From NCBI GenBank assembly GCA_019925095.2, contig CM034412.1:868001-932000 (forward strand): DNA of 64,000 nucleotides. Reading direction: 5' to 3'. The translations under genes and the position numbers were made by a program. Below the pieces are notes generated by a model. It did not search any database and had not been told where the DNA came from. It was given only the letters and a program-made list of their open reading frames with translations. The DNA comes from Dendrolimus kikuchii (lineage: Eukaryota; Arthropoda; Insecta; Lepidoptera; Lasiocampidae). Of this stretch, positions 1 through 64,000 are shown piece after piece (positions within the stretch are counted from its first letter, which is position 1; every line of letters begins with the position of its first letter).

Positions 1-66
1 ATTTTTGCTGCGCTATAACTGACACGCACTTGGCAGATTTATAATTGACAAAAAAACGCTGCACAG

Positions 67-279
67 ATACCGCACAGTCAGGAGCAATTCGGCAGTATAA
101 GGACGGACGTGCTGAAGTTGGCGAAGGGCAACATTTACCGGTCGCACGAGTCGTTCATTCGGTCGTTCGATCCAAAATGGCGGCAGGACGAGAACGTCAT
201 CCTGATCATGTCCGCCATCTTGCTTTTTGTTCCCGACCGGGCGAGGGTAGTTCACCGTGATGTCATCAAATTGGAACAG
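67..279 (+). CDS. Hr96: Nuclear receptor ligand-binding domain exon (HR96-like), penultimate coding exon
   Basis: Internal exon of a nuclear hormone receptor. In frame it reads IPHSQEQFGSIRTDVLKLAK and continues through an LLFVPDRARVVHRDVIKLEQ stretch, the helix 7-9 region of a nuclear-receptor ligand-binding domain; the F-x-PDR motif and the V-x-HRDVIKLEQ context are closest in my memory to the HR96/VDR-like (NR1I/NR1J) group. The acceptor is the CAG at 64-66 and the donor is CAG|GTATAC at 280, phase 0, matching the next exon. Upstream exons (DNA-binding zinc fingers) lie outside the window. Assignment to a nuclear receptor is firm; assignment to HR96 rather than another NR1 member is by recognition only. 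Confidence 0.82.
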
Positions 280-690
280 GTATACTATTGTCTCTTCTCA
301 TTCGCTTTAAAATAATGTTACGGGTTTGCGGGACTCGCGTTAAAATGCCGTTAGAATTATTATAGACTTTATTAGAACTAGAACTATATAAACACGTATA
401 AAACAGGTACAAATATAGCCAAACTCGTACTCTGTCAAGTACATTAAATTTTTAATTTTTTTAAATCAGCAAACAGATGAACGTTTCGTATTCGCAAGCT
501 ATGAATACGCTTGTTTAATATGTAAATAGTATACAAGGGATAAGTTTAGGATCATTCACAGACTTCCAGACCAGAGTAAATATGGGAGTTTATCTAAGAA
601 TCTTACGCTACTCGGTATCAAATTTGGTACTTCCATGATCACAACCCCCAGTTTAATTGTGAAACTATAGTATAATTTACTTTTTTTTAG

Positions 691-897
691 AATTCATACT
701 ATTACCTGCTCCGTCGATACTTAGAAAGCGTATATCCAGGGTGCGAAGCGAAATCGATATTCCTGAAACTGATCCAAAAGATTTTGGAACTTCGGAAGTT
801 TTCCGAAGAAGTGACAGATGTCTATTTAGACGTCAACCCCTTGGAGCCGCTGCTGATGGAGATTTTCGACCTGAAACATCACGCCGGTGGCGAATAG
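691..897 (+). CDS. Hr96: Nuclear receptor terminal exon with AF-2 helix (HR96-like)
   Basis: Last coding exon of the same receptor, joined in phase 0 after a 411-bp intron with a strong polypyrimidine acceptor (ttttttttag at 681-690). It encodes 68 residues, NSYYYLLRRYLESVYPGC at the start, then two helices and the C-terminal activation helix PLLMEIFDL followed by KHHAGGE and TAG. PLLMEIF is a classical AF-2/helix 12 signature, the coactivator-binding switch of ligand-regulated receptors. No canonical AATAAA was seen soon after the stop, so the 3' end is unresolved. HR96 acts in xenobiotic and lipid responses in insects (family knowledge). Confidence 0.82.
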   Translation, partial: NSYYYLLRRYLESVYPGCEAKSIFLKLIQKILELRKFSEEVTDVYLDVNPLEPLLMEIFDLKHHAGGE

Positions 898-1047
898 GGC
901 GTAAGCAGAAAGTATTTATTATTTTTACTCGGCATTTTTTATTTTAATTGAAAATATTTTTTAACGAATGTATAGCTCCGAAAGTCGAGCTGGCAATTTT
1001 CTAGTGATGTGAAATCGCATATCAAATAATCGATATCGATATTTTTT
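898..1047 (+). other. Probable 3' UTR of the receptor gene
   Basis: AT-rich stretch directly after the receptor stop codon, before the first inverted-repeat element. I see no further ORF and no clear AATAAA. Part of it (985-1050) resembles, in inverse orientation, the sequence at 19960-20040, so it may itself be partly repeat-derived. Confidence 0.3.
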
Positions 1048-1943
1048 ATGGTACCGTGAAATATGGCAACTTAACCTTATAGAGTGAGATCCCAGTCACC
1101 CCAGACTTACGTGATTTTAAGAAAGATGATTTTTTTAGGATGGGTAGTTTAACATAAACTTAGAAAGGAATGGATACTCGCTAAGCTGAAAGCGGGGCCG
1201 TTTTTCAGGTAGCAGGTATCAAAGGTGGAAAAAAAACCATGCTAACTTGACGTAAGTAATGTAGCAAGACTAGTTTTTACATATGTTATATATGATATGG
1301 TTGTAAACAAAGATATACAGTTGCCAGACACTTCCTGTGGGCCATAACTTTTGACACACTCTTTTAAAAATGTGGGAACTTGTCATTTTAGGAAGGCTGA
1401 ATTTTATATGTATTATCAAGTATAATATTTTCCAATGAGCCGGACAAATCTGACGGACCAAACATCCTGCCAGACTCGTTAAGAGTTCCGCTGTGTGAGA
1501 AGCGCGAGAGCATTAGAGCTTTATTCAAGCGTATAAGTAGAAATGAGATGCACTCTGACGCGTGAATATGTAAAATATATATACAATTTAAGTATAAATA
1601 ATATTAAATTGATTTGAATAATGCTCTCATAATTCAATAATCCGTTCCTTTCTAAGTTTATGTTAAACTACCGATCCTAAAGATTTCATCTTTCCTAAAA
1701 TCACGTAAGTTTGGGGTGACTGGGATCTTGGACTATTAATTATTGATCAATTTTCTTAATTATAGGCCTTCGACTTTTGTTTACAGCATACAATTACCTC
1801 TCACAAAATTATTTTTTCGAGCATATAACGTCACGTATGAATCATATGCTCAAAAAAGTAATTTTGTAATCTTGTAAACGAAAGTCGAGAACCTATAATG
1901 GCAGAATTGTCAACCGTTTATTAACTTACCATATTTCACGGTA
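1048..1943. mobile_element. Nested palindromic MITE-like elements
   Basis: Three inverted-repeat layers. Outer: taccgtgaaatatgg at 1049 is mirrored by ccatatttcacggta at 1928-1942. Middle: about 90 bp at 1084-1175 (starting gagatcccagtcacccca) is repeated inverted at 1642-1733 with high identity. A further hairpin at about 1762-1899 has ataggccttcgacttttg mirrored by aaagtcgagaacctat. No transposase ORF is visible, so these are non-autonomous elements. Confidence 0.6.
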
Positions 1944-2133
1944 CGAAAAATGAGAATAAAATGATCACTACCTTTTATATCTCTGGTAATATTTTCATAC
2001 ATACCCTCATCGAGTGTCTGATTAACTTGATTTTTAGAATCAATTATTATATTGTTTTTTTATAAATTTGAATATGATTGAAAGATAATGAAGAATACTA
2101 ATTCTTCATCCGTCCATATTCTTAAAAAAAAAA

Positions 2134-2655
2134 TGTGTTCTGGGACACATAGTAGAAGTGAAACTTCAACGGACAAGTGGTAAAACGAATCGCAACAAAA
2201 TTTTAACTTGAAGTTTTACGGGCAGGTTTTCAAATTGGACAAGTACATTAACAATCTGCCCGTAAAACTTCAAGTTAAAATTTTGTTGCCATTCGTTTTG
2301 CCACTTGTCTGTTGAAGTTTCACTTCTACTATGTGTCCCAGCACACATATCGATTTTTCGCAGATTTACTGCAAATTATCATTTGGTTAGATACATTTTA
2401 ATTACTTATTGCATTTTTTATTTAAACATATTTTATTTTATCAAACAAAAAAACTGAATTCGATCCGGAACCAAAAAACGCATTCATAGTATACTCTAAA
2501 ATTATGCCGCTTCTCACCACGTCAAGTCTAAATTTAGGCCGCTCCTCCACGCGTCCTTAACGCTTTTTCGTGACAGAAAAATCCTAAGACCCCCATCTAT
2601 ATAGAAGTTTCACTTCACAAACGTGTGCGTCTCGGGACGCCCGACAGAAGTGATA
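2134..2655. mobile_element. Repeat with a 92-bp-arm hairpin, second copy at 41968-42360
   Basis: 2134-2225 and 2256-2347 form a near-perfect inverted repeat (about 92-bp arms, 30-bp loop). The sequence to about 2655 continues as a repeat also present at 41968-42360, where the left arm is mostly deleted. Both copies contain agaagt(g/t)(a/t)(a/c)acttc-type motifs near the ends. Non-autonomous; superfamily not assigned. Confidence 0.6.
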
Positions 2656-3044
2656 ACTTAAACTAATCTAAGTTGAACTATTTAATATTGAAATTGTTTA
2701 ACTTAGAAAAGCTTAGGTTATTACTTAAATTTTATGTATATAGCGCGTGGGTTAGAGTGAGAGAGGAGGAGCCTGCCTACCGCTGCCGTATGCGTGAGAG
2801 AAAGGGAAGCGAGACAGACTGGCGCCGTAACGCGTTACGTAACGAAGCGGTATACCCTTCAAAAATTATCATCCATTCTCAACACGACAACTAGCCAAAA
2901 AGGTATTAGAAAATTGCGATATTGAAGGGATAAAATAATTGTTATAAATATCCTGTCAGTCAGACACTGAATAAGGCTATGTTTGGAAATATTAATTTAA
3001 ATAAAAATGTGGTAATAATTTAACTTTAATTTTAATTGAAATTA

Positions 3045-3565
3045 CTACAAAAAAGGCTCGATATTTCATTTTTTGTGGTATAATTATTATATTACTAAAA
3101 ATAAAATATCAAGGCTTTACCGCCATTTTATCGTAAGCGACATTTGGACCTAAGCATATTTTTTGTTGCAAAAGGTATTTCAAACTATTATTCTGTTACA
3201 AGGCTTTCAGTTTTAGTTAGGTAAGACCCTACTGAATCAACATTAACAAAAAAAAAGGAGTTTTTGGCGGGAACTGAAAGATGTTGTGCTGTGCAGTTTT
3301 ATTTTGTAAAAATGTGTAAAATTACTCTAAAATGAACAGTAGTTGTAGGATATTGATAGTTTTTGAGTAGTAATTATGAGTTTTTGTGAAAAATGTGAAC
3401 TGTATAGTCAAATGTGGCCTTTTGTTGAATAGCACTAGCTGATAACCTACAGTTCAGCTGTGCTACACATATGTTTGAAAAAATGAAGAAACTCCTAAGC
3501 CATAAAATCCAAAAAATATACTTAGGTCCAAATGTCGCTTACGATAAAATGGCGGTAAAGGCTCG
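3045..3565. mobile_element. Palindromic MITE carrying a family-B repeat
   Basis: Terminal inverted repeats of about 55 bp: aaggctttaccgccatttta at 3111 onward is mirrored at 3505-3560. The interior (3258-3500) is an inverse-orientation copy of the family-B repeat also found at 5290-5572, 15693-15968, 54640-54960 and 54970-55243. Confidence 0.6.
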
Positions 3566-4737
3566 ATATGTAAGTATATATAAACAAAAAAATAACTTTA
3601 TCGACACTTACGCCATCTATCTAAAGCAGATGTCGAGCGGATCCCTTTAAAGTAATATCCGAGTATAAACCGTTTTAACGTTTTACAATTCCGTGTACTA
3701 TTTTGTCAATTGTAATGTCAAAAGATTATTTTAAGTGTATATGTAAAATTGTTGTCCAAAAATGTGTTATTAAGGAATTCGTTATAAATGATTTCGGTTA
3801 CCGAGGCTTACTGGCGCACTCGTAGACCTTAAATTAAGTATTTTCGCATAACTTTTGGTGGAAACTTCAAAATAAATCTATTAAGTTATTTTCAAAAAAC
3901 GTATGAAATAGTTGTATTTTTGTTAAACAAGATATTTCTTTAAAACTGCCACAAAATTCCATTGTTTCCTGTTAGTCAAAAGCTTCCTATGTTTACAATA
4001 GATTTTATTTTTTACTCTATTAACTGTCGATTAATATAACCAGGAACTAAATCGCAGTTTAATGAAATACGTCTCCGAGTGCAACGGTTATTTATCATCA
4101 CAACTTAAACGATATCTTCCAAGATTTTACATATTATTATTATAGTAAAAAAAATTGACTTGCTCTGCATTCATAGACGATACGTAAAAATAAATTTAGA
4201 AATTGTTTATAAATTAACAAAATGTAAATAATTTTATTTAAGTTGTATTAAATACACGTTAAAATTATTGTATAAATAAATAATTGTTGTTATATTTTAA
4301 AAGAGTAAGAGAAATATTTTTTTAATATTGTTTAGATTATATCGATATCATTAGGTGCAATAATGTAAATGATCAAGGAAATAAATATAATTTGTTAATT
4401 CCTTCGTTTTATTTTTAAAATAACCCGCCATTTTTTACGCGGGGCTTTGACTCTATATCTTCTAAATCAACCGAGTGCATATCAGTCCTGTAGATAAATT
4501 AGGATCGGCAATGGTCTGTTTTCATTATTGAAATAAGCACAAACAAGGATATTAATATACTGGGGAGTTTCTTGCCGCTTCTTCTCCTTTACAGCATCAA
4601 CACGTTGCGAGGCGGTGTACATAGAATAGGAAGTAAAAATTAAATTTTAACTTACATGTATGACCTTCAAAAAGTGGTCTCCGGTGGAACTTATTTTGAA
4701 TAAAAACTTTTGAATTTGAATTACTATAATGTATTAG
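3566..4737. other. AT-rich intergenic DNA, no feature recognised
   Basis: No ORF, RNA gene or repeat family shared with the rest of the window was recognised here. Confidence 0.4.
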
Positions 4738-4870
4738 TCGAGCGTACATGACAAGAGTTATGAATGTCAAAGAAGCAAGTAAGGTGTGTAAGAATAAGCC
4801 TGAATGGCGCTCTGTTGTTCGTGCCTACCCCGCAAGGGAACTGGCGTGAAGTTATGTATGTATGTATAAT
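4738..4870 (+). mobile_element. 5'-truncated non-LTR retrotransposon 3' end with TATG tail
   Basis: Matches the last ~130 bp of the longer copy at 31258-31995, including the end of its reverse-transcriptase-element ORF ([14 protein letters not shown] then stop) and the tail gtgaagttatgtatgtatgt. Sense of the element is plus. Confidence 0.65.
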
Positions 4871-5289
4871 GTATTAGTATTACACGAATGAAAAAATTCA
4901 AGACATGAGAGGACAGAAGAATATATCAAAGCATGTGTTGTCAAAAAAATTCAAATGTAACATGACTTCTGAGGTGCCAGTGCCAAGTTACACGACCTCA
5001 TTTTAACAAGTCCACCCAATGAGATGTTCTGTAGACGTGAAAAACAAAAATGGATCCCCAAAGAGAGTAATAGAAAGAACCCCATTCAAAACCAACAACG
5101 CAGTAATCGGGATACTTTTTATCAATATACAAAACGCCGTAACCATCTAGATTTAGTACGTTGCAAGTTATGACGTAGATTCTATAATTAGTCAAATAGC
5201 GTATTAATTAATTAAAATTAGTTCCATCATGATACTTTAACCCTTAATTGGCCTGAAGGAGTATACCTCTCACATCCTTTATCGAATCT

Positions 5290-5572
5290 TTTTTTATGTT
5301 TAAGGCTTGACAACTAGGCCTTTAAGCCAGGCGCCGTTGTATTGTAGGCTACAATCGACGTCATTCAACGGAGTTCTTGTGAAAACTCGAAAGGCCATAT
5401 TTGGCTATATAGTTCACATTTCTAGCAAAAACACATAATTACTACTCAAAAACTATCAATATCCTACAACTATTGTTAATTTTAGAGTAATTTTACATAT
5501 TTTTAGAAAATAAAACTGCACAGCACATCGTCCCCTTTCAGTTCCCGCCAAAAACTCCTTTATCAAATCTCT
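5290..5572 (+). repeat. Family-B interspersed repeat, copy 2
   Basis: Begins gcttgacaactaggccttta and ends tttcagttcccgccaaaaac; near-identical copies occur at 15693-15968 and twice at 54640-55243, and inverted inside 3258-3500. No coding capacity. Confidence 0.7.
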
Positions 5573-6148
5573 AAGCCATAAAAGTTCGTGCTGTCCCACA
5601 ATATGTCACAATATAAACGCTAGAATAATATAGAATCACCTTACAGCGTGAAACGGAACGCAACTTCGTTTTATCTATGCATTGACATTTTTTGCGGATA
5701 TTAATTTCGTAATAATAAAGCATAAGCTATCGGTTGGAATAAATGAAAAAAAAACATGTCTCGAAAAACTACTCGTTTATTTGAATTAGTATTATTTGTA
5801 GTTTTTGAGTTATTTTATCATCTAACGTCTTTTATTTGCCAGTATTTATCATTGTTGTGTAATAATCGAACTGAAAAAAATGTGGGAATTATTATATTTG
5901 CGACCTTAGGAGACATTATTTACATAAAAATGTGTGAAACAGTTTTCGGTGTACTAACAACATTCTTTTACACTTGCGTATTTCAGAGAAAAGGTAGGTA
6001 CTTGATATTTCTAAATTTTTTTTTATTTTCCCCACCAGAAAAACATCCCACAGGGGTTTATATGCAAGCCAGGAAGCCTCTCTTGCTCCAGACCCAATTA
6101 AGGGTTGTTATTTTGATTATATCGTATTTAAACACCCACTTTTTATAG

Positions 6149-6851
6149 GCTACGTTCCATTAGAGTCAATTTATACTGGCGCAGAGTCGAAGCGCATCGA
6201 AGCGTCAAATTCTTTAGAACTAAAGCGAAGCCGCATCAATTCGCACTCTTTTACGTGTAGTAATGGGCATCAACAGCAGTGCTATTGAATTACTTGCCAG
6301 TTGGCTCTCGTGGCTGAAACGTGTGTAAAATGGTTGACATTCATCTTGCTGTGGTATGACTTGTATCGGAAGTTGAAGAAGAAAACGAAGAAAGAAGAAA
6401 AATAAATTTCCGACTGATGACGCGTAGGTTCGCTAGTGGGCGCATGGATACGCGAGAATGCGCGCGCACCAATCAGCGTTGTTCACGCAGAAGAATGCGC
6501 GCGTCTTTTTAAAATCTCAGAAGTAATGTGTGCGTTACGCTGTGGAGTTAAGGTTGAATTTGTTATATTCAGTTTTGGATAGACGCATCGAAGCGCTTCG
6601 ACTCTGCGCTAGTATAAATTGACCCTTAGACTCTCACAACGACCACGTTTGTTCCCGTTCCACTTGCTTGCCGGCGTTACCATCGTAAACCCAAGTGGTA
6701 CAGTTATTCGACCCACCTCTTGACGCGGGTCGTTGAGTGATCGAAAATGATGACGTCATTAGTGACGTTTTCGCCACGACCACAACGGCCGCGGTCGCCT
6801 TATGGAACGGCTAACGGAGCATTTTGGGCGTTATGAGCTACTAATGAAACG
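6149..6851. mobile_element. MITE (outer) containing a second MITE (inner, 6160-6629)
   Basis: Outer element: tacgttccattag at the left and ctactaatgaaacgcg at the right are inverted ends; a full relative without the insert lies inverted at 54094-54341. Inner element: about 43-bp inverted ends (agtcaatttatactggcgcagag at 6166 against ctctgcgctagtataaattgac at 6597-6623), flanked by TTA on both sides, which would suit a PIF/Harbinger-type insertion. The outer sequence is contiguous again on either side of the inner one. Confidence 0.6.
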
Positions 6852-7099
6852 CGCTGATAGTGTATATTGTTTCTAGAATTTATTGTTATATGTGTCAATT
6901 ATCTCCAGTGTTCTATAGGGGAGGAGACAACGAATGTGATAACGAATATTATCCCCCTTTATAATTTCTCAAAAACTAACTAAAAACGACTGTCATGTAG
7001 TGATTCGTACCTTCACGCGCCTGGCAACACGCGCATATCGACTTCTTAAATTACTCGCGAAATATCGTATGATAGTTCGTTAGACTTCTTAATTCGGCA

Positions 7100-7233
7100 A
7101 TGAAACATCACGCCACTTTTAAAAATGGCTTCCCCGCACCGCGCGAGGCGGAGGCCGGTTCGTCCTTCCGTCCCGCGCCTCCCCCTTGCTTGATGGTTTA
7201 TAAACCAACGTGCCCCCGGCGGGGCCCCATTCT
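7100..7233 (+). promoter_or_regulatory. GC-rich promoter-like segment with TATA motif
   Basis: A short GC- and CpG-rich island in otherwise AT-rich DNA, with a tttataaacc motif at 7198-7207. A Jockey fragment has inserted about 30 bp downstream of the TATA motif. It may be the promoter of the plus-strand exon at 8344. Function is inferred from composition only. Confidence 0.25.
7220..7233 (+). repeat. 14-bp target-site duplication, left copy
   Basis: cggggccccattct here is repeated exactly at 8142-8155, bracketing the truncated Jockey copy. Confidence 0.85.
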
Positions 7234-8141
7234 GGATTAGAACTTGCGCTTCAACCAGCATATCACTATAATTCGAAATAGAGCGCGATTTGTGATGGGT
7301 CGTTTAGCACCCATGATAGACAAACGAAGCAAAATGTCCCTCAGACACAAGCTTACTTTGTATAAAACATGCATCCGCCCGATCATGACATACGCGAGTG
7401 TGGTAATCGGCCATGCCAAGCCTGCCCTTTTAGATAAATTGCAAATCGCGCAGAACAAATTTATGCGCAGAGCCGTCGGTGCTCCACTCTATATGCGTAA
7501 CGTCGACCTCCACCGCGATCTGGAGCTTCCCTCCATCAAAAACTACATTACGTCGCTCTCGCGTAAGTATTTCGATCTCGCGCCGCACCATCGAAATCCG
7601 CTCGTCGTGTCCGCGTCCGATTATAAGCCTCGTCGAAAGAAAGGGCTGACCCGGATCAGTCCGCCTGCGATTAGGACGGTAAGCTGGCAGACACCGACAG
7701 ACAGACACAGACGGCGGCGTCCCAGACGCCGCCAATCAAGACCTCTTCACGTCCCCGCGAGGGACGCTAGGAGACATAGCCCCCCCCCCCCCCCCCCACA
7801 GGATAGACTAGGCGTGTTGCTGGGAAGTTTATTTCGCAGTTTCTTCTCTCCCAGCCATAACACGTTGCGAAACGGCAGTAAGATAGCGTAGGCCGCCGCG
7901 AACCGCCGATCCCGGCCCGCCGGAATCCTTCCCCTCGGGCTTTATATTACCCGTCGCCCGTTCTCAATTAGTGCTTTGTATCGCCCTATGGTGGGAATCA
8001 TTAAATTCATCCCCCTCTCATGGCAACAGTCCAGTCGAGGTAAAACTCCTTAGGGAGCTCCCTCGAGCAAGTTGCCCCAGAAACCCCGGTAAAGTTGTAA
8101 GGTCTCCGGCCAACAACATAAAGTCAAGTCCAATAACTTAA
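7234..8141 (+). mobile_element. 5'-truncated Jockey-clade LINE fragment
   Basis: Plus-strand copy of the ORF2 3' end and 3' UTR of the full-length element at 44939-50298. It opens with [20 protein letters not shown], homologous to the end of the RT domain, and runs to the shared 3' end (ataaagtcaagtccaataac). Relative to the full element it lacks the piece encoding [20 protein letters not shown] and has a long C homopolymer near 7780. Perfect 14-bp target duplications flank it. It is dead (truncated, frame-shifted). Confidence 0.88.
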
Positions 8142-8155
8142 CGGGGCCCCATTCT
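8142..8155 (+). repeat. 14-bp target-site duplication, right copy
   Basis: Exact match to 7220-7233. Confidence 0.85.
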
Positions 8156-8343
8156 TGACTCGAACAGCTGTGGCGTTTATTCTATCTTAAATTAAAGATA
8201 TTTATTTATTTGAATTTAGACTCAGTGCGTGCAATATGAAATCAGGTACGTAGTATTCCCTCTAGAACCTCTCTTTTCTTCTGCCATGGTAGTAAGGTTT
8301 CGTTTAGTAGCCCCCAAGATACTTTTTTTGTGTCAAAGGCACA

Positions 8344-8412
8344 ATGGCTGGAAGAACAGTGAAGGGAAAGTCAAGGTATGTTGTCGATGCAGGCGAAATA
8401 AAAACAAATCAG
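8344..8412 (+). CDS. Possible first coding exon of an unidentified gene
   Basis: ATG in a good insect context (cacaATGGC) followed by 23 codons, MAGRTVKGKSRYVVDAGEI then KTNQ, ending at CAG|GTAATT (donor at 8413, phase 0). A polypyrimidine tract and AG at about 8320-8337 could be the acceptor of a 5' UTR intron, with a CAG|GTACGT donor near 8243. I do not recognise the protein and found no following exon, so this may be a chance arrangement. Confidence 0.28.
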
Positions 8413-8746
8413 GTAATTATAATTTATTAATACATTCATTAACACCATTCTCGATCCGTGTCTTGTCCTAAGTTAAAAATTATACAATAATAGTTAAAGA
8501 AATTGAACAATAACAATTAAATATGATAAAATTCCAATGAAATCTTATTACAAATAATATTTAATTATATACTTTATACTATAAATAACTTATTGTGCGA
8601 GTGTTAACACATGTTTGAAGGTAAACAATGTATGTTTATGCATTTAAATCTTATGATATGTTGATTTGAACTTTGTCAACATGGTTGGAGGAAAGTTTAG
8701 CAGTACGATTTGAGATAGGCACCGTGTCAGATTAACGAGACAGGCG
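8413..8746. other. AT-rich, no feature recognised
   Basis: Would be intron if the exon at 8344 is real. Nothing else seen. Confidence 0.3.
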
Positions 8747-9215
8747 ACTAGATCGCGACACGAAACCAGACCGCGTCCCGCGACTCGAGACCGACTGCAT
8801 CCCGCGACTCGAGACCAGACGAGGATCCGCGACTTGAGACCAGACTGCGTTCGAGATCAGACCGCGTCCCGCGACTCGAGACCAGACCGCGTCCCGCGAC
8901 TCGAGATCAGACCGCGTCCCGCGACTCGAGACCAGACCGCGTCCCGTAACACGAGACCAGACCGCGTCCCGCGACTGGAGACCAGACCGCGTCCCGCGAC
9001 TCGAGACCAGACCGCGTCCCGTGACTCGAGACCAGACCGCGTCCCGCGACTCGAGACCAGACCGCGTCCCGTAACACGAGACCAGACCGCGTCCCGCGAC
9101 TCGAGACCAGATCGCGTCCCGCGACTAGAGACCAGACCGCGTCCCGCGACTCGAGACCAGACCGCGTCCCGCGACTCGAGACTACACCTCGTCCCGCGAC
9201 TCAAGACCAGGGAGC
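8747..9215. repeat. CpG-rich 25-bp minisatellite, about 18 units
   Basis: Head-to-tail units of gaccgcgtcccgcgactcga plus gacca (25 bp), slightly degenerate (some units read cgtaacacgag). Because 25 is not a multiple of 3 and the unit lacks stops, long open frames appear on both strands; these are repeat artefacts, not genes. Confidence 0.92.
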
Positions 9216-12107
9216 AACTCGCGATGAAAACTTTGAAAGCATCTGTCACACATCTCATCAATTACATATAAATTAGATTTTATATACATTTCTATATATC
9301 ATATAAAAATCAATTCTTATGTATAAAATTTTATCTGAATCAAAATACCTTTTTTGGGAATCATTCTTAATATTATTGTTGAGATACGTAAATACAGATT
9401 TGTCGTAAGTGAAGTAGGTCAATTATATAATTATGTTCATAGATGTGGTGATGCGCAGCGAGGCAGCGAACTCAATTTAGGCAGCATCTTAACTGGACCT
9501 ACTTATGCAAAATGGAACCAACCCACATACTGACAGTTTTGAGAAAAAGCCGTTTTTATTAAAATTTTGCGTACAAAAACATATGTCTATATTTTGGAAA
9601 AAAAACATTTAGAATATTGTATATTATATTTTCTCGTTATGATTTTTATTGACTCAATAGAAGGTGCATTTTGAAATTCTTCTGCATCCTTAACCCAATT
9701 TTGGCATGTTTGTGGATTGGTTCTGTTTTGCATAAGAAGGTTCAATTTATCCATATTGTTTACCTTCAGTATACTAAACACATAAATTACAAACTAAACC
9801 TAATAAAATCGTCTAATACAATAAACACTACAAATTAATATGTTTTAATTATTCAAAACAGTAATTATTGCTCTCAAAATCTCCACGTGTAAGAAATTAA
9901 TGGAAGAACTTCAAACAGATTATATTATTTTATATATTTACAATTATACTTTATTTGCTATGTGTTCAAAGGCTAACAATTTCAATGATTGATAAAAATG
10001 GATCATTTGATGGTCAATAATATTGACGGTAGATTGATAGTTAAATTGCATGGACGACGGTCTGTCAAACACAATTTAATTTCATGATGCGTCATTTCAT
10101 TTGCAGAAATAACTCTGAATTTTTAAATTAAATATTTAATTTTCATATCAATAATGTTGCAATATTAATTCCGTTTAAAAAAACAGCACTCTTAAACACA
10201 TAGTAAATAAATGTTAAAATAATTAGTCACTAAAAAAGAATATAGGCACCAAGAAAATTACAAAGCACATCTGAATGGTATGAGCAAATTACATTTTTCT
10301 ATTGAAAAAGTAGTTTTTAATATATCTGACAAACTACGTTCCGCATAAAAAATATTTTTAATTCTCTTTCGTCAAATTCTTTGAGCTTTGGTCCCAATTC
10401 TCTACTTTTTCAACTGGCAGATATATTAAAAACTACACCGCTTAATGTGGTCTTATACGTAGATTACAAATCAAATCAACCTACTTGACGTTTAACTAAA
10501 AATATTTTTAATTTCAAAAAATCGCTAGCTGCCATCTAACACAACTCTCTTATTACTGAATACAATTTCTATTACTACTGAAAACCGAAACGGAATTTAT
10601 TTAAATGCATATATTGCTATGGAATCGCCTTTAATAAAAACTATATGAAATACGATATGCACAAATCCAAATTTTTGAGGCTAAAATTTAAAGACATTAT
10701 ATTATATTGCATCGAAAAAGAACACTAGGACAGTCCCTTAGTAAAAATGTAACTGAAAATACGACTAAATCGTACATTTCTAAATAGCGTTAGAAAGTAT
10801 TCTATTCTCGTTTTGTTACATCAGAACACCAATTAGACTTTGTAATAACACGTATTTTATTACCATGTATACAAGTCCAAATCAGTCGAAATTCGACTTA
10901 AATAGATTGGAAAAAAAAACATATTTTTGTGTGTATGACTTAGATGTTCAAGAGATTTGTTTTAAATAATAAAGTATTGGTTGAAAGTGGTGTTTTGCTA
11001 TATATAAAAAACACTAAAAAATACCTTGTCTGACGTCCACTACAATTGTAAAATTTAGGCACATTTTCATACATTTTACTGTATTGTCACGCCTTATATT
11101 CTTCTTCCACGATTGTATTATAAAGCTGAAAATATTACATAACGTGACAATTTACTTAAGTACCAAATAAATGAAAATTTATCACTTTATGCTAACCACC
11201 TACACGTCAGTATACAAAAAATTTTCGTCAATCGAACATCAAATTTTTAAATTGCAGAAGTTTTGAACCCTGTACATGTAGCTGTAAATAAGAATAAGTT
11301 TCTAAATCAGTAACATCTTAGGAAATCAATCTGACGTTTTTTTGTTACTTTAATAAAGTCAATATGTACCTTATGTAAGGTTTCAAGGTGTCAACGCAAA
11401 ACTTCCACAATCGCTACAATATCATCCAATTCTTCCCAATATTCCAATTCAATCCAATAATAATGAAAAGATTTACTGTCATAATACTGTAATATATTTA
11501 ACAAAATTGAAGTGTTTCATATCAAGTAGATCATACGATCAAATCGGTATCAATTCTTAATTCAACTCTGTAACTATCAACCAAAACAAAAATCTCACGT
11601 CAAATAATTTAATTGTAAAAAAAATTTAGCTATGTCAGTAAGTCCTTTCAAATATACCGTGACACTTTAAAAACTAGTTAATAAGACTTAACAACGAGTG
11701 TTTCTATTTATTTTTGACACTACCGCATTAATTTATATAGCCTATTATATTAATATTGTTTATTTACTTATTTAAACTCGATTAAAGCGGGTATAAAAAT
11801 ATTCTATAGGAATAAAAATAACGAGCTCTGTACCAGGAAAAAGTACTGTGAAAAATTAAAGGAGATCTTTAATCTTTTGATGATCATCAAGAAATATTGA
11901 TGATTTGCATCGAGTTTGAAGGTATACGTTAACTTGGGGTAATTTCTATTAGATTGGCCTGACTTAAAGGTCTAATTGCCAAGCAATAAATTCCAACAAA
12001 ATAGCTTATTGAACATTATAATTATAAATTCAGAAAAATATAAAATTTCGTATGTATGCAAAAAAGTCATATCAATTATTTGAAGTGATAATATTGTCTT
12101 AAGTTTT
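9216..12107. other. AT-rich intergenic DNA, no gene recognised
   Basis: About 2.9 kb without convincing ORFs or repeats shared within the window. A small imperfect inverted repeat (tagtttttaatatatctg at about 10309 against cagatatattaaaaacta at about 10418) is the only structure noted. Confidence 0.4.
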
Positions 12108-12433
12108 CGCGACTTGTATACATAATAAAACTACGTTTTAACGGTTTTAAGCGCGGTAATTCTATGCTGTTTGCTGAATAGTTTCTTGCGCCGCCATAAC
12201 ATGTTGCGAAGCGGTAGTAAATTAGATTAGGCTCCCATAGAGTAAATAATAACCATAAACAAAATTAAAATTAACAAGTTGGCGGTAGGTTAAATAAAAC
12301 TTTAACAATACTCGTTGACACTCGACATCTTCGTCTTCCGTGATCACGGCCGCAGAAAAGTGGCCGAAACGTCGGAAAAAACCAAAATCAAATCAAATTA
12401 CCGCGCTTAAAACCGCTAAAACGTAGTTCTATT
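12108..12433. mobile_element. Family-F palindromic repeat, copy 1
   Basis: Inverted ends: aactacgttttaacggtttt near 12130 and aaaaccgctaaaacgtagtt near 12408-12428. It contains cttccgtgatcacggccg and ccgaaacgtcgg, found again at 53690-53735 in a second copy (53582-53775); a short piece also lies at 35531-35562. Confidence 0.6.
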
Positions 12434-12564
12434 CACGAAAATCACATTGTAATATATATTTTTTATTAGACTCCATCTGTCTCTTGTCGGGACGGTCATT
12501 TATCTTTACTAATTCTTTTATTTTTTCTATTCAAGTAAAATTAAGGAGATTTGCATATATTTTT

Positions 12565-12758
12565 TGGAACGAAGTTCCTTATCGCGCGTTGTGAAAGGGG
12601 GCTAGACGGAAAAAATTCTTACGAAAAGTTGTCACGACACTTTTTGCTATAGTGAGCTATTGTAAGCTGTGCGGCGTCGCATGTTTCTCTGTATGTCTCT
12701 CTCTCTCAATTCCAATTACAATTCCTTCACTAATTAATCGAAAGGAACTTCGTTCCAT
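12565..12758. mobile_element. Short inverted-repeat (MITE-like) element
   Basis: ggaacgaagttcctt at 12567 is mirrored by aaggaacttcgttcc at 12741-12756. The interior (tcgcgcgttgtgaaaggggg) is GC-richer than the flanks. No coding capacity. Confidence 0.4.
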
Positions 12759-13408
12759 CCGGGTGTCCCTTGACACCTCTCAAGTTTTTATTTTTTGTCA
12801 TTTTCGTACATACATAAATTTTTGTTGAAAATGTTTTTTTATAGAATCGTATGTTATATAAAACATGTAATTCTCATAATAAATATTACTATGGCCGTAC
12901 GGGGTCTCTAGAGACATGCAATTATTATTAAATTATTTAAGTGAACCGCAGCTGTCATTGTCGAAAATATGTATTGAAGAACTAAGAATCGTTTAACGGC
13001 TTTATTATTGTCTATACACTTATAATAGTTTGTGAAATACTTAATTTCGTGGTACAGAGTAACGTTATAATTAATAACTATCAACTAATCGACACTACAA
13101 CCTGCTTTTATAAGGTACTATATGTGATTAAGTGATGCGCGTTACATCTTATCGATACCGTAAATATTTATCGATGAAATAAATCCGCTAATTATTAGTT
13201 CAATTTTAATAATGCTATTTTAAACGCATCCTCGTTAACAACGTCATCGCGTGAAGTATTCATTGAATTATTAAAAAAATGGCATAACGACTTATTAGGG
13301 TATACTTGCTTGCACGACTTAAGGGCCTGTGGATAAGTGGCATTAGGCGCTAAATGACTAGAATACAAAATGTATGGGAACGTCATGTCATAAAAGGCCA
13401 TCTACATG

Positions 13409-13548
13409 GATCACGCCAGTTCCCTTGCGGGGTAGGCACGAACAACAGAGCGCCATTCAGGCTTATTCTTACACACCTCACTTGCTTCTTTGACATTCAT
13501 AACTCTTGTCATGCACGCTCGTCTGTTCTTAAGGCTCCTGACATCAGC
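13409..13548 (-). mobile_element. Truncated non-LTR retrotransposon 3' end
   Basis: Inverse copy of the 3' end of the 31258-31995 element (cacgccagttcccttgcggg to aaggctcctgacatca). Confidence 0.65.
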
Positions 13549-13587
13549 CACCTAAATATGATTGTCGAAAGCAAGAAAATATTATCA

Positions 13588-13905
13588 TTTTTTTTTATTG
13601 CAGTAGTTCAGCAGACAGGCAGACGGCCCACTTGATGGAAAGCGATTACCATCGCCTATGGACCTTTGCAACACCAAAGTTGCTACAAATGCGCTGCTGC
13701 TCTATTAAGGGAGACTGGAACCTGGCCACTAATGCCGGAACACAACTCAAGGTTGTTATGGCGGTATACTCTAGACCAGGGGTGGTAGCCATCCAGTCGG
13801 GCAAATGCCCTACCCCCTGGCTGTGGGTTGTTTTGTCGCCTCTTACAACAGGCCGCCCCAACGCAGGAAATTGTGTTCTTTCTCCGTTCCTGCACGGATA
13901 AAAGA
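13588..13905 (+). repeat. Family-A interspersed repeat, copy 1
   Basis: About 320 bp starting with a T-run and attgcagtagttcagcagac and ending cgttcctgcacggataaaa. At least ten other copies or pieces occur in the window. It carries short open frames on both strands that are not genes. Class uncertain: no tRNA-like head, no terminal inverted repeat seen. Confidence 0.85.
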
Positions 13906-14382
13906 CGGCACGGAACATCTAAACTAAACACGCGATATCGTGCGTGAAAGGGCAATAATCGCCTGGTCATTGAATATTGACGTCTCTGTGTAAACAAAAT
14001 ACGAAATACCGTTCTCATCACCGAGCTCAAAAGACATCTCGCATTCAAATCGGTTCAAACTGATTTGTACGATACTCGCCAGGAACTTGAAAAAAATGTC
14101 ATACGAGTTCTAGCTTAGACTAGTTGTAAAATCGTAGGCAAATATGTCAATGCGATTTGTGTTATAGTGCAAACAAAACTCTTGGTGATAATTACCTTAC
14201 GATTATCGTAAGACATACTCGTAGGCGAGTTTTTGTTTTTTGGTTCAAAATAAACATGTCATTGCGATTATTGTCTAAAGTTGTCTCTGCATGTAAATGG
14301 CCCTTTACGCTAACTGTTATGTCTTTCCCATACATTTCGTATTCTATTCGTTTAGCGCTAATACCACTTATCAACAGGCCCT

Positions 14383-14877
14383 AGACTTAATTGAATAATG
14401 GCGTAGCTCATTTGACGCTTAAATTTGAGCCGTGTTTACACAATCCAAATACGCTTGGGCAGAACGCACTCGTTTGGAATAACGTTTTCACTCATTAAAC
14501 GAATTCACTTGTACCAATCTATTCATTTTCATAATATTCAATTCACTCTTTTGATGTGATTCTCAATGGACGCCATTTTGTTTCTATACAGTGCTCAGAG
14601 AAAACTCGCGAATATTGGCACGGTCCGAGTTTCCTTGGAACAAACGCACTCCAATAGGCTACTGGACACAATTTACAATAAATTCTAAAACAATGTTCGT
14701 AATAAGATAGCGGGCGGTAAAAATACCTCCCTATCATCTTAGTTAAAGTAATATTTAAATAATAATAAATATACCATATCACTCGTTAAAGACATGACAT
14801 CATAACTTGCTACGCTCGTACGATTTCGTAATAAATTAGTAGACTGCGACGTTTTGTAAGACACAAAAAGGTCTGAT
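14383..14877. other. No feature recognised
   Basis: Mixed-composition intergenic stretch; no ORF or shared repeat seen. Confidence 0.35.
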
Positions 14878-15112
14878 TTTTTTTTATTGCAGGAGATCAG
14901 CAGACAGGCAGACGGCCCACTTGATGGAAAGCGGTTACCATCGCCTATGGACATTTGCAACACCAGAGTTGCTACAAATGCGCTGCTGCTCTCTTAAGGA
15001 AAACTGGAACCTGGTCACTAATGCCGGAACACAACTCCAGGTTGTTATGGCGACATACTTTAGACTAGGGGTGGTAGCCATCCAGTCGGGCAAATGCCCT
15101 ACCACCTGGCAA
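14878..15112 (+). repeat. Family-A repeat, truncated copy
   Basis: Starts tttttttattgcaggagatc; breaks off after the ccctaccacctgg block, losing the last ~90 bp. Followed at 15177-15235 by a short tandem of gagtgagtgtctacccga-like units. Confidence 0.8.
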
Positions 15113-15692
15113 AGAGAGACTGATTTGAGAGTCAATATTGTCACCTGCCATGATATGAGTAGCGTCCGAGTGAGTCTACCCGAGCAAGTGTCTACCGAGT
15201 GAGTGTCTACCCGAGTGAGTGTCAACCCGAGTGAGTTGGTCCAAGCGTACTCGATCGTGTCAACGTGACTTTACGCATGAAATAAATTAGGAATGTAAGT
15301 GAGCATTTTCAAATATTTTAAACACTAGAGCTAATGAATTAAATAATATATACTCAATTAGATATAGAAATATTGCATTATATATGATAAATATTTGCCC
15401 AAATTCTATATCATTTGCCCGGTACGAAAGAATAGTGAATCGCTGTAGGAACGACACATAACGTCCTGTTATATATAGGGTGTCCTAACTAGACTCTCTA
15501 AAAAGGTACACCATTCCGTATAACGCAAAACCCAAATCGACCAAACGATATAGATGTGAAAGCAGATTAAAAGAAAACTTCATTTTTCAACCAAAAAATT
15601 TTAAAATTATAGTCATCAATGTGGCGCCGAAATTTATAAGTCATTATAAAATGCCAAGTTTTTATATCTTGCTATCCATTGATTTACGTTAT

Positions 15693-15968
15693 TCTTTTTT
15701 TTATGTTCAAGGCTTGGCAACTAGGCCTTTAAGCCAGGCGCCGTTGTATTGTAGGCTACAATCGACGTCATTCAACGGAGTTCTTGTGAAAACTCGAAAG
15801 GCCACCTTTGGCTATATAGTTCACGTTTCTCGCCAAAAAACACATAATTACTACTCAAAAACTATCAATATCCTACAACTATTGTTCATTTTAGAGTAAT
15901 TTTACACAGTTTTAGAAAATAAAACTGCACAGCACAACGTCTCCTTTCAGTTCCCGCCAAAAACCCCA
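15693..15968 (+). repeat. Family-B interspersed repeat, copy 3
   Basis: Nearly identical to 5290-5572 (gcttggcaactaggccttta to gttcccgccaaaaac). Confidence 0.7.
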
Positions 15969-16345
15969 TTTACGTTACTTCGTATAACTCCATACAGGTA
16001 ATATCAATTTCCTACTAAGGTAAAATATATATAGTTAGTAAGACATAGAAACCCGGTACAAATGTAACATTCTTAACTTGACATTACATTGGGACTTACG
16101 TCTCAAAACAAATCGCAACTTTAAAGACGGAACGTTACCTAAGTAAGATAAATTTCTCAAAGAACTGAGTTTTCAATGCCATCTATTTTTTAAATTACGG
16201 AATCAACAAAATAAATTTAACATTCCTTTGAAATTTCGTCTGAAATATAGATGGCGTTAAATGTTTCCGTTATCAAACTTAATTCGATTGCCTTGCAAAA
16301 CACATAATATGATATGATATCTTTACAACTGAGAACGTATTTGTT

Positions 16346-16915
16346 TAAGAGTGATTATAATATGAATATTTGGATAAATGAATAGTGTAATCATTTGGAT
16401 AAATGAGTGGTTTAATTATTTGGATGAATGAATAGTGTAATCATTTGGATAAATGAGTAGTTTAATTATTTGGATGAATGAATAGTGTAGTTATTTGGAT
16501 AAATGAATAGTGTAATCATTTGAATAAATGAGTAGTTTAATTATTTGGATGAATAAATAGTGTAGTTATTTGGATAAATGAATAGTGTAATCATTTGGAT
16601 AAATGAGTAGTTTAATTATTTGGATGAATAAATAGTGTAGTTATTTGGATAAATGAATAGTGTAATTATTTGGATGAATTAAGAGTGTAATTATTTGGAT
16701 AAATGAATACTGTACTTATTTGGATAAATGAATAGTGCAATTATTTGGATAAATGAGTAGTTTAATTATTTGGATGAATGAATAGTGTAGTTATTTGGAT
16801 AAATGAATAGCGTAATTATTTGGATGAATTAATAGTGTAGTTATTTGGATAAATGAATAGTGCAATTATTTGGATAAATGAATAGTGTAATTATTTGGAT
16901 GAGTGAATAATGTAA
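16346..16915. repeat. AT-rich 25-bp minisatellite, about 22 units
   Basis: Units of tatttggataaatgaatagt plus gtaat with alternating variants (aatgagtagtttaat, gatgaatgaatagtgt). Higher-order alternation of variant units suggests growth by blocks of two or more units. Confidence 0.92.
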
Positions 16916-18229
16916 TTATGACTCCACGACAAGTATTGAAATACAAATATTTTTCTATTTGCTTCCCTATAAAAATTGGATTTTATTGTTTATTACTTTT
17001 TTGCCTTCAAAGTTGCGATATGTTAGCCACTCGTAGTGTGAACGGTTGCATCATAAATGTCCTGATATTAGTTGACACGGCCCACTGTAATAATGCAAGT
17101 CTACCTTGATTGGTTTATATTTAACCTCGTAAAGAAACAAAAACAACAATAGATAATAATATCATTGTGATATACGTTGATATGCGTAACTGTACAATAT
17201 TAACATTTACCGTTGAGCACTGACCAGTTATGTGAACAAATTGATATCAAAAATATGTTTTTTGAAAATCGCTTTACTGGACTCCTCTTTCTCACTTTTT
17301 CGTAGTATAAAAGTTTAGATAACAACAAATGAAACTAAGATATTTGCGTATTTTTGATTGTTTTGCTTTATCACTCCATCACGCACATACATATGGTTTA
17401 TGTGAGTAAAATCCTGGTGGAAAGTGACATATTCAAACGCGCAAAACCAAGCACTCCCCGATAGTGCAGAAGCTTGAATGTCCACGTATAGAGCCGAATG
17501 CTCACAGACCGGAAAAATTAAAGAATAATAAATAAAGCCGAAATTTAATTCTCTTTTAAATCGAACCCAGGAATTGTCTGATGCAGTGAGCTAATTAGGA
17601 CTTCACTATCATGATTCCAATCAGAAGAAATACGTGAGAAAAGTTTGGGAAACATTGGTTGTGACTTCAATTTGTTAACACAACTAACCAATGGACGGCC
17701 TCCACAGGTCAATTAAGACCGTATCTTCTAATTTTTATTAATATCAAAATTCGTATAAAACTCTAAGTTTTAACGTATCTACATTTGAAACCAAATTTCA
17801 ACATTTATCATTTACTTTATAACTAATTATTTGTTTTAAATTCATTTCTTTTTAATGCTTTTGGAGTGATTAATTAAAGGAAAGATACCAGTGATGTAAG
17901 TCTTGAGTTCAGCGTAATAACTAAAGCAGTCGAAACCGTCTTAAAATAACTACAAAATAGAGACGTCTAAACTATTTCCATTTATGGCCTTGTATGCATG
18001 TATGAAAGAGATGCGTATAGAGTTATATAGACGAGGTAATCACTAGTTAAAGCAAGACAGTGATACATGAGCTATTGCTTTAAACATGTGACAACTATAT
18101 TAAGTTGGTATTATTTTATTAATAAAGATCATAAATAGAACGTATTTTTAATTTAGTAGCATAACTAGAACAGAACAAAAAACCTGTTTTGTTTCATTCA
18201 CACTCATCTATATAGTTGGGGACAGGTCG
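16916..18229. other. AT-rich intergenic DNA, no feature recognised
   Basis: No convincing coding frame, RNA gene or shared repeat. Confidence 0.35.
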
Positions 18230-18560
18230 ACATGACAATCGGGGCATGAGGTGAGCCGTGGAGGGGGAACGATTCGGAAAGCGCTTGTGCCATCTCACTT
18301 ATGGCCGGTTCTATATCTCACCGACCGTTCATTTGCTTTTTGACATAAGCTCCATCTCTAACAATATCGAGACGTCAATTTTTTTGACTGTCAACACTAC
18401 GTACTGATCAAAGCGGAGAGTGGCAACACCAGTGCAATAACGGCAGCCGAACGATTAACGCAAAATACGAGCGCGCACGCGATATTTAAGTGACGTCCCA
18501 ACAAAATCTCAATATTCGAAAAAGGTGCTAGCTGCAGACTCAGGTACGTACAGTGTTTAC
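18230..18560 (+). promoter_or_regulatory. Weak promoter/first-exon-like segment
   Basis: A GC-richer island ending in gctagctgcagactcag|gtacgtac, a good splice donor at 18545. No coding exon could be attached to it, so this is only a suggestion of a non-coding first exon. Confidence 0.15.
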
Positions 18561-18739
18561 ATCGTTACTGCTAGATATTCCCAGTGTTTTCCGAAAACTT
18601 AACAGAAAGACATATCTAGTTACTATCGCATTTTATAGACGATGAATTTTTATATCTATGAACATGAGAAATGATTGGTCTCATCCAAACTTTCATCCTC
18701 TATTACAAACAGTCCTAGTTTTATTTATCTATCCCCCGT

Positions 18740-18875
18740 CAATGAAAACTACCAAAATGACAAAAAGGACAAAACCAGCAAAAGGACAAAAAATCAAAAA
18801 GGACAAAAAGAGCTAAAAGGACAAAAAGATCAAAATGGACAAAAAGGGTAAAAAGAGCAAAATGGACAAAAAGGT
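18740..18875. repeat. Degenerate A-rich tandem repeat
   Basis: Repeats of the type aaaaggacaaaaagatc, 15-17 bp each, about eight units. Confidence 0.7.
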
Positions 18876-18967
18876 CCTGTGACCTTGAGCGTCGAAAAGG
18901 ATCGAAATTTTACCCAGAGTGGTGTTCAATCGCTTTTGCTGGGCAATCGAATGCTGCACACGTAATT

Positions 18968-19290
18968 TTTTTTATTTTTTTTTTATTGCAGGAGTTCAGC
19001 AGACAGGCAGACGGCCCACTTGATGGGAAGCAGTTACCATCGCCTATGGACATTTGCAACACCAAAGGTGCTACAAATGCGCTGCTGCTCTCTTAAAGGA
19101 GACTGGAACCTGGTCATTAATGCCGGAACACAACACAAGGTTGTTATGGCGGCATACTCTAGACCAGGGGTGGTCGCCATCCAGTCGAGCAAATTCTCTA
19201 CCACCTGGCTGTGGGTTGTTTAGTCGCCTCTTACGACAGGCCGCCCTAACGCAGGAAATTGTATTCTTTCTCCGTTCCTGCACGTAATGT
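18968..19290 (+). repeat. Family-A repeat, copy
   Basis: Full-length copy with T-run start and cgttcctgcacg end; carries the variant cagtcgagcaaa also present in the 22228 copy, so these two are close relatives. Confidence 0.85.
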
Positions 19291-19659
19291 CAAAATTCAA
19301 CCGATGTTAAAGAACAAGTGAATGATTAGTATATAGGAACTGGCCATTAGTGCTGGCACGAATCCCAATCGTCCCGTTTATCGATTTCAATGTCGCTCAC
19401 GTTGCTGCTTGTATTGAAAATCACTGCGGTTGCCTCTTCGTCCGCGTGTTTTAAAAAAAAAACAAACAATCCATTCTCAAGCACCAGAACTAACCAGAAA
19501 AGTATAAGAAAATTGTGACATCGAACAGAAGAATAACTGCTATAACTATCCTGTCAAACAAACACACAATAGGATTGAGTTCAAGAGTACTACTTGAAAT
19601 AAAAAGGTGGTAATCATCTTGACGATTGGTATCCACGTGACGGAAAGAAAGGAGTAAAC

Positions 19660-19930
19660 CAGAGAGGAGATATAACGACGATCTGTCAAATGATCGGTCC
19701 AGGTTGGCGAGTGATCGTACACAACGGCGTACTCTGGAGGCATGGCATATGCCAAAGGGGCAACATGACCGCTGTCATCAGTAAGTAAAAAATATGATAA
19801 TAAAGTCAGTGAAAATAAAGGCTATTTTTATTTCATATTTTGTATATTATAGTGTCTTACATAGAAGTAAAACAACTGGCCCATAATAGAGAAGATTGGA
19901 GGAGGCTCCACCGACAAGAGCATAGGTCTT
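19660..19930 (+). pseudogene. Remnants of reverse-transcriptase C-terminus (non-LTR element)
   Basis: One frame reads CQMIGPGWRVIVHNGVLWRH and, about 70 bp on, QLAHNREDWRRLHRQEHRS then stop; both resemble the W-x(n)-R-x-x-WR end of LINE polyproteins. Frames are broken. Low-confidence family recognition. Confidence 0.4.
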
Positions 19931-20086
19931 AAATGATAGATAGATAGAATCTCATTTTATTGCGTACCAAAAAATTATCGATATCAACTATTTGGTAAGT
20001 GACGCCACATCACTAGAGAATTGTCAAGCCGACCTGTCGTGAACTGTATTACTTTATATAAATAAAATAATTATTGTTACTAAGCT

Positions 20087-20092
20087 TTTATT
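20087..20092 (-). terminator. Candidate poly(A) signal for the short epsinR isoform
   Basis: AATAAA on the minus strand, about 250 nt after the exon-11 stop codon. Confidence 0.3.
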
Positions 20093-20340
20093 TAAGACCG
20101 TTACTTTAAATTTAATTATTGTTCACATTTAAATAAGTCATTACGTATGTAAATTGCGATACGTACATTACTTCTGTTTTTGCTCAGTCAATCTATGTAT
20201 AAGAAATTCATAAGACACAATTAAAATAGACGCAAAAATAATATTTACAGGGTGTGTGCATTAACATAAATAACAACTCCAAAAACATTAAAACCTATAG
20301 AAGATTAACCATTCTGGCACACGTCTGCCAACAACCAATA

Positions 20341-20810
20341 TCATTGCAGAAACGAGTTCTGATTAACGAAAGGCTGTCGCACGATGTTGTTGTTGGTCTG
20401 CCCACTACCCATTAAATTCTGCCCACTACCTATTAAATTCTGCCCACTGCCCATTAAATTCTGCCCACTACCTATTAAATTTTGCCCGCTGTTTTGCATG
20501 AAATTATTGTTAACCGATTGCATATATTGAAAGCCGCCCATGATATTTGAATTTTGACCGTGCGCCGGGCTATTGGGGCTCGATTTCAATTGGTTTATAG
20601 ATGGCGCCGGCGTCGCTTTGGGTGACTTGGGCGCGAGTAAGTTATCAACGTCGATGTTTATAGCGCCCTTGGTGTCGGCCCACGTTGCGCCTAATTTCGT
20701 GCTGGGTTTGTTAGTAGTGTTGTTAATCGGTTGTGGCGGCTGATTCTGATTGGCCGGCGCTATTGGTTGCAACAAACCTATTTGTGTCGGCTGCATAGCT
20801 GATTGGGATC
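20341..20810 (-). CDS. lqfR: lqfR exon 11: terminal exon of the short isoform
   Basis: Acceptor TTGCAG|GATCC, phase 1, so the exon-10 G plus GA makes Gly; reads on as [18 protein letters not shown]. Contains the CLINT1-like block [20 protein letters not shown] (about 55 residues in) and then a low-complexity tail with five tandem heptapeptides of the GQNL(I/M)GS type encoded by a 21-nt repeat at about 20395-20490. Ends NSFLQ and TGA at 20343-20341. Confidence 0.9.
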
Positions 20811-23800
20811 CTGCAATTATTTACATAAAATAGTTATCGTATATTAAAATAACATAATTCTTTTTAAATTTTATAACCATTCGATCATAATGTCAAAATA
20901 TTATTCAACAATTAATTATTATCAGGGATGGGCCGAAATTCGTTTTGGCCGAATTTCAGCAGCTTGAGCCGAACATTCGGTGCAAGAAAAAAGTAAAACC
21001 TACCTACTTGCACTATTTTGACTGAAATTAATAGAAGTCACATCCTATGATGACTGTAAAATATAATTAAGCCTTTATACACTCATGTTAACTTATTTAG
21101 TTAGGAACATGTAAGCCTTAACTTGCAGTGTGATAAAAATGAAATAAAATTAGTTCTTCTTAATTGAAGAGTCTTTGCCTAATTAAATAGACAACAAACA
21201 AACAAAAATGAGATAAACTTATTATTCCTCTAACAACCATAAGTAAGTAGTGTAACTGCTCAATTATAATGCGTAACTGGAATTTAAAAAAAGACACTTC
21301 TAAGAGACATCAGCAATTAAACCTTTAATTTTGATTGAAATCAACTTTTTACTAACTAAACATTAATAATTTAGAATTATAAAATGTAGTATTTTTCTCA
21401 ATCAAAGGTCTGAAAATCTATTCATTTATCCACTTACTAGTACTTTAAATTTGCCAAAGGCAGGTTATGGTGTAAAAACGGCGTTATCAAGTCACAACAT
21501 CAACAAGTAACGACGTTTCCTTTTTGAGAAAGCATAGCGAAATTAAACCGAAGTTCGGCCGAATTTTTTGTTTTAGCCGAATATTCGGCTGACGTTCGTA
21601 TTCGGTTCAAACCACATTCGGCCATCCCTAATTATATATATTGATAAAATTGACATTCATCAAGTATAGTTATATAACTGTATTAAACTTTGACAAAATT
21701 GTGAAAAAACTGTAGTCATAGAGTATATCAATATAATATAATAATAGATTGTAATTTTTTATAATATAACTAGCTGTCCCGGCAGACGTTGTTCTGCCCT
21801 GAAGAAATAAAATTTAGAACCCGATTGCAGCGCCACCTACCGGGTCCAAATGTAGGATATCCTATCTTTCAAGTTGGATCAAACTGCACACGGTGGGAAA
21901 ATTTTATTAAAGTCGGTCAAGTAGTTTAGGAGTCCATCGCGGACACACAACGTGACACGTAATTTATATATATTAAGATATTATAAAAAAACTACTATTA
22001 AAATGATATTTAACGATATTAGATTTTAAGAAAAAAATTTATGCCAGAAAATGGCTGTGAACATGGCAAGCAAGTTAGGCTTATGTTATACCAGTCTGGA
22101 GCTGATCCTAAACACCCAGACCATAGTAAACAACGGAAACTTCGTTTACTATGATCAAATCCGGAGCATTTACGTCCCAGTGTGCTCAGCTTGCTCAACC
22201 GCTTAGACCCAATATGTTAATTAGGTTTTTTTTTTTTTTTTTTATTGCAGGAGTTCAGCAGACAGGCAGACGACCCACTTGATGGAAAGCTGTTACCATC
22301 GCCTATGGACATTTGCAACACCAAAGATGCTACAAATGCGCTGCTGCTCTCTTAAAGGAGTCTGGAACCTGGTCACTAATGCCGGAACACAACACAAGGT
22401 TGTTATGGCGGCATACTCTAGACCAGGGGTGGTCGCCATCCAGTCGAGCAAATACTCTACCACCTGGCTGTGGGTTGTTTAGTCGCCTCTTACGACAGGC
22501 CGCCGGGCCGCAGGAAATTGTATTCTTTCTCCGTTCCTGCACGGATAAAAACTGAAAAAACTGGTCTGCAAAACTGCCTAAGCAATGCATGCTTTTTTAA
22601 AGTTTTTTAGCGAAGACTCGAACCCAGACCTTCGTAACGAAACGCTACTACTTTAAGCACTAAGCTATCACGAGTTTGCTACTTGTGTAGGAGCCATGCT
22701 GAAATCATCATGTCGATTACAACTCAGGGGCGTAGCTACCGCTGTATCAATGGTACTGGGTCCCCAGGCTACACACACTTTTTTTTTTTTATTGGTCTTG
22801 ACTTTATGTTGTTGGTCCGAAGACCTTACAACTTTACCGGGGTTTTTGGGGCAAGTGCCTTCGCGAAGAGAAAGCGCTCGAGCCCGGGGGGGCAACTTGC
22901 TCGAGGGAGCTCCCTAAGGAGTTTTACCTCGGCTGGACTGTTGGCATGAGAGGGGGATGAATTTAATGATGCCCACCATAGGGCGACACAAAGCACTAAT
23001 TGAGAACGGGCGACGGGTAATATAAATCCCGAGGGGAAGGAGGCTGGGAGAGAAGAAACGGCGAAAGAAACTTCCCAGCAACACGCCTAGTCTATCCTGT
23101 GGGGGGGGGCTATGTCTCCTAGCGTCCCTCGCAGGGACGTGGAGAGATCTTGATTGGCGGCGCCTGAGACGCCGCCGTCTGTGTCTGTCTGTCCGTGCCT
23201 GCCAGCCTGCCGTCCTAACCGCGGGCGGGCTGATCCGGGCCAGCCGTTTTGTGATAACGTCGACCCTGTCCGTGAGGACGTTACGCGGTCGTCGCACGAG
23301 AGCCTTTCACACTACAGTCCCATACTCGTAATAATACATTTGCTTACATTCGAATCCCTTCCATAATAATATTACCACCATGCAAAATGGTACATTTCGA
23401 CCTCTCGTTGTGGGATACCTTCTATAAATAAGACAACTGTCTTAACATGACCTGCTTATTTGGGGAAACTGGGTGCAAGCGCAAAGCCTCTTATAAGTGG
23501 TAAATAATATGGGTCCTTGCTGATCCCAGTTATACAGGTTTCTCTGTATAAGGTTATTATTAAGTAGTAAAAGGATTAAATATATTTTTATATACAGTGT
23601 AAACTCTATATAACGACACCCAAGGGGCTGTGCATTTTATGCCGTTATAGAGAGTTGTCCTTAAATAGATAAGAAGTCTTTAATTTTTGTGTGACGTCTT
23701 TTGCTGCACCAGTAATTTTGTTGTATTTTTTTACTTATTTTGTTCATATCTTGCTATATTGAGGCATCTTGGTGATAAAGGAAGTACTTAGAAATTTCGG

Positions 23801-26800
23801 TGTGCATGATGCCGACAGTTAAGTTTATTACGAGATAGGAAAAAAAGCCATACAAAAACGTACACAACTGCGCAGATTTTACTAATTTTTGCAACTTAAA
23901 AGGTACTTTTTATTACTTAATTGTTATCGTTATTGATAGTGGGTGTAATGCTATATAGAGTGTACCATTGTATAGAAGACAAGCTAAACCAACCAAAGCC
24001 AAGTGATTTCGACGCTTAAGGGAGGTTTTCGTTAAATCGAGTGACGTTACATGGAGTTTACACTGCAATTATAATCAATATTTATTTCGTAGGGAAATTT
24101 ACGATGACGCTACAAGTTACGTCTTATCACTTTTATGAATATGTCAATCATATAATCTTATTTCAAATAGACTTTAGACACGCTGAGATATATAACCGGC
24201 AGCAATAGTATAAGAATGGGTAAATGAAACAACAAGTAAGACAAAAGCTTTATTAATAAAAATTAGTTTTCACAAAACATTACATTCTTATTAAATGCAG
24301 ACATCTAGAGCTATTATCTAACAGACATTAAAATTCACTCACTAAGATAATTCTTAAAATTATACTTTTAAATGCATTACAGTTAAAAATTAACACTTAT
24401 TTCATCGTTGGAGCTGTGTCTATGATTCAGCTTCCTTAATTATTCGGTGTCTTAGTTATCCACCGATGCCGAAACGTATTACAAGGTTAAACTATATTTT
24501 AACTGCTTTAGCCCGGTGTTTTGTATTGTGTGTGCTAGTCACGAAAACTTAAGGAAATACTATAACTCAATGTTGTTACGGTGGCATATTCTAGACCAGG
24601 GAACCCGATTCTGCTATTACCATCACAATTGTCGACCACTAGCGTTATAATGACTGTTTCTGTATGAAAACAAAGCCATTATGACTGCAGCGGTCGACCA
24701 TTCTAACGATATATATAATTCATATGTTGTAAAATCTAAAAACCTCGATATATATAATGGCAGCCCTCATACATTTTTCCAAGAAATATCCGAAATTGAT
24801 TAATATTTTTATTTTTTTGTATTAATATTCCAATATGTAAATTTTTTATTTGACAATTTATAAAACATGATACATGATCTGACTTCCTATAATAAGGAGT
24901 GTATTATCATGAGCATTGTTTAGATTTAAGCCGGATGTATGTGACGTATCTCCTGTTGACGGTCTATAATAAATAAATAAATTTATTGTAATAACAGAAT
25001 TGGGGTCAGGGCCGGTAGCCATCCAGACGGTCAAATACCCTGCCACCTGACTCAAGTTGTTTTGTCGCCTCGTGAGACAAACCACCCAAACGCAAGAATT
25101 AGTATTCCTTCTCTGTTATGTGATAAAGCTAACAATGAATTCCATGTCCAATTAGGAGCCCGGGGTCCCCTTTCCTACTTTTTCGTCATCACTTCGCGTC
25201 ATTGCGTCTCTATAGACCAGAGAAATTCGACGAATATTACCTATATTAAAGAGCAGTATCTAATATCAAGAGAAAGGTAAGATTAATCGTCTTCAAATAA
25301 GGCTTTATCAATCAATCCCAACACCTGTCCAGCAAATATTGCAGTTTCCGAGTTAACACCACCGAAACGCAGAGATGTCAGATCAATGTTGGACAAACAC
25401 TCGACCAGCCAAGATCTAAAATCTAATATTAAATCGAAAAATTCAAACTTCAACACAGATGAAGGTAGGACCAGAACTACAGAAGCTAAGAGCGATATGA
25501 CACACGACTGGAACTTTGGATCCTGCGTGTACCGTAAATAGACTAAAATCTGCAAAATCTCCGAACAGTATTTCCTGCAATTCGGGCAGTTCTTCGACGC
25601 CAAAATTACATTACCGACAACTTGCAGATATTTAAACAGCAAAATATTATCAATGTCTTGTTTTAAACTGTGTCGGCTCAAACTGAGCTGTTTACAACCG
25701 AAACCGTTGACAAGTGGATAGAAAAAACTATCGGAAACTTCTGCAAATCTATTAACGGTAGCTTTCGCAAAAGGATGCTGTCTTTTCGTATGAAAATATC
25801 TAGTTTTACTCAGCAATCTTTGTCTTATTAGTTCTTCTGGATTATTATCACTTAACTCTTCATTAACGTTATGTAACTCATCTTTCATATCGTTATCACT
25901 ATCAAATTGGTTTGAAATCTTATTTACAGCTTCTGATAAAACATCTAACATAAAAATTTTAGTAGCAATAGAATATCTACCAACATCTGTATGGAACTCT
26001 TTACAGATATACTCGGCACAAACTTTAGGTTGACTACAAACTATAGCAACACATGTATCAAATTTGATACTATCAAAATCATCTACGTGATACTTAGCTT
26101 CTAAATGTACGAATAAATCTAGCAACTCGGTGGCTATTTTAGAATCTTCTCCCTTAAGTTGTTTCGTCACCAATTCTTCGGATACTTCTAAACTTTCTTC
26201 GAACAAAACAGCGTCTTTTGCTTCGACAATATTTTCAATCAAATCACGCAGATACAGCGGTCTCTTTCCTGCATTCACGGGTATGTCGTTAGTCATATCA
26301 TAAGGTACTAAATCATCATCAGAATCTAGCTCTTCCTTATCGTACTTTTGCAAGGCATCTAATTTAACGGAAATAATCGTTTTTACTATCTCCTTAGTTT
26401 GCTCTGGACTTTTAACTGCACAAGTTGTTACAGTATTACGTATTCTTCTTGCTTCTACGTCAGCATCGATTACTCTTTCAGCTATTCTATCTAGCACAAG
26501 TTTTAAATCGATTACATTATATTTGCTATCTTTGGGAATCTTTCTATCTCTATCTATCAAGCACTTATTTGATAGATCTTTTAATATTTTATGTATTTCT
26601 ACACACGCATCGCCCATTTCCTTGTAGTCGAAGTTTAGTGAATTGGACGCTTCTGTATCATTCTTTTCAATGTCTGACAAGATTTTTAATATTATCTCAA
26701 CGGAAGCCATCCCTGTGCATCTAAATTCTTTTGACAGTACATCGAGATGTTTACTCATACCTTTAAATAGTATCGATTTTAATTCTATTAGATTATAATC

Positions 26801-29800
26801 GATATTATTCTGTACCGATAAAATAACTCGATATTTCACTGCCAGTACAAGTAACTCAGAAATGTACATATGTTGGTGAATGTTTTGCGCTGAGGAAATT
26901 TTAACGTCAGCCCAAACACGACACAATCTTAAAACCAAATCTGTTAAAATCGAAATACTATTTTTAGATGTAGAAATATAGTGAATCAAATTTCCCACTA
27001 TAGCTGTGTTTTTGAAATCTTTGGGTCTCGTGTAAAATGGTATTTTGTAAGTTAGTATCTCAGCCCAGTCTTTACTCGTATCTATGTTATCGCCAAGTAA
27101 GTTTGTTATTACATGTGTATCTGATTTATAATCTATCGGCGCTCTGCTTAATAATATCAAACCCAAATTCTCTATAGCTTGTCGACTTAAATGTTTTAAA
27201 AGGGTTTGAATAAGTTTTCTTTTAATAAATTTATTTTTTTCTTCATATTTGTTACTACACCAATATATTATTATATCAATAAAATCTAATATGGCAACAC
27301 AATTACCGTCCATAGAGAAATTCGTAACGACTTTCGACAGCATATAAGACAGAAAACTCATATCATACTTGACACCTTGAAAGAAATTACTATCTGATAG
27401 GAAATCTATACTTCTTACAACGTGGAATATGAGAAAATAACAATAATTTTCCCGTGATAAATCTTTCGGAGTTTTCATTTGCAGTTTATTGGCAACCCTC
27501 TCTGGTAATGTTGCTAGCATACGAACATAATTCTCCCAATCATTGAATATTTTATCATTATCTTGATTATCATTCTGTAGACGGCTGATATCCAAAATGG
27601 AGGTTAAAATGGCGTCACTTTTAACATATTTAAGAGTCAATACTACCAATGCCTGTAGAATGTCCGGATCAGTCTCACTCTTAAGAAAACCACATAATAC
27701 TGTCAATATTTCGCAGCTCAAGGGAAAATTTTCATCCAGTATAAACAGTTTAGTAATTTCCTCCTTTAAATTAGTCCAATCCACCAACAAAAACTTAATG
27801 ACCGCTGTAATTAATTGTGAATATGTCTCCAAAACATCGTTTCTCATCAAAATTTCATCGACTCTCATCAGTTTTTGTACAGTGATCGGTCCTGGTAAGT
27901 ACATTTGCAAATTGTCGAAATGCCTTTTCACATTCTTCATATCATTTTCAGATTTAATCTTCTGGATGATATGTATAGTTTGTATGAACCGATTCATCAC
28001 TTGTGTTATTATTTCTTCAGTCTTCGATTTATCGCCTGTAAATAAAAAATGCATAAATGTGCCCAAAATTTCCTCAAGTTTTCACCAAAATTACAAAAAA
28101 AAAAAAAGAAAAAAAACACGGTAATTGATGGCGCCGCGAAATGTCCAAAAAAATTTGGAATAGGAATGATAAAATCGCCAAAAACGTAAAACCGTAAAAT
28201 ATTTTCAGGTTTAAACTAACTCTGCCACGTGCATTTTCATTATTTAAACGTATATTTTTTTTATTTGGCTTCACAACCACATTCACCATTTAAATCAGAT
28301 ATTTAAATTTATCTAACCATTTTTTTTTGTATTTTGATATATTTTATAAATTCTTTCAAATCCAATTTTAGATAAAACGTGACGATATGCTCAAGTATTT
28401 CAAAAAACGATCGATTACGTTAAATATTTAAAAAAGGGTATATCCGGCTTTCAAAGAGAAATCTGCCCCCGCCGCGTTTGCTGTTAATAATAATAATCAG
28501 CAGACAAACACACACATTGTATATCCCCAAGCTAAGCAACTTACGCTTGTGTTACGGGTAATATACGACGGAACACTCTGGGGCCGATCCGAGACACCCA
28601 GTCCATAGTAAATAACAAAAAGTTCGTTTCCGAAATTTACCAGGCCAGGAATCGAACCCGGAGCCTCTGCCCGCTCAACCACAGAGGCCATAAAAAAAAA
28701 TAATTTACATGTTAAAAACAATGGGTTTTTAAAAAAAATCTCGAAATCTTAAGAAAAAAACTGAAAATTTGGAAGAATTATTTTTATGTCGTGACATAAC
28801 GATCTCCGTAATAAAAACAGATTTCTCTTCAAAACCCTTTAAGATTTAATTCTCTTAAGTCAAAAAACACATTTTCAAGGTTTTTTCAATTGATAATAAC
28901 AAAAATAAAGATAAATAAACTACACTTGCCTGTAATGTTAGGTTGTAACATAGTGTTTGCTAGTTGGCCTGTCAATGCGTCCAAAGGGGAGAACATCTCT
29001 GCCTGCCCCATCGGGGCTAGGGATGGAGGGGGCGATAGCTCGCTCAAAAGATCCAAGTTCGATGCCGGACCACTACCTAAAACCAAAAGTTAAGAATACG
29101 ATCAAAAATCCGGCACGAAGGACCAATGTTCGCCATGTATACATTGTTTTGTCCTTAGACAAACATTGTTGTCCAATACAAACAGGATTTTTTTCAATAA
29201 AAGAGCACTTAACGATGTTTAGACAACTTAAACCACATCTAAAGATAAATACAGTGTAAACTCCATGTAACGTCACTCTATTTAACGACAAACTCCTTTA
29301 AGCGTCGAAATCACTTAGCTTTAGTTGGTTTAGCTTGTCTTCCATAAAATGATACACTCTATATAGCATTACAGCCACTCTCAATAACGACAACAATTAA
29401 GTAATAAAAAGTACGCTGTGTACGTTCTTTTATCGCTTTATTATCCTAGCCCGTAATAAACTCGACTGTCGGCATCATGCATACCGAAATTCCTAAGTAC
29501 TTCCTTTATCACCAAAATGCCTCAATATCGCAAGTTAATAATAAAATAAGTAAAAAAATACAACAAAATTACTGGTGCAGTAAAAGACGTCCGAGAAAAA
29601 TAACAGACTTCTCTCCATTTAACGACAACTCTTTATAACGCCATAAAATGCACAGTCCCTTCAGTGTCGTTATATAGAGTTTACACGGTATTAGTAACAA
29701 TATAACTAAAATTTGATTCAAAAATTCATCTCCTATGAAAAAAACAAGGTATAGGTGCGCAGAGACAGCGAACTGAGCTAAGTTATGCAATTTCAAAAAC

Positions 29801-30228
29801 CTAGCAACTAACATTGTTTTTTAAATTGTTTTACTGTTTTACTAGTGTTACTATGTATTGTGCTTATTAAAACAAGTAAACTTTTTTTACTTATTTAATT
29901 TTTTCCCCTCTATATAACCACAACCAGTCGCAACCCAACTTTAAATGGATGGCTTGTGCTTTATTTATTTTTTACTTTTATCAATGAGTGTGTTCTCCAT
30001 TGAAAACACTACTCTTTGTTTTATGTAGAACTAAGTCTTACTTACTACTTACTAACTAACTCTTCAGCCAAGATGGATACGTACGCTGCATTAACTTGGC
30101 TGCCAATTCATTTATGTGCAGAGCTAATCGACATTGGTAGCTTTTTGACAGTTCACGAATTTCTTCTTTTGCTGTTTTCACTTCGAGATTCATGAATCTC
30201 GCTGTTTCCTATATACTAGCGTACTTCT

Positions 30229-30273
<45 letters not shown>

Positions 30274-33200
30274 TTTCTTTTACTTATGACTTGAATTTGC
30301 ATTTATGTCTTAGGACTTGAATTTTTACTTATGACTTGATTTTTCATTTATGACTTGATATTTCACTTAGGACTTGGATTTTTACTTATGACTTGAATTT
30401 TTACTTGTCTTGATTTTTGACTTGATTTTTCACTTCGGACTTGATTTTGCATTTATGACTTGATTTTTCACTTATGACTTGATTTTGCATTTATGACTTG
30501 ATTTTTCATTTAGGACCTGGATTTTTACTTATGACTTGAATTTGCATTTATGACTTGATTTTTGACTTAGGACTTGAATTTTTACTTATGACTTAATTTT
30601 TCACTTATGACTTAATTTTGCATTTATGACTTCATTTTTCACTTAGGACTTGAATTTTTACTTATGACTTGAATTTTTATTTATGTCTTGATTTTTCACT
30701 TATGAGTCAGATTTTAACCTACGACTTATTTTTAACGTATGACTTACAAAAAAACATTCCTAGTCGGACTCATATTGAAAAAAACTTGTATATTTTTACA
30801 TAAGAATCAATAAATAAAATAAAATAATCGAACCAACCTGACGTAGACATAATATCGTTTCCACTCATCCCACCGCTGAATGCACTCGTGAAATCTGCAA
30901 AGCCATCATTATTGTTCTGGGAACTAGGCTGTGCCGGGGCCACCGGAGGCATAGACATGGCAGGCACAGACGGGATAGCCGGGATAGATGCAAGCGGCAC
31001 GGATGGCACAGTCGAGGTGGGAGCACTCCCAAACGCATTTGCAAAATCACCAAATTCATTGGAATCGCGTTTCACAGGCTTCGGTTCTTCAGCTCTGAAA
31101 TACAAGACAGCACGATTAAAGTAATCCGTTTGTTGTGAATCATCCTAGCTAATAGTATTTTCTGATGGCTTACAAGAAATATATATTTGAGTATCGTTGG
31201 TGTAAAAATGAAACTTAAAATGGTTTATATGGATTGCAATATCAGCCGAGTATAATATTAAATGAAATGAATGAAATATGTTATGGTGTTTGAAAGAGAA
31301 GAAACCAGAACGAATGCAAGGATAATGGTCGACGATGTTACGCTGGAGCAAGTGAGTGAGTTTGTATATCTTGGATGTGCTTTTGGCAGGGATGGAAGGT
31401 ACACCGCTGATATACAAAAAAGAGTGAATTTGGGGAATAGTCTGAATGGAGCGTTAGGTAAACTTCTAGGCGCTAAGAACCTCAGCCAGAAGGCCCAGCT
31501 CGCCATACACAACGCGGTGCTGGTACCTACGCTCACGTATGGAAGAGAGAGCATGAAAGTAAAGTAAACGCGGTCGAGATGCGAGCACTGCGCAAAATCT
31601 GCGGAGTGACGCTCGCGGACCGCGTTCCTCATACCGAAGTAAGAAAGAGAGTTGGTCTGAAAGAGAGTGTCGGGGTGAAGGTAAGGAAAGGAATGCTCCG
31701 GTGGTTCGGGCATGTGGAAAGAATGCATGATGAAAGAATGACTAAGCAGATATACAATGCAAAAGTGGATGGATGCAGAAGTCGTGGAAGGCCACGACAC
31801 ACCTTCCATGATCAAATTGATCGTGTACTAGCAGAAGATGATGTCAGGAGCCTTAAGAACAGACGAGCGTGCATGACAAGAGTTATGAATGTCAATGAAG
31901 CAAGTGAGGTGTGTAAGAATAAGCCTAAATGGCGCTCTGTTGTTCGTGCCTACCCCACAAGGGAACTGGCGTGAAGTTATGTATGTATGTATGTATGAAT
32001 GAAATATTTATTCTTGCATAAATGTAGTTGTATATAGGTAATATTCTTAGAAATACATGGTTCAGTACATTTGACCAGTTCCACTGGTGTGCAAGTAAGC
32101 AGGATCTTAATCGTCATTATTTAAATAATTATTTCCTATTTATTTTATTAAGTACCTTTTATGTAAACTGGATAATATTTATTAATTATATAGATATCTG
32201 TTTTTGATAAAACTATTATCGTAATCTGTGTATGTCAATTATTTAATATCTAATTTAAATATTATTATTAATTATGTATTGATATTATATTTCAAATTTG
32301 TCATTTAGGAATTCGTTTGTGTAATAATATGATTTGTCTATTAATAATTGCTTTGGTCTTGTTTTAAATATATTTAATGGAATTGTTTTCAACGATTTTG
32401 GTGGTTTATTAAATATTGTAGGTGCCATTTCGTAAACACTCTTATCCAACAGTGCCGTATTATATCTATTAACACACAGTACATTTGATTCTCTTTTTCT
32501 CAAATTTTTTATAAATATAAACAGTATTGGACCCAAAATTGACCCTTGTGGTACTCCCCTTTTGACACATAGCTTCTCAGATACCTTGACCGAGTCATTA
32601 CTATGATTGAGCTTCATGGCTATAAGAGTACTTATAAGAACCAAAAACGTTTTAGAAAATTGCTTTTGCGCTCATTTAAAACTAAATCATATAGTTGGTT
32701 AATCAAACATTATTTTTAGGACATAAATTATTTTTTTAATTATAAATAGGTTTCAATTCCAAAATTTATAGTTCCAGTTATATACATAATTTCAGACATT
32801 TCAAAATAATTTTCATTACAATGGTATTGTTTTTAACGATTTTGGTAGTCTATTAAATATGGTAGGTGCCATTTCGTAAACACTCTTATCCAACAGTGCC
32901 GTATTATATCTATTAACATACAGTACATTTGATTCTCTTTTTCTGAAATTTTTTATAAATATAAACAATATTGGACCCAAAATTGACCCTTGTGGTACTC
33001 CCCTTTTGACACATAACTTCTCAGGTACCTTGACCGAGCTATTACTGTGATTGAGCTTCATGGCTATAAGAGTACTTAATAAGATCCCAAAAATTTTTAG
33101 AAAATTGCTTTTGCACTCAGTTAAAACTAAATTATATAAATGGTTAATAATCAAAGATTATGTTTATGACATAATTTTTTTTTTAAATTATAAATAGGTT

Positions 33201-35783
33201 TCAATTCCAAAAGTTATAGTTCCAGTTATATACATAATTTCAGACATTTCAAAATAATTTTCATTATAATGGTATTGTTTTTAACTATTTTGGTAGTTTA
33301 TTAAATATTGTATGTGCCATTTCGTAAACACTCTTATCCAACATTGCCGTATTATATCTATTAACACACAGTACATTTGATTCTCTTTTTCTCAATTTTT
33401 TTATAAATATAAACAGTATTGGACCCAAAATTGACCCTTGTGGTACTCCCCTTTTGACACATAACTTCTCAGATACCTTGACCGAGTCATTACTATCATT
33501 GAGCTTCATGGCTATAAGAGTACTTACAAGAACCAAAAAAGTTTTAGAAAATTGCTTTTCCGCTCATTATAAACTAAATTATATAGCTGGTTAATAACCA
33601 AACATTATTTTTGACATTTTTTTTTTTAATTATATAGGTATATATAGGTTTCAATTCCAAAAGTTATAGTTCCAGTTATATACATAATTTCAGACATTTC
33701 AAAATAATTTTCATTATACATATATAGGTACATTTATGACATGCAATTATTTTTTAATGAATAAATATCGTATGCCTTATAAGGCGAAACATGTACCAAG
33801 CATTGTTTCTGACAAAATAAATAATTTCATTTAAATAAAAATATATATACAGTAGAACCTCTAAGTCAAACTTGAAGAGACACGCCTAAAAATTCGAGTT
33901 AATTTTTTATTATTCACAACTCTACGAACTTGACTTCCGTACCCTTTTTACAACTTAATTTTTTGAATTCAACACGCTTATTAGTTATTTTGGTTCTTGT
34001 GTGTGACATTAATTTATTGATTTTTGTGTTGAGCTGTATGTATCTTATGAATAACTTATTACATTAATTTATTCTAATTTTTATACTAAACTTATACTAA
34101 TGTAGAGTGTATCTGTTACATGCTGGTGTTGTGGGCAAGTGCATGTGCAGTGTGGGCCTTATATCTATATAATATATAGATATATGATATCTATATAAAA
34201 ATTCGAGTTATAGGGTTTACGACTTATGGAGGATTTCGACTTAAGCGAATTTTGTAAGGAAACATTCGACTTGTAAAAGTTAAGATTGTAAAATAAAAGA
34301 TTACTCGAGACACATAGGTTCAATTAATTTTTTCGAATTCACCCCATCGAGATCACACTCCCCCACCCCTCGACACCACCCCTGTGCAATGTATGTCATG
34401 TATATAAATTGCGGGTAGTTTGTATTTTAATATAATATAGTCACATATAGTTATTCTGCTCAGCGTTGCGACTATGTGCTCGGTGCAAGGCAAAATAGTT
34501 GAAATCCTTTACAGGTTTAAATAGCATTATCTCATTATTCAATGACATACATTACACCCTGGACCTGCGGACACTTCAGGGCGGTACCGTCACCAAAAAA
34601 AACTGACGCAAATATCCAATTTTTTTATTTTAATATTTTTATTCAATATGTACGGTACAGTAATATAGTCTTTTATTATACTACCCGCTACATTATACGA
34701 GGGAAAGTAAGTACTGAATTTTCTTACAGGGAGTTACTATTTATTTTGACTTATAGCGGGTTCAAATTTTGAGCAACGGAGGTTTTGAGGTTTCTGGGGA
34801 AGGGAACACATGTTTTCTTCGAGTTTGGGAGGTCTTCGACTTATCGAGGTTCTACTGTATATAATAATACATTCTCGTGATAAAAGATATCAAACATTTT
34901 ATTACATATTTTCTATCGATCAGTGAATAAGTCGCATTGGAATTCGATTTTTTTTTTTCAATGTGGCCATTTTAAATAATTCCCAGATACATTCCCGCGG
35001 GATTCCCGTGATAAAAAGTAACGCTGATTTTAACTGTAAGAATTTGCCGTCGAACAACGAATGTCGCATCGAAATAGACCCAATAGTTTCTACGTGAAAA
35101 CCGAACAAACAGACAAAAAATCTATAAAAAAATAATTAATAGCTTCAATGTACAAACACTGCATTTTTGTTATTTTTCAATATTATACATTTCTGTTTAA
35201 TATTTATTTATGTGAGAGTTCATTTAAAAAAAGATCTCACCTTGGATCGAACTCATCTTCCAAGACCAGTGAGCTTTGCCCACTGGTGGGCACGGGACAC
35301 GTCTTGAACAGGTCGTCCAACAGCTCCTGCTCCTTGTGGGTCAGCTTGCCCACTTGTGGGACGATTGGCGGTGTGGTCGACGAAGCGCCTTTGCCGAAAC
35401 TCGCTGCAGCACCTACAAAGAAAAAAACACGTTAAGGGCAGGCTATCTTCGATCTGTCATGTTCATGCACTAAATGCATGTTATCATGAAAATATTAAAC
35501 AGTTTTAAGATATATCTTAAGTATAATATATTTTCGCGAGTCGTATACATAATAAAACTATTATTATTTATTTATTTCAGACACAAAGATCCATAATTAC
35601 AACAAATGTTATACATTGTTTTTATTGAATTAAATGAAACCTTAAAAAATTAAATATAAATGTTCATTAGTCAGTTAGTCCTTTATTGAAGCATTTCGTG
35701 TGCGTGTGTGTTCGTGTGTGTGTGTGTGTGTGTGTGTGTTCGTGTGTGATAGTGTGTGTTCGTGTGTGTGCGTGCGTGCGTGC

Positions 35784-35845
<62 letters not shown>

Positions 35846-38800
35846 ATGCATGTGTGCATGCGTGCGTGTGTATATGCGTGCGTGTGTATATGGGCACGCG
35901 TGTGTACGTATGTGTGCATGTTAGCATGCATGCGTGTGTGCGCGCGTGTCTGAACATGTGCGTGTGTGGACGCGTGCGTGGGCGCAGGTACCTACCGAGA
36001 TCGATCTTCTTAACGGGCGTGCTGGGCTTCGCTTTGACGGGGCTCTTGAGGCTGATGCTGAGCGGCTTCGCGTTGTTGACTCGCTCGCTTCGATCGCTCG
36101 TCTCCGGGCGCGCTCTCTTCGGCGGACTGCTGCTTATCACCTCAGCCGTGTCTCTGTACACGTTCTCTCTGTAATTTCATACATTTTTTATAAGCAATTC
36201 AATTAAATAATTACATTACGCGCTCACGTGCTTAGTGGTAGATTTACATTAAAACATATGACTTTTAAATTGTGTATTTTGACCTGGATTTTATTTGATA
36301 ACAATTTAACATTGCAAACGTCGCGCTGAGTAGTGACATGCTGTTCTTGTAAAAAGATTAGATTTATATTTGCAAGATTTTTACATTTTTCTCATAAATA
36401 TATTTGTACACTAATTTATAAAAAAAATATTATTGCTATTATCATAACGGCTTAGACTAATAATAGATATATGATATGAAATATGTAATTATTAAATTAA
36501 ATTTTTTGTTTTGTATACTAAATACAAATCAACATAAACATTTTTAGGAACTTTCATATATGGTGTAAGTGGTGTGTAGGTTGTATCGTATTTCGTACAA
36601 CAAGTGAGAGTTCCAATGGTCCACTGCCCCCAACTCTATCCCGTCTATTGTAACCCATCCTGTCTATCCCAATCCTCCTGTCTAATCCGCTATCTCATCC
36701 CCTTTATTCCATCCCTCCTATCGCATCCTAAAGGCTGGCAACCGCTTTCCATCAGGTGAACCGTCTGCCTCTCTGCTGAACTCATACAATAAAAAAAATG
36801 ATCGGCCATCTTTCTGTTTGCCACTTTCACACAAAAATATTCTAATAACATATAGTTTTCATGTCAGATGTAAGACTTACTTCTGCGGTTTTCTATACCC
36901 ATAATCGCCGTCGGAATCTTCTCTTTCATATTCGTCCTCTTCGTTTCTTTCTTTGGGCTCATCTGAAACCATCATAATTCATCCCATTAAAATTACATAA
37001 ACAATGTAAAAAAAATAAATGATACACAAACGTAAGTACGAACGAAAATTACGAATACGTAAAAATTTACAAACGAAAATTACGAAAACGATAACTTTAC
37101 AAACGAAAATACAAGCGAAAATTACAAAACAGTAAGTATTACAAACGCAAATACGAACGAAAATTACGAAAACGATAACTTTACAAACGAAAATACAAGC
37201 GAAAATTACAAAACAGTAAGTATTACAAACGCAAATACGAACGAAAATTACGAAAACGATAACTTTACAAACGAAAATACAAGCGAAAATTACAAAACAG
37301 TAAGTATTACAAACGAAAATACAAGCGAAAATTACAAAACAGTAAGTATTATAAATGCAAATACAAATTAAAATTACGAAAACAATAACTTTACAAACGA
37401 AAATACAAGCGAAAATTACAAAACAGTAAATATTACAAACGCAAATTACGAAAATAATAACTACAAACGAAAATTATAAAACGGTAAATATTACAAATGC
37501 AAATGCAAACGAAAATTACGAAAACAATAATTACAAGCGAAAATCACAAAACAGTAAAAATTACAAATGCAAATATGAACGAAAATTACAAAATGGTAAA
37601 AATATTACAAACGAAAATTACGAAAACATAACACAAACGAAATATAAAAATTAAATGGCACATGAAACTCACCCCAGGTGGAGCCGCGGTCGCTGTACTC
37701 GCCCCATCCCCCGGAGCTGCCTCTCATCCCCATCGACACCGCCTCCGATGACATACCTACACATATGCAAGAAAATAATTTAAAAACTATTAAGTTTAGA
37801 ATGTTTGTAAGCATGTATCCTGTTTACTCACAATTAAAATTAAGTTTTGTTACATCTATGCAAGTTTTTAATAAGATTTACTAACTGCACTTCGATTTTA
37901 ATTATCTGGACTAAAATGACAGCTCCAATCGACCTATATTTCAAACTCGGAGCAACTCACCACAGCGAGGTGAATCGTACAGAAATTCACAGATTTCCCA
38001 GAAATTCTCTACAATTCAAAACTCAGCTCTGAATAAAAAAAAGGTCCTCCGCAGCTGTCATTTTAGTCCAGGTAATCTCGTGTTCTCTTCTAATCCATCA
38101 AGTGCTATTAATCAGTTAGGTGTATCTCCCTTTCAACATCTACTAGGTAACTCGTATTTAGGTCACCCATCATCAATGTTGCTTTTCGCACAACCCCATC
38201 AGCTTTACAATAATCTAGCCCATCCCAGTCCACCAAGCTTGTACTATCCTTCAAATAATCAAGCGAAGTATAATGTTCAGCTTTCATCACCTGTACAGTC
38301 AGCATATGATACGGTACAGTCTCAAACAATACCTAAAGAAGAAAATGAGGTAGGTTCTCACAGGGATTATAGCACGGATGCAGACTTTTAATTCCAAATT
38401 TAAAAATCATAGCATATCAATGAATCAATCAATCAATAAGACTTTATTGTACACCAATACAAAAAAAGAACTTACACGTCTAAAACTATGTCTAATTATG
38501 CGCAAAGGGTGGTCTTATCCCTAAAAAGCAATCTCTTCCAGACAGCCCCAATAATAATAATAGTTTATGGGAGCTGCGGCATACGTCTAATCATCGCAGC
38601 GGACAACGAACTACTGGCTAGCGCAACGCGGGAGCGCACTATTAATAGTTACTCTATCTCGCTCGCACATCGTCCGTCCGCTCACACATTGTGCTATGTA
38701 TTGTACTAGCTGTACGACTCGTTAATATATGTACTTAAGGTTACCGTTTCCAAAATAAATGAGTTCACTTCGTGAGGCCTGATCCTCATCAGCACTCGAC

Positions 38801-41800
38801 AGTTGTATACTACTCTCTGCCATCTGAAGTATAATTTAACATCTACCTCTAGCTGCTACAAGTTCTAAGAAAATGAGAAACAGAAAGCACACAATGTTAC
38901 AGTGGAGAAACGTACCAATGTACTTGTCCTTGTTCTTCTTCGCCTTCTTCCTCTCTTCTCGTAGTTTCTCGTCGTCCTGAATGAAGTCGATCAACTCACG
39001 CACTTTATGCCTTACATTTATACCCTGAAACATAAATGTTGGAACATAGATTAAATTCATATATCAAAAATCTAGTGTTACGAGATAACCACCACAGTGG
39101 CCATAAGAACCATAGTGTACATTAATATCACATAGACGGTCATCATAGATAATATTTTTAGTCGATTTAACAGATAATTCGATTTATAACTAAATTACCA
39201 TTTTCTAATCCTTAGTTAATTTTATAAGCCCACTAAATTATCGTCTGGATAATTTACTGCGTCAGTAACTAATTATTATAATTGTTTTTATGATCCTGGC
39301 AACACTATGATGTAATTGCTATTTTTAGCAATGATGTTATTGTTTTGTAGGGTAGCATTTTTAACCGACTTCAAAAAAGAAAGAGGTTCTCAATTCGTTG
39401 GGACCTTTTTTTTGTTTTTTTTTTTATGTATGTTCACCGATTACTCCGAAATTTATGATCCGATTTACGTGATTCTTTTTTTGTTCGACGCGGCATAGCT
39501 GCCATTTGGTCCCTTAAAATTTGGCAAGGTTTGGCCCAGTAGTTTTCATTTTATGAACATATTTTATAAAAAAATCCCATTCCGTTCCATATGTACACCG
39601 ATTACGCTGAGATTTATGATCCGATTTACGTGATTCTTTTTTAGTTTATATTTATATATAAGAAAATATGTATTTAATACATGTTTTCTTATATATAAAT
39701 ATAAAAACTCAGCTTCATATTGTGGATGTCTCAATTTTTGTGCCTATCTACTTAGTATCATTGTACCCTATTTCAATTAGCTACGGCGCCGAGACAAATT
39801 ACTAAACCTATAAGTAGCTGTAACTGCAAAAATTTGGGAACTGTACTAAATTATACATACATACATAACTTGACGCCAGTTCCCTTGCGGGGTAGGCACG
39901 AACAACAGAGCGCCATTCAGGCCTATTCTTACACACCTCACTTGCTTCTTTGACATTCATAGCTCTTGTCATGCACGCTCGTCTGTTCTTAAGGCTCCTG
40001 TCTAGACTAAGACTAAATTATAAAGTGGTAAAAATAAAAATGATTCCCTTACCTGATCCTTACCGACTTCATCGACATATGTGTAGTTCTCTAAAGACCT
40101 AAGGTCGTAGATGTGCTCCCTCGCCGACGTCACCACACGCTCCGAGCCGTTGCGTACCAAATAACTTAAAAGCAGCAGGCACTGAAATATTTTTTATTTA
40201 TTTATTTATGGAAAACTTACAATCAATCATTAATTTGCTCAAAAAACATGGTGTATACATAGACCTTATTTTGTTGCTTATAAGGCTCACATGTCTTTGC
40301 CGGTCAGGTATGCAAATTTTAACATGCTTAAGACTACTTTTTTTTTATTATTATACTGTATGTCTTTCAAGACCATGGGCCATGAAAAAGGCCCGGACTT
40401 TTGGGGGGCTTGCGTGGGGCCATGGGAAGGCCAACACGTAGAGGCCCTTTGACAAATTTAATGTAAATGTGGCGCGGCACTGACCGGCGATTATCCCTGT
40501 CCACACCATATAGTAATGCACCCAAGGACAAGCCCCGGCCAGTGTAGGACTATTGTGGGCAATGAGAACAAAAGTTACAGGGCTATAGGATGGACTGCTA
40601 GTGGAACTAGGAATCCGGGTTATGGGGACTATGGCGTCTGGCCTTCGCAATGTTCGATCAACATAGAAAATGGGCAGACGGTGACTCGCCACTCGCTGAA
40701 TGGGCCCCTAAAAATGCCATAAAGACTGGGGCAACATGGGTGTAAGTGGCTAATGGGTGTAGAGAGGTGGGCTGCAGGTTCACCGAAGCTACTTCCGACG
40801 TTAGGCCATTTATCACTTCCACCCCTGGAGCTTGAGTCTTAGCTCTAGCGATCTCCACTCCGTGCCGGCTGGCAAAGGTAAGCACGGAGGCAGGTGCGAG
40901 GTGTCGCTACTCACCTAAGGCTTCGCCACAAAGCCCCCCTGCGGGATTATTATTATTATTATTAACATATCTACGGACTCGAGTTCCGTACCTTTTTTTA
41001 CTACTTAATTTCTATGAAAAAGTTTAGAGTCCATACACGCTTATTGTTTATTTTTGTTACTGTGTGTGACATTAATTTAGTGATTTTTATGTTGTGGTGT
41101 ACCTTAAGAATAACTTATTGTATTCATTTATTCTAGTTTTAATACTAAACTTATACTAATGTAGAGTGTATCTGTTACATGCTGGTGTTGTCAGGAAGTG
41201 CATGTGCAGTGTTGGCCTTATATCTCTACTTATATATAGTCCTATCTAGTGCCATTTGTGTTGGTTTTTTCTTTTCTATGCCTGGGTTATTAATTTTTAG
41301 GCTCTTTGTGTGTCTCGGTTTGTTTGTGAAGTGTGCGTGTAATGCAATGCGATGGTAGTGCGCGTTGGTTTGAGTATGTGTATAAGTTTTATTGTTAGTA
41401 ATGTGTTTGTGACTTTGTGTGGTAGACTTAAGACTACTTCAAAATTATGCAAGTCAATTTAAAACGATACAATCAATACAATACTAATTTTAGCCTATAG
41501 AATACTTTTATTTCAATAGTAATAATTCATTTATATATTTTTCATGGCTTTTGTATATAATATTCACAGTATATCATGCATATATACGTTTTTATAGCAC
41601 GAGTTCAGCAGACAGGCAGACAGCCTACTTGATGGAAAGCGGTTACCATCACCTATGGACATTTGCAACACCAAAAGTGTTACAGATGCGCTGCTGTTCT
41701 CTTAAGGGAGACTGGAACCTGGTCACTAATGCCGGAACACAACTCAAGGTTGTTATGGCGGCATACTCTAGACCAGGGGTGGTAGCCATCCAGTCGGGCA

Positions 41801-44800
41801 AATACCCTACCACCACGTCTAATGAGTAATATGCTTTTTGGATCAGAATACCTCTAAGTTTATTTTTAAATGAAATAATATTTTTAGTCATTTTTAAATC
41901 ATTTGGTAATTTATTAAAAATTAATATACCCATACAGCTAAACACATTTGATTAGACAACTAGAATTAACATAAAAAAAACTTCAACGGACAAGGGTTTT
42001 CAAATTGGACAAGTATATTAACAATCTGCCCGTAAAACTTCAAGTTAAAACTTTGTTGCGATTCGTTTTTCTACTTGTCCGTTGAAGTTTCACTTCTGCT
42101 ATGTGTCCCAGCACACATTTCGATTTTTCGCAGGTTTTGCAAATGCAAATTATCATTTGGTTAGGTTAGGTACATTTTAATGAACGCATTTTTTATTTAA
42201 ACATATTTTATTTTATCAAACAAACTGAATTCGATCCGGGATCAAAAAACACATCCATAGTATTCTCTAAAATTATGCCGCTCCTCCACGCGGCCGTAAC
42301 GCTTTTTCGCGACAGAAAAATCCTAAGACCCCGTCTATATAGAAGTTTCACTTCAAAAAACTTCGTTTAAAAAAACCAACTTCAAAAAGTAGAAAGTATT
42401 AGGTCGGGGAAAAAGTTTCTTCGCATTTTGTATAAAAATTCAAAAGGTTTTTTTATAAAGTTTATTTACATTTGACTAAAGTATGTAGGTGCCATTTTGT
42501 TGGATAACTTTTTGCCATCTTGTAGGTAGGGACGTGATCCCATTGCTATAAAAATTTTGGGGCTTCTGATAAAAAAAACTGCGACAAGTGGTTTTGGCAC
42601 TCCTCTCGTGGTGTTAACCTGACACTGCCTAAGGAATTTTACAGAGACCGAAACAGGTGAAAATCTGGAGGTGCAAGGTCAGGACTATACGGCGAATGCA
42701 TTAACACCTCCCAGCCAAACTCTCGTAATTTTTGCTGAGTGGTTAAAGATGTGTGAAGTCTAGCGTTATCACGATGAAAAACCAAACCCCTTCTATTGAT
42801 TAATTCCGGCCGCTTTCTCTCAACTTTTTGCATTAATCTCATCAGTTGTTCGCAGTACAGTTCAGAATCGATGGTCTTGCCTGGCGGTAACAGCTCATAA
42901 TGAATAATGCCCTTCCAATCCCACCATACACCCAGCATCATCTTGTTGCGAGTTAACCCGGGTTTCGCCACAGTCTGTGAAGCCTGACCGGCTTTTGACC
43001 ATGATCTTTTTCGCACGTTCTTATCGTACGTGATCCACTTTTCATCACCAGTTATCAGTTTCTTCAAAAATGGTTCGGTTTCATTACGTCGTAATAAAGA
43101 ATCACAGCTCATGAGGCACCTAAATATCGAGCTTTTTTGTGTACCCAGCTTTTTTCAAATGCGCCAAAAACATTTTGTGGTCAATTCCCAGTTCTCCAGC
43201 TACATCGTAACTACTAATACGCCGATTATGCTCCACTTTTTCAAAAATGGCATCAATTTTGTCCGTAACAGCGTGACCAGAGCGACACGCATCTTTGATA
43301 TCAAAATTTCCGGATTGAAAACGCTTAAACCAAATTTGCACTATTCTCACAGATACTGCACTAGGTCCATAAACATCGCAATTTTTTTCGCGGCTTGTGT
43401 TACATTTTTACCTTTTTTGTAGTAAAATTTTAAAATGTATCGAATTTCTTCATTAGATTCACCCATTTTAACAATAAGAAAAACAAACGAAAATCACACA
43501 CTTTCCTAATTTGAATTTGGAATTGTCTTCTTTAAAATTAAAACTTTTTAATGATACCAAAACCAGCCAGATACAAATGGTATAGCGAAAGAGATCTTAT
43601 TACCAGTTCATACGTACTATATGCGAAAAGACTTTTTCCCTAACCTATTATAAAATAACTTAATAAAGAATTTTGACTAAGAATTTATTTAGTTTATTAA
43701 GAGACAAAATAATATAAAATTTTCTACATGTTGAAGTCGGTGCCGAGCAAACCATAAAAATACCATATACACTGTTATAACAACAAAATGTTGCAAAATA
43801 TTGGCAACTGAGTTGTGTTCCGGCATCAGAAGTCAGGTTCCAGTTTCTCCTTCAAAGCCAGCAGCCCATTGGCAGCGCCTCTGGTATTGCTTATATCCAT
43901 AAGTGACGGTAACCAATTTCCATCACAGTTGGGCCGTAAGCCTGTCTGCTGTGCTTCAGCAATAAAAAAAAATACATTCTTGAGTTGTGTTCCAACACTA
44001 GTGGTCAAGTTCCAGTCTGCCATTAGAGAGCAGCAGCACATTGGTAGCACCTTCGTTGTTACAAATATCTATAGGCGATGGTAACCACTTTCCATCAGGT
44101 GGGCCGTCTGCCTGTCTGCTGAACTCATGCGATGAAACAAAAGAATAGAAGAAGAAGAAGATATTTCACCTTATATGTCCTCCGCCAATGCGCCCTGTTG
44201 TCGTGAAGCATCCGCCTCCAAAGCATCGACATCACCTCTGGGAAGTGTTCATATGTGAATGTTGCCAACGCGAGCTCCTGCATCTGCTGGCCCGTGGGCC
44301 CCCAAGCCTCGTCCGATGTCGCTTCACGCACTTTACCCTCGATCTCTGTGTAGTTCATCACTACGTTTGTGCTGTGGATGATAAAATGGTTTAAATAATT
44401 ATTAGGCATGGGCCAAAGGTGGTTTGAACCGAATACAAACTTCGGCCGAACATTCGGTTAAAACAAAATATTTGGCCGAACTTCGGTTTAATTTCACCAC
44501 GCTTTCTCGAAAGCGACACGTCGTTACTTGTTAATGTCGTGACTTAAGAACGCCGATCCTATAGTTTTTACACCATAACCTGCCTTAAAATTTTAAGTAC
44601 ATATGGGACGTCCATTAATTACGTAAGCCAATTTTGAGAATCTTTCGAAACCCCCCCCCCCCCCCCCCCGGTGAGATTTCGTAAGATTTTCCTCAACTCC
44701 CTCCCCCCTCCCCTAATCTCACGCGAGATTCTTCAAATTGTATGTTTTGGCAAACGTGTTGGATTATTGAGAAAAAAAAAACAAAAAACACAACTTGTTC

Positions 44801-47800
44801 TATTACTTTTATTGAAGACTGGTATTTGTGAATTTAAATTAGAATATAATATAAATGTAATTACCGTAATTTAAAATCACAATCATAAAAATCATTAAAT
44901 AATAAATATTAAACAAAAAATTCACGCAATTCTACACCTTTTTTTTTTTTATTGGACTTGACTTTATGTTGTTGGTCCGAAGACCTTACAACTTTACCGG
45001 GGTCTTTGGGGCGAGTGCCTTCGCGAAGCGAAGGCGCTCGAGCCCGGGGGGCAACTTGCTCGAGGGAGCTCCCTAAGGAGTTTTACCTCGGCTGGACTGT
45101 TGCCATGAATGGGGAATGAATTTAATGATGCCCACCATAGGGCGACACAAAATACTAATTGAGAACGGGCGACGGGTAATATAAAGCCCGAAGGGAAGGA
45201 TCACGGCGGGCCGGGATCGGTGGTTTGCGGTGGCCTACGCTATCTTACTGCCGTTTCGCAACGTGTTATGGCTGGGAGAGAAGAAACGGCGAAAGAAACT
45301 TCCCAGCAACACGCCTAGTCTATCCTGTGGGGTGAGCTATGTCTCCTAGCGTCCCTCGCGGGGACGTGGAGAGATCTTGATTGGCGGCGTCTGAGACGCC
45401 GCCGTCTGTGTCTGTCTGTCGGTGCCTGCCAGCCTACTGTTCTAACCGTGGGCGGACTGATCCGGGCCAGCCGTTTCGTAATAACGTCGACTCTGTCCGT
45501 CAGGACGTTACGCGGTCGTCGCACAAGAGCCTTTCGACGAGGCTTATAATCGGACGCGGACACGACGAGCGGATTTCGATGGTGCGGCGCGAGATCGAAA
45601 TACTTACGCGAGAGCGACGTAATGTAGTTTTTGATGGAGGGAAGCTCCAGATCGCGGTGGAGGTCGACGTTACGCATATAGAGGGGAGCACCGACGGCTC
45701 TGCGCATGAATTTATTCTGCACGATTTGCAGTTTATCTAAAAGGGCAGGCTTGACATGGCCGAATACCACACTCGCGTATGTCATGATCGGGAGGATGCA
45801 TGTTTTATACAGAGTAAGCTTGTGTCTGAGGGACATTTTGCTTCGTTTGTCTATCATGGGTGCTAAACGACCCATCACAAATCGCGCTCTATTTCGGACT
45901 ATAGTGATATGCTCGTTGAAGCGCAAGTTCCGATCTAGGGTGACACCAAGATATTTGGTGTACTTTGCCCAGGGGATTTGTTGGTCATAGAGCGAAATGG
46001 TTTTTAGGCGAAGGCTAGCGCGTTTGGGGGAGCGAAGCGTGCCCGGGGAAAAGAACATTGCTGCGCTTTTCTCCGGGTTTACCTCTATCCTCCATTTGCG
46101 AAACCATTCGCCTAGTTCTGTGACAGCTGTCTGCAGCCGGATGCAAGCCATTTGTCGGTTTTGATCTGATGTATAGAGTGCGGTGTCATCCGCAAAGAGG
46201 GCCAACTCCACATCTGGAGTTTTTGGGATGTCGCTGGTGTACAGCGTGAAGAGTAGTGGCGACAGGGCCGAGCCCTGTGGTACACCGGCTGTGAGTGGGT
46301 GAGGGGACGAGCGCGTTCCCTCCACTCGAAAACGGAAGCTACGACCTAGGAGGAAGTCTCGCAAGATGAGCACGAGTCTGTCTGGCATACCGAACTGGTA
46401 CAGCTTGTAAATCAAGCCGTTGTGCCAGACCTTGTCGAAGGCTTTTGCTACGTCTAGAAACAGTGCGGCTGTTCCTATAGGGCGGGGGCGATGGGCAAAG
46501 TGAGATAATATGTGCTCCGTGATGCGGTGCACCTGTTGGACGCATGAGTGTCTGGCACGGAAGCCAAATTGCTCATCGGGTATTAGATGTTTGCTGAAGG
46601 CAAAATCTCTAAGTCGAGAGAGGATGACCCTCTCGTAAAGCTTGCTGAGTGCGCTCAGTAGGCTGATTGGACGGTAGCTAGACGGTTTATTAGCCGGTTT
46701 TCCCGGCTTGTGAATACCGATGACATCTGCTTCCTTCCAGATCGCGGGAAAGGAGCAGTTTGTTATGGCGGCATTGAAGATGCTCACTAGAATTATAATT
46801 AGATGGGCGGGTAGGAGTTTTAAAACGCGATTGTTGATGCCATCGGTCCCTGGGGCCTTTCGCGGTTTGAGAGACTTGATCAGATCTTGCACTTCTTCGA
46901 CCGTGACCGTGTCGAGTGTGGTTTCCGCTGGTAAGGAGGATCTACGTTCGACCTCGGAGTCTACCTCCGTCAGGTGTGACTGGTCGACGTTTTGCGTAGT
47001 GGGGGAGCATTGAAGCTCTAGACTCTGAGCAAGGCACTCGGCCTTCTCCTCGTCATCGAACGCCTCGGTGTTGTCGGCTCTTTCTAGCGCGGGTATGACA
47101 GTAAGGGTGTCTGATTTGAGAGCTCTAGCCAGCTTCCAGTATGCCTGGTGAGTTGGCTCGATATCCCTCAACGTTCTGTCCCAACGTTGTTCCCTGACTT
47201 CCCGGATACGTAGTTTGACCTCGCGCTCTAGTTCGCGGAGTCGGACTCTGTTATCCTCGGTGGGATATCTGTCGTGAGCTCTGGAGGCGGCTCTCTTTTC
47301 CCTCAGCAGTACCCTCACCTCGTCCGGCAGGCATAAGTGGCGGTCATCCTCCACTGGCACCTGCCTGGACGAGTTCCGCACTGCGGATTGAAGGTGGCTG
47401 GTGAGGGCCTCGATTGCCGTCTCCGTGTCATGGCGGGACACGATGTGGTCCGGGATGCGGTCCAGGTCTTGTGAGCTGGTTGCCTTGAGGAGGGTCTCAA
47501 GTCTCAACCAATCCACAGAGGTCCTAGTTTCAGATGTCTGGTCTGTCTGTGGTCCTAATCTGAGGATAACCGGACGATGGTCCGAGTCGATATCGTCCAT
47601 CGTTTCGATCGAATGGAACTGAAGGGTTACGCCCCTCAGTAATGCTAGGTCGAGAGTGTTTGGGGTCCCCCAGTCGCGGTTGGGGGGGTATCTTGTGGGG
47701 GTCATGGGAGTTAGTATATCAAACAAAAGATTGTCTGATATATTTATTAGGGCTCTGCCATTGGGGTTAGTGGTATTGCAATTCCACTGCTCGTGTTTGC

Positions 47801-50800
47801 AATTCAGATCTCCGGCTATAATAACAGCCGGGCCTAAGTTGAATAGGGTTTCTAGGTCTTTCTTAATAAGGGTTTTTTGGCATGCGAGGTATGCTGAAAC
47901 TATGACTAGAGGTTGGTGGCCAGTCATTGCTAGTCTGCAGGCGGATACCTCCATACCGTCTAGTGGGGGGGTGACTACAGGCATGCAGTGTAGGGATCTT
48001 CTGAAATAGATCAGGGTGCCGCCACCACGGCCTACCCTGTCATGTCTAGTGATCCGATAGTTAGAGATCTTTGGATCTCTATTACTCGGTTTCAGGAAGG
48101 TCTCCTGTACTAGTAGTATATCTACTTGATTGGTAACCAGGAAGTCATGGACCAAGTCGCGCTGGTTTCGAAGGCCATTGGCGTTATAAGTCGCCAGAGT
48201 CAATGAGCGTGGTTTATTTCTACCTACATGCGCCATTTGTTACCGGTAACAATAATTTGACTAGGTTGTTTAGTTACAACGATCTAAGTATTTGGAGGAG
48301 GTACGCGTGATCCATTTCGATCACGAGTTGATCCCGGAGGGAGGGTTGTGTTGACTCTGAAACTTGCCTCAGTTTCCGAGCCAAGAGTTGGACCTCTTGC
48401 AGGTCGAAGGGCAAGTTCTTGGCGAATTTAGTCGCCAAAGCTAAGTCCTCCGCTATAGAGTGGTGGGCCGATGGCCCTGAAGGTCCCTTAGAAATGGGGG
48501 CGAGGGCGGGGGCGGGGGTGGCAGAGGGTAGGCCGGCCATAACTGGGGCACGCGTCCTTAGCGGAGGGAACGCTTCCGTCGTGGGAAGACCCGTCCAGTG
48601 GTTTACCACTGGGGGGGGGGCCGCCACGAATGCGGGTTTGTTCGGCACTTTTCTAGTGCCTTTTTGGGCATTGCCCTTTCCGACCTTACGTTTGGGTCGG
48701 GGGGCGGCAGGGCAGCCTCTGTAGTTAGCGGGGTGACCCGCTTGGCCGCAGAGGATGCAGCTCGGTGGCTCCGGGGAGTCCCGGGTGCGAGTGCACTCCG
48801 AGGTCCCGTGGTCGCCCAGGCACTTGACGCACCTGGGACGGGATTGACAATGTAGGGCAGAGTGCCCATAAAGTTGGCAGCGATGACACTGCCGCAGTGT
48901 ATGTTTTTCGTGTGGACGTTCCACACGAAGGCCAGAGAGGCCACAGACCTTCTCAAGATCGAAGATCTTTTTCCCCTCTGGGGAGAGGTCGAGGACAACC
49001 AATACTAGGTTTAGAGGGGACTTTGTGGCGTCGCCTCTGTGCATACGGTGCACTTCGTGCACTGGTAGGGCTTGGGACTTAAGGTCCTCTAGAATATAGG
49101 AACTTTCAATTTCCTGAGGAAGTCCGCGGATTACAGCCCGAAGGCGTTTTTCTTCTGGCAGGGCGTAAGTGTAGTAACCGATTTTACGGTCACATAATAA
49201 AGTAGTTAGGGCGCGGTGGTCACTTGAAGACGTGACCATAACTTTGATGCCGTGTTGAGTATCACGGGCTTCCTTTATGGAGATTGCCTTACCTGGCAGT
49301 TCTTTAGCGAGTTGAAGCCAATGGGCTTTCTCGCGGATGGTCAGGGGTGGCGGCGGGCGTTGTGAAGGTGGCCCAGGGCGGCTGGAAGGTGCCGCTGTCG
49401 GTGTTGTGCCCGCTGTTGGGGCGGGGTTGGGGGGGACCTCCCTCTGGGTCTTACGTTTTTTAGTACGATTAACGGTTATAAAACCGTCATCGTCTTCGCG
49501 GTCTAAGGGGATGTTCGCGGGAGGCGCGACATCCATAGGAGTAATTTCATCGGCCGGTGGAAGAGGGGCATCCCTGAGGTTTTGCGGACCTTCAGAGGAT
49601 AAATCGATTTCTCGACGAGAATCGATTACGCGATGGATGGGCGAACGTGAACGCGATGTCGTCGAACTCGCAGAGCTCGAACGCGGTTTTGTCGATGCGG
49701 AACCGCGAGAAAACGAGGCGCGCGACTTTGGTGCCACACGATGGGCATCGTTGAGCGGGGGTGCGGGCGGCGGGCGCACTGGTAACGCAGCGGGTATGGA
49801 TGCGGGGGGCGCGGGCGCTACGGCAGAGTGCAGGTGGACCGCGGTAAGCGCGGCGGCGGGGGTTGCGGGGCGTGCGCTAGTCGCGGCAGGTGCGATGGTC
49901 GCGGCAGATGCGGGTGCGGGGAGGGGGGCCTGCGCGGGGGCCCTTTGCACGTGTGACTCGCGGGACACAGGTTTCTCGGAATTAAGTTCCGAAATAACGG
50001 GCACCATTGATTGGGACTCCGGAGTCCTCAAAAATTGGTCGAGAGCTTGAGGGAATTGCTGTCGTAAAAACGACAGCAAACCCTCTAGCAACGATGGGGA
50101 GGGCTCCACGCCGTCCATTGTCCCTGAGGGGGACGAACGATTTGGTGGAAAAACCACCTGATGACGCACTTTTCACTGCACTGTCACAGAAAAAATACAG
50201 ATCGACCGGGTGAACGAACGAACACAACGAACACGAATAACGGACTGCCGAGGCGGAACGGGAGACGTGCGCGCGCGACGAACGACAGCGGGCGAATCCA
50301 ATTCTACACCGTTTTCTGCTAGAAAAACAATTAAGTGATATTTGCTAAGACCCCCCCTAGAACACCTCACGTAATTAATGGACGACTCCTTACTTATCGT
50401 TGTGGTAGTGTAGTGAGGAATAAAAAGTTTGTCATATTTTTTTTTAATTGATGTCTATTTAATTAGGCAAAGACTCTTCAATTAAGAACTAATTTTATTT
50501 AATTTTTATCACATTGCAAGTGAAGGTTTGCATGTTTCTAACTAAAATAAATGACCATGAGTATATAAAAGCTTAATTATGTTTTACCGTTATGATAGCA
50601 TGATTTATATTAATTTCAGTCAAAATATTGCAAGTAGGTATTTTACTTTTTTCTTGCACCGAATGTTCGCTATTTAAACCGAATTTCAGCCGAATTACGA
50701 AGTTCGGCTCAAGCTGCTGAAATTCGGTCAAAACGAATTACGGCCCATCCCTGATAATTATCATTTGGGTTAGTTGGCAGAACTCGAGTATTTTGTTCAG

Positions 50801-53800
50801 GCCTGTAAGTGGATGCAATATCTGAGCGCAGCTGGTGGAGGTATGTAGTCATAATTGACCAAATTTACCAAGCTCATTATTTGGATAGAAGTTAAATAAG
50901 TACCATACAAAAATACACATGACACCTATTTCCCATGAGGGTAGGCAGAAACGATAAATTTCCACTTGAGACAATCCTTTTTTTTATAATTTTCTTACTT
51001 CCTGCAATCCGCGATAACATTATAAGCAGAAGATTTTTTTTATTGCACGACATCAGCAGACAGGCAGACGGTCAACTTGACGGAAAGCGGTTACCATCGC
51101 CTTTGGACATTTGCAACACCAAAGGTGCTACAAATGCGCTGCTGCTCTCTAAGGGAGACCGGAACCTAGTCACTAATGCCGGAACACAACTCAAGATTGT
51201 TATGGCGACAGACTAGACCAGGTAGCCATCCAGTCGGGCAAATGCTCTACCACCTGGCTGTGGGTTGTTTCGTCGCCTCTTAAGACAGGCCGCCTCAACG
51301 CAGGAAATTGTATCTGCACGGATAGAAAGAATTTATTATAAGATAGAAATCAGGCCAATAAGATTGAGACAATAGGTGTCGGACGATTTTGACGTGATGT
51401 AATAGTAGAATTGTGCCCCTGGTCGGCGTCCCGTTAGTCGGCCCAGATATACTTATGAAATACAAAAAAAATCACAGCAACAGAGACAAAACTATGCGGA
51501 AAGCGCTAGTTCGTCATTATATAATCATAGATACGTTAGTCTATCCACAGATGCATAACACGTTACGCAAAACGTAGAACGGAGATATGACCAGAGAGAG
51601 GTTACAGCAAGGTTGCATTGTTTATGCAAATTGGGTTATAAACAATTTTCAAGGCCAATTTTTATATCAGCAAGTTTATATATTCGAATGATGGAACAAT
51701 CTAGTTGGTTTAAGAAGTTTTGGAAATAGGTAGAAGATTCTGGTAGGAAAAGACAAGGACATATACATTTTAGAAAGGGATAGATGATGAGCGAAAGTTC
51801 TAGAATAGAAAGTTCGGGAAGGAAAAGACAGAGATAGATAGATGCTTGGAAAGGGATAGATAGTAAATAAATGAATAACGAAAATATGATCGAAATTATG
51901 GGTTCTAGAAGATTCTTCCGGGTATATAACCAGCGTAAGACGCTCCTACCGGCCGGTTTACTTCAGTTCAAGTGTCGGAGACAGCGGCATACTTAGTCCA
52001 ATAGTTCAGTCAGTACAAATCTAGATGGCACTGTCTCCTAATCGAACACACTATTTTTTGTACAATATATTTTGGTAACCTCTTTTGTACTTTTCTCATT
52101 ATTTAGTTCAGTACAATAAACCAGTACATCAAGTAAGCGTTTTATCTAGTATTAGTGCATCTTAGGTCATCTAGGACATCAAGACTGCGAAGCGACAAGT
52201 GCGATACCAAAGAGTTGGAAGAGAAGTTTAATAGAAGACAGTGACGAGTTTAATGGTGAATTTATTGTAGGAGTTTAGCGTAGTTTAAAAGGAGGTCCAG
52301 AAGCGAGCTACGCTAAATTCGGAGGTGAACACCGCAGTAGCAGGAGGTAGTCTACGCAATATCGGCGACGGCATTGTGAGTGAGACATCCTATCGTCGGG
52401 ACAGTGCGTCGTTAGTTGTATGTGTGGGGGCAAACTCTGCGGAGAAGAATCACGTACGGCTGTGTAATAAAAGCGTTTAGTTAAAAGAACTGGTATTTCC
52501 TTCCAACCTAAGTGCGTACCCCCACTCGCACGTAACAATATTGTTACATGCCGACAAAAGCAAATGCACACCTACCTGCCATAAATAACAGTTTATTACC
52601 TTCCCGCATTTGGACTTGTTTTGTTTACTTTGTGTTTAAAATTTGTAATTAAGAAAAACAGTCTATTGCAGTGGTTTCCAAACTTATTTTGTAACTACCC
52701 ACTTTGAGAATAAATTATTTTTTTAGCGTCCCCATTTTTTCACCTACTTAAAAACCACTATAACGTCAAATTAAATTAATTGATTATTGTGAGCAATATT
52801 AGCGGAGATTAAACATTCATTCTAAACGAGACTTTTACTATAGCCCGCAAGAGTAACTTGAGACCTAAGGGCAATAGGTAGTACACAACGGCGCTGAGGT
52901 CTCAAGTTAACTCTTACGGGCTACACCTACCAATGAGAATGATTATTGAAACGCAACTTTATACTATTCAAACAGAGTATATTTTATTCAAAATAAAACA
53001 AACATAATCGATTCTTATATAAAAACTAATGTGAAGGATGAATCTGATGCTGTTTTGCCTCTACACAACGCCCCCATTTTTTTTCTGGGTCTCTTACCGC
53101 CCCCCTTTAGGCCTGCAGCGCCCACAAGGGGGCGTTATCGCCCACTTTGGGAAAGGATGGTCTAATATGTATATGTGATATTTTATGGCAGTCATTAGAC
53201 AGGTGTGTCGAACTAATTCTTGGAAATTATTGTTTTGCGTCGAGACATATTGTATTTGTACAGGATAAAAGGAATGCCCGAACATAGTAACGGACTTTGC
53301 CCGTGTTATTAAATCGTGCAGTTTGTACTAGTTGTGTCCAGTTATATTTGTACCTGTGTTATACGTGTTTGTATAGTTCTAATAAATTCTATAGTAATTC
53401 CAACGGCATTTTTAATTCGCACTCATAACAATATGTTTGCTATATTCTATCATTTTATTTTTACGTTACTGCCACATCTGGGCAACGACACAATGTTAGT
53501 GACCGTGTCACGCAGATGTAGCGATGGGTTGCATTATTTTGCAACAATGTTATTAACTAATGACGTTAAATATTTCCTCAAGTTTTCGCGCCTACTAGGT
53601 ACACATAATAAAACTACGTTTTAACCGTTTTAAAAGTGGTGTTTTATTTGACTTTCCGCTCACTTTCTAGTACCCTGGCCCTTTCGATAGTCTTCCGTGA
53701 TCACGGCTACTGAAAAGTGACAGAAACGTCGAATATCAAATAAAATACTGCGCTTAAAACTGTTAAAATGTCATTTTATTACAATGACGTTAAGCATTGA

Positions 53801-56800
53801 CAGATAACGCATATACATTAATGTAGCTATTCCTTAACGGCGTTTATTTTTAACGCTATAAATAAGACGTATTTGGCAAAAGTTAATAGGTATAACATTA
53901 TCGCAGGTGAGATCCGAGCATGATACTAGTATATGACAGCTAAACTTCGTTAGCATTGCCGTGACGACGACGTACTTGTTCGTGAACTGCAACGATAGCG
54001 CCAAAAAATGGCGATTGCAGTACCATATTGTTAGCTATATTCGACTACTCCAAGGAAACGACATCATTTCCCGGGATAAAAAGTATACTAAGGACGCGTT
54101 CCTTTAGTATCTCACAACGCCCAAAATGCTCCGTCTTCCATTCCACTAGGCGACCGCGATCGTTGTGATCGTGGCGAAAACGTCACTAATGACGTCATGG
54201 TTTTCGCACACGCAGCGCTCACAGTGACCCATGTCAAAAGTTGCGTCGAATAACCGACTTAAGTTTACGATTGTGACGCCGGCAAGCAAGTGTAACGAGA
54301 AAATCGCGGTCGTTGTGAGTCTCTAATGGAACGTATAGGTGAATCTAAAACAAAAAAAAAAGACAATAAACTACACTTATACAATATTATATGACAGACT
54401 AGCTGTGCTCGCGCCGTCGTCCGCATGGAATTTGTTTTCAAAACCCCCAATTTTGAAACATTATTTATTGGTGCTCCGCTCCTATTGGTCTTAGCGTGAT
54501 GATATATAGCCTATAGCCTTCCTCGATAAATGGGCTATCTAAAACTGAAAGAATTTTTCAAATCAGGTCAGTAGTTCCTGAGATTAGCGCGTTCAAACAA
54601 ACAAACTCTTCAGCTTTATAATTTATTATTATTATTTATTTAGGTTTATGGCTTGGCAGCTAGGCCTTTGAGCCAGATCTTAGTTCACAATATAGTTTCT
54701 TCATTTTCTTAAGCCTGTGTAGCACAGCTGAACTGTACCTACGATAACCTTATCAGCTGGTGCCGTTCAACAGAGTTCTTGTGACAACGCAAAAGGCCTC
54801 ATTTGACTATACAGTTCACATTTCTCACAAAACACATAATTACTACTCAAAAACTATCAATATCCTACAACTATTGTTCATTTTAGAGTAATTTTACACA
54901 TTTTTAGAAAATAAAACTGCACAGCACAACATCTCCTTTCAGTTCCCGCCAAAAACTCCTTCAGCTTTATATTTTTTTTTAAGTTTATGGCTTGGCAACT
55001 AGGCCTTGAAGCCAGGCGCAGTTGTATTGTAGGCTACAATCCACACTATTCAACGGAGTTCTTGTGAAAACTCGAAAGGCCACATTTGACTATACAGTTC
55101 ACATTTCTCACAAAAACACATAATTCCTACTCAAAAACTATCAATATCCTACAACTATTGTTCATTTTGGAGTAATTTTACACATTTTTAGAAAATAAAA
55201 CTGCACAGCACAACATCTCCTTTCAGTTCCCACCAAAAACTTCAGCTTTATATTAGTATAGATTATATTACAGATCTTAGTTTCCACCTGTGGCTGCCAC
55301 TCATTTTCTGGGGTCATAGATTTCATATTCACATCATAATAACCTTGCAAGATATACAAATTTAATAAAAGATTTAGGGTGAGATTGACCTGTCAATACT
55401 TAACATTCTCATTGAACTCCATTGTTCCATTTCATAGCTTTTATGCAAAACAGTCAACTTGTTATATAATTATACATGCATACATACATAACTTCACGCC
55501 AGTTCCCTTGCGGGGTAGGCACACGAATAACAGAGCGTTATGCAGGCTTATTCTTACACACCTCACTTGCTTCTTTGACATTCATAGCTCTTGTCATGCA
55601 AGCTCGTCTGTTCTTAAGGCTCCTGACATCACCTTCTGCTAGTACACGATCAATTTGATCATGGAAGGTGTGTCGTGGTCTTCCACGTCTTCATAATTAT
55701 ACAGTAGATGGAAATTGTACAATTATACAACAACTTCTATGCAGTCTTTTTTTATTAGTATTAAAAACTACGGACTCGAGTTCTGTGCCCTTTTTTACAA
55801 CTTAATTTCTAGATTTAATTTATTGATTTTTGTGTTGAGGTGTATGTATCTTAGGAGTAACTTATTATATTAATTTATTCTAGTGTTAATACTAAACTTA
55901 TACTAATGTAGAGTGTATCTGTTACATGCTGGTGTTGTGAGGAAGTGCATGTGCAGTGTGGGCCTTATATCTATACTTATAATATAGTCCTATTTAGTGC
56001 CATGTGTGTTGTTTGTATTTTCTGTGCCTGGGTTATTAATATTTAGGCCCTTTGTGTGTCTTGGTTTGTTTGTGAAGTGTGCGTGTAATGCAATGCGGTG
56101 GTAGAGCGCGTTGGTTTTAGTATGTATATAAGTTTTGTTGTTAGTTATGCAGTCTTAGATAATTCAATTTCACTTTCAATTGAATATTACTATTTACAAA
56201 TATTGACTTGTTATCCATTGATGTAGATAACAACCTCAAGTAGGTTATCTTATCTCGAGAAATATACAATTATTCAATTTGTTGTCTATGATCATTTTTA
56301 AAGCAATGGCGTTGAAAACCTTTCATATACTGTCTTTTGACTAATTACTTACTACACTATACTCTGAAATATACAGTGTAAACTCTATATAACGACACTG
56401 AATGGACTGTGTATTTTATGGCATTATTTATTTTTTACTGCAGGAGTTCAGCAGACAGGCCGACGGCCCAATTAATGGAAAGCGGTTACCATCGCCTATG
56501 GACATTTGCAACACCAAAGTTGCTACAAATGCGCTGCTGCTCTCTTAAGAGTCACTGGAGCCTGGTTACTAATGCCGTATCACGACTCAAGGTTGTTATG
56601 GCGACATGCTTTAGACCAGAGGTGGTAGCCATCCAGTCGGGCAAATGCCCTACCACCTGGCTGTGGGTTGTTTAGTCGCCTCTTACGACAGGCCACCCCA
56701 ACGCAGGAAATTGTATTCTTTCTCCATTCCTGCACGGATAAAATACGTTATAGAGAGTTGTCGTTAAATGGAGAGAATTTAGTTATTTTTGTCTGACGTC

Positions 56801-59800
56801 TTTTGTTGCACCAGTAATTTGGTTGTATTTTTTTACTTTTTCTATTCATATCTTGCGATATCGAGGCATCTTGGTGATAAAGGAAATACTTAGAAATTTC
56901 GCTATGCATGATGCCGACAGTCGAGTTTATTATGGGCTAGGATAATAAAGCGGATAAAGAATGTATACAGCTCGCAGCTATTACTAATTTTGGCAACTTA
57001 AAAGGTACTTTCTATTACTTAATTGTTGTCGTTATTGAGAGTGGTTGTAATGCTATATAGAGTGTATCAATGTATGGCAGACAAGCTAAACCAACCAAAA
57101 CCAAGTGATTTCAACGCTTAAGGGAGTTTGGCGTTAAATCGAGTGACGTTACATGGAGTTAACGCTATATTAGTATCTTAGAAATCGTTGAGATTTTGCA
57201 TATGGAGTCGTCATATATACTGGTAAGTATTTAGACAAAAAAAATACATTGAAGCATTTGACTATGCACAATGAAAATACTGCAGATACTACAAACATTT
57301 TCGCTCTTAACTGTAGTCTTAGAAATATATAAACAACTTGAATATACGTACGAGGAAAACTTTAATAAGAAACGTATTAAATCTAATCCTACTAATATTA
57401 TAAAAGCGTAAGTCTGTAAGAATGTATGGATGTATGTCTGTTGCTCTTTCACACAAAACCTACTGAATGGATTTTGATGAAACTACAACAATATAGCTTA
57501 CACATCAGAATAACACATGGCAATAATTTATAAAGATATAGTGTGAATTCCTAAATATAACGATCTCCTATCACCACGCGGGTGAAACCGCGGGGCGCAG
57601 TGTAACATATGAATACACCCACTATTGAATAAATGTAAACTCATTCTAAGAATGCTTGGGTATACAATTTATATGATAAAGTTAATACACCTTTAATGTT
57701 ATTTGATAAGAAAACATTTTAAACCAGATATTCTCCTTTCTAGAATCCATGTAAAACTTATCAGCATGACTAGCTTTAAAACTTTGCTAAACATCACTTG
57801 TTAAGTGTTTGAAATTACTCAAAATGTAGTATATCTAATATATAAAATTCTCGTGTCAGTGTTAGTTAGCATACTCCTCCGAAATGGCTTGACCGATTCT
57901 CATGAAATTTTGTGTGCATATTGGGTAGGTCTTTGAATCGGACATCTATTTTTCATCCCCCTAAATGTTAAGGGTAGTCCACCCATAATTTTTTTTATTT
58001 TTTTTATTTTTTTTAGGATACAGCATTAAAAAATACATACAACCCCTATTTTTTATTTGTTAATTATAAATTTTAATTTTTTGGCAAGATGTTTTAATCT
58101 TGTTTTGTCATGACAGAATTTAAAAAAATATTACTCTTTTAGATTCACAATTAGAACCATGATAGGTGGTGCTGAGATCGGGTTCTAGAATCCTAATCAC
58201 CTGGAGCGATTTTGGTGATTTTGTTTTAATGTGTTTGAGTGGGTACCCGGATGGTTTAGATTCACAATTAGAACCGGTACGTGGCTCTGGGATCGGGTTC
58301 TAGAATTTTATTTTTTAAAGGACAAAGTCTGCCGGGGCCGCTAGTATATCTATAAAATGGAAGAATACTAAAAAAAATTAAGCAGACAGGCAGACTGCCC
58401 ACCTAATGGAGAGCGGTTATAATCGCCTATAGACATTTGCAACAGCAAAGGTGCTACAAATGCGCTGCTGCTCTCTTAAGGGAGACTGGAACCTGGTCAC
58501 TAATGCCGGAACACAACTAAGGTTGTTATGGCGGCATACTTTAGACCAGGGGTGGTAGCCATCCAAACAGGCAAATGCCCAACCACCTGGCTGTGGGTCG
58601 TTTTGTCGCCTCTTACGACAGGCCGCCCCAACGCAGGAAATAATATTCTTTCTCCATTGCTGCACGGAGAAAAATATTGACTTATTGATTTACTATATTT
58701 GCTGATGTATCGTGTTTTCCAAAATGTGTAAAGACCATATCAAAATATGATATTGCTCCTAATCAATTGCAAAAATATTTTTGAAATAGCATATCATTGA
58801 AATTAATGGCATTGTGATGGAGCCGATTGAGGCAAAATTATATATGTTTAAATTGAAATGGGCCAAAGGAAATAACGCCCTTTTATCCTTACGTTCGAAT
58901 CACAACCCTTGCGTTAATGATCATTATGATCATTAACGCAAGGGTAGTAAACGACACCGTAGATGATAGAATTAGTTGTCTGAGTTGATAAATTGATATA
59001 CTAAGTTAATAAATAAAATTGAAATTCAATAGGCAAATAAAGAAAGAAAAGAATTTCCTATTTTCTCTCTATATTTGATATTTAATCAACTGAAGAAAAC
59101 AAAGGAACAGTCTACAAACTGATAGAATTAGTAGGCAAATTGGCTGTTACAATCATCTTTGATCACATATCCATAGATTTTTAGGGTGTAAACATCCCAA
59201 ACATGCAATTTTCCGGGGCATATAGGAAAACCGTTTTTGTTACTTTTAAATCTATTTGAAATATAATTTAACAGTGTTTTGCATCATAAAATTTTAAGAC
59301 TTTTGGTTTTAGAATGGTTTATTTAGGCCAAGAATCAAAAAAGTTATGTCCGAAATAATATTTTATATTTTGTTTTTCGGCTCTCCTGAAAAATCGAGTT
59401 TTGGTGCTTACGCCCGCCCTTTGAGCCCCGAGGTATAGATATTCTTTTATTCCACTAAATATTTGTATTTTACCAAAAGTGTTTAAGGTGTTATTGATTT
59501 CTTCTTATTATGTTTATATACATATGAGGAAAACTGAGGATGTCAAGAATATGATCCTTATTTTAAATACTATATATACTATACATTTATGATAATCTTA
59601 AAACAATACTATGACCAAATACTACTAAAGCCAACTCGCCAAGAGAACATAACATTTAAAATAAAAAAAACTTAACCCTTTAGCTCACTATTAGCACATA
59701 TGTGTCCGCGATGAGAGTGCAGATCGCGTTTGGGCACGTGATCGTGAATTGTGTTGTTGTCTCACTCTGTTTATATAGGAGTTGTATGATTTGTATGAAA

Positions 59801-62800
59801 TGGGTATATTTTCTTGGTATATTACGAGATAGTGATATATATCTTAAGGGTTAAAATCAAGATATTGAAACAGTATTTCATTGATATCAAAATGGTAGAT
59901 GTGTAACAGTTATTTATCATACTAGAGATTACAATATGAAAAATATGTAGAAAATTTTAAGTTAAATTATAAAGTTTCCAATCTCGCTATTTTTTATTAT
60001 ATAATGTTACACTTGTTATATTGTTACGACCGACAAAGACAAATTCGCACCTGCATTTTATTACCTTTCATTTGGCATTTGGACTTCTTTTGTTTGCTTT
60101 GTGTTTAAAATTTGTGAATAAAAAAACGGCCCATTGTGTATTGTAATCTTTTACGGCCTATTGTTGAATTGTGATCACTGCCGGGTATCTTGGATTTATA
60201 ATACAAGCTGATTCTAAGAAATTCGGTCTGTACATATTGCATTGGTACAGTATAAAACAATGCCCCAAGTGAGAGATGAGGCAGTCGAGCGATAACCACA
60301 AACGAAGCAAGACGTTTGTACATTCAGTAATCTATTTAGTGACAGACTTTGCGAGTGTTATTATATTTGTACCTGTGTTATACGTGTTTGTATAGTTCTA
60401 ATAAACTCTTCAATCATTCCAAGGGCATTTTAATTCAAGTCCTCCAACTCATAACAATATTAAAGAGTATAAGATTGTATTAATATTTTAAGTTAAACTT
60501 TAGATTAGTGGTCACTTAATTTTAAGTAGTGGGGGGGCGGAGGGCTAGTTGGGGAGGAATACTTCTCCCTTCTGCAACCCCCATGTCTAGAAGTCATGTA
60601 GTTCTTGAGATATTAATTTTTTCATTCATCTGTATCGTTATATTGCGACAATGATCACCAGCCTGTGCTGGCACTTGTCGGCTGCTGGTTTAAAGTCTAA
60701 CCTAACCTAAGTCACCGTTCTAGTCACTGGTCGCAATTTTCAACTAAAGCCCACAAGCCAAGCGAGCATGCCATGGCAGCGATCAGCGAATGTCACAACC
60801 GATTTGTATACCATTGTTGCAATATATAAGCAAAATAAAACTATTTTCATATTTAAAAATCAATAAACTAATTCAAAACTTGTTTACTAAACTCAAAACC
60901 ATTTTTAGTGTTTGTACATTAAACTTAGTGTATTCTAGAAGTGCACAATATAAATTGATATTACAAAAAATATTGATATATGAACACAATATATCGCTTC
61001 TACCCAATATTATGGAATAATTTAGTATCAATATGAACAATATATTTTATTGATACACCAAATATCATTAGAAATTAAAGATCATAGTACTTTTACTTTG
61101 TTTAACCCTTTAGCTCACTATTAGCACATATGTGTCTGTGATGAGAGTGCAGATTGCGTTTGTGCACATGATCGTTACTTGTGTTGTTGTCTCACTCTGT
61201 TTATATAGGAGTTGTATGATTTGTATGAAATGGATATATTTTCTTGGTATATTATGAGATAGTGATAGTGTTGTGGCTTTTTGGTATATCATAAGTATAT
61301 TGATAATTGTCTTAAGGGTTAAACTGATTTATGGTTGGCAACTTGAGTAAAAACAAAATGTTAAACCCTGAATTATTTAATAACTAGCATTCATAAGGAA
61401 AGTTTGTTAACAAACATACATACATACATAACTTCATGCCAGTTCCGTTGCGGGGTAGGCACTTTGTTAACAAAGTACTCTAAATTACTTCAAATCTAAC
61501 CTAACCTAACCTACAATGTATAATTGTCTCAACATCTGAAGATCAACTCCCGAGTCTCTCGAATTAACTCCCGATTTTATTTTTTTTGTAGTTTTTCAGC
61601 ATTGGACGATTATGAGATATAGTAATGAAATTATTTGATTATGAAAATAAGTAAGCTACTGATTTCATAATCATTTTTCAATATTAGTATTCGAAAATAA
61701 TTCAATTTTGACATTAGTTATGAAAAAAAATTTCAATATATTGAAGATATCCGATATATTTCTATGATATATCGCAAAGCATCAATAGAACACTATGATA
61801 TATTATATCGAAAAAAATATCGATATTTTTTTTTGTATGAACCTCCCTAGTGTATTCCTAAACACAAATCACACTTTGTTATCAACAAAAGTGGCATAAC
61901 CTTATTTATAAAACATATTTTTGTTTTTCTCATTATTCATTCAAGACTTGTTTGTGGGCCACAAAAACTTGTTTCCTAACCCAAATGACAGGTCTAGTAG
62001 CGCTATATAAGGCGTATGTTACCCCCAAAACTCAAATTACCCTTAATCTCATATCACTCTATATCAAAGCGCAGCCGTATTTTGTTATAAATGATCTTAT
62101 TCGACTTGTTAGTCCATAGAAGCTACATTTTCAATTTCCACATCCATAAATGGCACACTCATAAATACTTATAAATAATGTATATAAATAATGTATTAGG
62201 AACAGTAACAACATGTCCTGTTCGTTTGATAGATAAAAAGTAAATTTATTTAAATCAATTCCATTTACCTAAGCCAGGGAAGACTGATTTTTAGTTTTCT
62301 ATTATTATTTTTAGGTTATGATCAATTACAGGTCAGCAATAACAACTCCTGAGACTACTTTGGGATGTTTTACAGGATATATATCACATAAAACATCAGA
62401 AGTGTAATGAGTTAAAACTGTAGGTTTGTGGAATTTTAAAATATGATTATAAATAGATATGTTTTCAAGTCTTTCCAAGTGAACACAAACTAGACTATTG
62501 CAGAACCGGTCTTTAGAACAACTTTTGTAAAATTTTAACATTCATTTAAGAAGATAATTACCAAACTGTCTTCAGTTTAGCAGGAATAAAACTCAATTCT
62601 ACATTGGAACAAGAGTGATTATTAATGCAAAAAAGTACGTAAAATCACATAATGTATGCATATGAATTACGTCTGAAGGCGAAACTGATAATAAACTAAA
62701 TATTAAGTTATCCAGATGGTATTAATTAACATAAAAATGAAGTAATTCCTAAGAAAACATACACTTTATCAGCCAACTCCCGCACCTTCCACATGCTTAT

Positions 62801-62812
62801 AAAGCGGTCCAT
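20341..62812 (-). CDS. lqfR: Epsin-related clathrin adaptor (LqfR / CLINT1 / epsinR), 11-exon gene span
   Basis: Monomeric adaptor binding phosphoinositides through an ENTH domain and clathrin/AP-1 through its tail at the trans-Golgi network and endosomes (family knowledge). Exons (minus strand): 62812-62763, 44371-44170, 40181-40053, 39024-38916, 37756-37673, 36962-36881, 36168-35996, 35412-35241, 31094-30838, 29076-28930, 20810-20341. All junction phases agree and the coding sum is 1875 nt, 624 residues, essentially the length of human CLINT1. ENTH occupies residues about 10-150; KKIDLG ends exon 7; FGDFANAF and GFADFTSAF (exon 9) fit gamma-ear-binding motifs; [14 protein letters not shown] in exon 11 matches the conserved C-terminal block of CLINT1. 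An alternative terminal exon (28035-25283) encodes Tel2. Confidence 0.93.
20923..21630. mobile_element. hAT-like non-autonomous element, copy 1
   Basis: Starts cagggatgggccgaaattcg and ends cgaa..attcggccatcccta; the ends are inverted repeats of the kind seen in hAT elements. The flanks share attat. The second copy (44403-50753) is interrupted by other elements. No transposase ORF. Confidence 0.7.
21768..21993. mobile_element. Helitron-like / MITE fragment
   Basis: Starts actagctgtcccggcagacg and ends in an AT-run after acacaacgtgacacg. From memory this type of sequence is a very common lepidopteran repeat end; the superfamily call is tentative. Confidence 0.4.
22094..22200 (-). repeat. Diverged piece of the tRNA-derived SINE
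   Basis: Shares the ctgatcc..acacccagaccatagtaaac and gttcgtttac-like blocks with the SINE at 28497-28690. Confidence 0.4.
22228..22550 (+). repeat. Family-A repeat, copy
   Basis: Full-length with long T-run start; closest to the 18968 copy. Confidence 0.85.
22608..22682 (-). repeat. tRNA-like SINE head fragment
   Basis: On the minus strand it reads GTGATAGCTTAGTGCTTAAA (A-box-like) and then GGTCTGGGTTCGAGTC (B-box-like). It does not fold into a full tRNA, so a SINE head is the likely origin. Confidence 0.45.
22776..23309 (-). mobile_element. 5'-truncated Jockey-clade LINE fragment
   Basis: Minus-strand copy of the last ~530 bp of the 44939-50298 element: end of ORF2 ([20 protein letters not shown]) plus 3' UTR and a poly(A) tail (T-run at 22779-22790). 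Lacks the stretch around the ORF2 stop that contains the ggccgggatcgg block. Dead copy. Confidence 0.85.
23595..24065. mobile_element. Family-C TIR element (Tc1/pogo-like MITE), copy 1
   Basis: Starts TA-cagtgtaaactctatataacg and ends cgttacatggagtttacactg, giving imperfect inverted ends. Other copies: 29252-29688 (inverted) and 56374-57165 (with a family-A insertion). The cagtg start and TA flank resemble pogo/Tigger-type MITEs. Confidence 0.65.
24066..24563. other. AT-rich, no feature recognised
   Basis: Intronic for the short lqfR isoform. Nothing coding seen. Confidence 0.35.
24564..25110 (+). repeat. Family-A repeat split by an insertion
   Basis: The block aatgttgttacggtggcata..ctagaccagg at 24568-24600 and the block gtagccatccagacggtcaa onward at 25016-25110 are contiguous in other family-A copies; about 415 bp of unrelated AT-rich DNA separates them. 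The distal half lies in the presumed 3' UTR of the Tel2 exon. Confidence 0.6.
24982..24987 (-). terminator. Candidate poly(A) signal downstream of the Tel2 exon
   Basis: AATAAA on the minus strand about 300 nt after the Tel2 stop at 25283. If used, it ends the long epsinR-Tel2 transcript before exon 11. Confidence 0.35.
25283..28035 (-). CDS. TELO2: TELO2/Tel2 exon: alternative terminal exon of the epsinR gene
   Basis: Encodes nearly the whole of Tel2, the TTT-complex (Tel2-Tti1-Tti2) subunit that with HSP90 stabilises mTOR, ATM, ATR and DNA-PK-type kinases (family knowledge). Recognised by an N-terminal helical-repeat half, the acidic [16 protein letters not shown] segment (the CK2-phosphorylated linker in human TELO2) followed by [12 protein letters not shown], and a C-terminal half with RSKTRYF-like, FFYPLVNGF and [12 protein letters not shown] blocks of the Telomere_reg-2 domain. 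916 codons plus TAA. It opens with TTTATTTACAG|GC, a proper acceptor in phase 1 that matches exon 10 (phase 1). The in-frame ATG at 28054 lies inside the polypyrimidine tract and would add only MHFLFTG; it is not a convincing start. Fusion product about 1385 residues. Confidence 0.92.
28036..28496. other. Intron 10 of the long isoform, no element recognised
   Basis: AT-rich; includes the polypyrimidine tract of the Tel2 acceptor. I searched it on the minus strand for a separate Tel2 first exon and saw none that I could support. Confidence 0.4.
28497..28690 (-). mobile_element. tRNA-derived SINE
   Basis: Minus strand begins GGCCTCTGTGGTTGAGCGGG (A-box) with GGTTCGATTCCTGG (B-box), then a non-tRNA body containing GTTATTTACTATGGACTGGG and CACACAC at the end. 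The tRNA part is not a complete cloverleaf, so it is not a functional tRNA gene. Confidence 0.65.
28930..29076 (-). CDS. lqfR: lqfR exon 10: shared splice branch-point exon with GC donor
   Basis: Acceptor TTTTAG|GTAGT, phase 1; reads [20 protein letters not shown] and ends TMLQPNIT with the final G. The only donor that keeps phase 1 is ACAG|GCAAGT, a GC-AG type with an otherwise ideal consensus. The nearby GTGTAG would give phase 2 and shift both downstream exons out of frame. LDLLSEL resembles adaptor/clathrin tail motifs. Confidence 0.88.
29252..29688. mobile_element. Family-C TIR element, copy 2 (inverted)
   Basis: cagtgtaaactccatgtaac start and gttatatagagtttacacgg end with TA on both sides; inverse of 23595-24065. 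Confidence 0.65.
29691..30231. other. Intron 9 of lqfR, no feature recognised
   Basis: AT-rich; nothing coding or shared. Confidence 0.35.
30232..30270. repeat. (TA)n microsatellite
   Basis: Uninterrupted ta dinucleotides, about 19 units, directly ahead of the 19-bp minisatellite. Confidence 0.95.
30278..30745. repeat. 19-20-bp minisatellite, about 23 units
   Basis: Units of gacttgatttttcacttat and variants (gaatttttacttat, gattttgcatttat). Lies within 100 bp of the exon-9 donor in intron 9. Confidence 0.92.
30838..31094 (-). CDS. lqfR: lqfR exon 9: gamma-ear-binding region
   Basis: Acceptor TTTCAG|AGCTG (phase 2), donor TCAG|GTTGGT (phase 1). Reads [20 protein letters not shown] and later [14 protein letters not shown], two acidic-phenylalanine motifs of the class that binds GGA/AP-1 gamma-ear domains, separated by a proline/serine-rich linker with PSVP and IPA(I/V) repeats. 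Confidence 0.9.
31258..31995 (+). pseudogene. 5'-truncated non-LTR retrotransposon (RT C-terminus), two broken frames
   Basis: Frame 1 (31271-31567) reads [20 protein letters not shown] and [19 protein letters not shown], the post-catalytic thumb region of a LINE RT. Frame 2 (31579-31974) reads [40 protein letters not shown] and the C-terminal [20 protein letters not shown]. The break between them is a stop/frameshift near 31567. Followed by a TATG-repeat tail at 31977-31997. Parent of the shorter copies at 4738, 13409, 39858, 55478 and 61415. Confidence 0.75.
32285..33720 (-). repeat. Three tandem copies of an RT-derived fragment
   Basis: Period about 445 bp: units roughly 32351-32812, 32813-33258 and 33259-33720. 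Each codes on the minus strand for [20 protein letters not shown], the conserved RT palm motif of non-LTR elements, directly joined to [20 protein letters not shown] and a C-terminal tail, so the FADD region between them has been deleted in all units. Unit 1 extends furthest (to [10 protein letters not shown]). Confidence 0.75.
33850..34857. mobile_element. Tigger/pogo-like non-autonomous element
   Basis: TA-cagtagaacctctaagtcaa at the left and acttatcgaggttctactg-TA at the right are inverted ends typical of pogo/Tigger elements. The interior shares the family-D block (acttatactaatgtagagtg to tgggccttatatctat) with 40968-41412 and 55768-56148. No transposase frame survives. Confidence 0.65.
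35241..35412 (-). CDS. lqfR: lqfR exon 8
   Basis: Acceptor TTTGTAG|GTGCT (phase 1), donor CCAAG|GTGAGA (phase 2). Reads [20 protein letters not shown], then [17 protein letters not shown] and [11 protein letters not shown]. The LLDDLF segment is a conserved-looking helical motif in an otherwise disordered tail. Confidence 0.9.
35697..35985. repeat. (TG)n/(CA)n microsatellite beside exon 7
   Basis: Long tg dinucleotide tract with cg and ta interruptions on the plus strand; on the transcribed minus strand it is a CA-rich tract starting within about 15-30 nt of the exon-7 donor. Long cysteine/valine open frames here are artefacts. Confidence 0.93.
35996..36168 (-). CDS. lqfR: lqfR exon 7
   Basis: Acceptor ATTACAG|AGAG (phase 2), donor CTCG|GTAGGT (phase 1). 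Reads [20 protein letters not shown] and then [20 protein letters not shown] and [10 protein letters not shown], the basic Ser/Pro-rich linker ending in the IDLG that human CLINT1 also has. Confidence 0.9.
36733..36790 (-). repeat. Family-A repeat, terminal fragment
   Basis: ggcaaccgctttccatcagg to ctgctgaactc, inverse of the family-A start. Confidence 0.6.
36881..36962 (-). CDS. lqfR: lqfR exon 6
   Basis: Acceptor TTTCAG|ATGAG (phase 1), donor CAGAA|GTAAGT (phase 2). Short acidic exon, [20 protein letters not shown] then GYRKPQ. Confidence 0.88.
37025..37645. repeat. A-rich tandem array filling intron 5
   Basis: Complex repeats of acgaaaattac, acaaacgaaaatacaagcg and aaacagtaagtattac, with an ~80-85-bp higher-order unit repeated several times. 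The array occupies almost the whole 710-bp intron between exons 5 and 6. Confidence 0.9.
37673..37756 (-). CDS. lqfR: lqfR exon 5
   Basis: Acceptor TGTAG|GTATG (phase 1), donor TGGG|GTGAGT (phase 1). Reads [20 protein letters not shown] then SDRGSTW. Confidence 0.88.
37912..38391 (+). pseudogene. Unidentified coding-like fragment, interrupted by a short inverted-repeat insert
   Basis: Plus-strand open frame to a TAA at 38389, with protein-like composition: [20 protein letters not shown], then [19 protein letters not shown], ending [17 protein letters not shown]. Its upstream edge is an inverted repeat: ctggactaaaatgacagct at 37912-37930 and agctgtcattttagtccag at 38053-38071. It lies inside lqfR intron 4, opposite strand. 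I do not recognise the protein; it looks like the Ser/Pro-rich C-terminus of a regulatory protein and may be a retrocopy or transposon-captured piece. Confidence 0.35.
38411..38815. repeat. Repeat-like sequence of unknown family
   Basis: gactttattgtacaccaata and the later ccaaaataaatgagttcact have the look of retroelement 3' ends, but no copy elsewhere in the window confirms it. Confidence 0.25.
38916..39024 (-). CDS. lqfR: lqfR exon 4: end of ENTH domain
   Basis: Acceptor TTTCAG|GGTAT (phase 0), donor ATTG|GTACGT (phase 1). Reads [20 protein letters not shown] and [17 protein letters not shown], very close to human CLINT1 over the last ENTH helix. Confidence 0.95.
39345..39640. mobile_element. 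Common lepidopteran-type repeat (aaccgacttcaaaaaa)
   Basis: ttaaccgacttcaaaaaagaaagaggttct start and accgattac(t/g)c(c/t)g(a)gatttatgatccg blocks that occur twice within the element. From memory such sequences are abundant in Lepidoptera; class not assigned. Confidence 0.4.
39858..40003 (-). mobile_element. Truncated non-LTR retrotransposon 3' end with TATG tail
   Basis: catacatacataacttgacg and on to cttaaggctcctg; inverse of the 31258-31995 end. Confidence 0.65.
40053..40181 (-). CDS. lqfR: lqfR exon 3: ENTH domain core
   Basis: Acceptor ATTTCAG|TGCCT (phase 0), donor CAG|GTAAGG (phase 0). 43 residues: [20 protein letters not shown] and [20 protein letters not shown], nearly identical to the human protein over [20 protein letters not shown]. 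Confidence 0.96.
40355..40967 (+). mobile_element. GC-rich non-LTR-type 3' UTR with ATT tail
   Basis: A GC-rich block in AT-rich intron ending ccccctgcgggattattattattattatta; a trinucleotide tail of this kind is common at LINE 3' ends. No ORF convincing enough to name the family. Confidence 0.4.
40968..41412. repeat. Family-D repeat, copy
   Basis: Shares tacggactcgagttc(c/t)gt, gtagagtgtatctgttacat and gtgtgcgtgtaatgcaatgc blocks with 55768-56148, and in part with the Tigger-like element at 33850. Confidence 0.6.
41600..41815 (+). repeat. Family-A repeat, truncated copy
   Basis: gagttcagcagacaggcaga to cgggcaaataccctaccacc; lacks the last ~90 bp and the T-run. Confidence 0.8.
41968..42360. 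mobile_element. Second copy of the hairpin element at 2134-2655
   Basis: Same interior (caaattggacaagta..ctgcccgtaaaacttc) and right part, ending tatatagaagtttcacttc; left arm shortened to ~18 bp by deletion. Confidence 0.6.
42399..43647 (-). mobile_element. Mariner transposon (degenerate)
   Basis: About 1.25 kb with inverted ends: ttaggtcggggaaaaagttt at 42399 and the mirrored gactttttccctaaccta at 43630-43647, TA beside the left end. Encloses a broken mariner transposase on the minus strand. Inserted in lqfR intron 2. Confidence 0.85.
42600..43466 (-). pseudogene. Mariner transposase pseudogene
   Basis: Starts ATG at 43466 ([18 protein letters not shown]). Recognisable pieces: HTH region [20 protein letters not shown] and [14 protein letters not shown]; catalytic [22 protein letters not shown] and [13 protein letters not shown], the last with a DD34D-type mariner layout. 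Broken by a 1-base loss near 43384, a stop right after KKLDI (TAG at about 43118), a deletion of the TERNLMNRVLI-like segment, and a frameshift after FRSL near 42640. Not functional. Confidence 0.88.
43803..44135 (-). repeat. Two family-A repeats in tandem, inverted
   Basis: Units 43803-43975 and 43976-44135, each from ttgagttgtgttcc to gcctgtctgct. The first is more diverged. Both lack the distal half of the family-A consensus. They end about 35 bp from lqfR exon 2. Confidence 0.7.
44170..44371 (-). CDS. lqfR: lqfR exon 2: ENTH domain N-terminal half
   Basis: Acceptor CCACAG|CACAA: the first C completes a Val codon with GT from exon 1 (phase 2); donor ATAAG|GTGAAA (phase 0). Reads [38 protein letters not shown] and [20 protein letters not shown], matching the epsinR ENTH domain residue for residue over long stretches. 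Confidence 0.96.
44395..44402. repeat. 8-bp target duplication of the hAT-like element, left
   Basis: ataattat, identical to 50754-50761. Confidence 0.8.
44927..44938. repeat. 12-bp target duplication of the Jockey LINE, left
   Basis: caattctacacc, identical to 50299-50310. Confidence 0.9.
45315..48236 (-). CDS. Jockey ORF2: endonuclease-reverse transcriptase
   Basis: 973 residues from ATG at 48236. N-terminal APE-type endonuclease (about 14-230): [47 protein letters not shown] and [12 protein letters not shown] domain (about 455-740): [71 protein letters not shown], catalytic [12 protein letters not shown], and [12 protein letters not shown]. No internal stop or frameshift is seen and all catalytic residues named are present, so the enzyme could be active. 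Nicks target DNA and primes cDNA synthesis on it (family knowledge). Confidence 0.95.
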   Translation of the reverse strand: MAHVGRNKPRSLTLATYNANGLRNQRDLVHDFLVTNQVDILLVQETFLKPSNRDPKISNYRITRHDRVGRGGGTLIYFRRSLHCMPVVTPPLDGMEVSACRLAMTGHQPLVIVSAYLACQKTLIKKDLETLFNLGPAVIIAGDLNCKHEQWNCNTTNPNGRALINISDNLLFDILTPMTPTRYPPNRDWGTPNTLDLALLRGVTLQFHSIETMDDIDSDHRPVILRLGPQTDQTSETRTSVDWLRLETLLKATSSQDLDRIPDHIVSRHDTETAIEALTSHLQSAVRNSSRQVPVEDDRHLCLPDEVRVLLREKRAASRAHDRYPTEDNRVRLRELEREVKLRIREVREQRWDRTLRDIEPTHQAYWKLARALKSDTLTVIPALERADNTEAFDDEEKAECLAQSLELQCSPTTQNVDQSHLTEVDSEVERRSSLPAETTLDTVTVEEVQDLIKSLKPRKAPGTDGINNRVLKLLPAHLIIILVSIFNAAITNCSFPAIWKEADVIGIHKPGKPANKPSSYRPISLLSALSKLYERVILSRLRDFAFSKHLIPDEQFGFRARHSCVQQVHRITEHILSHFAHRPRPIGTAALFLDVAKAFDKVWHNGLIYKLYQFGMPDRLVLILRDFLLGRSFRFRVEGTRSSPHPLTAGVPQGSALSPLLFTLYTSDIPKTPDVELALFADDTALYTSDQNRQMACIRLQTAVTELGEWFRKWRIEVNPEKSAAMFFSPGTLRSPKRASLRLKTISLYDQQIPWAKYTKYLGVTLDRNLRFNEHITIVRNRARFVMGRLAPMIDKRSKMSLRHKLTLYKTCILPIMTYASVVFGHVKPALLDKLQIVQNKFMRRAVGAPLYMRNVDLHRDLELPSIKNYITSLSRKYFDLAPHHRNPLVVSASDYKPRRKALVRRPRNVLTDRVDVITKRLARISPPTVRTVGWQAPTDRHRRRRLRRRQSRSLHVPARDARRHSSPHRID
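48274..50118 (-). CDS. Jockey ORF1: gag-like nucleic-acid-binding protein
   Basis: 614 residues from ATG at 50118 ([20 protein letters not shown]); an upstream GTG at 50169 is less likely. Long Ala/Pro/Ser-rich N-terminal half, then a PRE_C2HC-like segment (about residues 290-400, with [20 protein letters not shown] and [11 protein letters not shown]) and CCHC zinc knuckles: [27 protein letters not shown] and [16 protein letters not shown]. The PRE_C2HC plus knuckle order is typical of Jockey-clade ORF1 proteins, which package the element RNA. Confidence 0.92.
   Translation of the reverse strand: MDGVEPSPSLLEGLLSFLRQQFPQALDQFLRTPESQSMVPVISELNSEKPVSRESHVQRAPAQAPLPAPASAATIAPAATSARPATPAAALTAVHLHSAVAPAPPASIPAALPVRPPPAPPLNDAHRVAPKSRASFSRGSASTKPRSSSASSTTSRSRSPIHRVIDSRREIDLSSEGPQNLRDAPLPPADEITPMDVAPPANIPLDREDDDGFITVNRTKKRKTQREVPPNPAPTAGTTPTAAPSSRPGPPSQRPPPPLTIREKAHWLQLAKELPGKAISIKEARDTQHGIKVMVTSSSDHRALTTLLCDRKIGYYTYALPEEKRLRAVIRGLPQEIESSYILEDLKSQALPVHEVHRMHRGDATKSPLNLVLVVLDLSPEGKKIFDLEKVCGLSGLRVERPHEKHTLRQCHRCQLYGHSALHCQSRPRCVKCLGDHGTSECTRTRDSPEPPSCILCGQAGHPANYRGCPAAPRPKRKVGKGNAQKGTRKVPNKPAFVAAPPPVVNHWTGLPTTEAFPPLRTRAPVMAGLPSATPAPALAPISKGPSGPSAHHSIAEDLALATKFAKNLPFDLQEVQLLARKLRQVSESTQPSLRDQLVIEMDHAYLLQILRSL
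50299..50310. repeat. 12-bp target duplication of the Jockey LINE, right
   Basis: caattctacacc, exact match to 44927-44938. Confidence 0.9.
50754..50761. repeat. 8-bp target duplication of the hAT-like element, right
   Basis: ataattat, exact match to 44395-44402. Confidence 0.8.
51033..51325 (+). repeat. Family-A repeat, copy
   Basis: T-run start at 51035, small internal deletions, end at gtatctgcacggat. Confidence 0.8.
51860..52537 (+). mobile_element. Possible solo LTR, left edge unresolved
   Basis: Contains gggtatataaccagcg (TATA-like) and tgtgtaataaaagcg (AATAAA, near 52468) in LTR-like order and ends ctcgcacgtaaca next to atat. I could not fix the left boundary or find its partner. 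Confidence 0.35.
52542..53430 (+). mobile_element. Solo LTR interrupted by a hAT-like element
   Basis: Starts tgttacatgccgacaaaagc, ends ctataataaattctatagta..actcataaca; flanked by atat on both sides. Related to the LTR at 60022-60456 (shared gacttgttttgtttactttg and gttatacgtgtttgtatagt). Interrupted at 52669-53159. Confidence 0.7.
52669..53159. mobile_element. hAT-like MITE within the LTR
   Basis: cagtggtttccaaactt at the left and the mirrored actttgggaaaggatg at the right; flanking octamers gtctattg and gtctaata agree at 6 of 8 positions. The LTR sequence resumes cleanly on both sides. Confidence 0.6.
53582..53775. mobile_element. Family-F palindromic repeat, copy 2
   Basis: aaaactacgttttaaccgtt and aactgttaaaatgtc ends with cttccgtgatcacggc and gaaacgtcg inside, as at 12108-12433. 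Confidence 0.55.
54094..54341. mobile_element. MITE, uninterrupted relative of the 6149-6851 outer element
   Basis: gcgttcctttagtatctcac start and gtgagtctctaatggaacgt end are inverted repeats; interior gacgtcat and ggcgaaaacgtcactaatga shared with the 6149 copy in inverse orientation. Confidence 0.65.
54397..55262. mobile_element. Repeat element with two family-B copies inside
   Basis: Opens ctagctgtgctcgcgccg. The phrase ttcagctttata occurs three times (about 54608, 54958 and 55243), bracketing family-B copies at 54640-54960 and 54970-55243, which suggests one insertion followed by duplication of insert plus flank. Confidence 0.55.
55478..55692 (-). mobile_element. Truncated non-LTR retrotransposon 3' end with TATG tail
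   Basis: catacatacataacttcacg onward to ggaaggtgtgtcgtggtctt; covers the region coding for [17 protein letters not shown] to the C-terminus in the 31258 copy, with small indels. Confidence 0.68.
55768..56148. repeat. Family-D repeat, copy
   Basis: Close match to 40968-41412. Confidence 0.6.
56374..57165. mobile_element. Family-C TIR element, copy 3, with family-A insertion
   Basis: TA-cagtgtaaactctatataac start, acatggagttaacgc-TA end; the family-A repeat at 56424-56748 interrupts the run cattttatg(g/c)c..gttatagagagttgtc that is continuous at 23630-23660. Confidence 0.68.
57385..57600. mobile_element. Helitron/MITE-like repeat
   Basis: taatattataaaagcgtaag start and accacgcgggtgaaaccgcg end; this start/end combination is, from memory, widespread in Lepidoptera. 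Confidence 0.4.
57838..58352. mobile_element. Helitron-like repeat
   Basis: tataaaattctcgtgtcagt start and gtctgccggggccgctagta end, with a duplicated ttagattcacaattagaacc block inside. A CTAG-type end after a GC-rich hairpin is compatible with a Helitron, tentative. Confidence 0.45.
58378..58672 (+). repeat. Family-A repeat, copy
   Basis: gcagacaggcagactgccca start to cattgctgcacgga end. Confidence 0.82.
58905..58945. repeat. Perfect 41-bp palindrome
   Basis: acccttgcgttaatgatcat, one t, then the exact reverse complement. No mismatches in 20-bp arms. Confidence 0.95.
58946..59671. other. AT-rich intron 1 DNA, no feature recognised
   Basis: No ORF or shared repeat seen. Confidence 0.35.
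59672..59854. mobile_element. piggyBac-like MITE, copy 1
   Basis: TTAA at both ends, inverted ends ttaaccctttag and cttaagggttaa; close copy at 61102-61322. Confidence 0.65.
60022..60456 (+). mobile_element. Solo LTR
   Basis: tgttacgaccgacaaagaca start, aactcataaca end, 435 bp, flanked by atat on both sides. Contains a tataaaac motif (about 60250) and ctaataaactc (AATAAA, about 60401). No internal retroelement sequence next to it. Confidence 0.72.
61102..61322. mobile_element. piggyBac-like MITE, copy 2
   Basis: Same ends and interior as 59672-59854 with a ~40-bp extra segment near the right end; TTAA flanks. Confidence 0.65.
61415..61463 (-). mobile_element. Very short RT-element 3' end with TATG tail
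   Basis: catacatacataacttcatg then ccagttccgttgcggggtag; only the last ~30 bp of the element plus tail. Confidence 0.55.
61464..62325. other. AT-rich intron 1 DNA, no feature recognised
   Basis: Contains a few short inverted AT-rich motifs (cgatattttttt, atatatcg) but nothing supported. Confidence 0.35.
62763..62812 (-). CDS. lqfR: lqfR exon 1: translation start
   Basis: ATG at 62812 in context aaaaATGG; reads [16 protein letters not shown] and two bases of a Val codon, then donor GT|GTATGT. Phase 2 agrees with exon 2, giving ADKVTNVVMNY. MWKVREL is the invariant N-terminus of epsinR ENTH domains. The alternative donor three bases upstream would break the frame. Intron 1 is 18.4 kb. Confidence 0.94.
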
Positions 62813-63405
62813 TTTTAATAATTAACTCTTCAAATGATATTTAAAACACAAATACACTGCAATTTAACTTTTAAACAACGTAAAATTATCTAAAAACTCG
62901 TATCTGATGATTTGGCTGACATTCTTGTAAAATGGCGACACTCAGTGTTGCAAGCGCAATGATTTAACAACCACCAATTTTTTTATCATGCTACCAATTA
63001 CACTGCGAGTTTGGAATGAGGCATTTAATTTACGGAATTGAAATTTAGTAAAGTTCACTTGAACAATTATTTAAACTAGCCTAAAACTGAAATTATATCT
63101 AAATTAAAAAGAAAAACACAAATACTTCATAACATAAAAAAATCGCGTTATTGTTTTACAAGCAAACGATATTCATTTGGATAATTATAAAAAAAAACCG
63201 TATATTTGTTTACACTTTTATTTTTCATCTTCTTAATGTATTAAAAATAACATTACAATTTTACTTATAGTACATATTACATAGTAGATGTCGCTCTGGC
63301 GATATATTGTATATCTCAAATAATACCCCTCTACCTAACTAATGGCAATAGGTGCGAAATTCAAATGTAATTATTTTCAGTACGCGAATATTGCAATTGT
63401 AGTAA
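62813..63405 (-). promoter_or_regulatory. lqfR 5' UTR / promoter interval
   Basis: Only ~600 bp separate the lqfR start codon from the poly(A) signals of the upstream gene on the same strand, so the promoter must lie here or in that gene. No TATA box was convincing. Confidence 0.4.
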
Positions 63406-63416
63406 TTTATTTTATT
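63406..63416 (-). terminator. Overlapping poly(A) signals of the upstream gene
   Basis: Two overlapping AATAAA hexamers on the minus strand (AATAAAATAAA), about 135 nt after the stop at 63550. Confidence 0.5.
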
Positions 63417-63549
63417 TTCTAATTACGCATTACACTTTCATTATAGTTACATAGCCGCCTTATTCAAAATTTTGTCTCCATTACGTTCAATTCCAAAAAA
63501 AACGGCCTATTTTACTTCTAATGAGCTCAACCCATTAGAAGGTCATACA

Positions 63550-63648
63550 TCATTTCTTGGCCAGTTGGTCGTTTTGCGGTTGCGCGCCGTAATATTGCCA
63601 CAGATCAATTGCTTTATTCGCGACTACTTCTTCACATTGCTCTGGAAT
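63550..63648 (-). CDS. Terminal exon of an unidentified minus-strand gene
   Basis: Acceptor TATCTTTTCAG|ATTCC at 63649; in phase 0 it reads IPEQCEEVVANKAIDLWQYY then GAQPQNDQLAKK and TGA. The clean acceptor, coding-like composition, and double poly(A) signal downstream support a real last exon. I do not recognise the protein. The rest of the gene lies beyond 64000 or in the unexamined last 350 bp, where I saw no exon. Confidence 0.6.
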   Translation of the reverse strand: MPEQCEEVVANKAIDLWQYYGAQPQNDQLAKK

Positions 63649-64000
63649 CTGAAAAGATATACATTTGATTTACTAAGGGATGGTGATGTAAGGCGGAGAA
63701 ACAAGAATCTTTGTTTCGGTTTTACTTACTAATATATAAATATTTAATGATTCCCCAAACCTAGAACACATAGTGAACCCATTTATGTCGTTATTGTTGG
63801 TAATAAAGTATTTATTAATGTAACTTGTTCGAACTCGAATTATGAGTAATACAAACTGATAAAAACCAAACCTACCAATTTCTTTAAAGCATTTACACTG
63901 GCAAACCCAAATTGTTATATAAAAGAATCAAATGCCTGGTCTGGACACAAAGCCTTTTTGAGCAGTTAAAAAGGCTATGGCGTTTTAACTATGATCAAAA

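What the first reader, a model, noticed from the sequence alone, without database searches (positions are those of the whole stretch)
25283..29076. EpsinR-Tel2 translational fusion by alternative terminal exons
The Tel2/TELO2 coding exon (28035-25283) sits inside the epsinR gene, same strand, between exon 10 and exon 11. Seen directly: it starts with a phase-1 acceptor (TTTACAG|GC), exon 10 ends in phase 1, and exon 11 also starts in phase 1, so either terminal exon can follow exon 10 in frame. The Tel2 exon has no good ATG: the only upstream in-frame one is within the polypyrimidine tract. Predicted products: 624-residue epsinR and ~1385-residue epsinR-Tel2. From memory, Drosophila lqfR was reported to express Tel2 as a fusion with epsinR; this window shows the same architecture in what looks like a moth or butterfly. 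A vesicle-coat adaptor fused to a PIKK chaperone is unexpected and suggests a conserved link or an ancient accident kept by splicing.
Basis: partly seen in the sequence, partly recalled or inferred. Interest (0 to 1): 0.93.

Follow-up and report, generated by a model that had tools for sequence, protein, structure and literature searches.

The report
Moth epsinR–Tel2 fusion gene (lqfR)
In this moth, as in fruit flies and many other winged insects, one gene appears to make either a vesicle-coat adaptor or the same adaptor fused to the Tel2 chaperone protein, by choosing between two last exons; the arrangement is already known, but a conserved stretch beside the Tel2 exon may be new.

Summary
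Exons 1–10 of a minus-strand gene (62812–28930) join in frame to a 917-codon Tel2 exon (28035–25283) or to exon 11 (20810–20341), giving 1385 and 624 residues. Except for residue 421 and 43 residues absent from the deposited model, the 1385-residue product equals a GenBank protein of Dendrolimus kikuchii. It is the lepidopteran orthologue of Drosophila lqfR, whose EpsinR–Tel2 fusion was published in 2011–2012 and noted there for 'other insects'. Of 192 long ENTH proteins listed by three searches, 186 also carry Tel2, in 11 orders; two mayfly proteins with weak Tel2 matches add a twelfth. Exon 11 is conserved, at the C-terminus of 14 gene models from four orders. About half of the lepidopteran fusions (15 of 31) have no Met near the Tel2 start. 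The fusion is known; the block, probably a splicing signal, is the new lead. No transcript data were available.

The parts
62763..62812 (-). exon 1, ATG at 62812
   Evidence: translates to P0001 residues 1-17; GT donor
44170..44371 (-). exon 2 (ENTH)
   Evidence: ENTH in P0001 residues 24-148
40053..40181 (-). exon 3 (ENTH)
38916..39024 (-). exon 4
37673..37756 (-). exon 5
36881..36962 (-). exon 6
35996..36168 (-). exon 7
35241..35412 (-). exon 8
30838..31094 (-). exon 9 (carries EFGDF, an adaptor-type motif by recall)
28930..29076 (-). exon 10, last shared exon; ends in phase 1 at a GC donor CAG|GCAAGT
28052..28069 (-). conserved intronic block ATTTTGGGCACATTTATG, 17-34 nt upstream of the Tel2 exon; candidate branch-site/splicing element
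   Evidence: read-through peptides in 23 of 23 lepidopteran-type proteins that extend 10 or more codons upstream, two of them in another frame; core at 28055-28066
28036..28051 (-). polypyrimidine tract and AG of the Tel2 acceptor
25283..28035 (-). Tel2 terminal exon, 917 codons counting the split Gly, then TAA
   Evidence: ORF; Pfam PF10193; fold
24982..24987 (-). first AATAAA after the Tel2 stop, about 300 nt downstream (candidate poly(A) signal)
   Evidence: not tested
20341..20810 (-). exon 11, alternative terminal exon (epsinR tail, 155 codons after the split Gly)
   Evidence: phase-1 acceptor and open frame; matches C-termini of 14 insect gene models
20087..20092 (-). AATAAA about 250 nt after the exon 11 stop (candidate poly(A) signal)
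   Evidence: not tested

Best explanation
This is the lepidopteran orthologue of Drosophila lqfR. One promoter (inferred) drives a pre-mRNA whose exons 1-10 encode the ENTH domain and adaptor-binding tail. From the GC donor of exon 10 (shown in the sequence) splicing either goes to the near acceptor, making a terminal Tel2 exon and a 1385-residue EpsinR-Tel2 protein, or skips to exon 11 8.1 kb downstream, making 624-residue EpsinR (both inferred for this species). The long form is taken to be the insect's only Tel2 and to work as the Tel2 subunit of the PIKK chaperone TTT (established for Tel2 elsewhere; inferred here). The fusion probably arose once, before the winged-insect orders split, and persists mainly because Tel2 lost its own start and promoter (inferred; no tree was built). 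The conserved block next to the Tel2 acceptor probably sets how often the Tel2 exon is used (inferred).
For: Exact in-frame gene model with both ends, 1385 and 624 aa. Same junction in the D. kikuchii GenBank protein. Of 192 ENTH-bearing long proteins listed over searches have precomputed ENTH and PF10193, in 11 orders. The six exceptions include two mayflies (P0185, P0212) with TELO2_ARM just under its cut-off, P0185 also with a PF10193 match under its cut-off. Exon 11's peptide matches the C-terminus of 14 of the 227 proteins held, from Lepidoptera, Coleoptera, Hymenoptera and Diptera. No common internal Tel2 start: 15 of 31 lepidopteran fusions have no Met 11-50 residues before the first conserved Tel2 motif. 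A first helix is predicted at model residues 2-23, at the very start of the exon, so an internal start would cut into the fold. In Drosophila an exon-6 probe sees only the ~5 kb fusion-size mRNA (PMC3197181) and exon 5-6 RT-PCR is reported (PMC3460857).
Against: No RNA evidence for this species. Six of 64 proteins are named lepidopteran Tel2 models without any EpsinR part (P0006, P0028, P0032, P0047, P0051, P0056); a seventh, P0040, lacks ENTH but begins in the EpsinR linker. Manduca P0006 appears to start at a Met inside the exon, as a separate Tel2 transcript would. 16 of 31 lepidopteran fusions do have a Met in the stretch examined. One of the two fly papers could not obtain a cDNA of the long form. 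Whether this is the only Tel2 was not checked: the window's genome could not be searched (nine busy replies).
Confidence: 0.88

Rival explanations
1. Tel2 is a nested gene with its own promoter in the 894-nt intron; the conserved block 17-34 nt upstream of the exon is a core promoter element, and the fusion is a minor product.
For: Six of 64 listed proteins are named lepidopteran models with Tel2 alone; P0028 reads through the block from an ATG that appears to be intronic. The block is conserved and loosely resembles an insect promoter motif recalled as YGGTCACACTR (3 of 11 letters differ, by eye).
Against: The block sits where a branch site is expected and is followed by a polypyrimidine tract and AG. 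15 of 31 lepidopteran fusions lack any Met near the Tel2 start. At the window's polypyrimidine-tract ATG only 2 of 22 aligned rows have Met, window included. With up to 2 mismatches the recalled motif is no commoner than chance in the window and does not hit the block. Drosophila Northern shows only the long mRNA with the Tel2 probe.
Confidence: 0.1
2. The fusion is kept because the two halves work together: the ENTH/AP-1/clathrin part places Tel2 at Golgi membranes, coupling PIKK assembly to trafficking. (This concerns why it is kept and is compatible with the gene model.)
For: Fusions are listed in 11 orders, plus mayflies on weaker evidence. In flies tagged full-length LqfRa looks Golgi-like while exon 6 alone is mainly at the nuclear envelope (PMC3460857, passages).
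Against: Exon 6 alone rescues lqfR nulls to wild type in flies (PMC3460857). The linker and junction vary greatly in the 26 chosen proteins aligned.
Confidence: 0.2
3. Gene-prediction artefact: fused models chain two neighbouring same-strand genes.
For: Predictors do chain exons here: 14 models run into the exon 11 tail with differing joins, and P0065 includes a reverse transcriptase.
Against: The phase-1 acceptor, the missing Met in half of the lepidopteran fusions, and exon 11 lying beyond Tel2 make Tel2 an inside exon, not a neighbour. Transcripts and protein bands are reported in Drosophila.
Confidence: 0.03

Closest known systems
Drosophila melanogaster lqfR / lqfR-tel2 (LqfRa 1415 aa, LqfRb 649 aa)
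   Same: Shared N-terminal exons, large single Tel2 exon placed before the EpsinR terminal exon, two products; Tel2 parts 23% identical over 894 alignment columns, E=4e-47
   Different: 7 exons in 7.7 kb in the fly, 12 modelled exons over about 42 kb here; the GC donor at the choice point was seen here and not checked in the fly
GenBank model K1T71_013443, Dendrolimus kikuchii (P0001)
   Same: Same protein and junction
   Different: Lacks 43 residues that are open in the window's Tel2 exon, and has Cys for Ser at residue 421 from another exon 9/10 join
Human CLINT1 (epsinR) and TELO2
   Same: ENTH and Tel2 homology
   Different: Not fused in vertebrates, nematodes or yeast according to PMC3460857 and PMC3197181; not tested here

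Membership tests
lqfR-type EpsinR-Tel2 fusion gene | ENTH exons and a Tel2 exon in one reading frame | tested here: met
   1385-residue CDS without internal stops; ENTH and PF10193
lqfR-type EpsinR-Tel2 fusion gene | second terminal EpsinR exon downstream of Tel2 in the same phase | tested here: met
   exon 11 in phase 1, 624-aa product; tail conserved in 14 models
lqfR-type EpsinR-Tel2 fusion gene | both mRNAs expressed | not testable with these tools
   no RNA data; reported for Drosophila
lqfR-type EpsinR-Tel2 fusion gene | only Tel2 in the genome | not tested
   The genome search 'own' did not answer
Tel2/TELO2 | Telomere_reg-2 domain | tested here: met
   PF10193 97.7 bits, cut-off 23.6
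Tel2/TELO2 | Tel2 helical-solenoid fold over the full length | tested here: inconclusive
   model pLDDT 79.5, pTM 0.58; Foldseek ranks TELO2 7f4u second (TM 0.36 by query, 0.68 by target) and yeast Tel2 3o4z fourteenth, among other helical-repeat proteins
Tel2/TELO2 | binds TTI1/TTI2 and PIKKs | not testable with these tools
   established for the family elsewhere (recalled; 7f4u is titled a TELO2-TTI1-TTI2 complex)
EpsinR/CLINT1 | ENTH of the epsinR type and adaptor/clathrin motifs | tested here: met
   best solved relatives Epsin 4 and CLINT1 (1xgw, 2qy7); DLF, EFGDF, DLL in the shared part; binding not tested

The most novel reading that the evidence does not exclude
A lepidopteran-wide intronic element (about RTTYTGGRCACATTY, inferred from peptides in two frames and the window's DNA), 17-34 nt before the Tel2 acceptor and opposite a GC donor, is a dedicated switch that sets how much of the cell's EpsinR transcript becomes the essential Tel2. 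Trafficking-adaptor and PIKK-chaperone supply would then be tied by one splicing decision across moths and butterflies. It could instead be an internal Tel2 promoter.
Probability: 0.45. Interest if true: 0.6.

Novelty: new member of a known kind. Interest (0 to 1): 0.42.

Why it matters
An essential chaperone subunit that seems to exist only as the tail of an unrelated coat adaptor, in winged insects from dragonflies to moths, is a clear case of an old gene fusion that looks hard to undo. It predicts that insect Tel2 level depends on a terminal-exon choice, and that 'epsinR' knockdowns aimed at shared exons in insects also remove Tel2. The conserved block by the Tel2 acceptor gives a short target for testing how that choice is made.

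Tried and rejected
A junction motif NP[LF][DE] seemed shared between mayfly, cockroach, grasshopper, some bugs and a sawfly but was found in only 13 of 192 proteins: dropped as evidence of a common junction. A promoter reading of the conserved block through a motif recalled as insect 'motif 1' (YGGTCACACTR): the window has 26 matches with up to 2 mismatches against 32.7 expected, none of them the block. The block's core TTGGGCACATTY has no second exact match in the window; with up to 2 mismatches it is at chance (12 against 11.7). A coding explanation of the block (an extra Tel2 N-terminus) was rejected: upstream sequence and starts differ, the window has no ATG between its upstream stop and the block, and P0029 and P0054 carry the same bases in another frame. 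Other insect DNA: single scans of genome contigs and viral contigs found no Tel2 relative. Rfam: no family reached its gathering score in the window. Literature: 20 of 189 listed; 11 of 11 listed; 8 of 21 listed; none. In those listings only PMC3460857 and PMC3197181 plainly treat the fusion; PMC4232348 was checked by one passage, and PMC3654919 (butterfly oogenesis, one mention of lqfR) was not opened.
Full report
What is there. On the minus strand the window holds a gene that can be modelled end to end. Exons 1–10 (62812–28930) encode an ENTH protein of the epsinR type, and two possible last exons follow: a 2753-nt Tel2 exon (28035–25283) and exon 11 (20810–20341). Exon 10 ends in phase 1 and both last exons continue from phase 1, each completing a Gly codon. 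Exons 9 and 10 have two possible in-frame joins (Ser or Cys at residue 421), which does not affect the rest. The host is probably Dendrolimus kikuchii or very near it: apart from that residue and 43 residues (in two stretches) skipped by the deposited model, the protein is identical to P0001.

What the parts are. P0001's ENTH has E=7e-44, with Epsin 4/CLINT1 as the closest solved structures. The Tel2 exon matches PF10193 (E=7e-28), and P0001's Tel2 part matches human TELO2 7f4u (E=7.5e-24) over residues 991–1305. The exon aligns with the Drosophila LqfR Tel2 part from exon residue 46 to 896 (23% identity). A model of the exon (27-sequence alignment, mean pLDDT 79.5, pTM 0.58) is nearly all helix, with a first helix at model residues 2–23. 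Foldseek ranks TELO2 second and yeast Tel2 fourteenth, among other helical-repeat proteins. So the exon appears to hold the whole Tel2 protein.

How widespread it is. The ENTH region of the moth fusion was used as a query (candidates limited to 0.55–1.75 times the query's length): 117 of the 120 listed proteins (of 277 found) carry ENTH and PF10193. The ENTH of the cockroach fusion gave 114 of 120 listed (of 252 found). One search, with the Tel2 exon, listed 64 proteins, 29 of them with ENTH. Together these are 192 distinct ENTH proteins. By species names they fall into Lepidoptera 31, Diptera 64, Coleoptera 23, Hymenoptera 50, Hemiptera 12 and, with one or two each, Thysanoptera, Psocodea, Blattodea, Orthoptera, Phasmatodea, Odonata and Ephemeroptera. 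186 of 192 carry both domains, in 11 orders. Of the six exceptions, P0072 and P0137 have TELO2_ARM above its cut-off. The two mayfly proteins have it just below, P0185 with a below-cut-off PF10193 match as well. P0098 and P0181 have no Pfam Tel2 match, though by eye Tel2-like stretches are present. Limits: several species appear more than once; the length filter excludes separate short epsinR proteins by design; more than half of the hits were not shown. These numbers therefore say where fusions exist, not how often or where they are missing. No non-insect fusion was among those listed, which does not exclude one. A single origin is inferred, no tree was built.

Exon 11 is real. Its peptide was compared with all 227 proteins held: 16 matched at E up to 0.1. 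In 14 the match is at the C-terminus (E from 4e-33 to 0.003), in Lepidoptera (5, two of them the same species), Coleoptera (3), Hymenoptera (3) and Diptera (3). The other two, P0049 and P0039, match only in a low-complexity stretch upstream of Tel2. The shared core is of the type [17 protein letters not shown]....APSINQLKS. The nesting of Tel2 before the epsinR tail is therefore old. These models splice Tel2, at differing points, into exon 11; I take this as mostly prediction artefact, but a third 'sandwich' form is not excluded.

Why a fusion and not a nested gene. In 15 of 31 lepidopteran fusions there is no Met in the 11–50 residues before the first conserved Tel2 motif. The window's polypyrimidine-tract ATG is at a position that is Arg in 20 of 22 aligned rows. 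In Drosophila an exon-6 probe detects only the ~5 kb mRNA (PMC3197181, passages). Exon 5–6 RT-PCR and two protein bands are reported, and exon 6 alone rescues lqfR nulls (PMC3460857, sections 5 and 13 and passages). Against this, 16 of the 31 do have such a Met, and 6 of 64 proteins are named lepidopteran Tel2 models without any EpsinR part (P0040 lacks ENTH too, but starts in the EpsinR linker). P0006 (Manduca) appears to start inside the exon and P0028 in the intron; a second, Tel2-only transcript in some moths cannot be ruled out.

New details. First, the exon-10 donor, the one that faces the choice, is GC (CAG|GCAAGT); the other nine donors of the model are GT. GC donors are enriched in alternatively spliced genes of human, nematode and Arabidopsis (PMC2490688, abstract seen in the listing; insects are not named there). 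Second, gene calls that run upstream of the Tel2 acceptor reveal the intron's last bases. 23 of the 64 proteins extend 10 or more codons upstream of the exon, and 23 of 23 carry the block. In 21 it reads [LSM][GD]TF[RM] in the Tel2 frame (three begin exactly there, where M may stand for a TTG start). In two (P0029, P0054), first spotted by eye, the same bases lie in another frame, so it is the RNA or DNA that is kept, not a peptide. The lepidopteran-type proteins without the block start less than about six codons upstream, inside the exon, or in exon 10 or earlier (by eye). In the 22 in-frame rows (window included) codons -11 to -6 have 0–0.9 bits of entropy, against 2.4–3.4 bits for residues 2–8 of the exon that follows. 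Some of that low entropy is set by the search pattern, although no upstream-extended protein was dropped by it. The rows are not independent: six are near relatives. Most are unnamed; the named ones and the window belong to Tortricidae, Noctuidae, Nymphalidae and Lasiocampidae (family names recalled). In the window the block is ATTTTGGGCACATTTATG, 28069–28052, 17–34 nt before the exon, which is branch-site territory. I read it as a splicing signal for the Tel2 exon; a promoter reading has no support but is not excluded.

Verdict. Observation and interpretation are sound. The fusion is a known insect trait, here documented in one more moth and listed in 11 orders, with mayflies a probable twelfth. 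The conserved block and the GC donor are the parts worth following.

Noticed in passing
window 45315-50172, minus strand: Non-LTR retrotransposon in intron 1 with two long open frames: ORF1 with a PRE_C2HC match and ORF2 with endonuclease and reverse transcriptase.
   Followed up: partly
window 42639-43154, minus strand: Mariner-type transposase fragment (Transposase_1, E=3e-25) in intron 2.
   Followed up: partly
window 28648-28680, minus strand: tRNA-like stretch (possible SINE, by recall of the B box) inside the short exon 10-Tel2 intron; the only match in the window with up to 3 mismatches.
   Followed up: partly
P0001, around residue 640: The deposited D. kikuchii model drops 43 residues (in two stretches) of the Tel2 exon that are open in the window; probably a false intron in the annotation.
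   Followed up: yes
P0037, P0052, P0045, P0066, P0053, P0132, P0146, P0147, P0224, P0181, P0179, P0078, P0098, P0117: Gene models that run Tel2 into the exon 11 tail with differing joins: artefacts, or a third ENTH-Tel2-tail isoform.
   Followed up: partly
P0065 (Phthorimaea operculella): Fusion model that also contains a reverse transcriptase domain, probably an annotated intronic retrotransposon.
   Followed up: no
window about 35680-35960 (intron 7) and 36979-37473 (intron 5): A CA-type simple repeat and a longer tandem-repeat-like tract, seen as repetitive open frames.
   Followed up: no
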